From an uncultured Eubacteriales bacterium (GTDB taxonomy: Bacteria; Bacillota; Clostridia; Christensenellales; Aristaeellaceae), in NCBI GenBank assembly GCA_902793325.1, contig CADBCY010000007.1:41163-105162 (forward strand): a DNA stretch of 64,000 bases, read 5' to 3'. This document shows, one piece after another, positions 1 through 64,000 of the stretch. Under the pieces are notes generated by a model. The model had not been told where the DNA came from, ran no database searches, and saw only the letters and a list, made by a program, of their open reading frames with translations. The translations under genes and the position numbers were made by a program. Each line of letters starts with the position of its first letter. Within the stretch, counting starts at the first letter, position 1.

Positions 1-72
1 CAACTGCTCCTGCAGCAGGCGGCGGGTCTTCGCCATGTGGCCGGGATACCAGTTGATTCGATCGTTGGGCAT
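1..72 (-). CDS. rbgA: Ribosome biogenesis GTPase RbgA (YlqF), N-terminal fragment
   Basis: Only the first 24 codons are in the window; the gene continues past its left edge. The visible start reads MPNDRINWYPGHMAKTRR. The WYPGHMAK block is the hallmark N-terminus of RbgA/YlqF, the circularly permuted GTPase that acts late in 50S subunit assembly. The ATG at 72 follows an AAAGGA ribosome binding site. Location downstream of rimM-trmD-rplS matches the standard Bacillota order. The GTPase motifs lie outside the window, so the call rests on this N-terminal signature plus context. Confidence 0.85.
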   Translation of the reverse strand, partial: MPNDRINWYPGHMAKTRRLLQEQL

Positions 73-106
73 AATCGGTTTTCCTTTCAGCAGGGAATCG
101 TAAGGC

Positions 107-640
107 TCACCGGACGGCCTGCGCGCGGAGCGCCCGCCACGCCGCGCGCGACATGGCGTAGACCGCGGTGACGCCGTTGACGTCGTCCGCGTATTCGTCG
201 ACCTTCTGCATGCCGATGGCCCGCGCCGTGGCGGCGGAGGCGACGTTGGTGTGCTTCATGTAGCAGTAGGCGGCGTCGAAGTCCGTCTCCTCGAACAGGA
301 AGTCCCGGCACCGCGCGGCGGCCTCCTTCGCGTAGCCCCGCCGCCAGTGCGACGGGTGGATGTGGTAGCCGATCTCGGGCAGGCGCCTGCCGCGGATGAG
401 CTGCATGGTGACGCCGCAGTCGCCGATCAGCGCGCCGGTGTCCTTCAGGCACACCGCCCACAGCCCGAAGCCGAGGCGGGCGTAGTTGTCCCGGTTCCAG
501 GCGATCCACCGCCGCACGCGGTCGTCGTCAAAGGGCGCGGGATAGTGGGCCATCGCCCGCGGGTCGGACAGGATCCCGCGCAGCGCGTCAAAGTCGCCGT
601 CGTCCATCTCCCGCAGCAGCAGGCGTTGGGTTTCAAGCAT
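107..640 (-). CDS. GNAT-family N-acetyltransferase (RimJ/RimL type)
   Basis: 177-residue single-domain protein. The N-terminus (MLETQRLLLREMDDGDFDAL) is typical of Acetyltransf_3 / RimJ-RimL GNAT proteins, which move an acetyl group from acetyl-CoA to an amino group. The segment GYHIHPSHWRRGYAKEAA corresponds to beta4 and the acetyl-CoA pyrophosphate loop (R/Q-x-x-G-x-A in degenerate form). NVASAATARAIGMQ near residue 130 is the usual N-x-x-S-x-x-x-x-x-x-x-G-M motif. It sits between rplS and rbgA, downstream of the rplS terminator, and an insertion of a GNAT gene into this ribosomal cluster is not the usual order. The substrate cannot be deduced; a ribosomal protein is only a guess from context. 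Confidence 0.85.
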   Translation of the reverse strand: MLETQRLLLREMDDGDFDALRGILSDPRAMAHYPAPFDDDRVRRWIAWNRDNYARLGFGLWAVCLKDTGALIGDCGVTMQLIRGRRLPEIGYHIHPSHWRRGYAKEAAARCRDFLFEETDFDAAYCYMKHTNVASAATARAIGMQKVDEYADDVNGVTAVYAMSRAAWRALRAQAVR

Positions 641-656
641 GTCTGTCCTCCGTCAA

Positions 657-688
657 TCAAAAACGGGAACCGCTGTTCGCGATTCCCG
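657..688 (-). terminator. Rho-independent terminator after rplS
   Basis: CGGGAACCGC (664-673) pairs with GCGATTCCCG (679-688), with one C/A mismatch and a 5-nt loop. On the minus strand it is followed by TTTTT (659-663). It ends the rplS transcript before the acetyltransferase gene. Confidence 0.7.
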
Positions 689-704
689 AATCCGGCCGGA
701 GGGA

Positions 705-1049
705 TTAAGTCCTCTCCTTGACCTTGGCTGCCTTGCCGCTGCGCTGGCGCAGATAGTACAGCTTCGCGCGACGGACCTTGCCGCGGCGGATGACCTTGAT
801 GCTGTCCACGCGGGGGCTGTGCAGCGGGAACGTGCGCTCGACGCCGACGCCGTAGGAAGTGCGGCGCACGGTAAACGTTTCGCGGACAGAGCCGTTGCGG
901 CGGGCGATGACCACGCCTTCAAAGGCCTGCAGACGTTCGCGGGAACCTTCGACGACCTTCACCTGGACGCGGACGGTATCGCCGACCGCGAACTCCGGGA
1001 TGTCGCTCTTGAGCTGGGCGCTCTCGATGGAACGGATGATCTCATTCAT
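705..1049 (-). CDS. rplS: 50S ribosomal protein L19
   Basis: 114 residues, the normal length for bacterial L19. This 50S protein lies at the 30S-50S interface. Family blocks are plain: [51 protein letters not shown] and [22 protein letters not shown]. The ATG at 1049 has a GGAGG site about 10 bases upstream. Although downstream of trmD, it has its own strong promoter (1126-1154) and a structured leader, so its expression can be set apart from rimM-trmD. Confidence 0.97.
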
Positions 1050-1120
1050 GGGAATTTCCTCCTTTCCTCTCCAGGACGTTCATGCTGACCGAGGTCACAG
1101 AGGACCGCCCGTTTTCAACT
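1050..1120 (-). promoter_or_regulatory. Structured 5' leader of rplS, candidate L19 autoregulatory element
   Basis: About 70 nt separate the expected transcription start of the rplS promoter from the rplS ATG. On the minus strand the leader contains GGTCCTCTGTGACC (a GGTC/GACC hairpin), an overlapping GACCTCGGTC alternative, and CCTCT/AGAGG arms that enclose this region and reach the ribosome binding site. Mutually exclusive pairings ending at the Shine-Dalgarno are what an L19-binding leader would need, and L19 leaders are known in Bacillota. I cannot run a covariance model, so this is a candidate only. Confidence 0.4.
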
Positions 1121-1125
1121 TGTCT

Positions 1126-1154
1126 ATTATAACACGGCCCGCGCCGCGTGACAA
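1126..1154 (-). promoter_or_regulatory. SigA-type promoter for rplS
   Basis: Minus-strand TTGTCA (1149-1154), 17-bp spacer, TATAAT (1126-1131). It lies in the trmD-rplS spacer and reads into the rplS leader. Confidence 0.75.
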
Positions 1155-1167
1155 GGGTGTATTTGTG

Positions 1168-2319
1168 TTAAACTTGCGCAACCCAGGCGCCGGCGCGGCG
1201 GCCCGTCGCGCGCAGGAAGGTGCGCCTTCGCGCCGCGTCCGCGAGCACGACATCGCCCAGCCCCTCCGCCGCCTCCTGCGTCAGCGCGCCCGCGTCGGGG
1301 AGCCGATAGAGCAGGCCGTCCTTCGGCAGGTACAGCTCTCCTGCGCCGGACAGTCCGTCCCGCCAGGCCGCCCAGGCGTCCCCTGTCCCGGCCGCGGGAA
1401 CGTAGCCCATCGTGAACGCCTGCCACAGTCCGCCCACGTGCCGGCGGCCGGGGAGGCACTGTTTCCGCGCTTCCTTCCTGCGCTCCGCGGGCACGAACGC
1501 CTCGATCCATTCCCTCGGCCAGCGGTCCGCCAGCCGCAATTCCAGCCGCTCGAACGGCACGCCCGCCGCCGCCAGCGCCGCCCCGACCGCCTCCGCGCGC
1601 TTCAGCCGCGCCAGCATCGCGCGGTCGGCGTCGTCCAGCGGCGCGCTTTCGAGCAGCTCCGGGCGGCGCGCCAGCGTGAGCGCCAGCGACTGCTCCCTGC
1701 GCCAGGCCAGGATGTCCGCGTGGTTGCCGCCCAGCAGCACGCCGGGGACCTCCGCGCCGCGAAACGCGGCGGGCCGGGTGTACTGCGGGTACTCCAGCAG
1801 GCCCGTGGAGAAGCTCTCGTCCTCGCTGGACTCGTCCGAGCCCAGCACGCCCGGCACCAGCCGGGCCACGGCGTCGATGAGCACCAGCGCGCCCAGCTCC
1901 CCGCCGGTGAGCACGTAGTCGCCGATGGAGATTTCCTCGTCGATCACCGCGTCCAGGGCCCGCTGGTCCACGCCCTCGTAGTGGCCGCACAGCAGCGCCA
2001 GCTCCTCCTCCCCCGCCAGCTCCTCCACCACGCGCTGGGTGAGCGTCCTGCCCCGGGGGGACAGGTACACCCGCCGGCCGCGGAAGTCCGGCGGCAGGTG
2101 CGCGGCGAAGGCGTCCACGATGGGCTGGGCGGACATCACCATGCCCGCGCCGCCGCCGAAGGGATAGTCGTCGGTGCGGCGGTGCCTGTCCAGCGTGTAG
2201 TCGCGGATGTTGACGAGCTCCACCGCCATCAGCCCCCGCTCGACGGCGCGGCCCAGTATGGACGCCTCCAGCATCGGGCGCAGCATGTCGGGGAACAGGG
2301 TAAAGACCTTAATCCTCAT
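1168..2319 (-). CDS. trmD: tRNA (guanine-N1)-methyltransferase TrmD with C-terminal DUF4275-like extension
   Basis: TrmD methylates G37 of tRNAs using S-adenosylmethionine and prevents frameshifting. The first ~240 residues are canonical: MRIKVFTLFPDML start, DDYPFGGGAGMVM, then the SPOUT trefoil-knot region GDYVLTGGELGALVLIDAVARLVPGVLG and LEYPQYTRPA. Bacterial TrmD is normally about 230-250 residues, but this one has 383. The extra ~140 residues (WIEAFVPAERRKEA, LWQAFTMGYVPA, ELYLPKDGLLYRL, RRTFLRATGRRAG) resemble the small stand-alone DUF4275 family by my reading. The rimM stop overlaps the trmD start by 11 bases, so translation is coupled. Confidence 0.93.
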   Translation of the reverse strand: MRIKVFTLFPDMLRPMLEASILGRAVERGLMAVELVNIRDYTLDRHRRTDDYPFGGGAGMVMSAQPIVDAFAAHLPPDFRGRRVYLSPRGRTLTQRVVEELAGEEELALLCGHYEGVDQRALDAVIDEEISIGDYVLTGGELGALVLIDAVARLVPGVLGSDESSEDESFSTGLLEYPQYTRPAAFRGAEVPGVLLGGNHADILAWRREQSLALTLARRPELLESAPLDDADRAMLARLKRAEAVGAALAAAGVPFERLELRLADRWPREWIEAFVPAERRKEARKQCLPGRRHVGGLWQAFTMGYVPAAGTGDAWAAWRDGLSGAGELYLPKDGLLYRLPDAGALTQEAAEGLGDVVLADAARRRTFLRATGRRAGAWVAQV

Positions 2320-2836
2320 CGAACACCGCCACCTCGTCCAGGCGCTTGCCGTCCAGCAGCATCTCGCCCTTCTCCAGGTCCACCTTCACGACCACGCTCT
2401 TCAGCGCGGGCACCAGCACCTCGCCCAGGGGGCCCCTGAACACGTACACGTCGTTCCCGCCGGGCTGCAGCACGTCCTTCAGCTCCCCCAGGTCGCGCCC
2501 GTCGCTGACCACGCCGCGAAGGCCGTAAAGGTCGGCCAGGAAGGTGGTGTCCTCGTCCAGCGCCACCGCGTGGGCGCGGTCGACGTACACCCTCGTGCCG
2601 CGCAGCTTCTCCGCCCCGTCCCGGTCGGTCACGCCCTCCACGTTCAGGAACACGGCGTCGTCCTGGATGCGGTTCACGGCGACGCGCACGGGCAGGTAGG
2701 CGCCGTCGCGCCCGAAGTACACGTTCTCGAGCCCTTCGAAGCGCGCGATGTCGCAGGTGCAGGGGCGCAGCTTCACCTCTCCGCGCACGCCCTGGGGCTT
2801 GGTGATCTCGCCGATCATCAGGTATTGGCTGAGCAT
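2309..2836 (-). CDS. rimM: Ribosome maturation factor RimM
   Basis: RimM is an assembly factor for the 30S head that binds S19. The 175-residue protein starts MLSQYLMIGEITKPQGVRGEVK, the family N-terminal signature, followed by an N-terminal beta-barrel and a PRC-barrel domain (TFLADLYGLRGVVSDGRDLGELKDVLQPGGNDVYV). The reading frame is open further upstream, but ATG 2836 has GGAGGGA five bases ahead and matches the family start. It is the first gene of a rimM-trmD operon. Unlike the common rpsP-khpA-rimM order, rpsP and khpA are absent; an oppositely oriented ACT-domain gene lies upstream. Confidence 0.95.
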   Translation of the reverse strand: MLSQYLMIGEITKPQGVRGEVKLRPCTCDIARFEGLENVYFGRDGAYLPVRVAVNRIQDDAVFLNVEGVTDRDGAEKLRGTRVYVDRAHAVALDEDTTFLADLYGLRGVVSDGRDLGELKDVLQPGGNDVYVFRGPLGEVLVPALKSVVVKVDLEKGEMLLDGKRLDEVAVFDED

Positions 2837-2888
2837 GGTATCCCTCCGGTGATGGTTTCGCCGCCGGCGACCGGCGCACGGCGCATCC

Positions 2889-2918
2889 ATTATACCCCCT
2901 CCCTCCCCCTCGCCGCAA
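2889..2918 (-). promoter_or_regulatory. SigA-type promoter for rimM-trmD
   Basis: Minus-strand TTGCGG (2913-2918), 18-bp spacer, TATAAT (2889-2894), about 50 bases upstream of the rimM ATG. It is back to back with the promoter of the ACT-domain gene. Confidence 0.6.
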
Positions 2919-2959
2919 GCCCCGGCGCGTAAAACGACGAAATATTCATACAGACGCGC

Positions 2960-2988
2960 TTGCATCCGCGGCGGGAATTGGGTACAAT
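2960..2988 (+). promoter_or_regulatory. SigA-type promoter for the ACT/UPF0210 pair
   Basis: TTGCAT (2960-2965), 17-bp spacer, TACAAT (2983-2988), about 50 bases before the ATG at 3037. Confidence 0.65.
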
Positions 2989-3036
2989 AGCCACATTCAC
3001 CGATCCAACCCACGACCGTTTTGGAGGAAACCCGAC

Positions 3037-3318
3037 ATGAACGAAGTAAAGAAAGCCGTCATCAGCGTGCTGGGCGCGGACCGCAAGGGCATCATCGCCG
3101 GCGTCAGCCGCATACTGTTCGAGAACGACGCCAACATCCTGGACATCTCCCAGACCATCGTGTCCGGGCTGTTCAGCATGATCCTGATCGCCGACATCGG
3201 CTCCACCCAGTGCTCCTTCGACGCGCTGAAGAGCCAGCTCGACGCCCTGGGGCGGGAGCTGTGCCTGCAAATCCGCATCCAGCGCAGCGAAATCTTCGAG
3301 GCGATGCACCAGATCTGA
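3037..3318 (+). CDS. ACT-domain protein (UPF0237 / GcvR-like)
   Basis: 93 residues forming one ACT domain. VKKAVISVLGADRKGIIAGVSRILFENDANILDISQ is the ligand-binding strand-loop-helix of the UPF0237 family, related to the regulatory part of GcvR. ACT domains usually bind amino acids and signal to a partner protein. GGAGG lies 12 bases before ATG 3037. The next gene is UPF0210/DUF711; these two families are found side by side in many Bacillota and archaea, which suggests a functional pair, though the molecular role of neither is settled. Confidence 0.9.
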   Translation: MNEVKKAVISVLGADRKGIIAGVSRILFENDANILDISQTIVSGLFSMILIADIGSTQCSFDALKSQLDALGRELCLQIRIQRSEIFEAMHQI

Positions 3319-3381
3319 CCGGCGCGCCGCGCACCCTTCCCCGTTTCCCACGATATCCCGAATGGCTGAGGAGCGTCACCC

Positions 3382-4734
3382 ATGATACACACTTCCGAAA
3401 TCCTGGAAACCCTGCAGATGATCGACCACCAGAAGCTGGACGTGCGCACGATCACCATGGGCATCTCGCTGCTGGGCTGCGTCAGCGACGACGAGCGCCG
3501 GCTCTGCGACAACATCTACGACACCATCACCCGCCGGGCGGAGCGCCTGGTGAAGGTCGGCGAGGACATCGAGCGCGAGTTCGGCGTGCCCATCGTCAAC
3601 AAGCGCATCTCCGTCACCCCCGCGGCGCTGGTCACCGGCGCCATCCGGAACCCGGTGGAGGTGGCCGTGACGCTGGACCGCGCGGCGAAGGCCACCGGCG
3701 TCAACTTCATCGGCGGCTACTCCGCGCTGGTGCACAAGGACATGACCGCCGCCGACCGCAGGCTGATCGAATCCATCCCCGAGGCGCTGTCCCGCACCGA
3801 CTTCCTGTGTTCCTCGGTAAACGTCGGCTCCACCCGCGCGGGCATCAACATGGACGCCGTGCGCCTGATGGGCGAGGTCATCCGGCAGACCGCCGCGGCC
3901 ACCCGCGAGACGGGCGGGCTGGGCTGCGCGAAGCTGGTGGTGTTCTGCAACGCCGTGGAGGACAACCCCTTCATGGCCGGCGCGTTCCACGGCCCCGGCG
4001 AGGGCGACTGCGCGGTGAGCGTGGGCGTCAGCGGGCCGGGCGTGGTGAAGGTGGCGCTGGAGAAGGTCAAGGGCCGCCCCTTCGACGAGGTGGCCGAGAC
4101 CATCAAGCGCACCGCCTTCCACATCACGCGCGTGGGCCAGCTGGTGGCGCGCGAGGCCAGCCGCCGCCTGGACGCGCCGTTCGGCATCGTGGACCTCTCC
4201 CTGGCCCCCACCCCCGCCGTCGGCGACTCCGTGGCGGCCATCCTGGAGGAGATGGGGCTGGAGGTCTGCGGCGCGCACGGCACCACGGCGGCGCTGGCGC
4301 TGCTGAACGACGCGGTGAAGAAGGGCGGCGTGATGGCCTCGTCCCACGTGGGCGGGCTCAGCGGCGCGTTCATCCCCGTCAGCGAGGACAACGGCATGAT
4401 CGAAGCCGCCCGCCGCGGCGCGCTGAGCCTGGAGAAGCTGGAGGCCATGACCTGCGTGTGCAGCGTGGGCCTGGACATGATCGCCATCCCCGGCGACACC
4501 CCCGCGGAGACCATCGCCGGCATCATCGCCGACGAGGCCGCCATCGGCATGGTCAACAGCAAGACCACCGCCGTGCGCGTCATCCCCGCGCCGGGCAAGG
4601 ACGTGGGCGACGACGTGGCGTTCGGCGGGCTGCTGGGCCACGCGCCGGTCATCCCGGTGCGCACGCTGGACAGCGCCGCCTTCATCCACCGCGGCGGCCG
4701 CATCCCCGCGCCGCTGCATTCGCTGAGAAACTGA
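3382..4734 (+). CDS. UPF0210 (DUF711, PFL-family) protein
   Basis: 450 residues, the full length of the UPF0210 family. Recognisable family segments include [26 protein letters not shown] at the N-terminus, [21 protein letters not shown] in the middle, and [34 protein letters not shown] near the C-terminus. Structures of this family resemble glycyl-radical/pyruvate formate-lyase barrels without an obvious glycyl radical motif, and the function is unknown. It lies 63 bases after the ACT-domain gene with no terminator between, so it is probably co-transcribed and may answer to the ACT ligand. Confidence 0.9.
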
Positions 4735-4860
4735 CCGCATGTCAACCGAACGGCGAAGGGGCTTTGCATCGCTTCCCGTTCATCCCGGCCCGCCGCGGCG
4801 GACGGAGGAAACCCGCTTTCCCCCGCCCTGCGCGGCGGGCGACGATCCTTCGAGGTGCGC

Positions 4861-6855
<1,995 letters not shown>

Positions 6856-6861
<6 letters not shown>

Positions 6862-6884
6862 CTTCGTCCCCCGGTCAGTTTTTT
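6856..6884 (+). terminator. Rho-independent terminator of recG
   Basis: AACTGAC (6856-6862) pairs with GTCAGTT (6874-6880), followed by TTTTTT (6879-6884). The left arm overlaps the recG stop codon. Confidence 0.75.
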
Positions 6885-6900
6885 CCATGCGCCGCCCGGC

Positions 6901-6929
6901 TTGCATTTTCTGTAACTTTGTGTTATCAT
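6901..6929 (+). promoter_or_regulatory. SigA-type promoter for the Nudix-like gene
   Basis: TTGCAT (6901-6906), 17-bp spacer, TATCAT (6924-6929), shortly upstream of the start at 6956. Confidence 0.6.
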
Positions 6930-6955
6930 ATGCGTTGCAAAGGAAGGTGATGCGC

Positions 6956-7384
6956 ATGTCCGGGGTCATCCGCAGTTGTGCGGGAGGCGTGGTGTTCTGC
7001 GGCGAAAACGTATTTCTGCTGATGAGCGACCGCGGCGAATGGGTCATGCCGAAGGGCGTCATCCGCAGTTGCAACCGCTCCAACGACGTGGCGCTGTGGC
7101 GCGTGGAGGACGAGGCGGGCATCCATGCGGAGATCATCGGCATCGCCGGCAATACCCGCTACGACTTCTTCTCCGAGAGCCGGGGGCAGGAGGTCAGCAA
7201 CCGCATCCAGTGGTTCGCCATGCGCGCCGCCGACGCCTCCTACCAGATATCCTACGACCAGGGCTTCCTGAACGGCGGCTACTACAGCGTGCCCAAGGCC
7301 CGGGAGATGCTCACCTATGCGGACGACAAGCAGATCCTGGACACCGCGTGGGACATCTACCTGAAATCGCAGGCGCAGGCATAA
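6956..7384 (+). CDS. Nudix-fold protein with degenerate Nudix box
   Basis: 142 residues. The N-terminal half (SCAGGVVFCGENVFLLMSDR followed by GEWVMPKG) is typical of Nudix hydrolases, which cleave nucleoside diphosphates linked to another moiety. The Nudix box G-x5-E-x7-R-E-U-x-E-E-x-G-U is damaged. After the PKG glycine the expected E is N, the R is W, the next E is R and the first of the paired metal-binding glutamates is D. Only the last E and the AGI end are kept. ATG 6956 is chosen because AGGAAGG lies 8 bases upstream; ATG 6950 is too close. It is a stand-alone gene between its own promoter and terminator, so it may be a divergent hydrolase or a non-catalytic ligand binder. Confidence 0.75.
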   Translation: MSGVIRSCAGGVVFCGENVFLLMSDRGEWVMPKGVIRSCNRSNDVALWRVEDEAGIHAEIIGIAGNTRYDFFSESRGQEVSNRIQWFAMRAADASYQISYDQGFLNGGYYSVPKAREMLTYADDKQILDTAWDIYLKSQAQA

Positions 7385-7395
7385 GCCGTTTCCTC

Positions 7396-7429
7396 CACCC
7401 CACCGTGCGCCGCGGCGGGGTGTTTTTTT
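7396..7429 (+). terminator. Rho-independent terminator after the Nudix-like gene
   Basis: CACCCCACCG pairs with CGGCGGGGTG (one A/C mismatch), followed by seven T (7423-7429). Confidence 0.85.
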
Positions 7430-7523
7430 GTCCCCTGGGCGCGCCTTTATTTTATCCCTTTGTAATTTGTTCGTGACAAAATCCCTCCCCGGGGACAAAT
7501 TGCTTCCTTTCATTCGGAATCTG

Positions 7524-7532
7524 TGCTATAAT
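7524..7532 (+). promoter_or_regulatory. Extended -10 promoter for the maf-mre operon
   Basis: TGCTATAAT (7524-7532) is an extended -10; no good -35 is present at 16-18 bp. A second TATAAT lies at 7544-7549. The ~195-base region from the Nudix terminator to maf holds little else apart from a short ATTTGT/ACAAAT inverted repeat near 7470-7500. Confidence 0.5.
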
Positions 7533-7623
7533 GTGGGATGGTGTATAATACTGCGTATGTTATATACAGTAACAGGGGGCGGCGGCGGACGCCCGTCCCG
7601 ATGCACCGGAAAGCGATGAAACC

Positions 7624-8220
7624 ATGCGAGAACACACCCTGCCCGCGCCGCTGATCCTGGCGTCGGGCTCGCCCCGCCGGCGGGAGCTGCTGGCGAAGAT
7701 GGGCTATAGCTTTGAAACCTGCTCGCCCGACGTGGACGAACACGTCGGCGGCCACCCGCGGGACATCGTGCTGACGCTGGCCCGTCGCAAGGCCGAGGCC
7801 GCGGCGGCGGACATCCCGGAGGGCATCGTGATCGCCTCGGACACGCTGGTGTCGCTGGACGGCGCGCCGCTGGGCAAGCCCGCGGATGCGGCCGACGCCC
7901 GGCGCATGCTGCGCGCCCTGTCGGGGCGGGAACACGAGGTGTTCAGCGGCGTGTGCGTGCTGGACGCGCGGACCGGCTGGCAGCGCGCCGTCGCGGTGCG
8001 CACCGGCGTCACCTTCCGGCCGCTCTCAGACGCGGAGATCGACGCATACATCGCCACCGGCGAACCGATGGACAAGGCCGGCGCCTACGGCATCCAGGGC
8101 GGCGCGGGCAGGTTCGTGGCGGCGCTGGACGGTTCCTTTGAAAACGTGATGGGCTTCCCGGTGGACGAGGTCGAGGCGCTCCTGCGCCAGGCGGCCGAGG
8201 AAGTCCGTCCCATCCAATAA
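7624..8220 (+). CDS. maf: Maf-family nucleotide pyrophosphatase (septum-formation protein)
   Basis: 198 residues. LILASGSPRRRELLAKMGYSF at the N-terminus is the Maf signature. Maf proteins hydrolyse dTTP, UTP or modified nucleotides to monophosphates and influence septation when overproduced. SDTLVSLDGAPLGKP and DKAGAYGIQGGAGRFV hold the conserved catalytic Asp/Lys and the Q-G-x-G loop. GGAAAG lies before ATG 7624. As first gene of the mreBCD-pbp2-rodA operon it matches the Bacillus arrangement, except that radC is missing between maf and mreB. Confidence 0.95.
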   Translation: MREHTLPAPLILASGSPRRRELLAKMGYSFETCSPDVDEHVGGHPRDIVLTLARRKAEAAAADIPEGIVIASDTLVSLDGAPLGKPADAADARRMLRALSGREHEVFSGVCVLDARTGWQRAVAVRTGVTFRPLSDAEIDAYIATGEPMDKAGAYGIQGGAGRFVAALDGSFENVMGFPVDEVEALLRQAAEEVRPIQ

Positions 8221-8239
8221 CGAGCTGCGGAGGTACAGC

Positions 8240-9280
8240 ATGGGCGTATTTTCCAACGGCGGCGCAGGCATCGACCTGGGCTCCGCCAACGTGACCATCA
8301 GTCTTGAAAACGAAGGTGTGGTGCTGCGCGAGCCCAGCTACGTGCTCTGCCTGCGCGACGACACCGACGATATCCTGGCCGTGGGCCGCGACGCCCGGCA
8401 GATGCTGGGCCGCACGCCCGAGGACGTGCTGCTGCTCTCCCCCGTGATGGACGGGGCCGTGGGCAACATCGACATGGCCGCGCAGCTGCTGCGCCGCCTG
8501 GCGGAGAAGGCGCTCGGAAAGCGCCGGGCGCTGGAGAAGAACCGCCTGGTGGTGACCATGTCCCAGGGCTGCACGCGCGTGGAGCGCACGGCCCTGGAGG
8601 AAGCGGTCCGGGCCACCGGCGCGCGGCGCGCGGCGCTGGTGCGCTCCTCCGTGGCGGCGGCGCTGGGCGCGGGCATGCCCGTGGAGGCGCCCAGGGGCTC
8701 GCTACTGGTAACCATCGGCGGCTCCACCACCGAGGTGACCATCCTCTCCATGAACGGCGTGGCCGCGGCGCGCAGCATGCGCACCGGGAGCCTGGCCATG
8801 GACGAGGCCATCATGCGCTACATCCGCCGCGAGAAGGGCGTCATCATCGGCCAGCGCACCGCCGAGGATCTGAAGATCGACCTCGGCAACGCCATGGACG
8901 TGCCCGGGCTGTACCGGCAGACGGCGTCGCTGCGCGGCCGGGACGCCGCCAGCGGCAAGCCCACCACCACCGAGATCACCGGCGCGGACATCCACAAGGC
9001 CATCCAGCCCACGCTGGAAACGCTGGTCGAGAACATCCGCGACGCCTTCGAGAACATCCCCGCGGAGCTGGCCGAGGACATCCTGCCCACGGGCATGGTG
9101 CTCTCCGGCGGCGGCGCGCAGCTGGACGGCCTGAGCGACCGGCTGAGCGAGATGCTGAAGCTGAACGTGACCACGAGCGACGCCCCCGAGGACGACGCCG
9201 CGCTGGGCGCCTGCGCCGTGGCCGCCGACGACAAGCTGGCCCAGCGCCTGGAGCAGAGCGGCTGCCTCATCGAGCTGTAA
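8240..9280 (+). CDS. mreB: Rod shape-determining protein MreB
   Basis: 346 residues, actin fold. GAGIDLGSANVTISL is the phosphate-1 loop, LLVTIGGSTTEVTILSMNGV is phosphate-2, and VLSGGGAQLDGL is the adenosine-binding motif. MreB forms membrane-bound filaments that steer the elongasome. It follows maf by 19 bases and precedes mreC. The sequence is fairly diverged from textbook MreB: the more usual GTANTLV loop is GSANVTI here, so an MreB-like paralogue (Mbl/MreBH type) cannot be excluded. Position at the head of mreCD-pbp2-rodA supports MreB itself. Confidence 0.92.
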   Translation: MGVFSNGGAGIDLGSANVTISLENEGVVLREPSYVLCLRDDTDDILAVGRDARQMLGRTPEDVLLLSPVMDGAVGNIDMAAQLLRRLAEKALGKRRALEKNRLVVTMSQGCTRVERTALEEAVRATGARRAALVRSSVAAALGAGMPVEAPRGSLLVTIGGSTTEVTILSMNGVAAARSMRTGSLAMDEAIMRYIRREKGVIIGQRTAEDLKIDLGNAMDVPGLYRQTASLRGRDAASGKPTTTEITGADIHKAIQPTLETLVENIRDAFENIPAELAEDILPTGMVLSGGGAQLDGLSDRLSEMLKLNVTTSDAPEDDAALGACAVAADDKLAQRLEQSGCLIEL

Positions 9281-9321
9281 CGCGGCCCTCCCCCGATCAT
9301 CCCCCCATTGGAGTTGTAGAT

Positions 9322-10569
9322 ATGCCTGAGAACAAGAAACCCGAACGCACGGTCGACGAAGGCGCGACCAAGGGCGCGGCGACCCGTCCCTCCGGCGGGA
9401 AGAAGCCCGCGCAGGGCGCTTCCGGGAAGCCGCAGTCGCCCCGGGCCGCGAAGGCCGAGGCGAAGCGCGCCCGCAAGGCCGCGCGCCGGGCGGCCGGGAA
9501 GGCCGCGCGCAAGCGCCCGTCCCGCTACTCGCCCCAGGAGCTGCGCCGCCGCCGCATGGCCCGCCGCCGCGCGCTGTTTGCGCTGGCGGTGCTCGTCGCC
9601 GTGGCCGCCATCGTGTTCTTCCTGGTGCTGCGCAACACCGGCGACATCTCCCTGGCGGAGAACGGCATCGGCACGCTGTTCAGCCGCGCGCAGATGGCCG
9701 TGAGCGAGGTCACGAACCGCGTGCGCCGCTTCACCCAGCGCTGGCACAACTACGAGCAGCTCGAGGCCGACTACCAGGAGCTCCAGTTGGAGAACCAGCG
9801 CCTGACGCTGCAACTGAACGCCGCCAAGGAGGACGTGAACGAGAACGAGCGCCTGCAGGACCTGCTGGACGCCAAGAGCCGCTACGAGGCGCTGGACCCC
9901 ATCTACGCGAAGGTCATCGCCCGCAGCCCCGGCCAGTGGTTCGAGACCTTTTCCATCAACCGCGGCAAGAACGACGGCGTCACCCAGGGCATGTCCGTGG
10001 TGAACGGCGACGGCCTGATCGGCCGCGTGTACGAGGCGGGCAGCAACTACGCCAAGGTGCTGTGCATCGTCGACGCCCGCTCCTCGGTGGCCTGCATGGT
10101 GCAGGATACCCGCGACAACGGCATCATGCGCGGCGAGATCGCCGACGATTCCGACCACGCGGAGTGCTACGTCTACTACCTGCCGAGCCTGAACAACGTC
10201 TCGCCCGGCAACGCGGTCATCACCTCCGGCACGGACAGCCTCTTCCCCAAGGGGCTGCACATCGGCGTCGTGACCGCCGTCTCCATGGACAGCGGCAGCG
10301 AAGGCAGCTACGCCATCGTCACGCCGTCGGTGGACTTCCAGCACATCGAGGAGGTCTTCGTGCTGCGCGAGGTCGTGGAGACCGACAGCGAGAAGGCCCT
10401 GCCCAGCCTGAAGGGCGTGCAGAGCATCCTCAGCAGCACGGCCACGCCCAACCCGAACGTCACCCCGACGCCCGGCCCCACGCCGGAGGAGCCCACCTGG
10501 AGCTATCCCTCCGCCAGCGCCGGCGCGCCCATCGAACCGCTGCCCGAGGACAACTGGGCGCGGAGTTGA
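9322..10569 (+). CDS. mreC: Rod shape-determining protein MreC with long basic N-terminal extension
   Basis: 415 residues. MreC is a bitopic scaffold that binds PBP2 outside the membrane. The layout is a cytoplasmic K/R/A-rich tail (1-83), one membrane helix (about 84-103), a coiled coil (about 125-180, QLEADYQELQLENQRLTLQL), the beta-barrel MreC core (about 190-355) and a Pro/Thr-rich tail (TPNPNVTPTPGPTPEEPTW). The ~80-residue basic leader before the helix is far longer than the usual 5-20 residues. The gene lies between mreB and mreD in the operon. Confidence 0.93.
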   Translation: MPENKKPERTVDEGATKGAATRPSGGKKPAQGASGKPQSPRAAKAEAKRARKAARRAAGKAARKRPSRYSPQELRRRRMARRRALFALAVLVAVAAIVFFLVLRNTGDISLAENGIGTLFSRAQMAVSEVTNRVRRFTQRWHNYEQLEADYQELQLENQRLTLQLNAAKEDVNENERLQDLLDAKSRYEALDPIYAKVIARSPGQWFETFSINRGKNDGVTQGMSVVNGDGLIGRVYEAGSNYAKVLCIVDARSSVACMVQDTRDNGIMRGEIADDSDHAECYVYYLPSLNNVSPGNAVITSGTDSLFPKGLHIGVVTAVSMDSGSEGSYAIVTPSVDFQHIEEVFVLREVVETDSEKALPSLKGVQSILSSTATPNPNVTPTPGPTPEEPTWSYPSASAGAPIEPLPEDNWARS

Positions 10570-10686
10570 CGGCAAGGCCGTTCGCCGTCGGCTGAACGGC
10601 CGGGCGATCGGCGGTTTCATTTCCGTTTCGGCGGCCCGGCCGGCAATGCCCGACCGGCGGCCGAAAGCGTATTCAGGAGGTTTCGC

Positions 10687-11232
10687 TTGCTTCGACGCAT
10701 ACTCCCCGCGCTGCTGATCCTCGTCAGCGTGCTGCTGGACACCGCGGTGCTCCCCGTCGTCTACGGGGGGCTGTACGCCGTGCCCGTGACGCTGGTGATG
10801 GTGTTCCTGATCGGCATGCTGCTCGGGCGGATGCGCGGGCTGCTGTACGGCACCATCGGCGGCCTGCTGCTGGACATCACCACCGGCACGCTGGGCATGC
10901 TGATGCTGGTGTTCATGTTCTGCGGGTTCATGATCGGGCTGATCGTGTACCAGCCCGAGGAGCAGTACGTCTCCGCCGCCCGGCGCAGGGCGTCCCGCCG
11001 CCGCTGGGTGTGGCCCGCCATCTGGACCTTCTCCCTGTACGCCGTGGTGGAAGTGGCGCTGCTGGTCATGCAGTACTTCTACACGGCCAACTTCAAGTGG
11101 CAATACCTGTTGTACATACTCATTCGCGCGGCGATCCTGACGGTCGCGGTGGTGCTGCTCCGGCCCCTGTTCGGGACCATGCTGCTCAGCCGCCGCCCCG
11201 CCGCCCGCGTCCGGGAGGTGAAAAACTTTTGA
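10687..11232 (+). CDS. mreD: Rod shape-determining protein MreD
   Basis: 181 residues, nearly all hydrophobic, with five to six predicted membrane helices (LRRILPALLILVSVLLDTAV; TLVMVFLIGMLLGRMRG; LYGTIGGLLLDITTGTLGML). MreD is the polytopic partner of MreC. Start is TTG 10687, six bases after AGGAGG. The 117-base mreC-mreD spacer contains a GGCCGTTC/GAACGGCC hairpin without a T tract, which could modulate read-through. The last bases overlap the possible TTG start of the next gene. Confidence 0.9.
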   Translation: MLRRILPALLILVSVLLDTAVLPVVYGGLYAVPVTLVMVFLIGMLLGRMRGLLYGTIGGLLLDITTGTLGMLMLVFMFCGFMIGLIVYQPEEQYVSAARRRASRRRWVWPAIWTFSLYAVVEVALLVMQYFYTANFKWQYLLYILIRAAILTVAVVLLRPLFGTMLLSRRPAARVREVKNF

Positions 11233-11249
11233 AGCGCACCGAGGACAAC

Positions 11250-13724
11250 ATGAAAAAGATGCGCAGGCTGTTTACGCGGCGCATGATTATCCTCTCGGGC
11301 CTGCTGCTGCTGGTGTTCGCGGCGTTCTTCCTCCGGCTTGACTGGATGATCCGCGTGCGCGGCGACAGCTACACCTCGCGCGCCGAGACCCGCTCCACCA
11401 AGACCATCACGCTGTACGGCATGCGCGGCACCATCTACGACACCAACATGGTGCCCCTGGCCTACGACCGCCGCAGCTTCAACGTCACCTTCTACCGCGA
11501 CCCCACCCGCAACAACGACGCGGACCGCCTGGCATACACCCGCACGCTGGCGGAGGTCATCAAGCTGGTGGAATCCAACGGCAAGAGCACCGTGAACAGC
11601 TTCTGGCTGAAAAAGGGCGCGGACGGCGTGTGGCGCTTCGACTCCGGTTCCGGCTCCGCCACCGTGGAGGCCACGCGAGAGCGCCAGTGGCGGCAGAACT
11701 TCTACCTGACCAACACCCCCGAGGAGGATCTCTACAAATCGCTGCTGACCAAGTACCGCGTGCTGGAGGTGCTCGGCAACGACGCCAGCGAGGACATGAT
11801 CGTGAAGGTGCTCTCGCTGTGGCAGGAGAGCCGCATGAACGCCTTCAACAGCACGCCCGTCACCATCGCCTACGACGTGGGCTACGAGACGGTGTCGGAG
11901 ATCGAGGTGCACTCGCTGGACTTCCTGGGCATCGACGTGACGGAGAGCTCCAGCCGCGTGTACCCGCAGGGCGAAACGGCCTGCCACATCGTGGGCTATA
12001 CCAGCAAGATCTCCTCCAAGAACCTGGAGACCTACCAGCGCAAGGGCTATCCCAACGACGCCTACATCGGCTCCGACGGCGTGGAGCGCTACCTGGAGGA
12101 CCAGCTCTCCCCCTATACCGAGTACCGCCAGGGCAAGCGCACCGTGGAGGTGGACACCCGCGGCAAGGCCGTGCGCGAGCTGAGCTACACCGCCCCGGTG
12201 GACGGCAGCAGCGTCGTGCTCACCATCGACGTGGACCTTGAAAACGTGATGCGCGAGGCCCTGGAGGACACCATCGCGGAGATCCGCGAGACCCAGGAGA
12301 AGACCATTCGCTCCCGCCGCTGGCGCGAGCACAACAAGGAAGAGCTGAAGCCCTACCGCAAGGGCGAGAAGGCCATCCATCTGGCGGAGACCGGCGCGAT
12401 GGTGGTCATGGACCCCTACAGCGGCAAGGTGCTGGGCATGGTGAGCGTGCCGGGGTTTGACCTGTCGATGTTCAACGACGGCAGCGTGGACCCGGAGAAG
12501 TGGCTGGACGTGCTGGAGGGCAACAACCCCCTCCTGAACCGCGCCGTTGGCACCAAGGACGCCCCCGGCTCCATCTTCAAGCTGTGTACGGGCCTGGCGG
12601 GCCTGTCCGAGGGCGCCATCACCCTGGACGAGCGCATCAACGACGAGGGCGGCTTCTACTACACCGACCCCACCCACCCCGCCAAGTGCTGGACCAGCTA
12701 CCCGGAGAACCACCAGAACCAGACCATCGTCGAGGGCCTGAAGAACTCCTGCAACTACTTCTTCTACACCGTGGGCTACCGGCTGGGCATCGACAAGCTG
12801 TACCAGTGGTCGGCCGCCCTGGGCCTGACCAGCAAGACCAACATCGAGCTGCCCGGCGAGGCCACCAGCTTCGTGGGCAACCAGGACATGCTCTACGACC
12901 CCAACAACAGCCCCAGCTGGCAGAACACCGCCAAGCCCCTCATCACCTACAACGCCATGAAGAGCACGCTGGAGCAGGTGTTCGCCGAGCGCAAGATGAC
13001 GGTGAACAGCGAGGTGATGGAGAAGGCGCTGTCCGATTTAATGCTGATCCCCGTCACCAAGGGCGTGAAGGACAACTGGTACCAGCCCATCCGCGAGATC
13101 CTGGTCTATGACCTGGGCCTGCCGCTGAGCTACGTCACCGGCCACTACATGGTCAACACCTTCACCACCTACCTCTCCGACATCTACTGGACGCCCAACG
13201 AGACCATCATGGTGGCCATCGGCCAGTCCATCACGCAGGTGACGCCCGTGGCCGTCGCGCGCTACGTCAGCGCCATCGTGAACGGCGGCACCGTGTACGA
13301 CGCCCAGCTCGTGGACAAGATCATCGCCCCCGACGGCACCGTGGTGCTGGACAAGGAGCCCGTGGTCGCCAACCAGATCGACACCGATCCCGCGTACTTC
13401 GCCGCCATCCGCAAGGGCATGGAGGAGGTTACGGACGAGGTCGCCGGCGGTACCGCGGCCAAGTACTTCGAACGGGCCAAGTACAAGATCGCCGCCAAGA
13501 CCGGAACCTCCCAGCGCACGGAGCTGGACGTGGAGAACAACAGCTGGATGGTGGCCTACGCCCCGGCGGACGAGCCGCAGATCGTGGTGGTCTGCTACAT
13601 CCAGAACGGCTACTCCGGCGCCTACTCCTCCCCCGCCATCATCAAGACCATCGAGTACTACCTGGACCACGTACAAAACCAGGAGAGCACCGTGATGGAA
13701 AAGGACTTCACCCTGGCGGACTGA
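11250..13724 (+). CDS. mrdA: Penicillin-binding protein 2 (elongasome transpeptidase)
   Basis: 824 residues. PBP2 cross-links peptidoglycan during side-wall growth together with RodA. The N-terminal membrane anchor (RRMIILSGLLLLVFAAFFL) is followed by a PBP dimerisation domain with a large insertion, then a transpeptidase domain with catalytic S441-x-x-K (PGSIFK), SCN in NSCNYFFYTVG, and KTGTSQ. ATG 11250 has GAGG five bases upstream. TTG 11229, overlapping the mreD stop and preceded by GGGAGG at 10 bases, is a credible alternative adding seven residues. It is followed by rodA after 58 bases, the usual pairing. Confidence 0.95.
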   Translation: MKKMRRLFTRRMIILSGLLLLVFAAFFLRLDWMIRVRGDSYTSRAETRSTKTITLYGMRGTIYDTNMVPLAYDRRSFNVTFYRDPTRNNDADRLAYTRTLAEVIKLVESNGKSTVNSFWLKKGADGVWRFDSGSGSATVEATRERQWRQNFYLTNTPEEDLYKSLLTKYRVLEVLGNDASEDMIVKVLSLWQESRMNAFNSTPVTIAYDVGYETVSEIEVHSLDFLGIDVTESSSRVYPQGETACHIVGYTSKISSKNLETYQRKGYPNDAYIGSDGVERYLEDQLSPYTEYRQGKRTVEVDTRGKAVRELSYTAPVDGSSVVLTIDVDLENVMREALEDTIAEIRETQEKTIRSRRWREHNKEELKPYRKGEKAIHLAETGAMVVMDPYSGKVLGMVSVPGFDLSMFNDGSVDPEKWLDVLEGNNPLLNRAVGTKDAPGSIFKLCTGLAGLSEGAITLDERINDEGGFYYTDPTHPAKCWTSYPENHQNQTIVEGLKNSCNYFFYTVGYRLGIDKLYQWSAALGLTSKTNIELPGEATSFVGNQDMLYDPNNSPSWQNTAKPLITYNAMKSTLEQVFAERKMTVNSEVMEKALSDLMLIPVTKGVKDNWYQPIREILVYDLGLPLSYVTGHYMVNTFTTYLSDIYWTPNETIMVAIGQSITQVTPVAVARYVSAIVNGGTVYDAQLVDKIIAPDGTVVLDKEPVVANQIDTDPAYFAAIRKGMEEVTDEVAGGTAAKYFERAKYKIAAKTGTSQRTELDVENNSWMVAYAPADEPQIVVVCYIQNGYSGAYSSPAIIKTIEYYLDHVQNQESTVMEKDFTLAD

Positions 13725-13782
13725 CGCGCGCCGGGACCCCGACGGCCGCCCGGCCGGACATTCCCTTAGGAGATACGGTTCG

Positions 13783-15027
13783 ATGCTGAAAAGAATTCGC
13801 GCATTTTTCAAATACGTCCGCGAGAACCACTTTGATCGCAGCCTGATGAAGTACTTCGACTGGCCGCTGATGATCAACGTGCTGGCGATCGCGTTTTTCG
13901 GCGTGGTCTGCATCTTCTCGGCCACCTCCAGCCAGGTCATGGAGAAGCCCGCCAACGTCATCGAGATGCTGCAGACGCAGTCCGTCCTCTACCCCCGCCT
14001 GCAGCTCATGTGGATCGGCGCCGGGCTCATCGCCATGGCCTTCATCATCTTCTTTCCCTACGAGCTGTACGGGCACTACGCCAACGTGTTCTACATGGGC
14101 AACATCGCGCTGCTGGTGTTCACGCTGCTGGTGGCCCGCGCGGGCCGCGGCGGCATGACCGCCTTCCTGAACTGGGGCAACGACCGCGGCTTCCAGCCCT
14201 CGGAGGTCGGCAAGATCGCCATTATCATCGCCCTGGCCAAGGCGTTCTCCGTGCGCAAGGAACCCATCATGACCTTCCACGACCTGGTGCTGCTCATCGT
14301 GTACATCTCCATCCCGCTGGTGCTGATCGTCGCCCAGCCGGACGTCGGCACGGCGCTGGTGTACGTGGCCATCTTCGCGCTGATGGTGTTCGTCTCCGGC
14401 ACCAACTCCAAGATGATCTGGGGCGTGGTGATCGCCGTGGCGCTGCTGGCGATTCCCGTGTGGTACTTCATCAACAACTCCGCCTCCGACAACTTCCGCT
14501 TCACGCGCATACTGATCTGGCTGGACCCCGAGTCCTACCCCGACGACGCGCGCCAGGTCATCAACGCGCAGATCGCCATCGGCTCGGGCGGGCTGTTCGG
14601 CAAGGGCATCATCTCCCCCGGCAGCTTCGCGTCGCTGGGCTACATCTCCGACGACCACACCGACTTCATCTTCGCCATCGTGTGCGAATCGTTCGGCTTC
14701 GTGGGCGGCGCGGCGCTGATCCTGGCCTACGCGGGCATGATCGCGCGGCTCATCATACTGACGCTGCGGGTGGACGATCCCTACGGCTCCTACCTGATCG
14801 TGGGCGTGACGGGGCTGTTGCTGTTCCACGTGCTGGAAAACATCGGCATGGTGATCGGGCTGTTCCCGGTCACGGGCATTCCCCTGCCCTTCGTCAGCTA
14901 CGGAGGCTCGAACATGCTGACGAACATGATGGGCATCGGCCTGGTGCTGAACGTCGTCATGCGCTCCCGCCGCCACGAGCTGCAACAGCGCACGGGCAAC
15001 GAGAAGATCCGCCAGCTCAAGGGATAG
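13783..15027 (+). CDS. rodA: Peptidoglycan glycosyltransferase RodA (SEDS family)
   Basis: 414 residues with about ten membrane helices. RodA polymerises lipid II into glycan strands and works with PBP2. Family blocks include FLNWGNDRGFQPSEVGKIA, VAQPDVGTALVYVAIFALMVFVSG with the conserved Asp region, QVINAQIAIGSGGLFGKG, HTDFIFAIVCESFGFVG and PLPFVSYGGSNMLTNMMGIGL. Start is ATG 13783 after TTAGGAGA. The stop codon overlaps the ribosome binding site of rnhB (TAGGAGGG), so the two are tightly linked. Confidence 0.95.
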   Translation: MLKRIRAFFKYVRENHFDRSLMKYFDWPLMINVLAIAFFGVVCIFSATSSQVMEKPANVIEMLQTQSVLYPRLQLMWIGAGLIAMAFIIFFPYELYGHYANVFYMGNIALLVFTLLVARAGRGGMTAFLNWGNDRGFQPSEVGKIAIIIALAKAFSVRKEPIMTFHDLVLLIVYISIPLVLIVAQPDVGTALVYVAIFALMVFVSGTNSKMIWGVVIAVALLAIPVWYFINNSASDNFRFTRILIWLDPESYPDDARQVINAQIAIGSGGLFGKGIISPGSFASLGYISDDHTDFIFAIVCESFGFVGGAALILAYAGMIARLIILTLRVDDPYGSYLIVGVTGLLLFHVLENIGMVIGLFPVTGIPLPFVSYGGSNMLTNMMGIGLVLNVVMRSRRHELQQRTGNEKIRQLKG

Positions 15028-15040
15028 GAGGGAAACCGCC

Positions 15041-15688
15041 ATGTCCGAAGCCGTATCGCACAAGAAGAGGGAGACGCCCCAGGAGAAGCTGGAGCGCCTG
15101 ACGCAGCTCGAGCGGACGCTGTGGGCCGAGGGCCGCGCCGTCGCCGGCATCGACGAGGTCGGGCGCGGGCCGCTGGCGGGGCCGGTGGTCACCGCCTGCG
15201 TGTGCATTCCCCCGGACCGGCTGGTGCCCGGCGTGGACGACTCCAAGAAGCTGTCGGAGAAGAAGCGGGAGAGCCTCTACCGGCCGCTGCTGGACGCGGC
15301 CGACTACGCCGAAACCTGCTTCATCGGGCCGGAGGTCATCGACGAAATCAACATCCTGAACGCCACCCGGCGGGCCATGGAGACCTGCGCGGCGGGCTTC
15401 GGCGGCGTGTTCCTGGTGGACGCGGTGTCGGGGCTGGCGCTCCCCGGCGAGCAGCGCGCGCTGATCCACGGCGACGCCCTCAGCTACATGATCGGCGCGG
15501 CCTCCATCGTGGCCAAGGTCGCCCGGGACCGCTACATGATCGAGCTGGACGCGAAGTACCCCATGTACGGCTTCGCGCGCAACAAGGGCTACGGCACCGC
15601 CGAGCACATCGCGGCGCTGAAGCAATACGGCCCCTGCCCGGAGCACCGGCGCAGCTTCATCGGGAAGATCCTGGGGGCGCGGCCTTGA
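15041..15688 (+). CDS. rnhB: Ribonuclease HII
   Basis: 215 residues. RNase HII nicks RNA in RNA-DNA hybrids and at single ribonucleotides. The catalytic signature AGIDEVGRGPLAGPVV carries the D-E of the DEDD set, and ASIVAKVARDRYM and YPMYGFARNKGYGTAEH are further conserved blocks; the C-terminal HRRSF motif is present. It begins 13 bases after rodA and overlaps yraN by four bases. In many Bacillota rnhB follows rbgA; here it is moved about 15 kb away to the end of the mre operon. Confidence 0.96.
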   Translation: MSEAVSHKKRETPQEKLERLTQLERTLWAEGRAVAGIDEVGRGPLAGPVVTACVCIPPDRLVPGVDDSKKLSEKKRESLYRPLLDAADYAETCFIGPEVIDEINILNATRRAMETCAAGFGGVFLVDAVSGLALPGEQRALIHGDALSYMIGAASIVAKVARDRYMIELDAKYPMYGFARNKGYGTAEHIAALKQYGPCPEHRRSFIGKILGARP

Positions 15689-16035
15689 ACCGGCGCAGCT
15701 TCGGCGCCGAGGGCGAGCAGGCGGCGCGGGCGTACCTGACCGCGAAGGGCGCGAAGGTCCTGGAGATGAACTACCGCCGCCCCACCGGGGAAATCGACAT
15801 CATCGCCCGGCAGGGAAAGGCGATCCTGTTCGTGGAGGTCAAGCGGCGCTCCAGCCTGCGCTACGGTCGGCCCGCCGAGGCCGTCACCCCCGCCAAGCGC
15901 GCGCACATCCTGAACACCGCCCGGCTGTACCTGCTGGAGCAGGCGCTGGAGGACGTCCCGGTGCGCTTCGACGTCGTGGAGATCCTCCCCGGCCAGATCA
16001 ACCACATCGAGGCCGCCTTCACGGCGGATGAATGA
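15685..16035 (+). CDS. yraN: UPF0102 family protein YraN (putative endonuclease fold)
   Basis: 116 residues. FGAEGEQAARAYLTAKGAKVLEMNYR and GEIDIIARQGKAILFVEVKRRSS are the UPF0102 signature. E-x-D...E-V-K is the restriction-endonuclease-like core, although the function remains unproven. The TTG start at 15685 lies inside the rnhB stop (TTGA overlap), so translation is coupled; rnhB-yraN adjacency is common. It is the last gene of the shape operon and is followed by a long palindromic stem. Confidence 0.9.
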   Translation: MNRRSFGAEGEQAARAYLTAKGAKVLEMNYRRPTGEIDIIARQGKAILFVEVKRRSSLRYGRPAEAVTPAKRAHILNTARLYLLEQALEDVPVRFDVVEILPGQINHIEAAFTADE

Positions 16036-16054
16036 CGCCCCGCCCCGGGCATGT

Positions 16055-16127
16055 AAAAAGATCCTTCGCTTCGGCGGGGACGGCGAACGTAAAACGTCGT
16101 CGTCCGTCGCAAAGCGAAGGATCTTTT
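16055..16127. repeat. Long palindromic stem-loop, likely bidirectional terminator or repeat element
   Basis: AAAAGATCCTTCGCTT (16056-16071) and AAGCGAAGGATCTTTT (16112-16127) are a perfect 16-bp inverted repeat. The 40-base middle is itself self-complementary (GGACG / CGTCC and ACGT-aaa-ACGT). It lies between convergent yraN (+) and the M16 peptidase (-) and gives T runs on both strands. The size and internal structure are beyond what a terminator needs, which suggests a dispersed repeat unit. Confidence 0.75.
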
Positions 16128-16192
16128 GCGTAGTCTTCTCGTCTGTCGGCGGGCGTCCGCGGGCGGATCGACCCGCTTCCACGCGCCCGGCG

Positions 16193-17440
16193 CTACAGTC
16201 CGGCGGCGATCTTCCGGGCGTCCTTCCCCACCAGGGCCACCGAGTGCGGGGCGGTGAGGATCTCGCGCAGCACGCGGTTGACGTCGTCGTGGCGCATGGC
16301 GTCGATGCGGCCGATGATCTCCTCCTCGGTGCGGGTGGTATTGCGCAGCAGCAGGCGCCGCCCGGCAGACTGCATGCGCGCGGACGTGGACTCCTGCCCC
16401 AGTATGAACCCGGCCTTCATCTGCTCGCGCGCCATGGTGAACTCCGTGGGCGTGATGCCGTCCTCGGCGATGCGGCGCGCCTCCTCCAGGATCATCTCCA
16501 CGACGGCGACGGCGCTCTCCGGGTTGGTGCCCGCGTACACGGTCAGCATGCCGGTGTCGGTGTAGGGGTTGGAAAAGCTGTACACGCTGTAGGCCAGGCC
16601 GCGCTCTTCGCGGATCTTCTGGAACAGTCTGGAGGACATGGCCCCGCCGAACACGCTGTTGCCCGCGGCGAGCGCGAAGTTCCGCTCGTCCGCCAGCGTC
16701 AGCGCGGGATAGCCCAGGCAGATGTGTACCTGCTCGATGTCCTTCTCCCGCACCATCAGCGTCGGCGGCACGGCCCGGGTCACGCAGTCCCTGCGCTCAA
16801 AGCCCTCGGCCTTCCAGCCGCCCAGCAGCCGCTCCGCCAGCGCGCGCACGGCCGCCCAGTCGTAGTTGCCCGCCAGCGCCAGCACGGCGTTCTGCGGGCG
16901 GTACATGCGCTGCCAGTAGGCCGCCAGCTCATCGCGGGTGCAGCCGCGGATGCGCGCCTCCGCGCCCAGTATGGGCCGCGCCACCGGCTGGTCGCCGTAG
17001 TGGGCCAGCATCAGCAGCTCGTGCACCAGGTCCTCCGGCGTATCCTCGACCATGGCGATCTCCTCGATCACCACGCCCTTCTCCTTCTCCAGCTCCGCGG
17101 GGTCAAAGGAAGGGGCGGTCACGAGGTCCGCGAGCACGTCCATCGCCAGCGGCAGGTGTTCGTCCACCACCTTGGCGTAGAAGCAGGTGCACTCCTTGGC
17201 GGTGAAGGCGTTGAGCTGTCCGCCCACGGCGTCCATCTCCTCGGCGATCTGGCGCGCGGTGCGCCTGGCCGTGCCCTTGAACACCATGTGCTCCAGGAAG
17301 TGGCTGAGGCCCGCCTCCGATTCATCCTCGTACTGGGAACCGGAGCCGACCCACAGTCCCGCCGACACCGAGCGGAACTGCGGGATCCTCTCCCCGATGA
17401 TCCGCAGGCCGTTGGGCAGGGTGATTTGGTCAAAAGTCAT
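16193..17440 (-). CDS. M16-family zinc peptidase (pitrilysin / processing-protease type)
   Basis: 415 residues, the size of single-module M16B peptidases such as Bacillus MlpA/YmxG. The inverted zinc motif is HFLEH (H47, E50, H51) in AGLSHFLEHMVFKGT, and the third ligand lies in VIEEIAMVEDTPEDLVHE near residue 127. The start is set at ATG 17440 (MTFDQITLPNGLRI) with GAGGAGAG upstream; longer in-frame starts lack a site. It follows pnp in the same direction, the usual Bacillota order pnp-ymxG. A stem-loop without a U tract lies between the two. Likely cytoplasmic; the substrate is unknown. Confidence 0.93.
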   Translation of the reverse strand: MTFDQITLPNGLRIIGERIPQFRSVSAGLWVGSGSQYEDESEAGLSHFLEHMVFKGTARRTARQIAEEMDAVGGQLNAFTAKECTCFYAKVVDEHLPLAMDVLADLVTAPSFDPAELEKEKGVVIEEIAMVEDTPEDLVHELLMLAHYGDQPVARPILGAEARIRGCTRDELAAYWQRMYRPQNAVLALAGNYDWAAVRALAERLLGGWKAEGFERRDCVTRAVPPTLMVREKDIEQVHICLGYPALTLADERNFALAAGNSVFGGAMSSRLFQKIREERGLAYSVYSFSNPYTDTGMLTVYAGTNPESAVAVVEMILEEARRIAEDGITPTEFTMAREQMKAGFILGQESTSARMQSAGRRLLLRNTTRTEEEIIGRIDAMRHDDVNRVLREILTAPHSVALVGKDARKIAAGL

Positions 17441-17462
17441 CGTTTCTCTCCTCATAGTGAAC

Positions 17463-17489
17463 GGATGGGCATACACAGTATGCCCATCC
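17463..17489 (-). other. Stem-loop between pnp and the M16 peptidase gene
   Basis: GGATGGGCATA and TATGCCCATCC form a perfect 11-bp stem around a CACAG loop. There is no T run on the minus strand, so it is more likely an RNA-stability or processing element than a full terminator. Confidence 0.6.
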
Positions 17490-17509
17490 TTCCGGTCAGT
17501 CAATCGCGC

Positions 17510-19585
17510 TCAGTCCCGGCGGCGCGGCCTGCGGTCGCGGTCGCCGCCGCGGCGGTCGCGGTCGCCGTCGCGGCGCGGGGGCCGACGCACCGGCATGGAG
17601 TCGTCGTCGTACACGATGTCGTTGCGCACCAGGTTCACGCGGCCCTGGCTGTCGATCTCGCCGACGCGGCACTCCAGCGTATCGCCGATGTTCACCACGT
17701 CCTCCACCTTCTCCACGCGCTCGTTGGCCAGCTTGGAGATGTGGATCATGCCGTCCTTGCCGGGCGCGTACTCGACGAACGCGCCGAAGGGCATGATGCG
17801 GACCACCTTGCCGGTGAACACGTCTCCCACCTGAAGATCCTTGGCGATGCCCTCGATGATCTGGCGGGCGCGCTTGGCGGCCTCGCTGTCCTCGGTGGCG
17901 ATGAACACGCTGCCGTCGTCCTCGATGTCGATCTTCACGCCGGTCTCCTCGATGATCTTGTTGATGGTCTTGCCGCGGGGGCCGACGACCTCGCCGATCT
18001 TCTCGGGATTGATCATGAAGTGGACGATCTTGGGCGCGTGCTTGGAGAGCTCCTCGCGCGGGGCGGGCAGCACCTCGAGCATCTTGCCCAGGATGTGCAT
18101 GCGGCCGTCGTAGGCCTGGGCCAGCGCCTGGCGCAGGATGGCCTCGTCGATGCCCTTGATCTTGATGTCCATCTGGATGGCGGTGATGCCCTGGGCCATG
18201 GCCACGCCCGCCACGGGGCGCTTGATCGGCACGCCGGCGTCCATCAGCGCCAGAGTGCTGCCGCACACGGAAGCCTGGGAGGTGGAGCCGTTGGAGCTCA
18301 TGACCTCGCTGACCAGCCGCAGGCAGTAGGGGAACTCCTCCACGGGGGGGATCATGGGCAGCAGCGCGCGCTCGGCCAGCGCGCCGTGGCCGATCTCGCG
18401 GCGGCCCGGGCTGCGCGGGGGCTTGGCTTCGCCGGTGGAATAGCCCGGGAAGTTGTAGTGGTGCATATAGCGCTTGCGGTCCTCGGTGCCGATGCCGTCG
18501 ATGATCTGCTGCTCGGACATCGGGGCCAGGGTGGCCACGGTCATGACCTGGGTCTGGCCGCGGGTGAACACGCCGGAGCCGTGGGGACGCGGCAGCACGC
18601 CGACCTCGCACCAGATGGGGCGAACCTCGGTGAGCTTGCGGCCGTCGGGGCGCACGCCCTTGTCGATGATGTGGCGGCGCATGACTTCCTTCTGCACGCC
18701 GTACAGCGCGTCGGCGACCTCCTGCTCGCGGCCCTCGAACTGCTCGGCAAAGTGCTCGGCGACCTCGGCCTTCACCTGCTCCTCGCGGGCGTTGCGCTCG
18801 CTGCGCTCGAAGGTCTCGAACATCCACTCCACCTTGGGCAGGGCGTACTCGCGCACGGCGGCCTTCACGTCCTCGCCGGGCAGCTGCAGGGGGAATTCCT
18901 TCTTGGGCGCGCCGATCTCGGCGACGATGTCGTTGATGAAAGCGACGATCTTCTTGATCTCTTCGTGGGCGAACAGGATCGCGCCGAGCATGACCTCCTC
19001 GGACACTTCCTTCGCGCCGGCCTCGACCATCAGCACGGCCTCGCTGGTGCCGGCCACGGTCAGGTTCATCAGGGAGACCTCGCGCTGGGCCACGGTGGGG
19101 TTGACGATGTACTCGCCGTCCACATAGCCGATGTTCACCGCGCCGATGGGGCCCGCCCACGGGATGCAGGAGGTGGCCAGGGCGGCGGAGGCGCCGATCA
19201 TGCCGGGGATATCGGGGATGTTGTCCTGCTCGACGGACATCACCGTGCAGACCACGCAGACGTCGTGCCGCATGCCCTTGGGGAACAGCGGGCGCAGGGG
19301 GCGGTCGATCAGGCGGGAAGTCAGGATGGCCTTCTCCGCGGGACGGCCCTCGCGGCGGTTCCAGCTGCCGGGGATGTGGCCGACGGAATACAGCTTCTCT
19401 TCAAAATCCACGCTCAGGGGGAAGAAATCGATCCCGGGGCGGGGGGTATCGGCGACGGTGGCCGTCACCAGGACGCAGGTATCGCCGTAGCGCACGAAGG
19501 TCGCGCCGGTGGCCTGCTCGGCGTACTTGCCGAACTCCAGGGTGAGCGTGCGCCCGCCCAGTTCCATGCTGTAGCTCTTGAACAT
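17510..19585 (-). CDS. pnp: Polyribonucleotide nucleotidyltransferase (PNPase)
   Basis: 691 residues. PNPase degrades RNA 3'-5' by phosphorolysis. The domain order is first RNase PH domain (RLIDRPLRPLFPKG), helical linker, second RNase PH domain (RGQTQVMTVATLAP, SNGSTSQASVCGSTLALMDAG), KH (VGPRGKTINKIIEETG, about 560-620) and S1 (GKVVRIMPFGAFVEYAPGKDG, about 625-690). The C-terminus is an unusual Arg/Asp repeat (RDGDRDRRGGDRDRR). ATG 19585 follows AAGGAGGGA. rpsO lies upstream in the same direction, separated by a 315-base structured spacer. Confidence 0.98.
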   Translation of the reverse strand: MFKSYSMELGGRTLTLEFGKYAEQATGATFVRYGDTCVLVTATVADTPRPGIDFFPLSVDFEEKLYSVGHIPGSWNRREGRPAEKAILTSRLIDRPLRPLFPKGMRHDVCVVCTVMSVEQDNIPDIPGMIGASAALATSCIPWAGPIGAVNIGYVDGEYIVNPTVAQREVSLMNLTVAGTSEAVLMVEAGAKEVSEEVMLGAILFAHEEIKKIVAFINDIVAEIGAPKKEFPLQLPGEDVKAAVREYALPKVEWMFETFERSERNAREEQVKAEVAEHFAEQFEGREQEVADALYGVQKEVMRRHIIDKGVRPDGRKLTEVRPIWCEVGVLPRPHGSGVFTRGQTQVMTVATLAPMSEQQIIDGIGTEDRKRYMHHYNFPGYSTGEAKPPRSPGRREIGHGALAERALLPMIPPVEEFPYCLRLVSEVMSSNGSTSQASVCGSTLALMDAGVPIKRPVAGVAMAQGITAIQMDIKIKGIDEAILRQALAQAYDGRMHILGKMLEVLPAPREELSKHAPKIVHFMINPEKIGEVVGPRGKTINKIIEETGVKIDIEDDGSVFIATEDSEAAKRARQIIEGIAKDLQVGDVFTGKVVRIMPFGAFVEYAPGKDGMIHISKLANERVEKVEDVVNIGDTLECRVGEIDSQGRVNLVRNDIVYDDDSMPVRRPPRRDGDRDRRGGDRDRRPRRRD

Positions 19586-19900
19586 GTGTTGTCCCTCCTT
19601 GGGCTTACTCTATATTGACTCTTATTGATACCACGATCACGGTCCGGAAACGGCGCGTCGCGCGCGAGCCTGCGGCTCCGGCGGATGCGGCGCCCTCCCG
19701 GGTTCATCGAAGCGCGTGCGCTTCATCGGCTTGCAATGTGCAGACGCGCGCCTGCGGGCATGTCCCCGCATCCTGGCGTCCGCACATTGCGGCGGGCAAA
19801 ACGGCTGACTCCGACGCCGTTTTCAATTCACACGACGCCGCCGCTCGGCAACCCAAGCGGCGGCGCGAAGAATAACCCTGTTCGACAGCGTACCGGGCGA
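19586..19900 (-). other. Hairpin-rich rpsO-pnp intergenic region (pnp leader)
   Basis: No open gene lies in this 315-base stretch. It holds successive inverted repeats: GAGCC/GGCTC near 19670; GAAGCGC/GCGCTTC near 19710; a long composite stem GCAATGTGC ... GCACATTGC (about 19732-19790) enclosing TGCGGG/CCCGCA; AAAACGGC/GCCGTTTT (19798-19823); and GCCGCCGCT/AGCGGCGGC (19837-19864). On the minus strand these form the rpsO 3' end and the pnp 5' leader. I found no convincing pnp promoter. Confidence 0.6.
19798..19823 (-). terminator. Candidate terminator/attenuator after rpsO
   Basis: AAAACGGC (19798-19805) pairs with GCCGTTTT (19816-19823); on the minus strand the stem ends in TTTT. The short T tract makes partial read-through into pnp likely. 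Confidence 0.5.
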
Positions 19901-20155
19901 TTATTTGCGCAGGCCCAGCTTGGCGATCAGCGCGCGGTAGGCTTCGATGTCGGTGCTCTTCAGATAGTCCAGCAGACCGCGGCGCTGGCCGACCATCAGC
20001 AGCAGACCGCGACGGGAGTGGTGGTCCTTCTTGTGCACCTTCAGGTGCTCGTTCAGGTGGTTGATGCGCTCGGTCAGCAGCGCGATCTGAACCTCGGGGG
20101 AGCCGGTGTCGCCCTCATGGCGGCCGTAGGCATTGATGATTTCCTGCTTGGTCAT
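19901..20155 (-). CDS. rpsO: 30S ribosomal protein S15
   Basis: 84 residues, slightly shorter than the usual 87-89. [51 protein letters not shown] is the S15 signature region, with the 16S rRNA-binding D-H-H-S-R-R-G-L motif. ATG 20155 has GAGGAGG eight bases upstream; the frame is open upstream but lacks family similarity. rpsO upstream of pnp is conserved across bacteria. Confidence 0.97.
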
Positions 20156-20260
20156 GGATGTTTCCTCCTCTTCATGTTGCCCGCAAGCCAGGTAAGCCGG
20201 CGGAGTTCTCGGCAAACCGGGCAAACGGCCGTGGCGGAATTTCATTTTGCCACATCGTGT

Positions 20261-20289
20261 ATTTTACCATATTCCCCGCCCCTTGTAAA
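20261..20289 (-). promoter_or_regulatory. SigA-type promoter for rpsO
   Basis: Minus-strand TTTACA (20284-20289), 17-bp spacer, TAAAAT (20261-20266). The leader to the rpsO ATG is about 100 nt. The rest of the 328-base gap between rpsO and the SDR gene (20290-20400) shows no gene or clear signal. Confidence 0.65.
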
Positions 20290-20407
20290 CGGCGGGAGCG
20301 CAGTTTGCAGAAATTTAAAGCCGTCGCCCGGGGCGTGCCGCAGCGCGCCGTCCCGCGGATCGGCGGCAATGCCCGTCGCGCCTTCGAGCGGCCCCGGGAA
20401 GGCCCGG

Positions 20408-20437
20408 AAAACCCCGGCGGTGCGATGTCCGTCGGGG
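20408..20437 (-). terminator. Rho-independent terminator after the SDR gene
   Basis: Minus-strand CCCCGaCGG pairs with CCGcCGGGG around an 8-nt loop, followed by TTTT (20408-20411). Confidence 0.65.
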
Positions 20438-20483
20438 TCCGTTGCGGCTCATGCCCGTCCGCGCGCCGGCATATGCTTCTGCA

Positions 20484-21359
20484 TTACTTCAGCATCACCT
20501 GGCCGCCGGTCACGGGGATGGCCTGGCCGGTCTCGTACTTCTGCTCCACGCAGTAGAAGATGGCCTTGGCCACGTCCGCCGGGAAGCAGCCGCGGTTCAT
20601 GGGCACCTTGCTCATGTAGTAGCGCCGCACGTCCTCCACGGTTTTTGCGCCGGGCACCTTGCCCGCGTGCAGGTACTGCACGAACAGGCCGCGCTCCGGA
20701 TCGGACCACAGCGGGCCGTCCAGGTAATTGCCGGGGCAGATGGCGTTCACCTTGATGTTGTAGGGGCACAGCTCCAGCGCGAAGGACTGCGTGAGGCCGA
20801 TGCCGCCGAACTTGCTGCCGGCGTAGGCGTAGTTGTTCTTGCTGCCCTCCAGGCCGGACTTGGAGTTGATGGTGATGATGTCGCCGAACCACTCCGGGTC
20901 GGCCTCGTGCTCCGCCTCCATGATGGCGGCGGCATACTTGGCGCACAGGAAGTAGCCGGTGTAGTTGATGTTGGTCACGAAGTCAAAGGTGTTCTTTTCC
21001 AGCTCCAGCAGGTTGCCGGCCTTCGCCACGCCCGCGTTGGACACCAGGATGTCCAGCCCGCCGAAGCGCTCCACGGTCTGCTGCACCATGGCGGCCACGG
21101 ATTCCTCGCTGGTGACGTTCACCTCGACGGCGGCGGCGTTCGCGCCCAGCCCGTCGGCCACGGCCTGCGCACCGGGCAGGTTCATGTCCGCGATGACCAC
21201 GGTGCAGCCCTCGCGGTGCATCTCCTCGGCGATGCCCTTGCCGAAGCCCTGCGCCGCGCCGGTGACGATGGCGATCTTGCCCGCCAGGCGACCCTCGGTC
21301 GCGGGGCGGTCGTGGATCTTCTCCCTGGCGACGGCCTGCCACTTGCTCATATCAATCAT
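20484..21359 (-). CDS. SDR-family sugar/polyol dehydrogenase (sorbitol-6-phosphate dehydrogenase-like)
   Basis: 291 residues, classical short-chain dehydrogenase. KIAIVTGAAQGFGKGIAEEM holds the TGxxxGxG NAD(P)-binding motif, NAG follows in LVSNAGVAKAGN, and the catalytic set is S (INSKSG), Y-x-x-x-K (YAGSK in NNYAYAGSKFGG). The overall look, including PYNIKVNAICPGNYLDGPLWSDPERG, recalls sorbitol-6-phosphate 2-dehydrogenases. ATG 21359 lies seven bases from AGGAGG. It sits downstream of fucI behind that gene's terminator, with its own -10 box. It may reduce or oxidise an L-fuculose-type ketose or its phosphate, which is inference from context. Confidence 0.85.
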   Translation of the reverse strand: MIDMSKWQAVAREKIHDRPATEGRLAGKIAIVTGAAQGFGKGIAEEMHREGCTVVIADMNLPGAQAVADGLGANAAAVEVNVTSEESVAAMVQQTVERFGGLDILVSNAGVAKAGNLLELEKNTFDFVTNINYTGYFLCAKYAAAIMEAEHEADPEWFGDIITINSKSGLEGSKNNYAYAGSKFGGIGLTQSFALELCPYNIKVNAICPGNYLDGPLWSDPERGLFVQYLHAGKVPGAKTVEDVRRYYMSKVPMNRGCFPADVAKAIFYCVEQKYETGQAIPVTGGQVMLK

Positions 21360-21393
21360 ACGAATTCCTCCTTGTCTGGGTTCGGTTGTATTC

Positions 21394-21399
21394 ATTATA
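21394..21399 (-). promoter_or_regulatory. -10 box of a promoter for the SDR gene
   Basis: Minus-strand TATAAT with no clear -35 at 16-18 bp, which suggests dependence on an activator, possibly the AraC protein encoded at 23562. Confidence 0.45.
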
Positions 21400-21464
21400 C
21401 ACGAATACGCGGGAAAAAGCCAGAGGCAACCCCGGGTGAACGCCCTGTTTTTCCCGTTCTTCCC

Positions 21465-21504
21465 AAAAACCGCCCCACCCGCCGCTGGGCAGGGTGGGGC
21501 GGTT
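21465..21504 (-). terminator. Rho-independent terminator of fucI
   Basis: AACCGCCCCACCC (21468-21480) and GGGTGGGGCGGTT (21492-21504) form a perfect 13-bp stem; on the minus strand it runs into TTTTT (21465-21469). Confidence 0.9.
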
Positions 21505-21518
21505 GCGAAGCAAAGGGA

Positions 21519-23321
21519 TTACTTCTTGAAGAAGGGGCCGTAGTTTGCGCAGGCGCGGTAGTCGGCGCCCTCCTTGTCCATGCCGAAGGCGTTCCAGGCC
21601 GCGGGGCGATAGATCTTCTCCACGGGCACGTTGTGCAGCGCCACGGGGATGCGCAGCATGGAGGCGAAGGTGATCAGGTCCGCGCCGATGTGGCCGTAGC
21701 TGATCGCGCCGTGGTTGGCGCCCCAGTTGTTCATGACCTCGTAAGCGGTCTTGAAGGGGCTGCCCTCCTTGCCGTCGCAGCGCGGGGTGAACCACGTGCA
21801 GGGCCAGGTGTAGTCGGTGCGCTTCCACAGGATGTCGGTGACCTCGTCGGGCAGGGCGACCGTCCAGCCCTCGGCGATCTGCAGCATCGGGCCCAGGCCG
21901 TCCACCAGGTTCAGGCGGATCATGGTCGCGGGCATCTCGCAGTCGGTCACGAAGCGGCTGGAGTATCCGCCGCCGCGGAAGTAGCCCAGGTCGGCGTAGT
22001 TCCAGGTGGTGTGCTCCATGATGGCCTTCTGGTCGGCCTCGGTGACCTCGTACCAGGGCTTCATCAGGCGGTTGCCGTCCTTGTCGCGGGCCTGGCCGTT
22101 GGCGTCCAGGCAGCACGCGCCGGAGTTGATCAGGTGGATGAAGCCGCCGTTCTGCTTGGCGACGCCCTCGATGTCATAGCCGGTCACGCGCTTCACGGCC
22201 TCGGGGCTCCAGTAGGTGCGCACGTCGGCGAACATCTGCGCGCGGTTGGTGAGCAGCTTCATGAACAGCATGCTCAGGCCGTTCAGCACGTCGTTCTCGG
22301 TGGCCAGCACGTAGGGCTCGCGGGCGCCGTTGTGGTCGAAGGAGGTGTTCAGCATGGCCTCGGGGAAGTCGCAGTTCGGATAGAAGTCCGTCCACTGGCG
22401 CTGGCCCTGGAAGCCGCCGGCGATGGCGTTGTGGCCGACCATTTCCTCCTCGCGGCCCTTGGGCAGGTTGGGATTGCCGTTCATCAGGTCCTTGATGATG
22501 AGGTACATCTTCAGGGTGAACTCCCAGTCCTTGTCCTTCTGCTCGCGGGTCTTCTGCATCGCCTCGGGATTCTTGTCGAAGCTCTCCTTGACGTTCTCGT
22601 CGGCCCACTTGCGCAGCTTCTCATACTCCTTCTCGTCGTAGATGCCCTCGGTCATGCGGCGGATGATCTCCACCTCGTCCACGGACTCGACGCGCATGCC
22701 CAGGTACTCCTCGATGAACTTGGAGTCGATGATGGAGCCGCCGATGCCCATGCAGATGGAACCGATCTGCAGGTAGCTCTTGCCGCGCATGGAGGCGGCG
22801 GCGACGGCGGCGCGGCCGAACCGCAGCAGCTTTTCCTTCACGTCCTCGGGGATCACGGTGTCGTCCGCGTCCTGCACGTCATGGCCGTAGATGCCGAAGG
22901 CGGGCAGGCCTTTCTGGGCGTGGGTGGCCAGCACGGAGGCCAGGTACACGGCGCCGGGGCGCTCGGTGGCGTTCAGGCCCCACACGGCCTTGATGGTGTT
23001 GCGGTCCATGTCCATGGTCTCGGAGCCGTAGCACCAGCAGGGGGTCACGGTCAGCGTGATGGCCACGCCCTCGTGGCGGAACTTCTCCTCGCAGGCGGCG
23101 GACTCGGCCACGCGGCCGATGGTGGTGTCGGCGATGACCACCTTCACGGGCTCGCCGTTGGAATAGCGCAGATTCTCCTCGAACAGCTTCGCGGCGGACT
23201 TCGCCATGTTCATGGTCTGGTCTTCCAGGCTCTCGCGCACCTTCAGGGGGCCGCGGCGGCCGTCGATGACGGGGCGGATGCCGATGACGGGATAGCTGCC
23301 CAGGTATCTGTTCTTAGCCAT
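21519..23321 (-). CDS. fucI: L-fucose isomerase
   Basis: 600 residues, the normal FucI length (about 590). FucI interconverts L-fucose and L-fuculose and also acts on D-arabinose; it is a cytoplasmic Mn-dependent hexamer. Family blocks include [21 protein letters not shown] at the start, [49 protein letters not shown] and [36 protein letters not shown] 23321 is 10 bases from AGGAGG. No fuculokinase or fuculose-phosphate aldolase is in the window, so the rest of the pathway is elsewhere or replaced by the SDR route. The AraC gene is divergent. Confidence 0.96.
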
Positions 23322-23388
23322 ATGAACCAATCCTCCTTAAAAATATAGCCGGTTTCGCAGGGTTTCCCCTTTTAAACCTAATATAGCA

Positions 23389-23418
23389 TTGATTTTCCCG
23401 GCTGTATTGTGGTATAAT
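23389..23418 (+). promoter_or_regulatory. SigA-type promoter for the AraC-family gene
   Basis: TTGATT (23389-23394), 18-bp spacer, TATAAT (23413-23418). The ~145-base leader to the ATG contains no other clear element. The fucI promoter must lie in the same 240-base divergent region, but only a weak minus-strand TATATT near 23382 is visible. Confidence 0.65.
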
Positions 23419-23561
23419 GGCAAATAATAAAAGAATCTTCACTTTCCGTGGAATTCGTGAAAATCCCGCAGCTTGCCCGGATCGCCCAATTCCCGTCAAA
23501 AGGCACAAAACCGACCCCGTATCTTCCCTCAACCTGTCGACGATTCACGGGAGGCTTATCA

Positions 23562-24410
23562 ATGCACTACCTGGATTACAACGAACAGCGACAGCATTGC
23601 ACGGGCGATTTTCCCCTGGCCTACTACCCGGTGGACGAACACCACCCCCGCTATCGCATGCCCATGCACTGGCACCGGGAGGCGGAGCTGATCCGCATTC
23701 GCGAGGGCGCGCTGCACCTGTACATCGACGAGCGGGAGATCCTGGCCCGCGCGGGAGATCTGATGCTCATCGGCGAGGGCGTGCTGCACGGCGGCGAGCC
23801 GGAGGCGTGCGTGTACGAGTGCATCGTGTTCGACACGGCGCTGCTGCTGTCGGTGGAGGCCTGCAAGCGCGACCTGAGGAGCCTCCTGAGCCACAGCCTG
23901 TTCCTGCGGCGGGAGATGATCGAGGCCGACGCCGACCTGGCCCGGGCGCTGGAGGCGCTCTGCGCGCGCTGCGAGGCGGGCGTGGCCGGCGCGGAGCTCA
24001 ACGTGATGGCGGCGCTGTTCGCGCTGTTCGGGGCCATGGTGGAGGGCAACCACGACGCCCACATGCAGGCGGTGTCCGACCGCTTCGTGCAGAAGGCGGC
24101 GCAACTGAAGCCCGCGCTGGAGTACATCGAGACGCACTACGGCCAGAGCATCACGCTGGACGCGCTGGCGCGGCTGACGGGCATGTCGCCCAAGTACTTC
24201 TGCCGCTTCTTCAAGACCGTGGTGCACCGCTCCCCCATTGACTACGTGAACTACTACCGCATCGAGTGCGCCAGCCACTTCCTCACCGCCACGGACATGA
24301 CCGTGGCCGAGATCGCCCAGCACTGCGGCTACAACGACTCCAGCTTCTTCATCAAGCAGTTCCGCAAGTACAAGGGCACCACCCCGGGCAAGCTCCGCGC
24401 GGCGGGATAG
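23562..24410 (+). CDS. AraC-family transcriptional regulator with cupin sensor domain
   Basis: 282 residues. The N-terminal AraC-type cupin (MPMHWHREAELIRIREGALHLYIDEREI, then GDLMLIGEGVLHGG) is the ligand-sensing part. The C-terminal double helix-turn-helix (about 185-280) contains ITLDALARLTGMSPKYFCRFFKTVV and MTVAEIAQHCGYNDSSFFIKQFRKYKGTTPGKLR. ATG 23562 lies seven bases from GGGAGG; an upstream in-frame extension lacks support. It is divergent from fucI and is therefore the likely fucose-locus activator, with L-fucose or L-fuculose as possible effector. Confidence 0.93.
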   Translation: MHYLDYNEQRQHCTGDFPLAYYPVDEHHPRYRMPMHWHREAELIRIREGALHLYIDEREILARAGDLMLIGEGVLHGGEPEACVYECIVFDTALLLSVEACKRDLRSLLSHSLFLRREMIEADADLARALEALCARCEAGVAGAELNVMAALFALFGAMVEGNHDAHMQAVSDRFVQKAAQLKPALEYIETHYGQSITLDALARLTGMSPKYFCRFFKTVVHRSPIDYVNYYRIECASHFLTATDMTVAEIAQHCGYNDSSFFIKQFRKYKGTTPGKLRAAG

Positions 24411-24411
24411 C

Positions 24412-24449
24412 AAACGCCTTCATCGAACGGCTTCGATGAAGGCGTTTTT
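24412..24449 (+). terminator. Strong rho-independent terminator of the AraC gene
   Basis: AAACGCCTTCATCGAA and TTCGATGAAGGCGTTT pair perfectly over 16 bp with a CGGC loop, then TTTTT. It lies between convergent genes and may work both ways. Confidence 0.92.
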
Positions 24450-24475
24450 GTCCGGTTCAAACCGCGGGGCGGGGA

Positions 24476-25387
24476 TTATTCCGCGCCCTCCGCACCTTCC
24501 GCGCTCTCCGCGTCTTCCGCGTCGGCGACCACGCGAACCAGGTAGTAGACGGCGTCGTTGTCGTAGGCGTCGTTGCTGGGCGTGCTGCGCTCCATGTCGA
24601 ACTCGTATTCGATGCCGCGCTCCGACAACGCGCCGATGATGCAGCGGTCGCCCACGAGGGTCTCGAAGGAATACGAGCGGCAGGCGGGCGTACCCTCGTC
24701 GATGATGAAGGTCGTGGTGCGGGTCGCGGCCTCCTCATCGCCGAACAGGTGCGCTTCGATGGTTTCGATGGCCTCCGGGTACGGGCACTCGACGTCGTAT
24801 TCCATGGTCGCCTCATGGAAGGCTTCCTCCGTGCCGTCCGGGAACACCGCCACTTCCTGATAGGACCGGCTTTCCAGCGTGTCCGCGTCCAGCACGCACA
24901 CTTCCTTCGTCTCGATCCGGTCGGCGTCCTCCCTCTCCGGGTAGACGCTGGGCGCGTAGTTCTCCGCGGGCTTCACGGTCACGACGATGCTGTCCCCCTG
25001 CTCTTCGACGCTGAGGACCTCGCCCTGCACGAAGAACTCGGTGTAGAACTGCCAGGGGTCGTTCTCCATGTCCAGCGTGAGGAAGCGCCCGAACGCGCCA
25101 TCCGCCGTGAGGACGTAATCGTAAGCGCTGGAGCGAACGCGGATGCCGTCCAAATACCGGGAATCCACGACATGGTAGTACGTACCCATGTAGCTCGTGG
25201 TCTCCACGCCGTCCTTATCGACGTTACGGATCACGAGGCTCTCATGGGCGGCGCGAAGCGCGTCTCCCCAGTTGGCGGCGTAGATGCGCCAGAGCAGGTT
25301 GTCCCCGTCCGCCTCCGCTGTGGCGACGGGCAGCAGCGCCGCGCACAGCAGAGCGGCGCAGAGGATCATGGCAAGCAGCTTCTTCAT
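24476..25387 (-). CDS. Secreted protein of unknown function
   Basis: 303 residues. The N-terminus MKKLLAMILCAALLCAALLP with cleavage after ATA (VATA-EA) is a signal peptidase I type signal peptide. The mature part is acidic with short beta-rich segments (SYMGTYYHVVDSRYLDGI; SIVVTVKPAENYAPSVYP) and recalls small extracellular or membrane-associated proteins made by gut Clostridia, but I recognise no family. The C-terminus is a low-complexity Ala/Glu tail (EDAESAEGAEGAE). It has its own perfect consensus promoter, so it is probably well expressed, and it is convergent with the AraC gene. Confidence 0.8.
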   Translation of the reverse strand: MKKLLAMILCAALLCAALLPVATAEADGDNLLWRIYAANWGDALRAAHESLVIRNVDKDGVETTSYMGTYYHVVDSRYLDGIRVRSSAYDYVLTADGAFGRFLTLDMENDPWQFYTEFFVQGEVLSVEEQGDSIVVTVKPAENYAPSVYPEREDADRIETKEVCVLDADTLESRSYQEVAVFPDGTEEAFHEATMEYDVECPYPEAIETIEAHLFGDEEAATRTTTFIIDEGTPACRSYSFETLVGDRCIIGALSERGIEYEFDMERSTPSNDAYDNDAVYYLVRVVADAEDAESAEGAEGAE

Positions 25388-25439
25388 GACAATCTCCTTT
25401 CACGTTCCGGTTTTCCCGCCCGCGGCAGGCTTGCTTCAC

Positions 25440-25468
25440 ATTATAAATCCGACCAAAACGGTTGTCAA
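25440..25468 (-). promoter_or_regulatory. Perfect consensus SigA promoter for the secreted protein
   Basis: Minus-strand TTGACA (25463-25468), 17-bp spacer, TATAAT (25440-25445). The 196-base gap up to the CBM9-like gene holds no other clear element, and I see no terminator for that gene. Confidence 0.85.
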
Positions 25469-25583
25469 GCCCGAAAGCGCCGTTTGTCATTCCCCGCTCC
25501 ACGGCGTGTAGCCGGATTTCCCGATGCGCCCGGCGCCCTGCGCGATGCCATGCCCGCCTGCTTGCCGCATCTTCCCGGTGCGT

Positions 25584-26213
25584 TCAAAGCAAGAGTCGCC
25601 CGAAGCACTCCGGACGGTGGAAGTCCGGCTGCGGGGCCTGTATGGGGTTCCAGCTGCCGAAGTGGGGGTGCAGGCTCTCGTCGCAGCAGTAGAAGTTGCC
25701 CGCCATGGCGCGCCCAGGGGCGGGCGTCCGGCCGAACAGTTCTTCGATCAGCGCGTCCGGCACGCGGTAGCTCACCGCCCACCAGCCGCCCGCGTGCCGG
25801 GAGACGGTGGGCCGCATGCCCCCGGGCAGCGCGGGCAGCAGCGCCCGCCCTTCGCGGCCCGCGCCCAGGCCGATGAGCATCGCCCCGGCGGCGTTCGCCT
25901 CCAGGTTCAGGTAGCGGTCGTCGTCCGCGAAGGGCTTCAGGAAGAACTCCAGGCAGCTGTCCTTCCAGACCTCGCCGCCGAACGCCGTCGCCGCCGCCGC
26001 GACGGTTTCCTCCCTCGCGCACAGCAGCACGGAGAGGCCGTCCCCGTCCCGGGCCACATAGGCGCGCGCCTCGGGGCGGTAGTCGCCGGGCCAGGCATAG
26101 CGGTCGATGGGCGCGAAGGGCGCGGCGCAGAAGGGCTCCGCGTCCGGGTCAAACGCCCTGCCGGTCAGTACCGGCAGGGCGCATTTCGTGGATATGATTT
26201 CATATTCCCGCAT
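25584..26213 (-). CDS. Carbohydrate-binding family 9-like domain protein
   Basis: 209 residues without a signal peptide. DRYAWPGDYRPEARAYVARD, EVWKDSCLEFFLKPFADDDRYLNLEANAAGAMLIGLG and the C-terminal GNFYCCDESLHPHFGSWNPI ... PDFHRPECFG block are the CBM9-like (CBM_9_2) family. Its stand-alone members are cytoplasmic or of unknown place. The start lies three bases after the lamin-tail gene stop and its ribosome binding site is inside that gene, so translation is coupled. The link to the CotH/VTC operon may be accidental or may mean a carbohydrate-bearing surface product. Confidence 0.82.
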   Translation of the reverse strand: MREYEIISTKCALPVLTGRAFDPDAEPFCAAPFAPIDRYAWPGDYRPEARAYVARDGDGLSVLLCAREETVAAAATAFGGEVWKDSCLEFFLKPFADDDRYLNLEANAAGAMLIGLGAGREGRALLPALPGGMRPTVSRHAGGWWAVSYRVPDALIEELFGRTPAPGRAMAGNFYCCDESLHPHFGSWNPIQAPQPDFHRPECFGRLLL

Positions 26214-26216
26214 GGT

Positions 26217-27401
26217 TCATTGCTCCGTAGGCGTGCCGATGCTCCAGGTGTCGCCCGCGCCGCGGAGGTAGGCGGTGTCGGTCTTCAACAGGTCATAGGC
26301 CACCTGGTCCATCGGGCGACCCGAGGCGTCGCTCAGCGTCACGGTCTCGCCCTCGCTACTCAGGCGGAAGTTGGTGTGCAGGTACGCGGGGTCCCCGGTG
26401 CGGTCCAGCCCGGAGGCGAACACCCGCAGCGTGCCGCCGGCGGGGATCGAAACGCCCTTCGGGAAGCGCCACTTGCGCGTCAGCGCCGGGTCGTCTGACA
26501 GGTACCAGCCCGAGAGGTCCGCCGCGGAGGCTGCGTTGTTGCGAAGCACGATGTAGTCCTGGAACACGCCGCCCTCGTCCGGGTGGTACTTCGTGTTGGA
26601 CGCCACCAGCTCCGCCAGTTGCACGTCGCTGGTCCCCGACACGCGGTTCATGGCGGCGTAGTTCTCCGCCGTGTTCATCTCGCCGGGGGTGACCTCGTCG
26701 GTGACCTCCCACTTGTCGCGGTCGCGGCGGGCAAAGGCGCTGTTGGCGGGCATGGCGGGGATGTTCACGGTATCCACCGCCACCTTGGCGTCGTTGAACA
26801 GCATCAGCACGTCGCCGCCGGAGGACAGGCGGAAGGGCGCGTGCAGCTCCTCCCCCGCCGCCGAGCGCATCTCGCCGTCGGCGTACACCACGGCGCAGCC
26901 GTTCGGCTCCAGCGTCATGGCGGGGAACACGAACACGCTGCCCGCCTTGGCGTTGCGGGCCAGCATGTAGCCCTCCAGGTTCACGGCGCGGTCGGACACG
27001 TTGGCGACCTCCGCCCAGTCGGGGCTCTCGCCCTCGCTGTCCACCAGCACGCCGCCGTTGGAGGTCATGATCTCGTTGAGGCGCACCGGCCCGCTGCCGT
27101 GGATCTCCGACACCGCCGCGGACACGGGCACGTCCTGCTCCCGGTCCTGGCGCAGTTGGAAGCCGTCGGGCATCAGGTACTGGAGCACCACGCCCACGGC
27201 GATGATGACCGCGCACAGCGCCAGCAGCGGCCAGAAGCCGCCGGGCAGGAAACCGCCGGAGCGCGGCGCGGCGGGCCGCGCCGGCCTGGGCGCCGCGGGT
27301 CTCGGCGCCGGCCTGCCGGTTGGCGCCGGTCTGCCGGTTGGCGCCGGTCTGCCGGTCGGCGCCGCGCCGGGGCGGCGAACCGGCCTGTTATACTGTGTCA
27401 A
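26217..27401 (-). CDS. Membrane-anchored lamin-tail-domain protein
   Basis: 394 residues. The N-terminal cytoplasmic part is Pro/Arg-rich with three PTGRPA repeats; one membrane helix spans about 54-76. Outside are two lamin-tail (LTD) beta-sandwich domains: about 100-195 (VRLNEIMTSN, SPDWAEVANVSDRAVNLEGY) and about 250-390 (VQLAELVASNTKYHPDEG, LSGWYLSDDPALTRKWRFPKG). Bacterial LTDs are found on secreted nucleases, CotH proteins and surface proteins, probably as binding modules. The start is TTG 27401 with GGGGGAG six bases upstream. It lies in an operon with the CotH, VTC and DUF4956 genes. Confidence 0.85.
   Translation of the reverse strand: MTQYNRPVRRPGAAPTGRPAPTGRPAPTGRPAPRPAAPRPARPAAPRSGGFLPGGFWPLLALCAVIIAVGVVLQYLMPDGFQLRQDREQDVPVSAAVSEIHGSGPVRLNEIMTSNGGVLVDSEGESPDWAEVANVSDRAVNLEGYMLARNAKAGSVFVFPAMTLEPNGCAVVYADGEMRSAAGEELHAPFRLSSGGDVLMLFNDAKVAVDTVNIPAMPANSAFARRDRDKWEVTDEVTPGEMNTAENYAAMNRVSGTSDVQLAELVASNTKYHPDEGGVFQDYIVLRNNAASAADLSGWYLSDDPALTRKWRFPKGVSIPAGGTLRVFASGLDRTGDPAYLHTNFRLSSEGETVTLSDASGRPMDQVAYDLLKTDTAYLRGAGDTWSIGTPTEQ
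27304..27357 (-). repeat. Tandem 18-bp repeat encoding PTGRPA
   Basis: Three near-identical 18-base units (GGCGCCGGTCTGCCGGTT on the plus strand) encode the cytoplasmic PTGRPA repeats. The units differ at one or two bases, so copy number could vary between strains. Confidence 0.85.
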
Positions 27402-27461
27402 GCAAAACTCCCCCTATCCGGTGAAACCGTTGGTATCGTACTGCCCGCCCGGGGCATTCGA

Positions 27462-28118
27462 TCAGACGGCTTCGCCCTGGTAGGAGACGAGCGTTGCGTC
27501 GTACACGCCGTTCAGCGCGTTCAGCTTGTTCAGCAGCGCGTCGGGCTTGTCCAGGCGCACCTCATAGGTGGCCTCGATGCCGTTGGCGGACACGCTCTTG
27601 CTCTTCAGCTCGTGCACCTTGATGCCGTTGATGAGCTGGTTGGCGGCCTTCTCGGCCTCCTCGCCCATGCGCACCACCAGCAGGTAGCTGTTCGTGCCCT
27701 TGGACTGGATCTTCACCAGCAGCGTAATCAGCAGGCCGATGCCCACCACCGCGCAGGCGGTGAGGAAGAACTGGCCCGCGCCCAGCAGGATGCCCATGGT
27801 GAGCGCCCAGAACATGTAGGCGGTGTCCAGCGGGTCCTTCACGGCGGTGCGGAAGCGCACGATGGACAGCGCGCCGACCATGCCCATGGAGAGCTGGATG
27901 GACTCGCGGATACACATGACCACCGGGCAGGTGATCAGCGTCATCATCACCAGCGTCAGCGCGAAGTTGTTGGAATACATCACGCCGCGGTAGTTGCGCT
28001 TGTAGATGAAGGCGATAAACAGGCCCGCCAGCAGGGCGAGGACCAGGGAGAAGAGTATGGTCAGGAAGGCCGAAGGAGCGATGGTCTGGGAGTTGAAGAG
28101 ATTGGCGAAGCTGTTCAT
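27462..28118 (-). CDS. DUF4956 membrane protein
   Basis: 218 residues. It has about three to four membrane helices (SAFLTILFSLVLALLAGLFIAFIYKRNYRG; FALTLVMMTLITCPVVMCI; FWALTMGILLGAGQFFLTACAVVGIGLLITLLV) and the family core MGMVGALSIVRFRTAVKDPLDTAYMFWAL, followed by a ~75-residue cytoplasmic alpha/beta domain that looks ACT-like. DUF4956 genes are recurrent neighbours of VTC-domain and CotH genes in Bacillota. The biochemical role is unknown; a membrane partner of the VTC polymerase is a reasonable inference. Start ATG 28118, nine bases from AGGAGG. Confidence 0.9.
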   Translation of the reverse strand: MNSFANLFNSQTIAPSAFLTILFSLVLALLAGLFIAFIYKRNYRGVMYSNNFALTLVMMTLITCPVVMCIRESIQLSMGMVGALSIVRFRTAVKDPLDTAYMFWALTMGILLGAGQFFLTACAVVGIGLLITLLVKIQSKGTNSYLLVVRMGEEAEKAANQLINGIKVHELKSKSVSANGIEATYEVRLDKPDALLNKLNALNGVYDATLVSYQGEAV

Positions 28119-28218
28119 GCGGGTGTTCCTCCTGTATTTTGTCTTTTGCACGATGCGTTTTGTCTTTTCATCCGTCGGCGCGTCTGCCGCCTGCCGACAG
28201 TTCGATGCGCGTCCCCCG

Positions 28219-28926
28219 TCATTTCAGGGGCTCGAACCTCCGGCACAGAATGTACTTCGACACCGCGCTGCGCTCGGCCTGGATGCCGCTCAGCAGCGCC
28301 GCCACGTAGCCGGGCAGGTAGTTGTTGAACTTGACCTCCAGGATCTCCACGTTCCGGTCGTGCGGGCACACGGTGGGCAGCGCAGGGTTGAACAGATCCG
28401 TGCTGTGCAGCCCCGAGCGCAGGTTCAGATCGAACGTGACGCGCACGTCCTCGGCGGGGTGCAGGTACGCCTCGCGGGCGTAGTCCACGATCACCCTCGG
28501 CCGCAGCAGCCGCGTGCGCATCTGCACGAACAGATCCTGCAGCAGCGGGTTCTGCGCCTTCTGCAGCCCCGCGGGGTTGCCGGCGACGATCTGGTCGCAC
28601 AGCCTGCGGGTAATCTGCACCGACGACTTCTGGATCAGATCCCCCAGCTTTCGCTTGCGCTCGAGGAAGATCTCCTTGTCGGAGTACCGGTAGATGCGGA
28701 TGCGGTACTTGTCGCGGTGCATGACGCCCGACTGCTTGTCGAACCAGGCGGATTCGTCGATGTCGTCGAAGTACAGCGACCGGATCACGTAGGGTTTGCC
28801 GCCCCGACAGTGGCTGTCCATCGCCAGCGCGGGCCGGAGCCTGACGCGCAGGACCTCCAGCTCGGCGGGGTTGATGAAGTACTTCAGCTCGTGCCGGGCG
28901 GGCAGGCCGTTTCTCTTTTGCTGCAT
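28219..28926 (-). CDS. VTC-domain (polyphosphate polymerase-like) protein
   Basis: 235 residues. The VTC domain is a tunnel-shaped triphosphate-tunnel fold; in yeast Vtc4 it makes polyphosphate from ATP. Visible family blocks are RHELKYFINPAELEVLRVRLRP, YVIRSLYFDDIDESAWFDK, KYRIRIYRYSDKEIFLERKRKLGDLIQKSS, RPRVIVDYAREAYLHP, VRVTFDLNLRSG and EILEVKFNNYLPGYV. These carry the basic (R-x-R-x-Y, E-x-K) and acidic (E-V-K) tunnel residues, so the active site looks intact. No membrane segment is present, and DUF4956 next door could supply one. Confidence 0.9.
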   Translation of the reverse strand: MQQKRNGLPARHELKYFINPAELEVLRVRLRPALAMDSHCRGGKPYVIRSLYFDDIDESAWFDKQSGVMHRDKYRIRIYRYSDKEIFLERKRKLGDLIQKSSVQITRRLCDQIVAGNPAGLQKAQNPLLQDLFVQMRTRLLRPRVIVDYAREAYLHPAEDVRVTFDLNLRSGLHSTDLFNPALPTVCPHDRNVEILEVKFNNYLPGYVAALLSGIQAERSAVSKYILCRRFEPLK

Positions 28927-28972
28927 AATCAGCCTTCTTTCGCGCCGGTTTCCGAATCCTCGAAAACGGGCT

Positions 28973-31900
28973 CTAGGGTTTCTTGATCTGCTTGTAGGTC
29001 ACGCCCACCTCAGCCATGGCGTCGCCGAAGTAGCGCTCCATCTCCGCCTGGCTCAGCTTCAGGTACTCGCAGTCCTTCAGGAACTGCAGCATGCGGTAGG
29101 GGCGGGACTTGGCGTAGTCCGTGAACTTCTTCATGGCGGCGTTGTAGCCCGACTTCGTCTGCCCCCAGCGCTCAAACTGCTCCGGCAGGATGGGCTTGAG
29201 CCGGTTGTAGAAGTCCTCGATCCGCGCCAGCACGCTCTCCGCGCTGTAGGTGGTGGCCATCTGCTGCCCGAGGTAGGTCAGGAAGCGATCGCGGAAGGTG
29301 TCGTTCTTCATGCAGGCGATGAACAGCGAATTGTCCGTGCGGTTCATGTTGCCCATGCCGCCGGGCGTCAGCCAGCGCCGCACCGAGTTGGTGTCCTCGT
29401 GGAAGCCCCAGTCCAGGTCAAACAGCACCCAGCGCCACTTGCCGTCCTTCTTGGGGTTGCGGTAGCGCTTCACGTTCAGCGTGTCCGTGTTGCCCACGTA
29501 CATCTCCACCGCCATGTACTCGATGTAGTTCTGGATGTCGATGGCGCGATCCAGCACCTGGTAGGCCTCGTCGGTGTTGGGGTTGTGCTTCTTGAGCCAG
29601 GCCAGGAGCTTGGCCATGGTGTCGTTGGAGCCCTGCATCACGTTCGTATTGGCCTTGATGAGATCGAGGTCGTCCTCGTCCCCCTCCCAGCCCTCGAACT
29701 GGCAGATGGACGCAGTGTTGATGCGCTCGCGCAGGTTGTAGTGGCCCCAGTACTGCCCGTCGATGTACAGCACGCCGATCTCCGTCTCCTGGTACATCAC
29801 GCTGGTGCCCTCGGCCAGGGACTGCATCAGCGCGTCGCGCATGCGGGTCTTGTTGCCGTCCTCGCTGGAGGCGCGCAGCAGGAAGCTCTGGTACTCGGTA
29901 TAGGGGCGCTTGGAGAAGATGGCCGCGTCGAAGCGGTTGCTGCCGCTGTACTTCGAGCGCGCGATGACCTTGAACGCCTTCTGCTTCTCGGCGCGGCTGT
30001 ACTGGCCGTGCAGCTTGGTGCCGCACTCCTGGGAGATCAGGGTGGTGCCGTCGGGGTTGAACACCTCGATGTGCGCCTCGCGCTCCCAGTCCATCCAGAA
30101 GTTCGCGCCCTTGTTCATGGAGCCGTAGGGGTACTTCGGCTCGGCGTTGGGCCCCTTGACCATGATGCCGGCCTCGTCGCTGGTGAGGTTGTAGGGGTCG
30201 GACACCAGGGACATCACGAACACCGTGCCGTCGCCGTTGTTCACGTCGTACAGGTAGCTCTGGCTGTCCATGTAGGAGGGCAGGTAGCCCTCGCCGTACA
30301 CCCGCGTGCGCAGCACGGTGGTGCTGCTGACGGGGATCGGCTCCGTGTACAGCGTGGCACCCTGGTCCGGGTCGGTGTAGTCCAGCGTGTAGTAGACCTG
30401 GCAGTTGCCGGGCACCTTCAGCTCCACCGACAGGTTGTCGCCGGTGGAATACAGCCCGCCCTTGTGCGAGTACACCGGCAGCGGCGCGCGGCCCAGGTAG
30501 GTATCGCCGGAGTTGGCGCTGCCCGGCGTGGGCTTGGTGAAGAAGCGCAGCGCGCGGGCGTCCGCGGTGCGACCGTAGGAGAGGTCGCGGTACTGGGTGG
30601 GCACGTACAGCCGGTCGAAGACGCGGCCCGCGGTGTCCGACAGCGTCAGCGAATAGCCGCCGTCGGCGCTGAGGCGGTAGTTGGTGCACAGCCGTCCGTT
30701 GGAAACGGTGTCCGCGCCGTTGGCCACCACGCCCAGGTACGCCCCGGGCTGTATGACCGTGCCGGAGGGGAACTGCCACTTGCGGGGCCGTCCGGCGTTG
30801 TCGGACAGGCCGAAGCCGGAGAGGTCCACCGCCGCGGCGGATTCGTTGTAGAGCTCGATCCAGTCGTCCGACTTGGCGGACGAGGCCAGGATCTCGGTGA
30901 TGTACACGCCGCAGCCGTTCTGCGCGCGAATCTCCTCCGCCGCCGCGTCCGCGCCGGCGTGGGTGTTCGGCTGGTTGGGCGTGGGCGGGAAGCTCCGCGT
31001 CCAGCCGGTCTCCAGCAGCGACCACGCCTGGTCGGCCTCCAGCGTCGGCAGGCGCACCGCCGACACCGTGACGCCCTTGGGATCGGTGAGGAAGATCTCC
31101 TCCCCGCCCGAGGACAGCTTGAACGAAGCGTGCAGGTGGGCGGGGTCGCCCCTGCGGTCCACGCCGGAGCAGTGCACCGCCAGGTAGCCGTCCGCGGGCA
31201 GCGTCACCGCCGGGAAGGTCCAGCGGCGCAGCTTCGACCGCGTGTCGGACAGGAACCAGCCCTGCAGGTTCACCGGCGCGTCGGTGGTGTTGTGGATTTC
31301 GATGTAGTCGGGATACGCCCCGGTCTCGTCCGGGAAGAACGTGGCGTTGTCGCTCATGGCCTCGCTGATCTCCAGCGCGCCGGGCACGGCGACCACGTCC
31401 CGCTGCTCCTCCTGCGCCGCCGCGGCGTCGCCCACGCGGTTCACCTCGCCCGGGGTGGGAAAGGCGCTCAGCTGCCACTCGCCGGCCACGTCCCGGCAGT
31501 AGACCTGGTCCTTGGCCAGGGCGGGCACGTCCACGTCGTCCACGGCAGCGCCGCTGCGGTCCAGCAGCGTCAGCGTGTCGCCCGAGGCCGGCAGCCGGAA
31601 GGGCGCGTGATAGACGCCGTCGCGCTCCGCGATCGTCCCGCCGTCGGCCAGGATGACCGCGAATTCGCCGGGTCCGAGCGCGCCGCCGGGGAACACGAAC
31701 GCCCTGGCGGGCCGGGTGCCGCGCATCAGCGTGAAGCCGGTGAGATCGACGGTCCGGTCGGAGGTGTTCTCCACCTCGATCCAGTCGGGCAGGCCGCCGT
31801 CGCCGGTCACGCGCGTGCTGCCGTTGGCGGACATGACCTCGCTGATGCGCAGCCCTTCGCCGCCCTGGGCCTTTGCGCCCGCGGGCAGCGCCTGCGCGAC

Positions 31901-32029
31901 AAAGGCCAGCGCCAGCGCGACGACACACAGCGCGGCCACGGCCGCGACGGGCAGGCCGCCCCTGCGGCGCGGCGCGGGCCGCCTTGCCGGCGCGGCGTGC
32001 GCGCGATCATGCTGTGATTGTTTCAACAC
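28973..32029 (-). CDS. CotH kinase-family protein with three lamin-tail domains
   Basis: 1018 residues. In order: basic cytoplasmic tail; membrane helix or uncleaved signal (about 26-47); LTD1 (about 60-165, RISEVMSANGS); LTD2 (about 200-310, LEISEAMSDNATFF); LTD3 (about 375-475, VYITEILASSAKSDDWIEL); a chitobiase-C-like beta domain (about 510-590, YSTGDNLSVEL); and a CotH kinase domain (about 600-985) with ECGTKLHGQYSR, KVIARSKYSGSNRFD and KWRWVLFDLDWGFH. CotH proteins are atypical secreted kinases. Start GTG 32029 or TTG 32026 are both well spaced from GGAGGA. First gene of the VTC/DUF4956/LTD/CBM9 operon. Confidence 0.9.
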   Translation of the reverse strand: MLKQSQHDRAHAAPARRPAPRRRGGLPVAAVAALCVVALALAFVAQALPAGAKAQGGEGLRISEVMSANGSTRVTGDGGLPDWIEVENTSDRTVDLTGFTLMRGTRPARAFVFPGGALGPGEFAVILADGGTIAERDGVYHAPFRLPASGDTLTLLDRSGAAVDDVDVPALAKDQVYCRDVAGEWQLSAFPTPGEVNRVGDAAAAQEEQRDVVAVPGALEISEAMSDNATFFPDETGAYPDYIEIHNTTDAPVNLQGWFLSDTRSKLRRWTFPAVTLPADGYLAVHCSGVDRRGDPAHLHASFKLSSGGEEIFLTDPKGVTVSAVRLPTLEADQAWSLLETGWTRSFPPTPNQPNTHAGADAAAEEIRAQNGCGVYITEILASSAKSDDWIELYNESAAAVDLSGFGLSDNAGRPRKWQFPSGTVIQPGAYLGVVANGADTVSNGRLCTNYRLSADGGYSLTLSDTAGRVFDRLYVPTQYRDLSYGRTADARALRFFTKPTPGSANSGDTYLGRAPLPVYSHKGGLYSTGDNLSVELKVPGNCQVYYTLDYTDPDQGATLYTEPIPVSSTTVLRTRVYGEGYLPSYMDSQSYLYDVNNGDGTVFVMSLVSDPYNLTSDEAGIMVKGPNAEPKYPYGSMNKGANFWMDWEREAHIEVFNPDGTTLISQECGTKLHGQYSRAEKQKAFKVIARSKYSGSNRFDAAIFSKRPYTEYQSFLLRASSEDGNKTRMRDALMQSLAEGTSVMYQETEIGVLYIDGQYWGHYNLRERINTASICQFEGWEGDEDDLDLIKANTNVMQGSNDTMAKLLAWLKKHNPNTDEAYQVLDRAIDIQNYIEYMAVEMYVGNTDTLNVKRYRNPKKDGKWRWVLFDLDWGFHEDTNSVRRWLTPGGMGNMNRTDNSLFIACMKNDTFRDRFLTYLGQQMATTYSAESVLARIEDFYNRLKPILPEQFERWGQTKSGYNAAMKKFTDYAKSRPYRMLQFLKDCEYLKLSQAEMERYFGDAMAEVGVTYKQIKKP

Positions 32030-32088
32030 GTTGTCCTCCACGGGGCGCCTTCGTCGCGCGAACGCGCTCCCACATTCACAGGTTTCCT

Positions 32089-32117
32089 ATAATATAATAC
32101 ATGCTGTGCCGCATCAA
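32089..32117 (-). promoter_or_regulatory. SigA-type promoter for the CotH operon
   Basis: Minus-strand TTGATG (32112-32117), 17-bp spacer, TATTAT (32089-32094). It lies about 50 bases downstream of the hemW stop. Confidence 0.6.
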
Positions 32118-32168
32118 AAGGTGACGACATTTTGACATCATCGTTAATTTATGTGCCACATTTCGGAA

Positions 32169-33293
32169 TTATTCCTCCATCAGTTCCACCACTACGGCGT
32201 TTTGTACCTCCAGGCCGCGCGCGGTCAGGCGGAAAAAGCCGTCCCGCACCTCGGCGTACCCGGCCTTTTCAAGCCGCGCCAGGGCGTCCTCGCGGCCCCG
32301 CGCGAAGTCCTCGCCGAACGCCCGCCGCCAGCCTGCGAGGTCGAGCCCGCGGGTCATCCGGGTGGACAGCATCAGCGTCTCCTCCATGGCGTCCCGGCGG
32401 CCAAGCCGCTGGAAGCCCTCCCTCCGCCCGCCGGCGAGGTACGCCTCCAGCCCGTCGGGATTGGCGAAGCGGCAGCCGCCGAACAGCGAATGCGCCGCGC
32501 AGCCGAGGCCCAGGTATTCGCCGCGTTCCCAGTAGACGCGGTTGTGGCGGCACTCGAAGCCGGGCCGGGCGTAGTTGGAGATCTCGTAGCGCCCGTAGCC
32601 CGCCGCCGCCAGCCGCGCGACGGCCTCGCGCTGCATGGCGTTCACCGCGTCGTCCCCCGGGACGACGGCCTCGCCCGACGCCACGCGCGCCGCCATCGGC
32701 GTGCCCTCCTCCACGATCAGGCTGTAGGCGGAGAGGTGCTCCACGCCCAGCGCGACGGCCCGCTCCAGGGTGTCCCGCCACTTCTCCATGTCCTGCCCGG
32801 GCAGGGCGTACATCAGGTCGAGGTTGAGGTTTACAAACCCCGCTTCCCGCGCCAGCGCGACCGCCTCGCCGATCTGCCGCGCCGTGTGGATGCGGCCCAG
32901 CGACCGGAGCAGCCCGTCGTCGAAGCTCTGCGCGCCCAGCGACAGCCGGTTCACGCCCGCCCGGCGGCAGGCCTCCAGCTTGTCCGGCGCCAGCGTGCCG
33001 GGGTTGCCCTCCATCGTGATCTCGACGTCCCCCGCGAAGGGCAGCAGCGCGCGGGCACGGCCGACGGTCTCGGCAATGTACCCCGCGTCGACCAGCGTGG
33101 GCGTGCCTCCGCCGAAGAACAGCGTGACGGCCTCGTAGCCCGCGAGCGCGCCCTTCCACGATTCCAGCTCCGCCCACAGCGCGTGAAAGTACCGCGCCCA
33201 CTCCCCCTCCCGATTCGGATAAGAGGCGAAGTCGCAATACGCGCACTTCGCCGCACAGAAGGGGATGTGGAAGTAGAGGGATATCGGAACCAT
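32169..33293 (-). CDS. hemW: Radical SAM heme chaperone HemW
   Basis: 374 residues. The radical SAM cluster motif is C13-x3-C17-x2-C20 in HIPFCAAKCAYCDF. GGGTPTLVDAGYI, TMEGNPGTL and RLSLGAQSFDDGLLRSLGRIHTA are family blocks, and the C-terminal HemN_C domain (RGLDLAGWRRAFGEDF) is present. Such proteins are often misnamed oxygen-independent coproporphyrinogen oxidase; HemW binds and delivers heme. It follows lepA by 46 bases, the standard Bacillota order, with no promoter between. Confidence 0.94.
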   Translation of the reverse strand: MVPISLYFHIPFCAAKCAYCDFASYPNREGEWARYFHALWAELESWKGALAGYEAVTLFFGGGTPTLVDAGYIAETVGRARALLPFAGDVEITMEGNPGTLAPDKLEACRRAGVNRLSLGAQSFDDGLLRSLGRIHTARQIGEAVALAREAGFVNLNLDLMYALPGQDMEKWRDTLERAVALGVEHLSAYSLIVEEGTPMAARVASGEAVVPGDDAVNAMQREAVARLAAAGYGRYEISNYARPGFECRHNRVYWERGEYLGLGCAAHSLFGGCRFANPDGLEAYLAGGRREGFQRLGRRDAMEETLMLSTRMTRGLDLAGWRRAFGEDFARGREDALARLEKAGYAEVRDGFFRLTARGLEVQNAVVVELMEE

Positions 33294-33339
33294 GTTTCGC
33301 TCCTTGTGCGCTCCCGGACGCCGAAGCCCGCGGGGCGCG

Positions 33340-35145
33340 TCAGTCCATCTTCAATACCGCCATGAACGCCTCGCTGGGCACGGCCACGGTGCCTACCTGG
33401 CGCATGCGCTTCTTGCCCTCCTTCTGCTTTTCCAGCAGCTTCTTCTTTCGGGAGATGTCGCCGCCGTAGCACTTGGCGAGCACGTCTTTGCGCAGGGCCT
33501 TCACCGTCTCGCGGGCGATGACCTTGCCGCCGATGGCCGCCTGGATGGGGATTTCAAACAACTGCCGCGGGATGGCTTCCTTCAGCTTCTCGGCGATGCT
33601 CCGCCCGCGGGGATAGGCCCGGTCGCGGTGTACGATGATCGAGAGCGCGTCGCACTGTTCGCCGTTCAGCAGCATGTCCAGCTTCACCAGGTCGCTGCGC
33701 ACGTAGCCCTTCAGCTCGTAGTCGAACGAGGCGTAGCCGCGCGTGCGGCTCTTCAACTGGTCAAAGAAGTCGTAGATCACCTCGTTCAGCGGCAGGTCGT
33801 ACTTCAGCACCACGCGGCCGCCGTCGATGTAGTTCATGTCCTTGAAGGTGCCGCGCTTGTCCTGGCACAGCTCCATGATGGCGCCCACGTAGTCCTGCGG
33901 CGCGATGACCTGCGCGTCCACGCAGGGCTCCTCCATCCAGTCGATCTCCTGCACCGGCGGCAGGTTCGTGGGGTTGTCGATGAACACGGTGGTGCCGTCG
34001 GTCTTGATGACCTTGTACACCACGCTGGGCGCGGTGGTGACCAGGTCCAGGTCAAACTCGCGCTCCAGGCGCTGCTGGATGATCTCCATGTGCAGCAGCC
34101 CCAGGAAGCCGCAGCGGAAGCCGTAGCCCAGCGCCACGGAGGTCTCCGGCTCGTAGGAGAGCGCCGCGTCGTTCAGCCGGAGCTTCTCCAGCGCGTCCCG
34201 CAGCGTCTCGTAGTCCGCGCCGTCGGCGGGATAGATGCCGCAGTACACCATCGGCAGCACCGGCTTGTAGCCGGGCAGCGGCTCCGGCGCGGGGTTGTCC
34301 GCCAGGGTGATGGTATCGCCCACGTGGATGTCCGCGATGTCCTTGATGGAGGCGGCGATGTACCCCACCTCGCCGGCGCACAGCTCCTCGCGCGGGCTGT
34401 AGCCCAGCGGCAGGTACGCGCCGACCTCGGTGACCTCGAACTCGCACTTGCCCGCCATCATGCGGATGCGGTCGCCCACCTTCACGCGCCCGGCCTTCAG
34501 CCGCACGGAGGAGATCGCGCCGCGGTAATTGTCATAGTAGGAATCGAAGATCAGCGCCTGCAGCGGGGCGTCCAGCGGATCGTCGGGCGCGGGCACGTGG
34601 GCCACGATGTCCTCCAGCACGTCCTCGATGCCGATGCCCTGCTTGGCGGACACCAGCGGGCAGCCCTCGCAGTCGATGCCGATCTCGTCCTCAATCTCCG
34701 TCTTGACCACCTCGGGCTGGGCGGAGGGCAGGTCGATCTTGTTGATGACCGGGCGGATCTCCAGGTCGTGCTCCACGGCCATGTACACGTTGGCGAGCGT
34801 CTGCGCCTCGATGCCCTGGCTGGCGTCCACCACCAGCACCGCGCCCTCGCAGGCGGCCAGCGCGCGGGAGACCTCGTAGGTGAAGTCCACGTGGCCGGGG
34901 GTGTCGATGAGGTTCAGCTCGTATTCCTTCCCGTCGCGCGCGGTATAGGGCATGCGCACCGCCTTCGACTTGATGGTGATGCCGCGCTCGCGCTCCAGCT
35001 CCATGCTGTCGAGCACCTGGTCGGTCATTTCGCGCTGCTTCATCACGCCGGTGAGCTCCAGGATGCGGTCCGCCAGGGTGGACTTCCCGTGGTCGATGTG
35101 GGCGATGATGCAGAAATTGCGGATGCGGCTCTGATCGTACTGCAA
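33340..35145 (-). CDS. lepA: Elongation factor 4 (LepA)
   Basis: 601 residues, the normal length. LepA is a ribosome-binding GTPase that remobilises or helps assemble ribosomes. G motifs: G1 [11 protein letters not shown]2 region [14 protein letters not shown]3 DTPGHVDF, G4 NKID. The LepA-specific C-terminal domain ([25 protein letters not shown]) is present in full. Start ATG 35145. It heads the lepA-hemW operon from the promoter at 35179-35207. Confidence 0.98.
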
Positions 35146-35178
35146 AGCGACCCCTCCGTGTCAGATTCTTCTGATACC

Positions 35179-35207
35179 ATCATACCGTTTCCGTGTAAAG
35201 AAATCAA
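35179..35207 (-). promoter_or_regulatory. SigA-type promoter for lepA-hemW
   Basis: Minus-strand TTGATT (35202-35207), 17-bp spacer, TATGAT (35179-35184). It abuts the terminator of the upstream surface-protein gene. Confidence 0.65.
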
Positions 35208-35234
35208 GGGGCCGCCCCGATTTGGGGCGACCCC
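35208..35234 (-). terminator. Rho-independent terminator of the InlB-repeat protein gene
   Basis: GGGGCCGCCCC pairs with GGGGCGACCCC (one mismatch) around GATTT. On the minus strand it is followed by TTGATTTCTTT, which also holds the lepA -35 box. Confidence 0.7.
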
Positions 35235-35243
35235 GTCGCGCCG

Positions 35244-37103
35244 TCACTTCACCTTCACGATGATGGTGGCCTTCCTGCCGTTTGCGGTGGTGACGGTGAT
35301 CTTCGCGCGGCCCTTCTTTTTGCCCTTGACCACGCCCTTCCCGCTCACCCTGGCCACCTTTTTGTTGTTGCTCTTGAACGTGAGCGTCGTCTCGGCGTTC
35401 TCGGGGATGAGCCGGACCTCCAGCTTCAGCTTCTTGCCCTTCTTCACCGTGACCTCCTTGCCCCTGACGAACGCCACGCCCTCGGGCTCCACGGGCCCCT
35501 CCGCGGGCGGATCGGGCGGCGCGGGGAGCTGGCTGAACCGGGCGGTCAGCGTGATGCTGCCGGTGACGCCCCGCGAGAAATCATAGGCGGCGTCGGCGCC
35601 GTCGGCGAACCAGCCGTCGAACTGCATGCCCTCGGGCGGCGCGGGATCGTCGGGCGGGGCGATGCGTCCGCCGTAGGTGGCGCTGCGGGTGGCGACGGCG
35701 ACCCCGCCGCTGAGGAACGTGACGGTATAGTAGGTCGGCGGCACGTAGATCACGCGCCACGCGGCGGTGTACGCGCGGTCGCCGGTGGAACCCTTCGGGA
35801 TGGTGACGGTCTGCGTCGCCGCGGTCAGACCGGTACCCGTCCAGCCCGCGAACGTGTAGCCGCCGCGGGTGGGGTTGTTCAGGGTGATGGGTTCGCTTTC
35901 CACCGTATAGCTCGTCGGGTTGGTCACGCCCTGGGGCAGGCTGCCGTCCGCGAGGATATAGGTAATGGTGTACGGAGTCGGCGTCCACTGGGCGTAGATC
36001 GTCATGCTGCCGTCGTTCGGCGTCACGGAAGTGACGTTGGACTGTTCCGTCGTCGGGCTGGCGACGGCATTCCAGCCGGCGAAGGTGTAGCCCGTGCGGG
36101 TGAAGGCATTCGCCGGCAACGTGTAGTTCGTACCCTTTTTGATGTACTGCGTCGTCATCGAGCCCGTGCCGCCGTTGGCGTCGAAGGAAACGGCGCAGGT
36201 ATTTGACGATAGGTATCCTATACCCTCGTTGCCCGCCGTGCCGACCGTGCCGCCGGTCCGCGTGAACGTGCCCATTACATATACGTTTTCGCTACCGCTC
36301 TCAGCGGTATTCCCGGTTATACTGCCCCCGCTCATGTTGAACGTGCCGTCAGAGTAAACGAACACGCCCCCGGCAATACCACTAGTGTCTGTGTTTGAAT
36401 TTCCGGTAATGCTGCCATCGTACATGTTGAATGTGCCACTGGCATATACACCAGCACCGGAAAAACCGACAGAAAATCTCGAAATCGTGCCGCCGTACAT
36501 ATTGAATGTATTGCTGGAAGGCGACATGGGATCCATATACACTCCCCGCGAGACACTTGTTCCAGACAGCGTGCCGCCGTACATGTTGAACGTGCCGCTA
36601 TAGATGTACACACATTCTACTTCTCTGCTGTGATCCGGAACGGCGACTTTCCCGGCGTCGCCCTGCGCGTCGTACAGGTGCAGCGTGCAGCCGCTGTTGA
36701 CCTTGATCGCATTGCCGCTCTCCGGCCCCGTGATCGTATGCCCGTTCAGGCAGAGGTAGGTTTCGCCGGAAGCGGGTTCCCATTTCGCGCTCAGCGTCAC
36801 ATCAGCCGTCAGGTAATACCTGCCCGGTTCGGTCGGCAGGCTGGTTTTTTGTTCATCGGTATCTCCCCACGCCGTCCAGCCCTCGTGCTCGTCGGTGCTC
36901 TCATTCAACTCGCCGTTGTGGGTGTGCGGCGCGTTCACCGTGCCGGCCGCTTCGGTCGCCGCGGCGGGCGCCTCCGCGCCGTTCGCCCCGGCGACCTCCC
37001 CGCGCGCTTCCTCCCCGGCGGGCGCGTCCGCCAGCTCCACGCCTTCGGCCCCGGCTGCGTCCGCCAGTGCTTCTTCCTCAATTATACCTCCCCCGGTATT
37101 CAA
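35244..37103 (-). CDS. Surface protein with beta-helix repeats, InlB B-repeats and Big2 domain (body after an in-frame TAG)
   Basis: This is the open part of a gene that really begins at 37286. Numbered from there (680 codons), the order is acidic Ala/Glu linker, beta-helix repeats with the unit GTFNMYGGTISG (about 150-350), three InlB B-repeat-like (Flg_new) modules with GYTFAGW (about 360-600), and a Big2 domain (about 603-680). Big2 ends the protein; no LPxTG or membrane anchor follows, and retention at the surface would be by an unknown means. The listed start TTG 37103 has no signal peptide and no ribosome binding site. The in-frame signal-peptide stretch upstream ends at TAG 37113-37115, ten codons earlier in frame counting from ATT-GAG. 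It may be a pseudogene, a read-through gene or a base error. Confidence 0.75.
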   Translation of the reverse strand: MNTGGGIIEEEALADAAGAEGVELADAPAGEEARGEVAGANGAEAPAAATEAAGTVNAPHTHNGELNESTDEHEGWTAWGDTDEQKTSLPTEPGRYYLTADVTLSAKWEPASGETYLCLNGHTITGPESGNAIKVNSGCTLHLYDAQGDAGKVAVPDHSREVECVYIYSGTFNMYGGTLSGTSVSRGVYMDPMSPSSNTFNMYGGTISRFSVGFSGAGVYASGTFNMYDGSITGNSNTDTSGIAGGVFVYSDGTFNMSGGSITGNTAESGSENVYVMGTFTRTGGTVGTAGNEGIGYLSSNTCAVSFDANGGTGSMTTQYIKKGTNYTLPANAFTRTGYTFAGWNAVASPTTEQSNVTSVTPNDGSMTIYAQWTPTPYTITYILADGSLPQGVTNPTSYTVESEPITLNNPTRGGYTFAGWTGTGLTAATQTVTIPKGSTGDRAYTAAWRVIYVPPTYYTVTFLSGGVAVATRSATYGGRIAPPDDPAPPEGMQFDGWFADGADAAYDFSRGVTGSITLTARFSQLPAPPDPPAEGPVEPEGVAFVRGKEVTVKKGKKLKLEVRLIPENAETTLTFKSNNKKVARVSGKGVVKGKKKGRAKITVTTANGRKATIIVKVK

Positions 37104-37112
37104 ACCGGGCGC

Positions 37113-37286
37113 CTATTCCACCGGCGCCTCCGCGCCGTCCAGCGTTTCCGCCGCCTCGACCTCGGCCTCCGCTTCCGCGAAAACCTCGACGGGCGACTCC
37201 GCCGCGTCCTCCGCCAGCGCCGGCAGCGTCGGCAGCGCCAACAGCAGCGCCAGCAGCAGCGCCGACATCCTCTTCATACTGCGCAT
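37113..37286 (-). CDS. Signal-peptide segment of the InlB-repeat protein, ended by in-frame TAG
   Basis: 57 codons from ATG 37286 (GGGAGG upstream): MRSMKRMSALLLALLLALP then a signal peptidase I site (ALA-ED) and an acidic Glu/Ala linker. It ends at TAG (37113-37115), and the same frame stays open into the 619-codon ORF below. Both flanks have the same Glu/Ala/Asp-rich composition (VEVFAEAEAEVEAAETLDGA before; ALADAAGAEGVELADAPAGE after), so the two were one protein. A CCCGGT/ACCGGG hairpin follows the TAG by a few bases. Confidence 0.75.
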   Translation of the reverse strand: MRSMKRMSALLLALLLALPTLPALAEDAAESPVEVFAEAEAEVEAAETLDGAEAPVE

Positions 37287-37375
37287 GTCCGTGTCCTCCC
37301 CTGCGATCCGGGGCGTCGCGCCCCCGTCGTCCCGATTGTAAACCCTTCCGGCGTTCGCCCGCGCAACGGGCGCAC

Positions 37376-37420
37376 AAAAAAGACGCGAGGCACGGGGCGT
37401 GCGGCCCTGTGCCTTGCGTC
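37376..37420 (-). terminator. Rho-independent terminator of the J-domain gene
   Basis: Minus-strand GACGCAAGGCAC pairs with GTGCCTCGCGTC (one mismatch, inner GGG/CCC), followed by TTTTTT (37376-37381). The stem overlaps the stop codon. Confidence 0.88.
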
Positions 37421-37934
37421 ATGATTCCTGCGTCTGGCCCATCCGCGCGCGGGCGATGAGCTCCTGCAGCGGGCGGAGGCGCGACGCCTGCTGGCGGCGA
37501 ACCTCCCGCAGCGCGCGGGCGTACACCGCGGAGGCGGGGTTCTGGTGGGCGGCCACGCCCAGGTAGATGGCGGCCTTGTCCGTCTCGCGCATGGCGGCCA
37601 GCGCCAGGCCGAACAGGTAGTTCCACTCGGCGCAGCGAGTGGAGCAGCCCATCAGCATGCGGCGGGCGTCGGCGAAGCGGCCGTCGTCGATCATCTGGCG
37701 CACCTCGGCCAGCCGCGCGTCCTCGTCCCGCACCGCGCCGCGCGCGTCCTTCAGCCGGTTCAGGCAGGTACGGTAGGCGGCGTTGATCTCCGCCATGCGG
37801 TTGTTGGCCCAGTCCCGCTCCGGCCCGACCATGAAGCGGTCCGGGTGCCAGCGCCGCGCCAGCGCGCGATAGGCCGAGCGAATCTCGTCCTTCGTCGCCG
37901 TCGGCGGGATGTCCAGCAGCTTGTATGCGTCCAC
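37419..37934 (-). CDS. J-domain (DnaJ-like) protein
   Basis: 171 residues. The N-terminal J domain (1-65) has the HPD motif at 30-32 (RRWHPDRF), needed to stimulate DnaK ATPase. The rest is a helical, TPR-like region (AEVRQMIDDGRFADARRMLMGC; WNYLFGLALAAMRETDKAAIYLGVAAHQNP). No Gly/Phe or zinc domain is present, so it is a class C co-chaperone. GTG 37934 is preferred because AGGTGA lies eight bases upstream; GTG 37943 overlaps that site. Monocistronic, with a consensus promoter. Confidence 0.9.
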   Translation of the reverse strand: MDAYKLLDIPPTATKDEIRSAYRALARRWHPDRFMVGPERDWANNRMAEINAAYRTCLNRLKDARGAVRDEDARLAEVRQMIDDGRFADARRMLMGCSTRCAEWNYLFGLALAAMRETDKAAIYLGVAAHQNPASAVYARALREVRRQQASRLRPLQELIARARMGQTQES

Positions 37935-38008
37935 TCGTTTCACCTCACAGCGTCACCGCTGACCCGCGGCCCCACAATGCTATGCGGACGGCAGGCAAAT
38001 TATGATTT

Positions 38009-38038
38009 ATTATAGCAGAGCGGTCACGGGGTTGTCAA
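38009..38038 (-). promoter_or_regulatory. Consensus SigA promoter for the J-domain gene
   Basis: Minus-strand TTGACA (38033-38038), 18-bp spacer, TATAAT (38009-38014) with an extended TGC before it. Confidence 0.82.
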
Positions 38039-38169
38039 GATTCGCACGTTTAACAGTTGGCACACGTCCGCGGCAAATGTCGGGCGAGTTGTTGCAGGTT
38101 TATTTCACTCAATACATTTCCTTTAAACCTGTCCGCAAGTCATTTACTTATGCGCGAAAAGCGTCTAAA

Positions 38170-38901
38170 ATGATTATGAATGTCCGAATTCCGTCGATTT
38201 TTGTCGACACGAAGGTCGTGATTGATTTGCCAACTGCAAACCCGCGCCCCGTCAACGGCGCGAAACATAGATCCAAAGCGGGCAAACCGCGCACAAACCT
38301 CGCCTCCAAAGCGCGCAAACCGCGCACAGGCAGCGCCTCCAAGGCGCACAGGCAGCGCGCAAAGTCGCCGCTTCACCCGCTGTCTTTCCGGCTTCCCGGG
38401 AAGAAAAAGGCCGGGAAGCGCACCCGCAGAAAGAACACCAACGCCCGCGTGCTGGGCCTGCTGTGGCTGCTGCCGGTGGGCATCCCGATGATGTGGCAGC
38501 GAAGCTGCACGTGGAGGCGGGGCGTGAAGATCGCCGTCACCGGCGTCGCCGCCGCGCTCGTGCTGGCGCTGCTGATCCTGCCCTTCCCCACCTCCAACCG
38601 CGGCCTCGCGGGCGGCGTGGAGATGGTCAGCGGCGAGAACGAGGTGGAGGTCTACGGCCCCGAGCTGCCGTCGTACATCGTGCCCGGCTACGTGAGCGAG
38701 AGCACGGATTCCATCATCGTCGATACCGTGGAGAACACCGTGCATTACGTCTACGCCGCCGACGGCGCGAAGTGCTACCACGAGTACGAGTGCAAGTTCG
38801 CCTTCGCCAGCTCCCAGCGGCTGACGGTGTACGAGGCCTACTACCTGGGCTACAAGCCCTGCCCCCGCTGCAACCCGCCGAAGTACGACGGCAGGATCTA
38901 G
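38170..38901 (+). CDS. Membrane protein with basic repeats and C-terminal Ada-like Cys motif
   Basis: 243 residues from ATG 38170. That start is uncertain: no ribosome binding site is visible and the frame is open upstream. The N-terminal part is very basic with three 11-residue repeats (SKAGKPRTNLA, SKARKPRTGSA, SKAHRQRAKSP). Two hydrophobic segments follow (ARVLGLLWLLPVGIPMMW; VKIAVTGVAAALVLALLILP). The C-terminal ~65 residues end in CYHEYECKFAFA ... LTVYEAYYLGYKPCPRCNPP, the pattern of small Ada-metal-binding-like domains (C-x-x-x-x-x-C ... C-P-x-C-x-P-P) attached to many Clostridia envelope proteins. Function unknown. Confidence 0.7.
   Translation: MIMNVRIPSIFVDTKVVIDLPTANPRPVNGAKHRSKAGKPRTNLASKARKPRTGSASKAHRQRAKSPLHPLSFRLPGKKKAGKRTRRKNTNARVLGLLWLLPVGIPMMWQRSCTWRRGVKIAVTGVAAALVLALLILPFPTSNRGLAGGVEMVSGENEVEVYGPELPSYIVPGYVSESTDSIIVDTVENTVHYVYAADGAKCYHEYECKFAFASSQRLTVYEAYYLGYKPCPRCNPPKYDGRI
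38272..38370 (+). repeat. Tandem 33-bp repeat inside the membrane protein gene
   Basis: Two well-matched 33-base units (38272-38304 and 38305-38337) and a third, more diverged unit keep the reading frame and encode Lys/Arg-rich 11-residue repeats. Confidence 0.8.
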
Positions 38902-38916
38902 CATCCGCCGCGACGA

Positions 38917-38948
38917 AGCCCCCGGAAGCATCAGCTTCCGGGGGCTTT
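38917..38948 (+). terminator. Rho-independent terminator after the membrane protein gene
   Basis: AGCCCCCGGAAGC and GCTTCCGGGGGCT form a perfect 13-bp stem with ATCA loop, then TTTGCTTTG. Confidence 0.85.
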
Positions 38949-39026
38949 GCTTTGCCGGTGTTGCGGTTTGTCACATTTTCGTCACGTTATTAACCCATTA
39001 AAATCCACGTTTTTCCACCAAAACTG

Positions 39027-39038
39027 CCCGATATCGGG
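39027..39038. promoter_or_regulatory. Perfect 12-bp palindrome upstream of the lysozyme-like gene promoter
   Basis: CCCGATATCGGG ends 11 bases upstream of the -35 box, a common place for a regulator site. Confidence 0.45.
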
Positions 39039-39049
39039 GTGAATCAATA

Positions 39050-39078
39050 TTGACAGCATATTTCAAATATGCTATAAT
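39050..39078 (+). promoter_or_regulatory. Consensus promoter with a perfect palindrome filling its spacer
   Basis: TTGACA (39050-39055) and TATAAT (39073-39078) are both perfect. The 17-bp spacer GCATATTTCAAATATGC (39056-39072) is a perfect palindrome about one central C. A protein bound there would block RNA polymerase, so this looks like a tightly repressed promoter. Confidence 0.85.
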
Positions 39079-39135
39079 TATTTCAGATTTGTGACGTACT
39101 GTCCAAAATAGATTGCAAAACATGGGGTATCCGGT

Positions 39136-40086
39136 ATGAATCATCACATTTTACGCAAGCTGATCCTCTGCCTCGCGCTGGCGGCGCTGGGGGCGATCTC
39201 CGTCGTGCCCTTCGCCTCCGCCGCCGGGAGCTTCAAGGCAGTGGTCGATGAAGAGACGCTGGAGGTCTACGCGGTGGAATCGCCGCACGACCTGCTGGGC
39301 ACGCTGTCCAAGGGCAACATGGTGAACGTGGAGGCCGTGAAGGGCAAGGCCGCGCTGATCAACGCCAACGGCAGGCAGGGCATCTGCGCCGTGAGCGGCC
39401 TGAAGAAGGTAGAGGCCGAATCCGCCGATTCCGGCGCGAACGCCACCGACGTGGTCACCACGCGCACCACGCGCATCTACAGCAAGGCCAGCACCTCCAG
39501 CCGCTACGTGACCGTGAAGGCGGGCACGAAGCTCAAGCTGCTGGCGGTGAACGGCTCGTGCGCCATGGTGTCCCGGAACGGCCGGGTGGGCTATACGCTG
39601 GCCGATCACCTGGGCAACCCCGGCAGCACCGTGAAGCCCACGGCGGAGTACACCGGCACCAACGAGCAGATCATCGTGCGCTTCCTGATGAACGAGCTGG
39701 GCTACAACCGCGCCGCGGCCTGCGGCGTGGCGGCCAACATCAAGTACGAGAGCGGCTTCGAGCCGACGCTCGGCGGCGACCACGGCACCAGCTACGGCAT
39801 CGTCCAGTGGCACGCCAGCCGCAAGAACAACCTCTTCAGCTGGTGCAGCGCCAACGGCTACGACCCCTCCTCCCTGAAGGGCCAGCTCTACTTCCTGAAG
39901 TACGAATTGACCACCAGCTACCCCATGGTGCACAAATACCTGCTGGCGGTCAGCGACGACGCCTCGGGCGCCTACGACGCGGGCTACTATTTCTGCTACC
40001 ACTTCGAAGCGCCCAGCGGGAAGGGCAGCAAGTCCGTCACCCGCGGCAAATACGCCCGCGACACGCTGTTCGCGCGGTACGCCTAA
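39136..40086 (+). CDS. Secreted SH3-like / phage-tail-lysozyme-domain protein
   Basis: 316 residues. Signal peptide MNHHILRKLILCLALAALGA, cleavage near ASA-AG. Two SH3-like repeats follow (about 30-90 and 105-170: RIYSKASTSSRYVTVKAGTKLKLLAVNG). The C-terminal domain (about 180-316) fits the phage-tail lysozyme family: MNELGYNRAAACGVAANIKYESGFEPT with the catalytic Glu in YESGF, then SYGIVQWHASRKNNLFSWC. It should cut the peptidoglycan glycan chain outside the cell. Ribosome binding site is weak. It is a single gene with a palindrome-bearing promoter, so it may be a conditionally released autolysin. Confidence 0.88.
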   Translation: MNHHILRKLILCLALAALGAISVVPFASAAGSFKAVVDEETLEVYAVESPHDLLGTLSKGNMVNVEAVKGKAALINANGRQGICAVSGLKKVEAESADSGANATDVVTTRTTRIYSKASTSSRYVTVKAGTKLKLLAVNGSCAMVSRNGRVGYTLADHLGNPGSTVKPTAEYTGTNEQIIVRFLMNELGYNRAAACGVAANIKYESGFEPTLGGDHGTSYGIVQWHASRKNNLFSWCSANGYDPSSLKGQLYFLKYELTTSYPMVHKYLLAVSDDASGAYDAGYYFCYHFEAPSGKGSKSVTRGKYARDTLFARYA

Positions 40087-40100
40087 ACATCGCAAACGCA

Positions 40101-40131
40101 AGTCCGGGGCGGCTCATGGCCGCCCCGGACT
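40101..40131 (+). terminator. Stem-loop terminator after the lysozyme-like gene
   Basis: AGTCCGGGGCGGC pairs with GCCGCCCCGGACT (13 bp, TCATG loop), followed by GTATTTAT. The T tract is weak but the stem is strong. The remaining bases to 40212 show a GATACCG/CGGTATC repeat and nothing else clear. Confidence 0.65.
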
Positions 40132-40212
40132 GTATTTATCCGATCCCGGGTTATTTCGCTGTACACGCTCAGATCGGATGGTTTCGGTATCCGTATTAAT
40201 ATAAGTACGGTA

Positions 40213-41124
40213 TCACTCCCACAGCTTCTCCGGGTAGACGCCGTCCCGCTTCATCGCGGCGATGGCGTCCTTGACTTTTTGGATGTCCTCGCGGTAGGTC
40301 ATGCCGTACCAGCGCTCGCCGGTGCGCAGCAGGCGCACGCTGGCCTTCCCCTCGGCGATCAGGCGCTTGGGCACGCTGGGCAGGTAGAACTCGGCCTTCA
40401 GCGGCCGGCCGGGCACGTCGTTCTCGAGGAATTCCCGGAACAGCGCGTCAAAGGCGGGTTTCACGCCCTCGCGGAAGGCCCACAGGTTCATGGAAACCGG
40501 CGTACCTGCGGGGATGAACGTCCATTGTTCCCCGTCCTCGGTGAAGGCCGCGCCGCCCTCGCGGGGCTCGATCTTCGTGCGCTCGGTGATGTCCGCCAGG
40601 AAGCCGCGGTCGTCGCCCACGCACACGCCGCGGGACACCGTGCCGTTCTCGGTCAACGTGTTCTCGATGCTATAGCCCACCATGGCGTGCTCGTCGGGGC
40701 CGCCGGGCGCGGCCAGGAAGTCCGCCGCCGCGCGGAAGGCGTCGCGGCCGTAGAAGTCGTCGGCGTTGACGACGGCGAAGGGGCCCTCCGTCAGGGGCAG
40801 CGCGCACAGCACGGCGTGGCCGGTGCCCCAGGGCTTCTCCCGCCCCTCGGGCACGGCGAAGCCCTCCGGCAGGCCGTCCAGCGACTGGTAGGCGTAGCGC
40901 AGCTCCACGTTCCCGGAGAGGCGGTCGCCCAGCACGCGGCGGAAGTCGTCCTCCATCTCCCGCTTGATGACGCACACCACCCGGCCGAAGCCGGCGCGCA
41001 GGGCGTCGTAGATGGAAAAATCGATGATAATGTGGCCGGCGTCGTCCACGGCGGCGATCTGCTTGCAGCCCCCGAAGCGGCTGCCCATGCCCGCGGCCAT
41101 GACGACCAGGGTCGGCTTGCTCAT
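40213..41124 (-). CDS. Sugar-phosphate nucleotidyltransferase
   Basis: 303 residues. LVVMAAGMGSRFGGCKQIAAVDD is the nucleotide-binding signature (A-A-G-x-G-S-R-F) of NTP_transferase enzymes, which make NDP-sugars from NTP and sugar 1-phosphate. PWGTGHAVLCA and FAVVNADDFYG carry the base-binding and metal-binding (N-A-D-D) positions. It differs from GalU/RmlA in the first loop, and the substrate is not clear. Start ATG 41124 with GGGAG nine bases upstream. It has its own promoter and is divergent from the Myb-like gene. Confidence 0.88.
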   Translation of the reverse strand: MSKPTLVVMAAGMGSRFGGCKQIAAVDDAGHIIIDFSIYDALRAGFGRVVCVIKREMEDDFRRVLGDRLSGNVELRYAYQSLDGLPEGFAVPEGREKPWGTGHAVLCALPLTEGPFAVVNADDFYGRDAFRAAADFLAAPGGPDEHAMVGYSIENTLTENGTVSRGVCVGDDRGFLADITERTKIEPREGGAAFTEDGEQWTFIPAGTPVSMNLWAFREGVKPAFDALFREFLENDVPGRPLKAEFYLPSVPKRLIAEGKASVRLLRTGERWYGMTYREDIQKVKDAIAAMKRDGVYPEKLWE

Positions 41125-41172
41125 AGCGCTCACTCCCTCAAAAAGGATGTCTTTTTAAAAATCACAGCCCCT

Positions 41173-41200
41173 ATTTTACGCCGAAGCGGGCATAAGTCAA
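41173..41200 (-). promoter_or_regulatory. SigA-type promoter for the nucleotidyltransferase
   Basis: Minus-strand TTGACT (41195-41200), 16-bp spacer, TAAAAT (41173-41178). Confidence 0.65.
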
Positions 41201-41275
41201 GCGATAATTGGTATATTTCCGGTGAAAGAAGCATATATCCCTCCGTTACGGCGCCGCGCGGATTTTTAAAAACTT

Positions 41276-41303
41276 TTGACAATCCCGCATGGCAGTATAT
41301 TCT
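41276..41303 (+). promoter_or_regulatory. SigA-type promoter for the Myb-like gene
   Basis: TTGACA (41276-41281), 16-bp spacer, TATTCT (41298-41303). Confidence 0.6.
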
Positions 41304-41354
41304 TTGCACACGGCGCGCATACTCTGTACCATCAACCATTTGGGAGGGAATGGA

Positions 41355-42128
41355 ATGGATCAAGCAGTCTCCCACGAAGGAAAACCCCGCGCCGCGATGG
41401 CCCCTGCGGGCAGGCGTTCCGGCTGGAGCGAGGCCGAGAGCCGGCTGCTATGGGAAACCGCCGACGACGCCCAGCATCAGGGCATGCCGCTGAAGGCGGT
41501 GTTCGAGCAGATCGCCCGGCAGACGGGGCGGCGGCCCAACAGCATCCGCAACTACTACTACGCCCAGGTGCGCCAGCAGGAGGGCGGCCAGGAGCGCGCC
41601 GCCCGCTTCGTGCCCTTTACACAGCAGGAAGTGGACTGGCTGATGGAGCAGGTGCTGGTGGCCCGGGCGGCGGGACAGTCGGTCCGCGCCTGCCTGCAAA
41701 AGCTGTCCGGCGGCGACCACAGCCTGATGCTGCGCTACCAGAACAAGTATCGCGCGGTGATCAAATCCCGGCCCGACTACGTGCGCCAGGTGGTGGAGAA
41801 ACTGAACGCGCGGGGCGTGGAGTGCGAGCCGCCCCAGGTGAACCACCGCACGCGGGCGGATTTGCAGGAGTCCGGGGACGCGCTGGTGACGGAGGCGCGG
41901 CGGGCCGGGGATCCGGAGCTGGCCCGGGCCTGCGACGTGCTCACCCGCTGCCTGCGGGAGCGCAGGGCCGCGTCGGAGACGCGCATCGCGGGGGCCGCCC
42001 GTGCGCTGGTGGCGCCCATCAAGGACTACATCGCGCTCGCCCCGCAGGCGCGCGCCGAGACCGCCGAGGACTTCTGCGACGCGCTGCGCGAAAAGCTGGG
42101 TGCGCTGGAAGCGGCGCTGGAGGAATGA
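41355..42128 (+). CDS. Myb/SANT-like DNA-binding protein
   Basis: 257 residues. Two Trp-containing Myb-like helical repeats are visible: GWSEAESRLLWETADDAQHQGMPLKAVFEQIARQTGRRPNSIRNYYYAQVRQ (about 25-75) and FVPFTQQEVDWLMEQVLVARAAGQSVRACLQKLSGGDHSLMLRYQNKYRAVI (about 85-137). This resembles the RsfA-like Myb proteins of Bacillota, some of which act in the prespore. The C-terminal ~110 residues are helical and unassigned. ATG 41355 has GGGAGGG six bases upstream; the upstream in-frame ATG lies in the promoter. Likely a transcription factor with unknown targets. Confidence 0.8.
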   Translation: MDQAVSHEGKPRAAMAPAGRRSGWSEAESRLLWETADDAQHQGMPLKAVFEQIARQTGRRPNSIRNYYYAQVRQQEGGQERAARFVPFTQQEVDWLMEQVLVARAAGQSVRACLQKLSGGDHSLMLRYQNKYRAVIKSRPDYVRQVVEKLNARGVECEPPQVNHRTRADLQESGDALVTEARRAGDPELARACDVLTRCLRERRAASETRIAGAARALVAPIKDYIALAPQARAETAEDFCDALREKLGALEAALEE

Positions 42129-42131
42129 AGC

Positions 42132-42164
42132 AAAAGGGACTGCCCCGACGAGGCAGTCCCTTTT
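42132..42164. terminator. Bidirectional terminator between the Myb-like gene and lacZ
   Basis: AAAAGGGACTGCC and GGCAGTCCCTTTT form a perfect 13-bp stem with a 7-nt loop and T runs on both strands. Confidence 0.88.
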
Positions 42165-42168
42165 GAAT

Positions 42169-42210
42169 GGGCGCGGGGAATCGGCGAACAACCCCCGCGC
42201 CCAGTTTTTT
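42169..42210 (+). terminator. Second, plus-strand terminator
   Basis: GGGCGCGGGG pairs with CCCCGCGCCC, then AG and TTTTTT (42205-42210). It backs up the preceding terminator. Confidence 0.75.
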
Positions 42211-42227
42211 ATCCTTCGCGCGGCCGG

Positions 42228-45318
<3,091 letters not shown>

Positions 45319-45328
45319 CACAAATCGC

Positions 45329-45359
45329 AAAACGCGGCGCCCGGTTTTCGGGCGCCGCG
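45329..45359 (-). terminator. Rho-independent terminator of the GH127 operon
   Basis: CGCGGCGCCCG and CGGGCGCCGCG form a perfect 11-bp stem (loop GTTTT); minus-strand TTTT at 45329-45332 follows. Confidence 0.85.
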
Positions 45360-45424
45360 TCGGCGGTCTTTCGGGGAATCTCCGCGGTTGCGGCCTTGAT
45401 CGGCGATCTGGTTCGGATGCGCGG

Positions 45425-47347
45425 CTACGCCTCCCGCACCCACACCAGCATTTCGTTCCGGCCGCGGTTGGCCCATTTGTAGTAGGGGATGAACGCGAGC
45501 CGGGCGGGTTCGCGCACCGCGGGCACGCCGGAGGTGTAGAGGTCGTCGGAGGGGAAGCCCTCGCGCAGGCCGTCGGCTTCGATCACCGCCGTGCCGCCCA
45601 GTTGGTCCCGTTCCACGCAGGTCAGCGGCGCGTCCGCGGGCAGCAGCAGCCGGTGGAGCTCCGCGCCGTTGTCCGCCTCCTCCAGGCAGTAGACCACCGG
45701 GCCGCGGGCCAGCGCCACCTTGCCCGCCGCGCTGCGCACGCTGGGATGGGCGTGCACGCGGCGGGGCGGCATGGCCATGTCCAGGACGACCTCTTCCCGC
45801 CCGAAGGGGCCCTCCACGAGCGCGTAGCCGTTCTCCACCGCCGGGGCGATTTCCCGCCCGTCCCGCAGCACGCGATACGAGCCGCACCACGCCGGGATGT
45901 GCAGCCGCAGCGCGTAATCGCCGGGGGCGAGGCGCAGCTTCACGCGGCCGTCGCGGGGATAGTCGGTCTCCATGGCGATCTCGACCGCCGCGCCGCCCAG
46001 CGTCAGCTTCACGGTGGAGTTCAGGTAGAGGTGCACCTGCAGCTCGTCCTCGCGGGCGGTATACTGGTATTCGAGGAGCGAGCACATCAGCCGCGCCAGG
46101 TTCGGCGGGCAGCAGGCGCAGCCCAGCCACGGCTGGCGCTCCGGCTCCACGTGGCGCTTGTTGGGGTCCTTCTCGTCCGCCTCGGGGAACACCGCCAGCG
46201 GGTTGACGTAGAAGAAGCGCTCCTGGTCCAGGCTCATGCCGGACAGGCACGTGTTGTAGAGCGCGCGCTCCATGGCGTCGGCGTACATGCCGTCGAGCTC
46301 GCCCTGCAGCATCCGCCTGGCCAGGAACACCAGCGCCACGGAGGCGCAGGTCTCGGCGTAGGCGGTGTCGTCGGGCAGGTCGTAGTCGAAGGTGAACGCC
46401 TCGCCCGTGTAGGTGCTGCCCACGCCGCCGGTGACGTACATGCGCCGCGCCCAGGTGTTCCGGAACTGCGCGCGACAGGCCTCCCAGAGCGCCGCGTCCC
46501 CGGTGCGCACGGCGACGTCCGCCGCGCCGCAGGCCAGGTACAGCGCGCGCACGGCATGGCCCTCCATGGTGCGCTGCGCCCGCACGGGGAGGTGTCCCTG
46601 CGCGTAGGCGCGGCCGAAGCCCGCGTTGTGGGGAAAGAACGGCTTGCCGAGCTTTTCCTGCTCGAGGTCGAAGTAGTACGGCTCCCGCCCCCGCCGGTCG
46701 ATGAACGTCCGCGCGAGGTCGAGGTAGCGGCGCTCGCCGGTGACGTCGTACAGCTTGCACAGCGCCAGCTCGATCTCCGCGTGGCCGGGATAGCCCCACA
46801 GGTTCTGCTCGGTGAAGTAGTCGCAGACGTAGTCCATGTAGCGGATCATCACGTCCAGCGCCCTGCGCTTGCCGGTGGCCTGCCAGTAGGCGACGGCGCC
46901 CTCCAGCAGGTGGCCCGCGCAGTACAGCTCGTGGCAGTCGCGCAGGTTGGTCCAGCGCCGGTCGATGCCGTTGATGATGAAGTAGGTATCCAGGTAGCCG
47001 TCGGGCAGTTGGGCCTTTTCCATCAGGCCGATCACCTCGTCCGCGCGCGCTTCCAGCTCGGGGTCGGGCTTGGCCATCAGCTTGTAGGCCAGCGCCTCCA
47101 GCCACTTGCCGAAGTCGCTGTCCTGGAACACCCAGCCGTAGAAGTCGCCCTTTGCCTCGCCCGCGGCGATGCGGAAGTTCTCCACGCAGTGCGACGGCTC
47201 GGCGCCCGGCACCTGGTCGGTGAGCATCCGCCACTGGTACGCGAGCATGTGGTCGTACACGCCTTCGACGACCCCGCCGAGCGCCCCGCCCGCGATCCTG
47301 CCGTCACTGGGCAGCAGGCTGCGCGCGGGGTGGGTTAAGCTGTTCAT
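45425..47347 (-). CDS. GH127 beta-L-arabinofuranosidase (DUF1680)
   Basis: 640 residues. GH127 enzymes release beta-L-arabinofuranose, using a Zn-bound cysteine as nucleophile. The metal/nucleophile motif is clear as WLGCACCPPNLARLM near residue 410, and the (alpha/alpha)6 barrel blocks LPDGYLDTYFI, DCHELYCAGHLLEGAVAYWQATGKRRALDV and NLWGYPGHAEIELALCKLYDVTGE are present. No signal peptide: cytoplasmic. ATG 47347 follows GGAGGTG. It lies 45 bases after the GH31 gene in the importer operon. Related members also act on other furanosides, so the linkage is not fixed by sequence alone. Confidence 0.93.
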   Translation of the reverse strand: MNSLTHPARSLLPSDGRIAGGALGGVVEGVYDHMLAYQWRMLTDQVPGAEPSHCVENFRIAAGEAKGDFYGWVFQDSDFGKWLEALAYKLMAKPDPELEARADEVIGLMEKAQLPDGYLDTYFIINGIDRRWTNLRDCHELYCAGHLLEGAVAYWQATGKRRALDVMIRYMDYVCDYFTEQNLWGYPGHAEIELALCKLYDVTGERRYLDLARTFIDRRGREPYYFDLEQEKLGKPFFPHNAGFGRAYAQGHLPVRAQRTMEGHAVRALYLACGAADVAVRTGDAALWEACRAQFRNTWARRMYVTGGVGSTYTGEAFTFDYDLPDDTAYAETCASVALVFLARRMLQGELDGMYADAMERALYNTCLSGMSLDQERFFYVNPLAVFPEADEKDPNKRHVEPERQPWLGCACCPPNLARLMCSLLEYQYTAREDELQVHLYLNSTVKLTLGGAAVEIAMETDYPRDGRVKLRLAPGDYALRLHIPAWCGSYRVLRDGREIAPAVENGYALVEGPFGREEVVLDMAMPPRRVHAHPSVRSAAGKVALARGPVVYCLEEADNGAELHRLLLPADAPLTCVERDQLGGTAVIEADGLREGFPSDDLYTSGVPAVREPARLAFIPYYKWANRGRNEMLVWVREA

Positions 47348-47392
47348 GTGTGCACCTCCAGTCGGGGGAAATTCGGGAAACGGAAGCCGGCG

Positions 47393-49618
47393 TCAGGCGT
47401 TGTGCACGATCAGCTTGCAGGGCCTGGCGGCGTCGGTCGCCACGCTGACCTCGCCGTTTTTGACCGTCAGCACATAGGTCGCGGCGGTCCGGCCCTTCAG
47501 GTCGGGCACCCTGACGGTGAGCGTGCCGTCCTCGGGCTGGAACACGTGCAGCTCCAGGCCGTCGGTGTAGTCGTAGTCGGGCCGCTCCTCGTTCGCGCCC
47601 ATGGGGATGACGCTGTTGGGCCGAACCATCAGCGGCAGGGACAGGTAGCCGTGCCGCTCCCGCCGCCAGGTGTCGCCGTCCGCGACCTCGCCGGTCAAAA
47701 GGTTCGTCCAGCGGCCCTCGGGCAGGTAGTAGTCCACGTGGCCGTCGGCGTGCATCACCGGCGCCACCAGCAGGTTCGCGCCGAGCATGTACTGGGTGTC
47801 GCAGGTCTCGCACGCCACGCTGTCCGGGAACTCCAGCAGCATCGGGCGCATGACGGGAATGCCCTTCTCGTGGGCCTCCGCCGCCGCGGCGTAGACGTAG
47901 GGCATCAGGCGGTTCTTGAGGCGGGTGAACTGCCTGACCACGTCGCTGGCCTCGTCGTCGAACAGCCACGGCACGCGATAGCTGGACGAGCCGTGCAGGC
48001 GGCTGTGGCTGGACAGCAGGCCGAACGCGGCCCAGCGCTTGTACACGTCGGCGGTGGCGGTCTGCTCGAAGCCGGCGATGTCGTGGCTCCAGAAGCAGAA
48101 GCCGGAGTGCGCGATGCTCAGGCCCGAGCGCAGCGTCTCGGCCATGCTCATGAAGGTCGCGCTGCTGTCGCCGTTCCAGTGCACGGGGAACTGCTGCCCG
48201 CCCACCGTGGCGCTGCGGGCGAACACCACCGCGTCGCCCTTCCCGCGGCACGCCTCGATGGTCTCGAACACGAACCTGTTGTAGAGGTAGGTGTACCAGT
48301 TGTGCATGCGCAGCGGGTCGCTGCCGTCGAAGTAACGGATGCCCCGCACCGGGATGCGCTCGCCGAAGTCGGTCTTGAAGGCGTCCACGCCCATCCGCAT
48401 CAGCCTGCGCAGCTTGGCGGCGTACCACTCCCGCGCCGCGGGGTTGGTCACGTCCAGGATCGCCATGCCGGGCTGCCACAGGTCGGTCTGCCACACGTCG
48501 CCGTTTTCCTTGTGGAGGAAATAGCCCTTCTCCACGCCCTCGTCGAACATGCAGCTCTCCTGGGCGATGTAGGGGTTGAGCCAGCAGCACACGTGCAGCC
48601 CGCGGTCGTGCAGCTTCTTCAGAAGGCCCTCGGGGTCCGGGAACACGTCGGGGTCCCACTCCAGGTCGGTGAGGTGGTTCTCCTTCATCCAGAAGCAGTC
48701 GAAGTGGAACACGCTCAGCGGGATGTCCCGCTGCGCCATGCCGTCGATGAAGGAGGTGACGGTCTGCTCGTCGTAGCTGGTGGTGAAGGAGGTGGACAGC
48801 CACAGCCCAAAGCTCCAGGCCGGGGGCAGCGCCGGCCGCCCGGTGAGCGCCGTGTACTTCTCCAGGATGCCCTTGGGCGTTTCGCCGTAGATGACGTCGT
48901 AGGTCAGCTTCTGGCCCTCCAGGCTGAACTGCACCCGCTCCACCTTCTCCGAGGCCACCTCGAAGCTGACGTCGCCGGAGTCCTCCACCAGCACGCCGTA
49001 ACCGCGGTTGGTCATGTAGAAGGGCACGTTCTTGTAGGCCAGCTCGCTGGCGGTGCCGCCGTCGCCGTTCCAGATGTTCACCACCTGGCCGTTCTTGACG
49101 TAAGCGGTGAAGCGCTCGCCCAGGCCGTACACCCGCTCCCCCACGTCCAGGTTCAGCGAGTCGATCATGTAGTGCTTGCCCGTGGGCTTGCAGTAGGCGT
49201 GAGCCATGGCGTGGTATTCGGATTCGGTGAGCAGCCGCCCGTCGCCGGTGTAGGTGACGCGCCAGCCCTGCCTGGCCTTGCTGACGGTGGCCACGGCGCG
49301 GCCGCTGCGGAAGGTGAATTCCGTCTCCGTCTCGGTGATGACGGGCTTCACCGGGGCCTCGTGCAGCTCGAAGTGCGGGCAGCGGTCCACGACGCCCCGC
49401 CAGTGCTCCACGGTGACGCGGATCACGTCCTCCATGGGCGCGGTGAAGGTGACGGTGAGCGCCGGGTGGTTCATCACGCCGCCGCGCCCTTCCCCCACCG
49501 GCACCGAGGGGCAGATGATCTTCAGCGCGTCGTCCGTGACGGTGGCGGCGTAGCTCTGGATGGCAAAGTGCAGGTCGTACTCCGGCCGGTTCAGCCAGTA
49601 ACCGTTTGTGAATTTCAT
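47393..49618 (-). CDS. yicI: GH31 alpha-xylosidase (YicI-like)
   Basis: 741 residues. YicI-type GH31 enzymes remove alpha-1,6-linked xylose from isoprimeverose and xyloglucan oligosaccharides. The nucleophile Asp lies in AFKTDFGERIP (about 416) and the acid/base Asp in HWNGDSSATF; the substrate-loop segment PAWSFGLWLSTSFTTSYDEQTV and N-terminal beta-sandwich fit the xylosidase subgroup better than glucosidases. No signal peptide. GGAGG lies before ATG 49618. It sits directly after the two permease genes. Confidence 0.93.
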   Translation of the reverse strand: MKFTNGYWLNRPEYDLHFAIQSYAATVTDDALKIICPSVPVGEGRGGVMNHPALTVTFTAPMEDVIRVTVEHWRGVVDRCPHFELHEAPVKPVITETETEFTFRSGRAVATVSKARQGWRVTYTGDGRLLTESEYHAMAHAYCKPTGKHYMIDSLNLDVGERVYGLGERFTAYVKNGQVVNIWNGDGGTASELAYKNVPFYMTNRGYGVLVEDSGDVSFEVASEKVERVQFSLEGQKLTYDVIYGETPKGILEKYTALTGRPALPPAWSFGLWLSTSFTTSYDEQTVTSFIDGMAQRDIPLSVFHFDCFWMKENHLTDLEWDPDVFPDPEGLLKKLHDRGLHVCCWLNPYIAQESCMFDEGVEKGYFLHKENGDVWQTDLWQPGMAILDVTNPAAREWYAAKLRRLMRMGVDAFKTDFGERIPVRGIRYFDGSDPLRMHNWYTYLYNRFVFETIEACRGKGDAVVFARSATVGGQQFPVHWNGDSSATFMSMAETLRSGLSIAHSGFCFWSHDIAGFEQTATADVYKRWAAFGLLSSHSRLHGSSSYRVPWLFDDEASDVVRQFTRLKNRLMPYVYAAAAEAHEKGIPVMRPMLLEFPDSVACETCDTQYMLGANLLVAPVMHADGHVDYYLPEGRWTNLLTGEVADGDTWRRERHGYLSLPLMVRPNSVIPMGANEERPDYDYTDGLELHVFQPEDGTLTVRVPDLKGRTAATYVLTVKNGEVSVATDAARPCKLIVHNA

Positions 49619-49664
49619 GAGGGGCCTCCGTTGAGGGTCGGTTGGGTATCGGGTGGGCGGGGCG

Positions 49665-50513
49665 CTATCCCTTGATCGCGCCGGCGACGACGCCGTCCAC
49701 GATGTAGCGCTGCAGGAACACGAACACGATGACCGAGGGCAGGATCGCCAGCACCATGGCGGCCAGCGCGTAGTGCCACTTGGTGTTCAGGGAGCCGACG
49801 AAGTTGTAGGCCGCCAGCACCAGCGTCTTTGACGACGGCGAGCTGTTGACCATCAGCAGCGGCAGCAGGAAGTCGTTCCAGATCCACATCACGTCCAGCA
49901 CCACCACGGTGGCCGTCACCGTCTTCAGCAGCGGGAAGATGATCAGCGCGTAGGTCTGGAACGTGGAGGCGGAGTCGATCATGGCGCTCTCGTCGATCTC
50001 CGAGGGGATCGACTTCATGAAGTTGAAGTAGATGAACGTCGCCATGGGGATGCCGAAGCCCCAGTACTGGATGCCCAGGCCCCAGGCGGTGCCGTTCAGG
50101 TGGATGATGTTCATGAACTTGAGCAGCGTGATCATGATGGTCTGGAAGGGAATGAGCATGGGGGTGATGATGAAGGTGTGCAGCGCCTTCGTCACCCGGG
50201 TGTCCCGGCGGTCGAGGATGTAGGCCGCCATCGAAGAGAACACCACGATGCCCGCGATGCCGATGACGGTGATGACCACGTTGTTCCAGAACAGGCGGAA
50301 GTACTCCATCTTGTCGATGACGTAGCCATAGTTTGCCCACTCCAGATGGGAGGGCAGCGCCAGCACGTTGGTAAGGATCTCCTTGAAGGGCTTCAGCGAG
50401 TTGTCCACCATCAGGAACACGGGATAGATATACAGGCACGCCAGCAGCACGACGATCACCAGGAACGCGCCGTGGGCCGCCTTTTTCCTTCGTTCAACCT
50501 GCGCCTGCATCAC
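49665..50513 (-). CDS. Carbohydrate ABC transporter permease (MalG-type)
   Basis: 282 residues with six membrane helices. The EAA loop ESAMIDSASTFQTYALIIFPLLKT marks the contact with the ATPase. CUT1 family, MalG/UgpE-like. GTG 50513 overlaps the stop of the upstream permease; ATG 50510 one codon on is equally possible, and GGAGG serves both. No ATPase gene is nearby; a shared MsmX-type ATPase encoded elsewhere is usual for CUT1 systems. Confidence 0.94.
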   Translation of the reverse strand: MMQAQVERRKKAAHGAFLVIVVLLACLYIYPVFLMVDNSLKPFKEILTNVLALPSHLEWANYGYVIDKMEYFRLFWNNVVITVIGIAGIVVFSSMAAYILDRRDTRVTKALHTFIITPMLIPFQTIMITLLKFMNIIHLNGTAWGLGIQYWGFGIPMATFIYFNFMKSIPSEIDESAMIDSASTFQTYALIIFPLLKTVTATVVVLDVMWIWNDFLLPLLMVNSSPSSKTLVLAAYNFVGSLNTKWHYALAAMVLAILPSVIVFVFLQRYIVDGVVAGAIKG

Positions 50514-51409
50514 TGCTTCACCTCCCCGCGCTCAAACACCTTCAGCACCACCTGGGTGAGCACCAGCACGATCACGAAGAACACGATGGCCTTCGCGGAA
50601 CCCAGGCCGTAGTTGTTGTTCTGGAACGCCTCGCGGTAGATGTCCAGCGTGGCGGAGTAGGTCGCGCCGCCGGGCCCGCCCTTGGTGAGGGCGAGTATGA
50701 TGTCGAACACCTTCAGCGAGTTGGTCAGTGACATGAACACGCAGGTAGTAATGGACGGCCCCAGCAGGGGCAGCACCACCCGGAAGAAGCGCTGGCGGCT
50801 GTTGGCGCCGTCGATGCTGGCCGCCTCGAGCACTTCCGAGGGGATGGCCTGCAGGCCCGCGATGTACAGCACGATGTAAAAGCCCAGCGACTGCCACACG
50901 CCCACCAGCACCAGCGAGTAGAAGGCCAGGTTCGCGTCGCCCAGCCAACTGAGGTTCCACACGCCCCAGCCGGTGATTTCGTAGAGCTTTTCAAAGCCCT
51001 GCGTGAAGATGAACTTCCAGATGAAGCCCACGATGGTCATGGACATGATGTAGGGCAGGAAGAACATGCCCCGGAGGAAGTTCGCCAGGCGGAATTTCCG
51101 GGTGAGCGCCACGGCCAGCGCCAGCGCCAGCACGTTGCTGAACACGATGAACAGCGCCGAGAACCTGAAGGTGAACAGCAGCGCGTTCACGAATTCCGGG
51201 CTGCCGGAGGAGAAGATGGTCCTGAAATTGGCCGGCCCGATGAACACGGGGTTGCGGGATATGCCGTTCCACTCCGTCAGGGAATAGTAGCCGCTCATGA
51301 CGAACGGGATGTAGATGGCGATGAGCACCATCACCACCGCGGGCAGCGTGAACAGCAGCGTGTCGCGCAGCGCCTTGCGGTTCATGGGGCTCATGGAGGG
51401 CCTTTGCAT
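50510..51409 (-). CDS. Carbohydrate ABC transporter permease (MalF-type)
   Basis: 299 residues with six membrane helices, LPAVVMVLIAIYIPFVMSGY being the first. The EAA loop is EAASIDGANSRQRFFRVVLPLLGPS. Pairs with the MalG-type permease, whose start overlaps its stop. It follows the binding-protein gene after a 13-bp stem-loop that may lower permease expression relative to the binding protein. Confidence 0.94.
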   Translation of the reverse strand: MQRPSMSPMNRKALRDTLLFTLPAVVMVLIAIYIPFVMSGYYSLTEWNGISRNPVFIGPANFRTIFSSGSPEFVNALLFTFRFSALFIVFSNVLALALAVALTRKFRLANFLRGMFFLPYIMSMTIVGFIWKFIFTQGFEKLYEITGWGVWNLSWLGDANLAFYSLVLVGVWQSLGFYIVLYIAGLQAIPSEVLEAASIDGANSRQRFFRVVLPLLGPSITTCVFMSLTNSLKVFDIILALTKGGPGGATYSATLDIYREAFQNNNYGLGSAKAIVFFVIVLVLTQVVLKVFERGEVKQ

Positions 51410-51446
51410 GAAGCTCCCCCTTCCTTGAGTCTGACACAGTTGAAAT

Positions 51447-51477
51447 CAGCCGTGCCGTATCGCGTACGGCACGGCTG
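51447..51477 (-). other. Stem-loop between binding-protein and permease genes
   Basis: CAGCCGTGCCGTA and TACGGCACGGCTG form a perfect 13-bp stem (loop TCGCG). The minus strand continues ATTTCAAC, so termination would be partial. Such elements often protect binding-protein mRNA and reduce downstream expression. Confidence 0.7.
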
Positions 51478-51511
51478 AGAGTTGTTCGTTCGCCCGTCCG
51501 GCGTCCGGGGA

Positions 51512-52756
51512 TCAGCCCTTCGCGCCGTCCAGCTCCACCCACTTGGCCTCGATCTGCGCGCAGCACTCGTCCTTGTCGATGCTGCCGCCGATGTAGGCCT
51601 GGATGGCTTCGCCCATGGCCTGGTTGAAGCTGTCGGAGGAGTAGCAGATGCTCAGCGCGCCGGCGCCGTCGGCCGCAGCCAGCTCAGCGCCCTGCTTGAT
51701 GATCTGCATGTCGGCCACCTTCGCGCCGGAGATCGGGGGGATGACGCCGGCCACGTCGCAGAACCAGTTCTGGCCGTACTCGCTGGTGTACCACCAGTTC
51801 ACGAAGTCCAGCACGGCGTCCAGGTTGGCGGAATCCTTGTTGATGCGCAGCGCCTGGTCGGAGCCGGCGATGATCTGGCTCTGGGCCGGGTCGTCGGTCA
51901 CGGGATAGCCCGCGAAGCCGATCTGCAGCGCGTCGTCGATGGAGGTCACGTCGGCCTCGACCCAGGGGCCCTGGCCGGTCACCATGGCGGCCTTGCCGGT
52001 GCCGAACGCGGACACCTCGCCCGCCAGGTCGGTCTCCAGGGGCTTGTTGTCGCCGTACTTCACGCACAGATCAATGAAGCGGAAGAAGTTGTCATACAGC
52101 ACGGGATAGTCCTTGAAGTGGGCCTCGCCGGCCTGGAACGCGGCGACCAGCGCGGCGGGATCGTCGGTGGCGGCGTCCAGGAAGTGCTGCATCACGTGCT
52201 TGTACACCCACCACTCCGCAAAGCCGGTGGTCACGGGCTGGTAGCCCGCGGCGCTGATCTTCTCGCAGGCGGCCTCGAACTCGTCCAGGGTCTTGGGGAA
52301 CTCGATGCCCACCTCGTCGAAGATGGCCTTGTTGTACAGCATGCCGAAGTAATTGCCCTTCAGCGCGAAGCCGTGGATCTCACCGTCGCCATAGGTCATC
52401 ATGGCGGACACGGCCGGGTCCATCGCCTCGGCGGCGGGGGTGCCAGCGAAGTTGTAGGAGTACTCGGCGTAGTCGGCGATCTCCTTGCCGGAGGTGGTGC
52501 CGAAGATGTCGGGGGTCATGCCGGCGTTGATGCGGGTCTTCAGCAGGGTGGGATAGTCGTTCTGGGTGGTCTCGTAGTTGATGGTCACGTTGGGCGCGAC
52601 TTCCTTATAGGCGGCGATCAGCTCGTTCACGGCGTCCGCGTACTCGGGGCTGGGGATGAACATGTTGATCTCGACCGGTTCCTCGGCCATGGCGGGCACG
52701 ACGCACAGCGTCAGCACCACGGCGACGGCCAGCAGCATGGAAAGCAGCTTCTTCAT
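51512..52756 (-). CDS. Extracellular sugar-binding protein (CUT1 ABC transporter)
   Basis: 414 residues. Signal peptide MKKLLSMLLAVAVVLTLCVV with likely cleavage PAMA-EE; there is no lipobox Cys, unlike most Bacillota binding proteins. SBP_bac_1 fold features: INMFIPSPEYADAVNELIAAYKEVAPNVTINY at the start, TPDIFGTTSGKEIADYAE and FGTGKAAMVTGQGPWV. Aromatic residues (WW in AEWWVYKH and FVNWWYTSEYGQNW) suit oligosaccharide stacking. First gene of the importer operon, divergent from the YesM-type kinase gene. Confidence 0.93.
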   Translation of the reverse strand: MKKLLSMLLAVAVVLTLCVVPAMAEEPVEINMFIPSPEYADAVNELIAAYKEVAPNVTINYETTQNDYPTLLKTRINAGMTPDIFGTTSGKEIADYAEYSYNFAGTPAAEAMDPAVSAMMTYGDGEIHGFALKGNYFGMLYNKAIFDEVGIEFPKTLDEFEAACEKISAAGYQPVTTGFAEWWVYKHVMQHFLDAATDDPAALVAAFQAGEAHFKDYPVLYDNFFRFIDLCVKYGDNKPLETDLAGEVSAFGTGKAAMVTGQGPWVEADVTSIDDALQIGFAGYPVTDDPAQSQIIAGSDQALRINKDSANLDAVLDFVNWWYTSEYGQNWFCDVAGVIPPISGAKVADMQIIKQGAELAAADGAGALSICYSSDSFNQAMGEAIQAYIGGSIDKDECCAQIEAKWVELDGAKG

Positions 52757-52803
52757 GATGATGTTCCTCCTTATGATGATCGGGCAAGAACCCGTCTGTT
52801 AAC

Positions 52804-52809
52804 ATTATA
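52804..52809 (-). promoter_or_regulatory. -10 box of the importer-operon promoter
   Basis: Minus-strand TATAAT with only a poor -35 (TGTGAT) at 17 bp. Its palindromic neighbour is centred about 43 bases upstream of the expected start, the position of an activator site. Confidence 0.55.
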
Positions 52810-52823
52810 GGATATTCGCGGCC

Positions 52824-52862
52824 AAAATCACAGGTCATTTTGTGACCTGCGCCGGTGATTTT
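52824..52862. promoter_or_regulatory. Nested inverted repeat, candidate regulator site for the glycan locus
   Basis: CAGGTCA (52831-52837) and TGACCTG (52843-52849) are a perfect 7-bp inverted repeat about TTTTG. AAAATCAC (52824-52831) and GTGATTTT (52855-52862) form an outer inverted repeat. It lies between the importer promoter and the kinase promoter. The YesN-type regulator is the obvious candidate ligand, although a LacI- or CRP-type protein could use it. Confidence 0.6.
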
Positions 52863-52879
52863 GGGTACAAATTGCGATA

Positions 52880-52908
52880 TGGTCAAACGCAGCCCGGTGT
52901 GCTATAAT
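52880..52908 (+). promoter_or_regulatory. Extended -10 promoter for the kinase/regulator pair
   Basis: TGGTCA (52880-52885), 17-bp spacer, TATAAT (52903-52908) preceded by TGC. Confidence 0.65.
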
Positions 52909-52974
52909 GAAAGACGACCAGAGGTTTTCCGGGTCGCCCTCTCCCCCATCCCCACCCACGAACGGAGGCTGCCC

Positions 52975-54732
52975 ATGAAGCTGTCCGCGCGCTTTCGGCG
53001 CTGGCGCAACCGCACCACCATCCGCACCCAGTTGAGCCTGGTCGTCAGCGCGGCGGTGCTGCTGCTGTGCGCGCTCCTGATCCTGTACAGCTACCTGGCC
53101 CAGCAGCGGGCCAACACGCGCCACGAGCGCGCCTCCATGGAGCGCGTGCTGGAGCTGGAGCGCCAGCAGTTGGATACCTACGTGGACGGCCTGAAGGACT
53201 TCTCGCTGCAACTGCGCAACGACTCCGACTTCATGTCCGTGCTCGCGCGGCGCGACGCCGTGGGCTACGCCGACCAGCAGACGCTGGAGAACGCCTTCCG
53301 CACCCAGTTCTACGGCCGGCACGACGTGCTTTGGATGGAGCTGTACCTGCCCAGGGCCGGGCTGCTGCTGCGGATGGACAACCCCCGCAGGAAGGTCGTG
53401 CGGCTGGACTACCGCGCGCCGGAGTCGCTCCCGGACTACGACACCTTCTCCGCCGCGCCGGGCTACCTGTCCATCCTGCCCGGGGAGGGCGGCTTCTTGC
53501 AGGTCACGCGCACCATCATCGACTCCCCCCGCACGACTCCGCTGGCGGTGGTGCGCTTCCTGGTGGACTACACTCTGCCCGACCGCTTCTTCCGGCGCCA
53601 CGCGGAAAACGACGAGCGGCTGTACCTGTTTGACGCCTCCGGCGCGGCCTTTACCGACGGCGCCGGGGAGGACGAGGTGCTGGAGGCCGTGCGGGCGGGG
53701 CGCTCCGACATCACGCTGGACGGGAAGGCGCAACTGCTGGCCTGCGCCGGGCCCGAGGGCGCGGGCATCACCGTGGCGGCGGTCAAGCCGCTGTCGGCGG
53801 TCAACGCCTCGCTGGTCCGCACGCGCAACGTCACCATCGGCATCGGCGTGGCGGCGCTCATCGTCATCACGCTCCTGCTGCTGGGCTTGATCCACGTGCT
53901 GACCCGCCCGCTGGAGGCGCTGGCGGCGCGCATGCGCCGGGCCGGGGCGGGCGAATTCAAGGAGCGCGCGGACCTGCAGGGCAGCTCGGAGATGATCGGC
54001 CTGTCCGAGGACGTGAACCGCATGATGGAGAACCTCTCCGAGCTCATCGACCGCACCTACGTGGCCTCGCTGAACGAGCGCACGGCGCAGCTCGCGGCGC
54101 TGGAGGCGCAGACCAACCCCCACTTCCTGTTCAACACGCTGCAGGCCATCTCCACCGAGGCCATCCTGGCGGAGGACCAGAAGGTGTACCGCATGATCAC
54201 CACGCTGGCCTCGCTGCTGCGCTACACCATCAAGGGCGGGAACCTCTCGGCGCTGTCCACGGAGATCGAGTACGTGGGCAAGTACCTGTCGATCCAGAAG
54301 GCCCGCTTCGGCGAGCGGCTGCAATACGCCCTGGACGCGGACGAGGCGCTGCTGCCGCGCCGCGTGCCCAAGCTGGGGCTGCTGGCGCTGGTGGAGAACT
54401 CCATCGTGCACGGCATGCAGGGCGACGTGGACGCCGTGTCGCTGTCGATCGCCTGCCGCGTGGAGGGCGGCGACGCGGTGATCCTGGTGCGCGACGACGG
54501 CGCGGGCATCCCGCCCGAGCGCCTGCGGCAGCTCCGGGAGAGCCTGGAGGACGGCACGGTGGTCGTGCTGCAGAACATCGGCATCGGCAACCTGGCCTCG
54601 CGGCTGCGGCTGCTGTACAGCGGGCGGGCGAAGCTGGAGATCGAGAGCCGCGCCGTGCCGTCGCGCGAGACGACCGTCTGCATTCGGATTCCCATGGAGG
54701 TGCTGGAGCATGTACAGGACGCTGATCATTGA
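52975..54732 (+). CDS. YesM-type sensor histidine kinase
   Basis: 585 residues. TM1 about 18-41, an extracellular Cache-like sensor (about 42-284), TM2 about 285-308, HAMP (about 305-360), His_kinase domain with phospho-acceptor H383 in QTNPHFLFNTLQAI, and HATPase (about 470-580; N box LVENSIVHG, G1 RDDGAGIP). ATG 52975 is seven bases from GGAGG. It overlaps the response regulator gene by 23 bases. The layout is that of Bacillota sensors for extracellular oligosaccharides; the target is the adjacent importer operon by position. Confidence 0.95.
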   Translation: MKLSARFRRWRNRTTIRTQLSLVVSAAVLLLCALLILYSYLAQQRANTRHERASMERVLELERQQLDTYVDGLKDFSLQLRNDSDFMSVLARRDAVGYADQQTLENAFRTQFYGRHDVLWMELYLPRAGLLLRMDNPRRKVVRLDYRAPESLPDYDTFSAAPGYLSILPGEGGFLQVTRTIIDSPRTTPLAVVRFLVDYTLPDRFFRRHAENDERLYLFDASGAAFTDGAGEDEVLEAVRAGRSDITLDGKAQLLACAGPEGAGITVAAVKPLSAVNASLVRTRNVTIGIGVAALIVITLLLLGLIHVLTRPLEALAARMRRAGAGEFKERADLQGSSEMIGLSEDVNRMMENLSELIDRTYVASLNERTAQLAALEAQTNPHFLFNTLQAISTEAILAEDQKVYRMITTLASLLRYTIKGGNLSALSTEIEYVGKYLSIQKARFGERLQYALDADEALLPRRVPKLGLLALVENSIVHGMQGDVDAVSLSIACRVEGGDAVILVRDDGAGIPPERLRQLRESLEDGTVVVLQNIGIGNLASRLRLLYSGRAKLEIESRAVPSRETTVCIRIPMEVLEHVQDADH

Positions 54733-55450
54733 CGACGAGCAGTCCGTCCACCAGGCGATCCGCTCGCTGGTGGACTGGAAGGCGCTGAACCTCGAGCCGC
54801 CGCGCTCCGCCGGCAACGGTGCGGAGGCGCTGCAGATGATGGAAGCCCTGCGCCCGGACATCGCCTTCGTGGACATGAACATGCCGCTGATGGGCGGGGT
54901 GGACTTCCTCTCCCGCGCCACGGAACGCTACCCCGACGCGCGGTTCATCGTGGTCAGCGGCTACGATTCCTTCGAGTACGCGCGGGCCGCGCTGCGCCAC
55001 AACGTGGTGGATTACCTGCTGAAGCCCATCGACGTGGACGAGCTGCACGCGGCGCTGAAAAAGGCGCTGGCCCAGTTGCCCGAGCGCCCCGCGGAGGCCC
55101 GCACGCCCGGGGAGATTGCCGACGGGATCCGGCGCTACATCGACGAAAACTACCGCGAGAACATCAACCTGGACGCCCTCGCCGAGCGGTTCTACTTCAG
55201 CCGGGAGTACATCGAGCGCATTTTCCGCGCCCAGCACGGCTGCGCGGTATACGAGTACATCCAGCAGGTGCGCATGGGCCACGCCGCGGAGCTGCTGAAG
55301 AACCCGAGGCTGTCGCTGCAGGCCATCGCGGAGTACCTGGGCTTCGCCAGCGCCAACTACTTCAGCAAGGCCTTCCGGCGCTTCTATCGCGCCTCCCCCA
55401 GCGAATACCGGGAGCGGCTGGCGCGGGGAGATGGGCCCGAACCCAGGTAG
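54710..55450 (+). CDS. YesN-type response regulator (receiver + AraC DNA-binding domain)
   Basis: 246 residues, shorter than the ~500-residue YesN forms with a middle domain. Receiver 1-120: IIDDEQ acidic pocket, phospho-acceptor D55 in AFVDMNMP, and LLKPID with the conserved Lys near 105. AraC-type double HTH (about 140-240): INLDALAERFYFSREYIERIFRAQ and LSLQAIAEYLGFASANYFSKAFRRFY. GGAGGTG precedes ATG 54710 inside the kinase gene. Confidence 0.95.
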   Translation: MYRTLIIDDEQSVHQAIRSLVDWKALNLEPPRSAGNGAEALQMMEALRPDIAFVDMNMPLMGGVDFLSRATERYPDARFIVVSGYDSFEYARAALRHNVVDYLLKPIDVDELHAALKKALAQLPERPAEARTPGEIADGIRRYIDENYRENINLDALAERFYFSREYIERIFRAQHGCAVYEYIQQVRMGHAAELLKNPRLSLQAIAEYLGFASANYFSKAFRRFYRASPSEYRERLARGDGPEPR

Positions 55451-55466
55451 CGCTGGCAGGCAAAAG

Positions 55467-55507
55467 ACGACCCGCGCGGGGAGAGCATTTCTCCCTGCGC
55501 GGGTCGT
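55467..55507. terminator. Bidirectional terminator between the regulator and acyl-CoA synthetase genes
   Basis: ACGACCCGCGCGGGGAGA pairs with TCTCCCTGCGCGGGTCGT (18 bp with one mismatch), with T-rich flanks on both strands (GTTTG; minus GTCTTTTG). Confidence 0.85.
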
Positions 55508-55525
55508 TTGTCGTCGCCTGTAGCG

Positions 55526-57214
55526 TCAATGCTTCGACGCCGCCTCGTCCGCCTTGCGGATCTGCGCGCGCTTGATCTTGCCGCCAATGGTCTTGGGCAG
55601 CTCGTCCACGTACTCGATCACGCGCGGGTACTTGTAGGGCGCGGTGAGCTTCTTCACGTGGTTTTGCAGCTCCTTCGTCAGCGCTTCGGAGGGCGCGTAG
55701 CCCTTGGCCAGCACCACCGTGGCCTTGACGATCTGGCCGCGGATGGGGTCGGGCGCGCCGGTGATGGCGCACTCCACCACGGCGTCGTGGGCGATGAGCG
55801 CGCTCTCCACCTCGAACGGGCCGATGCGGTAGCCGGAGCACTTGATCACGTCGTCGTTGCGGCCCACGAAGCGGTAGTAGCCGTCGCTGTCGCGCCAGAG
55901 CACGTCGCCGGTGTTGTAGCCGACGCCGCCCAGCTTTTCCTCGGTCATCTCGGGGTTGCGGTAGTAGCCGGTGAACAGCCCCACGGGCGGGTGGTGCTTC
56001 ACGTCCATGATGGTGAGCGAGCCTTCCTCGCCGTCCTCGCAGACGTTGCCGTCGGCGTCCAGGAGCTGGATGTCGTACAGCGGGTTGGGCTTGCCGGTGC
56101 TGCCCTCGATGGGCTCGAACCACTCGCTGCCGAAGTTCGCCATCAGCACCGGGCCCTCGCTCTGGCCGAAGCCCTCGTAGATCTGGTGGCCGGTGAGCTG
56201 CTTCCACTTCCGCACCACCTCGGGGTTCAGCGGTTCGCCGGCGGTGGCGCAGTGGTGCAGGCTGGAGAGGTCGAACTGGGACAGGTCCTCCTGGAGCATG
56301 AAGCGGTACATGGTCGGCGGCACGCAGAAGGTGGTCACGCGGTATTTCTCCACCTTCCTGAGCAGGTTCGCCGGGTTGAAGCGGCCCACCATGTCGTAGC
56401 AGAAGATGGTCGCGCCGCAGATCCACTGGCCGTAGATCTTGCCCCAGCCGAACTTGGCCCAGCCGGAGTCCGACACGGACATGTGCAGCCGGTTCTCCTC
56501 GACGTGCTGCCAGTACTTGGCGGTGACGATGTGGCCCAGCGGATAGGCGAAGTTGTGCTGCACCAGCTTGGGCATGCCCGTGGTACCGCTGGTGAAGTAC
56601 ACCAGCATCACGTCGTCCCAGCGCGTGGCCGCGTCGCCGGTGGGCCGGGCGAAGGTGTCGGGATACTTCTCCATCTCGGCGTGCAGATCGAGCCAGCCCT
56701 CGCGGGGTTCGCCCACCAGGATCCTGTTCCGCAGGGACGGGATCTCCGGCGCGGACAGCTCCATCTGCTGCACCACGAAGGGATCGTCCACGCAGATGAC
56801 GGCCTTCACGCCGGCGGCGTTGCCGCGGTAGACGATGTCCTTTTTGGTCAGTTGCAGCGTCGCGGGAATGAGGATCACGCCCAGCTTGTGCAGCGCCGTG
56901 GCGCACACCCAGTACTCCCAGCGGCGGCGCAGGATCATCATGGCCACGTCGCCCTTGCGAAGCCCCAGGCCGCTGAGCAGGTTCGCCACGCGGTTGGACA
57001 TGCGGCTGATGTCGGCGAAGGTAAAGACGTGTTCCTCGTCCTCCTCGTTCACCCAGACCAGCGCGCGCTTTTCCGGCTCCTCGGCGGCCCAGGCGTCCAC
57101 CACGTCGAAGCCGAAGTTGAAGTCCTCCGGGACGTTGATCGTAAACTTCTCCCTGAACGCCTCGTAGCTGTCAAACTCGATCTGGGGCACGAACTTGTTC
57201 AATAAGTAATTCAA
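55526..57214 (-). CDS. AMP-dependent acyl-CoA synthetase (medium-chain/aryl type)
   Basis: 562 residues. ANL superfamily: P-loop VYFTSGTTGMPKLVQH, A5 EGFGQSEG, A7 YNTGDV, A8 GRNDDVIKCSGYRIGPFEVES, and the catalytic Lys in PKTIGGKIKRAQ. Such enzymes adenylate a carboxylic acid and transfer it to CoA. The sequence, including FDVVDAWAAEEPEKRALVW, resembles the medium-chain acyl-CoA synthetase group rather than acetyl-CoA synthetase. TTG 57214 has AGGAGA nine bases upstream. It lies 39 bases after an XRE-cupin regulator, a recurring pair in Clostridia. Substrate not determined. Confidence 0.92.
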   Translation of the reverse strand: MNYLLNKFVPQIEFDSYEAFREKFTINVPEDFNFGFDVVDAWAAEEPEKRALVWVNEEDEEHVFTFADISRMSNRVANLLSGLGLRKGDVAMMILRRRWEYWVCATALHKLGVILIPATLQLTKKDIVYRGNAAGVKAVICVDDPFVVQQMELSAPEIPSLRNRILVGEPREGWLDLHAEMEKYPDTFARPTGDAATRWDDVMLVYFTSGTTGMPKLVQHNFAYPLGHIVTAKYWQHVEENRLHMSVSDSGWAKFGWGKIYGQWICGATIFCYDMVGRFNPANLLRKVEKYRVTTFCVPPTMYRFMLQEDLSQFDLSSLHHCATAGEPLNPEVVRKWKQLTGHQIYEGFGQSEGPVLMANFGSEWFEPIEGSTGKPNPLYDIQLLDADGNVCEDGEEGSLTIMDVKHHPPVGLFTGYYRNPEMTEEKLGGVGYNTGDVLWRDSDGYYRFVGRNDDVIKCSGYRIGPFEVESALIAHDAVVECAITGAPDPIRGQIVKATVVLAKGYAPSEALTKELQNHVKKLTAPYKYPRVIEYVDELPKTIGGKIKRAQIRKADEAASKH

Positions 57215-57253
57215 TGCGTCCGCTCTCCTTTTCCGGAACCTGTACGGGCAGGT

Positions 57254-57802
57254 TTACTCCGCGATCACCGTCAAAAAGCACGCCGTCACGTCGCCGCCGC
57301 AGCGCTGGCCGTGGGGAATGGTGGGGTTGAAGTAGATGGAATCCCCCTCGTTCAGCGTGAACTCCCTGTCGCCCAGGGTGACGATCACCGTGCCCTGCAG
57401 CACCATGTTGAACTCCTGGCCGCTGTGGGAAATCAGCTTCGCCGCGGCGTCGGCGGGCTCCAGGGTCACCAGCAGCGGCTGCATGACCTTGTTGGCGTAG
57501 CGGTAGGCCAGGTCCTCGAAGTGGTACTCCGGGTTGCGGTTCACGACCTTGCCGCCGCCCTTGCGGATCAGGTGGTAGGTCTGCAGCTTCGCGCTCTGGC
57601 CGGTGACGATCTCTGCGAAGTCCACCTTGAACTTGTTGGCGATCTCGTAGATCACGCTGATGGGCACGTCCTTGCCGTTCTGTTCATAGGATGCGTAGAC
57701 CTGCGGGTCCAGGTTCAGCTCGGCGGCCAGCGCCTCGACGGTATAGTCGCTCACCTCGCGCAGCTCGCGCAGGCGCGCGCCGATCTCGTTGTAGTCGTTC
57801 AT
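57254..57802 (-). CDS. XRE-family transcriptional regulator with cupin domain
   Basis: 182 residues. The N-terminal helix-turn-helix (about 5-65) reads IGARLRELREVSDYTVEALAAELNLDPQVYASYEQNG; the C-terminal cupin (about 100-180) includes GQEFNMVLQGTVIVTLGDREFTLNEGDSIYFNPTIPHGQRC. The cupin probably binds a small ligand, perhaps an acyl-CoA or acid. ATG 57802 has a GGGGG site; the upstream frame is not supported. It heads an operon with the acyl-CoA synthetase and likely controls it. Confidence 0.92.
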   Translation of the reverse strand: MNDYNEIGARLRELREVSDYTVEALAAELNLDPQVYASYEQNGKDVPISVIYEIANKFKVDFAEIVTGQSAKLQTYHLIRKGGGKVVNRNPEYHFEDLAYRYANKVMQPLLVTLEPADAAAKLISHSGQEFNMVLQGTVIVTLGDREFTLNEGDSIYFNPTIPHGQRCGGDVTACFLTVIAE

Positions 57803-57867
57803 CGTCTGCCCCCTTTTCGTCGTTCGCGGCCCGCATCCGGGCCGGATCCTTTGCCACACTACCACGT

Positions 57868-57896
57868 ATTATAACAGCTCGGCGGCCCCGTGTCCA
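57868..57896 (-). promoter_or_regulatory. SigA-type promoter for the XRE-cupin/synthetase operon
   Basis: Minus-strand TGGACA (57891-57896), 17-bp spacer, TATAAT (57868-57873). Confidence 0.75.
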
Positions 57897-57925
57897 GCAC
57901 GGCGTGTAAACATGGAAAAAAAACC

Positions 57926-57954
57926 TTGTCACGAAACCGTTTCCCGTGTATAAT
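57926..57954 (+). promoter_or_regulatory. SigA-type promoter for the binding protein/HD-GYP operon
   Basis: TTGTCA (57926-57931), 17-bp spacer, TATAAT (57949-57954), 50 bases before ATG 58005 and preceded by an A-rich stretch. Confidence 0.78.
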
Positions 57955-58004
57955 ACAAGATGATGGGTGATTATGCACTTTGCCCCCATCGATGAGGTGA
58001 TCAC

Positions 58005-58937
58005 ATGGCGATAAGCATTTCCCTGCGCAGGGGCGTCTGCGCGGCGCTGGCGCTGTTGACGCTGCTCCTGCCCTGTGCCTTTGCGGAGGAACAGGAGGAG
58101 CCGCTGTACGTGGAAAACGAGTGGAACTACGTGGATCAGTCCATGGACGCCACGCAGGGCATCCCCGAGGACGCCGTGGGCGTGATGGAGCGGATCCAGC
58201 GCACGGGCGTGCTGCGGGTGGCCACCGAGCCCTACTTCCCCCCGCAGGAATTCATCGACCCCAACCTCACCGGCCAGGAGAGCTACGTGGGCGCGGACAT
58301 GGAGATGGCGCGGCTGATCGCCACGCGCATGGGCGTGGCGCTGGAAATCGTGCCCATGGAGTTCACGGAGGTGCTGGACGCCGTGGCGGACGGGACCTGT
58401 GACCTCGCCATCTCGGGCCTGGCCTTCACCCCCGCGCGCGCGGCCATGGTGGAGCTCTCCAAGGGCTACCACTACACCGAGAACAACGCGGGCAGCGGGC
58501 TGCTGATCCGCGCCTCGGACGCGGAGAAGATCACCTCCGCGGAGGATCTGAACGGCCTGAACCTGGTGGCCCAGAGCGGGTCGCTGCAGGAATCCATCGT
58601 CGCCGAGCGCATCCGCAACTACCACGAATTCAAGCGCATGTCCTCGATCCTGGAATGCTATACCGCAGTGCAGCGGGGCCGCGCGGACGCCGCGGCGGTG
58701 GACATCGAGAACGCCCTGTCCTACATCGAGAACAACCCGGACTGCGGCCTGGCGCTGGTTCCCGGCGTGCGCATGATCCAGGAGGAGCAGTACGACGGCG
58801 ACCGCGTGGCCGCGAAGAAGGGCGAGCTGCAGTTGATTTACTTCGTCAACAGCGTCATCGACGAGCTGCTGGCTTCGAACCAGTACGCACAGTGGTTTGA
58901 GGAATACCAGGCCTACGCCGCAAAGCTCGGCATGTAG
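58005..58937 (+). CDS. Periplasmic/extracellular binding protein, amino-acid type (SBP_bac_3)
   Basis: 310 residues. Signal peptide ISISLRRGVCAALALLTLLL with cleavage near AFA-EE and no lipobox. The SBP_bac_3 domain (about 60-305) shows RTGVLRVATEPYFPPQEFID, VGADMEMARLIATRMG, DLAISGLAFTPARAAMVELSKGYHY, LNGLNLVAQSGSLQESIV and RADAAAVDIENALSYIE, the amino-acid/opine binding family. No permease or ATPase gene is near. It is instead first in an operon with a large HD-GYP receptor, so a sensory rather than transport role is likely. Confidence 0.9.
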   Translation: MAISISLRRGVCAALALLTLLLPCAFAEEQEEPLYVENEWNYVDQSMDATQGIPEDAVGVMERIQRTGVLRVATEPYFPPQEFIDPNLTGQESYVGADMEMARLIATRMGVALEIVPMEFTEVLDAVADGTCDLAISGLAFTPARAAMVELSKGYHYTENNAGSGLLIRASDAEKITSAEDLNGLNLVAQSGSLQESIVAERIRNYHEFKRMSSILECYTAVQRGRADAAAVDIENALSYIENNPDCGLALVPGVRMIQEEQYDGDRVAAKKGELQLIYFVNSVIDELLASNQYAQWFEEYQAYAAKLGM

Positions 58938-58988
58938 CGCCTTTCCCGCTATAAAGGCACCCACCCAGAACCCGAGGGGGCTATCGGA

Positions 58989-61900
58989 ATGAAAAAGTGG
59001 AAGATTTACCAGATCAGCGGTTTTATCATACTCTGCGTGCTGCTCAATTCCCTGGGGCAGAACCTCGCCAGCCGCCTGAGCCTCCCGCTGTGGCTGGACG
59101 CCCTGGGCACCGTGCTCAGCGCCTACGTCGGCGGGTCGGTCTGCGGCGCACTCGTGGGCATCGCCGGAAACCTGATCGAATACATCGTCCACCACTCCAC
59201 GTGGATGTACAGCCTGACCAGCATCGTGCTGGCCGTCATCGTGGGCATGTCCGCCCGGCGCAAGGCGCTGTCCACGTTCTTCGGCACCATGACGGTCGGC
59301 GCCATGGCCGCCATCGCCGCCATCATCGTGTCCGTGCCGCTGGACATCTTCTTCCACGCAGGCAGCACGGGCAACCTGTGGGGCGACGGCGTGGCCACGT
59401 TCTACCATGAGCGCGGCTTCCCCACCCTGCTCAGCGTGCTGGTCGGCCAGTTCTACCTTGAATTCATCGACAAGCAGCTGACGATGATGCTGACGGCGCT
59501 GGTGCTGCTGATCGCGTCGAAGCTGCGCGGCGGCAAGGACGACGCGGACAAGCCGAAGGTCGAGCCCGAGAAGGCGCTGGCCCTCGCGCTGGCCGTGATG
59601 CTCGGCTGCGCCGCGCCGATGGCCGCGCGCGCCCGCGCGGAAGCGGTCCCGCAGGAGCGCATCGACTACAACGGCTACGTGCAGAGCGTATACAGCAGCG
59701 GCAACGGCCTGCCCTGCGGCGAGGCCAACGACATCGTGCAGACCAGCGACGGCATCCTGTGGATCGGCACCTACGCCGGCCTGTACCGCTATAACGGCCA
59801 GGAATTCCGCCGCATGGACACCTTCGACTCCGTGCGCAACGTCAACTGCCTGTACGTGGACGACGAGGGCCGGCTCTGGATCGGCACCAACGACAACGGC
59901 CTCTCCATCGCCATCAACGAGCACATCGTCAACGTCATCGACCAGGCGGGCGGCCTGCCCGCAGACTCGGTGCGCTCCGTCATCCGCGGCACGGACGGCT
60001 ACTACTACGTCGGCACCTCCGGCAGCATGCAGGTCTTTACGCTGAACAACGGCCTGAAGGTCGCCAACACGCTGCGCGAGATCAACTCCGCGGAGAAGAG
60101 CGCCGCGGACAAGCTCGGCAACGTCGCGGCCATCGCCTCCGACGGCCGGCTCTTCCTGTTGCGGAAGGGGCAGATCCTCAGCTCGCTGCGGCTGACGCGC
60201 GGCACGGAGATCTTCAGGAGCTGCTGCTTCGATCCCTACGGCCGGCTGCTGGTGGGCAGCTCCGGCGGGCACATTTACATCTATGACATCTCCTCCGACG
60301 GCTTCATACTGCTGAACGTGCTCACCACCAAGGGCCTGAACAACCTGAAGGATCTGTGCTACCTGAACAGCGGCGAGCTGTTCATCGCCGCCGACGACGG
60401 CGTGGCCTACTGGGACTCCAAGAGCGTGTACCACATCGTCAACACCAACGCCTTCAACAATTCCATCGACAACATGCTCCAGGACTACCAGGGCAACCTG
60501 TGGTTCACGTCCTCCCGCCTGGGCCTGCTGCGCATGGCGCCGTCCTCGTTCAAGGACATCTACAGCACCGTCGGCATGAAGGGCCACGTGGTGAACGCCG
60601 TGACGAAGTGGCAGAGCTGCTACTACTTCGGCACGGACAACGGCCTGGACATCGTGGACGAGAGCTGCAGACGGCAGATCCGCAACAACCTGACCGAAGA
60701 GCTCAGCGGCGCGCGCATCCGCTGCATCGCCGTGGACTCCCGCAACTGCCTGTGGCTGTGCACCTACGGCCAGGGCGTCTGGGAGGTGGAGCCGGACGGC
60801 ACCGAGCACATCTACACCGGCGACAACGGCGGCTTCGGCAACCGCTCCCGCGTATCCATCGAGCTGCGGGACGGCACCGTCGTGGCGGGCGGCAACGGCG
60901 GGCTCAGCTTCATCCGCGACCACGCCGTCACGCGCACGCTGGGCCTGGCGGACGGCCTGACCAACGACACGATCCTCACGCTCTCCGAGATGCCCGACGG
61001 CAAGCTGCTGGCGGGCACGAACGGCGGCGGCATCGCCGTGATCGAGGACGGCGCGATCACGCGCATGCTCACCAAGCAGGACGGCCTGAGCTCCGGCGTC
61101 ATACTGCGCACCGTGCCGGATGACGCGGGCAAGGGCGTGTTCATCGTCACCAGCAACGGGCTGTGCTACATGGACGCCGAGGGCGTTGTCCGCACGCTCG
61201 ACAACTTCCCCTACTTCAACAACTACGACATCTGGGTCAAGGACAACGGCGAGCTGTTCGTGATGAGCAGCGCGGGCATCTACGTAGTGGACCGCGAGGA
61301 GCTGCTCTCCGGCCTGGATCCCCTCCCCTTCGACCTGCTGGACGCCCGCCGCGGCCTGGACAGCGCGCTGACCGCCAACTCCTGGACCTATTACGACGGC
61401 AGGGGCGATCTGTTCCTGGCCTGCGACAGCGGGTCGTTCGTCATCGACACCGACGAGTACGCCTCCGGCGCGCAGACCTACCGCATGATGATCTCCTCCG
61501 TGCAGCTGGACGGCGTGCCCCAGCGGGTGGAGCGCTCCAGCCCCATCGAGGTGAGCCGCGGCGTGGCGCGCATCGAGCTGTTCCCCGAGATCCTGAACTA
61601 CACCATCGAGGACCCCAACGTGGGCTACTTCCTGGAGGGCTTCGACGCCAACTGGACCATCATGCCCCGCAGCAGCCTGAGCTCCATCGTGTACACCAAC
61701 CTGCCCAACGGCAGCTACACGCTGCGCCTGGCGGTGTTTGACAACGCGCGCGCCAACATCCTGGAGGAGCGCAGCTACGCGCTCACCAAGCGGAAGGAGA
61801 TCCAGGACAACCAGTGGTTCGTGCTCTACGTGGCGCTGGTGCCCATGCTCACCGTGGCGTGGCTCACCTGGTTCGTGATGCGCAGGCACATCCAGCGCAC

Positions 61901-62549
61901 GCTGGAAAGGCAGGAGCAGGAGCTGGCCGTGGTTCGCCACCAGGTGGAGATGGGCAACCAGACCATCCTGGCCATCGCCAAGGCCGTGGACGCCAAGGAC
62001 GTGCGCACGAGCCAGCACTCGTTCCGCGTGTCGCAGTACTCGGTGATGATCGGCAAGGAGCTGGGCTTCAGCGACGAACAGTGCGAGAACCTGCGCAAGG
62101 CAGCGCTGATGCACGACATCGGCAAGATCGGCATTCCCGACAGCATCCTCAACAAGCCCTCGCGGCTGACCGACGAGGAGTACGCGATCATGAAGTCCCA
62201 CGTCACGCGCGGCGCGGAGATCCTGAAGGGCTTCACGCTGATCGACCACGTGGTCGAGGGCGCACTGCACCACCACGAGCGCTACGACGGCCGCGGCTAT
62301 CCCTCCGGCATGAAGGGCGAGGAGATCCCGCTGTACGGCAGGATCATCGGCGTGGCCGACGCCTTCGACGCCATGACCGCCAACCGCGTCTACCGCCAGC
62401 AGATGGACTTCGAATACGTGTTCAACGAGATGCGCAACGGCTGCGGCACGCAGTTCGATCCCCAGTGCGTGGATATCCTGCTGAAGCTGATCGAAGACGG
62501 CAAGATCAACCTCAACGAGCTGTACGCCCAGAAGAACGACAAGGATTGA
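58989..62549 (+). CDS. ECF-S-like / beta-propeller / HD-GYP transmembrane receptor
   Basis: 1186 residues. Residues 1-180 form a five-to-six-helix membrane domain like ECF S-components (LPLWLDALGTVLSAYVGGSVCGALVG). Then a signal-peptide-like helix (about 196-217, LALALAVMLGCAAPMA), a large outside beta-propeller of two-component-regulator type repeats (about 225-790; SDGILWIGTYAGLYRYNG, EGRLWIGTNDNGLS), a Y_Y_Y domain (about 830-895, SSIVYTNLPNGSYTLRLAVFD), a membrane helix (about 940-962), a short coiled coil and a C-terminal HD-GYP domain (about 1005-1180). The HD-GYP motifs are intact: MHDIGKIGIP near 1040 and HHHERYDGRGYP near 1094, typical of c-di-GMP phosphodiesterases. The flanking genes encode two binding proteins. 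Confidence 0.92.
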   Translation: MKKWKIYQISGFIILCVLLNSLGQNLASRLSLPLWLDALGTVLSAYVGGSVCGALVGIAGNLIEYIVHHSTWMYSLTSIVLAVIVGMSARRKALSTFFGTMTVGAMAAIAAIIVSVPLDIFFHAGSTGNLWGDGVATFYHERGFPTLLSVLVGQFYLEFIDKQLTMMLTALVLLIASKLRGGKDDADKPKVEPEKALALALAVMLGCAAPMAARARAEAVPQERIDYNGYVQSVYSSGNGLPCGEANDIVQTSDGILWIGTYAGLYRYNGQEFRRMDTFDSVRNVNCLYVDDEGRLWIGTNDNGLSIAINEHIVNVIDQAGGLPADSVRSVIRGTDGYYYVGTSGSMQVFTLNNGLKVANTLREINSAEKSAADKLGNVAAIASDGRLFLLRKGQILSSLRLTRGTEIFRSCCFDPYGRLLVGSSGGHIYIYDISSDGFILLNVLTTKGLNNLKDLCYLNSGELFIAADDGVAYWDSKSVYHIVNTNAFNNSIDNMLQDYQGNLWFTSSRLGLLRMAPSSFKDIYSTVGMKGHVVNAVTKWQSCYYFGTDNGLDIVDESCRRQIRNNLTEELSGARIRCIAVDSRNCLWLCTYGQGVWEVEPDGTEHIYTGDNGGFGNRSRVSIELRDGTVVAGGNGGLSFIRDHAVTRTLGLADGLTNDTILTLSEMPDGKLLAGTNGGGIAVIEDGAITRMLTKQDGLSSGVILRTVPDDAGKGVFIVTSNGLCYMDAEGVVRTLDNFPYFNNYDIWVKDNGELFVMSSAGIYVVDREELLSGLDPLPFDLLDARRGLDSALTANSWTYYDGRGDLFLACDSGSFVIDTDEYASGAQTYRMMISSVQLDGVPQRVERSSPIEVSRGVARIELFPEILNYTIEDPNVGYFLEGFDANWTIMPRSSLSSIVYTNLPNGSYTLRLAVFDNARANILEERSYALTKRKEIQDNQWFVLYVALVPMLTVAWLTWFVMRRHIQRTLERQEQELAVVRHQVEMGNQTILAIAKAVDAKDVRTSQHSFRVSQYSVMIGKELGFSDEQCENLRKAALMHDIGKIGIPDSILNKPSRLTDEEYAIMKSHVTRGAEILKGFTLIDHVVEGALHHHERYDGRGYPSGMKGEEIPLYGRIIGVADAFDAMTANRVYRQQMDFEYVFNEMRNGCGTQFDPQCVDILLKLIEDGKINLNELYAQKNDKD

Positions 62550-62565
62550 CGGGAGGGAGCAAGTC

Positions 62566-63759
62566 ATGAAACGGATCTATCTCACGGCCCTTGCCTCCTG
62601 CCTGGCCGTGGTGCTGCTCGTCTGGGTCGCCTGCGCCGGCTGGAAACCCCAGCGGGAGCCGGAAGTGCTGAAGGTGGGCTTCATCTACGAAAACGACGAG
62701 AGCAGCCCCGACACGTACAACTTCGGCCTGGCCGAGGAGGCGCTGCGCCAGGAATGGGGCGACGGCATACAGATCCTGGCCAAGAGCAACGTGCTGGAGA
62801 CGGAGACCGAGGAACCGCTGCGCGAGCTGGTGCGCCGCGGCTGCCGCGTGGTCTTCCTGAACAGCTACAGCGACAGCGCCTTCCGGGTGGCCGCGGAATT
62901 CCCGGACGTCCAGTTCTGCCAGGTCTCCAGCGAGACCACGCGGGACCTGACGCTGCCGGCGAACTGCCATACCTTCAACGGCGAGGTCTACCAGGGCCGC
63001 TACGTGAGCGGCATCGCCGCGGGCATGAAGCTGCGCGCGCTGCTGGACGAGGGGGAGATCACCGCCGACCAGGCGCAGGTGGGCTTCGTGGGCGCCTATC
63101 CCACGGCCGGCACGCTGTCCGACAGCGCGGCGTTCCTGCTGGGCGTGCGCTCCGCGGCGCCGGAGGCCACGCTGCGGCTGCGGTGCGCGAAAGCCTGGGG
63201 CAACTACGGCGCGGAGAAGGCCTGCGCCGACAGCCTGATCGAGGAAGGCTGCATCGTCATCTCCCAGAATACCAGCACCATCGCCCCGGCGGTGGCCTGC
63301 GAGGAGGCGTCCGCCGCCGGCAAGCGGGTGTTCCACGTGGGCTTCAACGAGAGCCTGCTGAACGTCGCGCCCGCCACCGCCCTCATCAGCATGCGCGTCA
63401 ACTGGCTCCCCTACGTGACCGGCGCGGTGGCGGCGGTGGCCGAGGGCAAGCCCATCGAGAAGGGCGTGAAGGGCAGGGTCCACGGCAACGACATGAGCGC
63501 GGGCTTCGACCAGGACTGGATCCAGATGCTGGAGCTGAACAAGCAGATCGCCGCGGAGGGCACCGAGGAGGCGCTGGCGAGCGCCGTCGAAGGCTTCCGC
63601 AAGGGCCGCATCCAGGTGTTCAAGGGCGACTACACCGGCGTGAACCCGACCGACCCGTCCGACACCTGCGACCTGAACCAGGGCTACCAGGAGAACCGCG
63701 ACAGCTCGCTGCCCACGTTCCGGTATATCCTGGACGGCGTGATGGCGCTGGAATCGTAG
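62566..63759 (+). CDS. BMP-family (PnrA/Med-like) ligand-binding protein
   Basis: 397 residues. The N-terminal hydrophobic segment (YLTALASCLAVVLLVWVACAG) is a signal or anchor; VAC could be a poor lipobox. The BMP domain (about 33-350) has VLKVGFIYENDESSPDTYNFGLAEEAL, VFLNSYSDSAFRVAAEFPDVQFCQVSS, NGEVYQGRYVSGIAAGMKL and VGFVGAYPTAGTLSDSAAFLLGVRS. Family members bind purine nucleosides or related ligands. It starts 16 bases after the HD-GYP gene with a GGGAGG site. No BMP-type transporter genes are in view before the terminator, again suggesting sensing. Confidence 0.9.
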   Translation: MKRIYLTALASCLAVVLLVWVACAGWKPQREPEVLKVGFIYENDESSPDTYNFGLAEEALRQEWGDGIQILAKSNVLETETEEPLRELVRRGCRVVFLNSYSDSAFRVAAEFPDVQFCQVSSETTRDLTLPANCHTFNGEVYQGRYVSGIAAGMKLRALLDEGEITADQAQVGFVGAYPTAGTLSDSAAFLLGVRSAAPEATLRLRCAKAWGNYGAEKACADSLIEEGCIVISQNTSTIAPAVACEEASAAGKRVFHVGFNESLLNVAPATALISMRVNWLPYVTGAVAAVAEGKPIEKGVKGRVHGNDMSAGFDQDWIQMLELNKQIAAEGTEEALASAVEGFRKGRIQVFKGDYTGVNPTDPSDTCDLNQGYQENRDSSLPTFRYILDGVMALES

Positions 63760-63772
63760 GGACACCATAAAG

Positions 63773-63809
63773 CGCGCCGGGGGAGGCAATGCCTCCCCCG
63801 GCGCGTTTT
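63773..63809 (+). terminator. Rho-independent terminator of the HD-GYP operon
   Basis: CGCGCCGGGGGAGGC and GCCTCCCCCGGCGCG form a perfect 15-bp stem with an AAT loop, followed by TTTT. Confidence 0.92.
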
Positions 63810-63876
63810 GTCCCCGAGGATCGCCCGGCGGCGGAGATCCTATACTAAACTCAATCTAAAAGTGACCAGATGCGGA

Positions 63877-63992
63877 GCAGATTTTTCGTTCTGCCTAAGC
63901 TGAACGGAGGGAGGCGGAAGGTTGCGAACCTGAAGGTTCGCAAGTTCAGCCCGTTGGGCTGAACCGCGGACGGTTCAAATCAGAGATTTGAA
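63877..63992. repeat. Run of four adjacent hairpins at the window end, possible edge of a repeat or mobile element
   Basis: GCAGA/TCTGC (63877-63894), TTGCGAACC/GGTTCGCAA (63922-63943), GTTCAGCCC/GGGCTGAAC (63944-63964) and TTCAAATC/GATTTGAA (63974-63992) follow one another, the last three with 3-4-nt loops. No ORF is present from 63810 to the end. The design recalls subterminal hairpins of IS200/IS605-like or REP-type elements, but no transposase is visible before the window ends. Confidence 0.55.
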
Positions 63993-64000
63993 GCGCCGCG

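Follow-up and report, generated by a model that had tools for sequence, protein, structure and literature searches.

A question raised by this locus is whether a very long membrane protein, encoded between the genes of two binding proteins, works as one giant receptor or as the source of separate sensor parts. The locus lies in a window of 64,000 nt (the whole stretch of DNA analysed) from an uncultured Eubacteriales bacterium, and an operon of three plus-strand ORFs was confirmed, encoding an SBP_bac_3 protein, an S-component/propeller/Y_Y_Y/HD-GYP protein and a BMP-family protein (Table 1). As the preliminary description had stated, the ORFs and Pfam matches show no ABC permease or ATPase gene in the operon; the other genes between 55526 and the operon, one acyl-CoA synthetase-like and one regulator-like, are not ABC genes either. 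The operon had also been described as enclosed by one promoter and one terminator. Here, the promoter-like match to 11 of 12 consensus positions and the 15-pair repeat stood, but terminator-like sites as a class showed no excess over chance (2 found vs 2.9 in shuffles). The scan had assigned this repeat to the minus strand, and its plus-strand tail, TTTTGTCC, comes from direct reading of the sequence. The consensus scan found three sigma-70-like sites (1.0 in shuffles); a second 11/12 site, on the minus strand at 57896-57868, could be the promoter of the divergent gene. An Rfam search of the window gave no match.

Table 1 Features of the operon and its predicted precursor protein (positions in the window; residues in the respective protein).
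Feature	Position	Strand	Basis
Promoter-like site TTGTCA-17-TATAAT, sigma-70-like	57926-57954	+	Consensus match only, 11/12
SBP_bac_3 protein, 310 aa	58005-58937	+	ORF; Pfam
S-component/propeller/Y_Y_Y/HD-GYP receptor, 1186 aa	58989-62549	+	ORF; Pfam; alignment of relatives
Predicted precursor: S-component / internal signal peptide / propeller / Y_Y_Y / TM8 / HD-GYP	58989-62549	+	
ECF S-component-like membrane domain, residues 1-178	58989-59522	+	NCBIfam ECF_S_CD3073
Predicted internal signal peptide, residues 195-217	59571-59639	+	Pattern and shuffle tests; cleavage inferred
Predicted signal peptidase I cut after Ala217 (between ARA and EAV)	between 59639 and 59640	+	Inferred
Extracytoplasmic beta-propeller, residues 225-830, limits approximate	59661-61478	+	Pfam Reg_prop, E 1.8e-22
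Y_Y_Y domain, Pfam match 879-920	61623-61748	+	E 2.6e-7
Transmembrane helix 8 (TM8), residues 943-964	61815-61880	+	Read from sequence; cleavage site 2/74
HD-GYP phosphodiesterase domain, residues 998-1159	61980-62465	+	Pfam HD_5, E 3.6e-41
BMP-family protein (PnrA/AtzT-like), 397 aa	62566-63759	+	ORF; Pfam
Terminator-like inverted repeat, 15 pairs, then TTTTGTCC	63773-63805	+	Scan and direct reading

The domain order proposed for the long protein (ECF-S-like, propeller, Y_Y_Y, HD-GYP) was recovered by Pfam and NCBIfam searches, and Pfam matched no HisKA, HATPase or receiver domain in it. In total, 211 receptor relatives were confirmed; among the best 80 of these, the best segments are 54-66% identical, the alignment runs from residue 1 to about 1180 for most, and ruminant hosts are named for many. 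The gene set is found across many Clostridia, including Butyrivibrio, and is conserved in rumen-type Clostridia. Plasmid records gave 621 partial matches, none of which covered 80% of the receptor. Alignment A4 consists of 73 of the best 80 loci plus the window (74 receptors); left outside it were four loci at contig ends (L057, L075, L085, L107), two with interrupted frames (L084, L101) and one with an unsettled start (L079). An unfused counterpart also occurs: L193 encodes 987 aa with propeller, Y_Y_Y and HD-GYP after a signal-like N-terminus. It is one of three propeller loci lacking an S-component (L191-L193, 9-10 kb each), in which no BMP or SBP match was found. A candidate for a separate S-component gene (L221, G421:C7) was rejected, since it reads as a fragment fused to an incomplete propeller frame.

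The ECF-S-like assignment of the N-terminus held: it is genuinely related to ECF S-components of the CD3073 type. Residues 14-174 match NCBIfam ECF_S_CD3073 (NF045596; E 1.3e-18, profile positions 5-166 of 174), the N-terminal domain can be aligned with 19 S-components outside propeller receptors, and a profile of this alignment (A3) matched the PDB chains 5d0y ("conserved hypothetical membrane protein", E 5.8e-6) and 5d3m ("S-component for folate", E 5.1e-5), unlike a single-sequence PDB search with the N-terminus, which gave no match. Pfam matches here were sub-threshold (5TM-5TMR_LYT, E 0.012; ECF-ribofla_trS, E 0.29); a search for a PF07694-like membrane domain gave E 0.0011 for the window's protein (19.0 bits vs a cut-off of 24.6) and, at E up to 0.1, reached 19 of the 28 rows of A3. 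The CD3073 model also gave sub-cut-off matches in 2 of 14 control genomes. The domain was found outside propeller receptors at 24 loci, of which 19 entered A3 (left out: L134, L136, L141, L146 and L156, the last a fusion to another protein). What sets these loci apart is an EcfT gene at 17 and an ABC ATPase gene at 18 of the 24, whereas the window operon has no EcfT/EcfA gene, its genome's single CbiQ-type match sits on another contig, and its domain scores 67 bits against the equivalog cut-off of 180. A nucleoside phosphorylase gene lies directly upstream in 5 of the 24, with two further weak matches.

Helix 1 differs between the two groups. Position 18 is small in 18/19 S-components outside receptors but in 13/74 receptors, and position 16 in 15/19 but 3/74, which is consistent with the AXXXA loss described for receptor S-components in passages of PMC11109136. 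A pair of strictly G/A residues spaced by four (14/18) is uncommon in both (3/19 and 5/74), and other helix 1 positions are often small in receptors (14 in 48/74, 22 in 57/74, 23 in 73/74); the argument for a lost EcfT contact thus rests on two columns. Ten pocket-like residues of the receptor (W35, D37, G40, T41, N61, G125, T127, G128, D161 and K162) largely recur in the non-receptor S-components.

The join between the S-component and the propeller had been described as a signal peptide kept as a helix. We counted signal-peptidase patterns at the join and compared the counts with those of shuffled sequences. A signal-peptidase-like site was present in 72/74 receptors against 40.2 expected (highest of 300 shuffles, 51); alanine-rich tails thus often yield the pattern by chance (40 of 74 by shuffling). 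In the window's family, 24/25 carried it (15.2 expected), the 25 being drawn from 33 receptors, 8 of which the join-locating pattern missed. With the sets combined (the 74 plus 35 added), the count was 104/109 against 59.7 expected (highest of 1000 shuffles, 74); some genomes are repeated among the 109, since certain contigs occur in both receptor sets, and the identity-filtered counts are free of repeats. These were 74/78 (42.6 expected), 36/39 (22.0) and 22/24 (13.5) below 80%, 75% and 70% mutual identity, each reached by 0 of 1000 shuffles. Below 65% the excess was modest (13/15 vs 8.5; 14 of 1000 shuffles), and the distant receptors of the first set alone (8/9 vs 4.9) fell inside the shuffle range.

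The signal peptides of the SBPs scored 41/49, like the join. Elsewhere in the receptor the pattern was near chance (TM1 6/72, TM3 11/74, TM5 2/74, TM8 2/74), as it was at the BMP N-terminus (10/73 homologues vs 8.7 expected) and in a sister S-component/HD-GYP family (1/19). When the polar residue requirement was removed, helix 3 also proved xAxA-rich (61/74 vs 41.7 expected). Weight-matrix scores alone were rejected as evidence for the join and replaced by this pattern-and-shuffle test, since they were unspecific: BMP N-termini also scored well and overlapped the join (means 6.5 and 6.9). Signal peptidase leaves some sites of such a pattern uncut. Conservation of the cleavage motif itself (104/109) nevertheless speaks against the kept helix of the preliminary description, which is probably wrong, and the product is therefore probably not one giant receptor; the 1186-aa chain probably serves as a precursor from which cutting yields an S-component plus a propeller-HD-GYP protein. 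The window's genome contains five Peptidase_S26 matches.

On the far side of the join, the propeller is related to the histidine-kinase propeller chains 4a2l (E 1.4e-20), 3v9f and 3va6; we take 4a2l to be BT4663. The layout of an HD-GYP motif is HD plus HHExxDGxGYP with metal ligands. Loss of these ligands in relatives was looked for in A4, and the domain proved intact as claimed, with H1010, H1042, D1043, K1046, H1071, H1095, H1096, E1097, D1100, G1101, G1103, Y1104, P1105, D1124 and D1127 each invariant in 74/74. The closest solved chains are 5z7c (3'3'-cGAMP-specific phosphodiesterase 3, E 1.6e-45) and, further, 4mcw (metal dependent phosphohydrolase, E 3e-44); the domain is predicted to be a cyclic-dinucleotide phosphodiesterase, with c-di-GMP and cGAMP as candidate substrates. 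With 64 GGDEF matches, the genome offers a c-di-GMP network for the receptor to feed.

The three-gene order was conserved in part. A BMP gene lies 3' of the receptor at all assessable loci (76/76 in the wider set and 32/32 in the window's family, the sets overlapping; for L101 the end of the receptor was placed manually at 5542), with a 4-nt overlap in 61/76. The SBP gene lies 5' in 33/33 loci of the window's family vs 28/77 of the wider set; it is absent at the other 49 of these 77 assessable loci, where a profile search found none either, and SBP_bac_3 is thus outside the constant core. ABC permeases beside homologues were also looked for. None was among the neighbour families listed (25 of 83 upstream, 25 of 87 downstream), and ABC_tran occurred in 3/69 first outer upstream genes, in line with the description of the binding proteins as orphans; individual transporter genes of non-ABC type, as well as SBP_bac_5 genes, are present among outer neighbours. 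Because these neighbours were called as longest ORFs, some may be shadow frames; their alignments comprised 69/77 (A1) and 61/71 (A2). As a functional clue they were rejected as too varied (GGDEF 5/69 and 5/61), and a scan of eight closely spaced downstream genes gave one adenosine-deaminase-like (L190), one PfkB, one GGDEF and otherwise unrelated genes.

The SBP_bac_3 protein (Pfam E 1.1e-22) has a Sec-type signal peptide. Its N-terminal extension (residues 34-60) is conserved, with a mean column identity of 74% vs 67% for the domain in 52 distinct sequences. R145 (100%) and D228 (98% of the 52), which we take to be the Arg and Asp holding an amino-acid backbone, make an amino-acid ligand only compatible with the sequence. 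The absence of a lipobox was dropped as a sign of a signalling SBP, the motif being missing as well from most of the other SBP_bac_3 proteins seen in this genome; for these paralogues, naive longest-ORF calls gave shadow frames and were replaced by another calling.

The BMP protein (Pfam Bmp, E 6e-20) is probably anchored by an uncut N-terminal helix, and its closest solved relatives are AtzT and 3s99. The guanine site of AtzT includes Tyr45, Glu165 and Trp194, according to passages of PMC6834077, and these columns are kept in the family (Y 104, E 105 and W 106 of 107 relatives), whereas the column of AtzT Asn218 holds His in 103 of 107. The family's pocket would fit a purine- or nucleoside-like ligand, and to that extent the nucleoside-like ligand proposed earlier stands. 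The window's own protein has D49, G182, W211 and N235, keeping 2/4 AtzT residues without the Tyr and Glu and departing from its family at three of the four columns followed (Y49D, E182G, H235N), which weakens a purine ligand for this particular protein.

How might these parts work together? We consider it reasonably likely that the operon specifies a binding-protein-fed nutrient sensor at the cell surface, made from a cut precursor and lowering a cyclic-dinucleotide messenger, as in NspS-MbaA but from other building parts. By the predicted topology, the inserted chain would consist of the S-component (six helices), the internal signal peptide (helix 7), the outside propeller and Y_Y_Y, helix 8 and the cytoplasmic HD-GYP domain. 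Signal peptidase I would most likely cut after Ala217 and yield two partners produced one to one, an S-component with seven helices that is probably unfit for an ECF motor by now and a single-pass propeller-HD-GYP receptor; the cut S-component would need another link to the receptor. The BMP protein, held by its N-terminal helix, would bind a small ligand outside and dock on the propeller, as would the SBP_bac_3 protein in the window's lineage, while the S-component would take a related ligand inside the membrane. Docking would shift Y_Y_Y and helix 8 and thereby switch the HD-GYP dimer. Linkage of an sbp gene to a receptor gene does not in every case mean a partnership, according to passages of PMC11113362. 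The fuller version, in which an internal-signal-peptide precursor gives a four-part receptor with one or two orphan binding proteins and purine-like (in one lineage amino-acid-like) ligands, controlling a cyclic dinucleotide, is put forward tentatively, at a little under an even chance.

A single open frame spans the join in all 74 rows of A4, as it would in one uncut receptor, the reading of the preliminary description, in which helix 7 stays intact, the S-component remains a covalently joined sensor inside the membrane and its ligand-induced tilt is relayed via the propeller to HD-GYP. The sister family, which links an S-component to HD-GYP via a helix lacking the site, implies that uncut S-component receptors probably exist. 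For the receptor studied here we nevertheless judge this reading rather unlikely, since an uncut anchor would have no need for a cleavage motif and the motif persists although relatives are only 23% identical across the join.

It is quite improbable that the binding proteins lend their ligands to distant ABC permeases, with the HD-GYP protein merely co-transcribed. Both do belong to transport families, and the genome (the window's own counted) has 17 SBP_bac_3 and 7 Bmp matches; but the BMP gene is tied to the receptor throughout, mostly by the 4-nt overlap, the neighbour families listed hold no ABC permease, and the receptor-linked SBP keeps its extension. Cleavage would also be compatible with a transceptor, an S-component half that still transports with the cell's EcfT and couples uptake to sensing, and the probabilities of these readings therefore need not sum to one. 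The shared pocket-like residues and the genome's one EcfT-type match speak for it, but the two small helix 1 positions are mostly lost, and we regard it as very improbable.

Every single module is already known. NspS is not known to have a dedicated transporter. In NspS-MbaA, the Vibrio cholerae polyamine sensor, a c-di-GMP enzyme in the membrane is controlled by a periplasmic binding protein, according to passages of PMC8967002; likewise, a binding-protein gene is here linked to a c-di-GMP-type enzyme without an ABC permease. The output of MbaA is GGDEF-EAL, however, and the NspS-MbaA passages of that paper mention neither an S-component nor a propeller, a second binding protein or an internal signal peptide. 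Passages of Partipilo and Slotboom 2024 (PMC11109136) describe the S-component fold in sensing, with the helix 1 AXXXA lost and an NXR motif in the pocket of 5TMR receptors; the outputs there are intracellular, whereas here a propeller would stand outside behind a signal peptide, and the terms HD-GYP and propeller are absent from that text. CD3073-family S-components share the homologous domain and pocket-like residues. Reg_prop and Y_Y_Y hybrid two-component systems have a related ectodomain (4a2l), but a histidine kinase in place of HD-GYP; we know of none with an S-component or linked binding proteins. In LtaS, according to passages of PMC11898559, SpsB cuts between Ala217 and Ser218, between the helices and the outer domain. 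It is likewise a membrane protein with a signal-peptidase site after its helices (here a hydrophobic core plus xAxA), but its outer enzyme domain is released, whereas both halves here would stay membrane-bound after the predicted cut. A full-text search of open-licence papers found no described system joining an ECF S-component to an external propeller and HD-GYP, nor such a receptor tied to BMP and SBP_bac_3 proteins, as had been suspected. Because the joint resembles a site for the cell's export peptidase, one gene may supply two parts of a nutrient sensor, and the gene set is a direct test case for S-components serving as receptors and for signal peptidase making receptor subunits from one precursor.

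Open-reading-frame calls and Pfam searches bore out the three genes of the preliminary description, with their order and domains. With receptor residues 1‒637 as the query, matches were found in 50 of 200 same-family genomes; outside the window's own genome, those above 680 bits occupy 33 sites across 31 genomes, including the ten same-genus genomes among the matches listed, and all start within the first 13 residues. Such receptor matches were confined to the window's family among 297 genomes of the order, while 398 genomes of the phylum yielded two more, both from the same class as the window. A GTDB genome scan confirmed 211 relatives, of which the best 80 were kept (best segments 54‒66% identical); their record titles include uncultured Clostridiales, Blautia, Lachnospiraceae and Butyrivibrio, with ruminant hosts in many. 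Many of the sequences come from metagenome bins, and the GTDB and window's-family sets of receptor loci overlap.

In the GTDB set, the BMP gene follows the receptor gene in 76 of 80 loci, the contig stopping within the receptor in the remaining four; 61 of these 76 pairs share a 4-nt overlap. BMP also follows the receptor in 32 of 33 loci of the window's family (30 by script, L241 and L236 by separate inspection), one contig ending there. The SBP_bac_3 gene precedes the receptor in all 33 family loci, whereas just 28 of the 77 assessable GTDB-set loci have it there, with two changes on a tree; a profile search within 2.5 kb found no SBP_bac_3 match in the GTDB-set loci without the gene. From these linkage counts, the core of the system is the receptor plus BMP, and SBP_bac_3 is a lineage add-on. 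Three loci with a propeller and no S-component (L191‒L193) have neither a BMP nor an SBP neighbour.

Features of the window, its genome (G000) and related loci
Location	Strand	Feature
Window 26217-27401	-	Second lamin-tail protein, near the CotH-kinase gene (region 26217-32041)
Window 28973-32041	-	CotH-kinase protein with three lamin-tail matches
Window 42228-49618	-	Consecutive GH2, GH127 and GH31 genes
Window 49665-52756		Sugar-permease-like and binding-protein-like genes (read from sequence) adjoining the GH2/GH127/GH31 row
Window 58005-58937	+	SBP_bac_3 gene
Window 58989-62549	+	Receptor gene (1186 aa)
Window 62566-63759	+	BMP-family gene
L174 (G000:C7:1997-3088)		Two SBP_bac_3 matches within a 791-aa frame
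L180 (G000:C7:170091-172103)		SBP_bac_3 and GGDEF matches, apparently a single 728-aa frame
L188:3331-9747		Sister-family S-component/HD-GYP gene, then directly a 1404-aa propeller hybrid histidine kinase
L190:8467-10616		Adenosine-deaminase-like gene, 4-nt overlap with the BMP stop codon

For the receptor N-terminus, Pfam evidence alone is doubtful. The NCBIfam CD3073 ECF S-component model, however, matches all 28 rows of an S-component alignment, nine of them receptors, and the profile of this alignment finds 5d0y (E 5.8e-6) and the folate S-component 5d3m (E 5.1e-5). Proteins of about 200 residues elsewhere in the phylum match the domain, with E-values down to 1e-25. Outside propeller receptors, it is accompanied by an EcfT gene in 17 of 24 loci and an ABC ATPase in 18, and the gene directly upstream encodes a nucleoside phosphorylase in five (two more hits are weak); PNP_UDP_1 was found in all four such upstream genes checked with Pfam. 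The receptors retain W35, D37, G40, T41 and N61, and nearly all carry G125-x-TGN-x-WG. Two small helix-1 residues are mostly absent, though other positions are small; AXXXA loss is reported in S-component-fold receptors (PMC11109136). In a second, sister family, whose members are about 720 aa long (L186‒L188, L203‒L219), a CD3073-like S-component is joined directly, with no cleavage site, to another ectodomain, a HAMP-like linker and HD-GYP; the ectodomain and linker are our own sequence reading, and Pfam names only HD. S-components seem to have become joined to HD-GYP on more than one occasion.

The preliminary description had the signal peptide at the join kept as a helix. Residues 179‒224 are the least conserved part of the fused receptors, with a mean pairwise identity of 23% (S-component 49%, propeller 67%, HD-GYP 74%), and an unfused counterpart (L193) has a signal-like N-terminus followed by propeller, Y_Y_Y and HD-GYP. 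A strong hydrophobic core is found at the join in 74 of 74 receptors, and a strict AxA in 48. We scored a site pattern (a small or beta-branched residue, any residue, Ala, and a polar residue within two) against shuffles of the same tails. It occurs in 72 of 74 receptors versus 40.2 expected (300 shuffles peak at 51), and in 104 of 109 of an enlarged set versus 59.7 (1000 shuffles peak at 74). The excess holds below 80% mutual identity (74/78 versus 42.6) and below 70% (22/24 versus 13.5; 0/1000 shuffles as high); below 65%, only 15 receptors are left, 13 positive versus 8.5 expected (14/1000 shuffles as high). The identity-filtered first set alone gave 22/23, 14/15, 8/9 and 7/8, of which 8/9 and 7/8 lie inside the range of the shuffles. 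The test was positive in 41 of 49 SBP signal peptides, at chance level on helices 1, 3, 5 and 8 and the BMP N-terminus, and the pattern occurs at the equivalent helix in 1 of 19 sister-family members. The join site is thus probably under selection and, because its motif is kept above shuffle expectation despite 23% identity, the receptor precursor is probably cut there, at a putative signal-peptidase site. A cut that follows membrane helices has a precedent in Staphylococcus LtaS (PMC11898559).

The nearest solved relatives of the window's BMP protein are 3s99 and AtzT, which are reported with adenine and guanine (PMC6834077). Among 107 BMP homologues, the columns of AtzT Tyr45, Glu165 and Trp194 hold Y in 104, E in 105 and W in 106, and that of Asn218 holds His in 103. 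The window's copy has D, G, W and N there, the N matching AtzT Asn218; because D, G and N replace the family's pocket residues, its ligand may be different or lost. Of 82 columns that are highly conserved, this copy deviates at 11, including five in or close to the AtzT-like pocket; the count alone is not unique, as a complete-looking relative (L044) deviates at 13. The SBP_bac_3 protein retains R145 and D228, and its domain is preceded by a conserved extension (consensus YxENeWNyVdgSMDvsxGIPE), possibly a docking element.

On the output side, the HD-GYP motif residues followed are invariant in all 74 receptors, in agreement with the intact domain first described; by title, the nearest solved chains are a 3'3'-cGAMP-specific phosphodiesterase 3 and a metal dependent phosphohydrolase. 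Searches of the window's genome (3.23 Mb, 67 contigs) gave 64 matches to GGDEF and none to PilZ, and L180 appears to encode a diguanylate cyclase with a fused binding protein. RmcA carries SBP_bac_3 (PMC8846402), Xanthomonas GGDEF proteins with Reg_prop and Y_Y_Y domains are known (PMC6637768), and so are S-component-like domains with many outputs (PMC11109136); the parts of the open-licence literature covered held no description of the present combination of domains and genes. An sbp gene and a sensor gene lying side by side need not be partners (PMC11113362). While homologies, gene order and motifs were observed, we infer the topology, cut, docking, ligands and sign of response. By analogy with NspS-MbaA, liganded binding proteins would dock outside the cell and thereby switch the HD-GYP enzyme.
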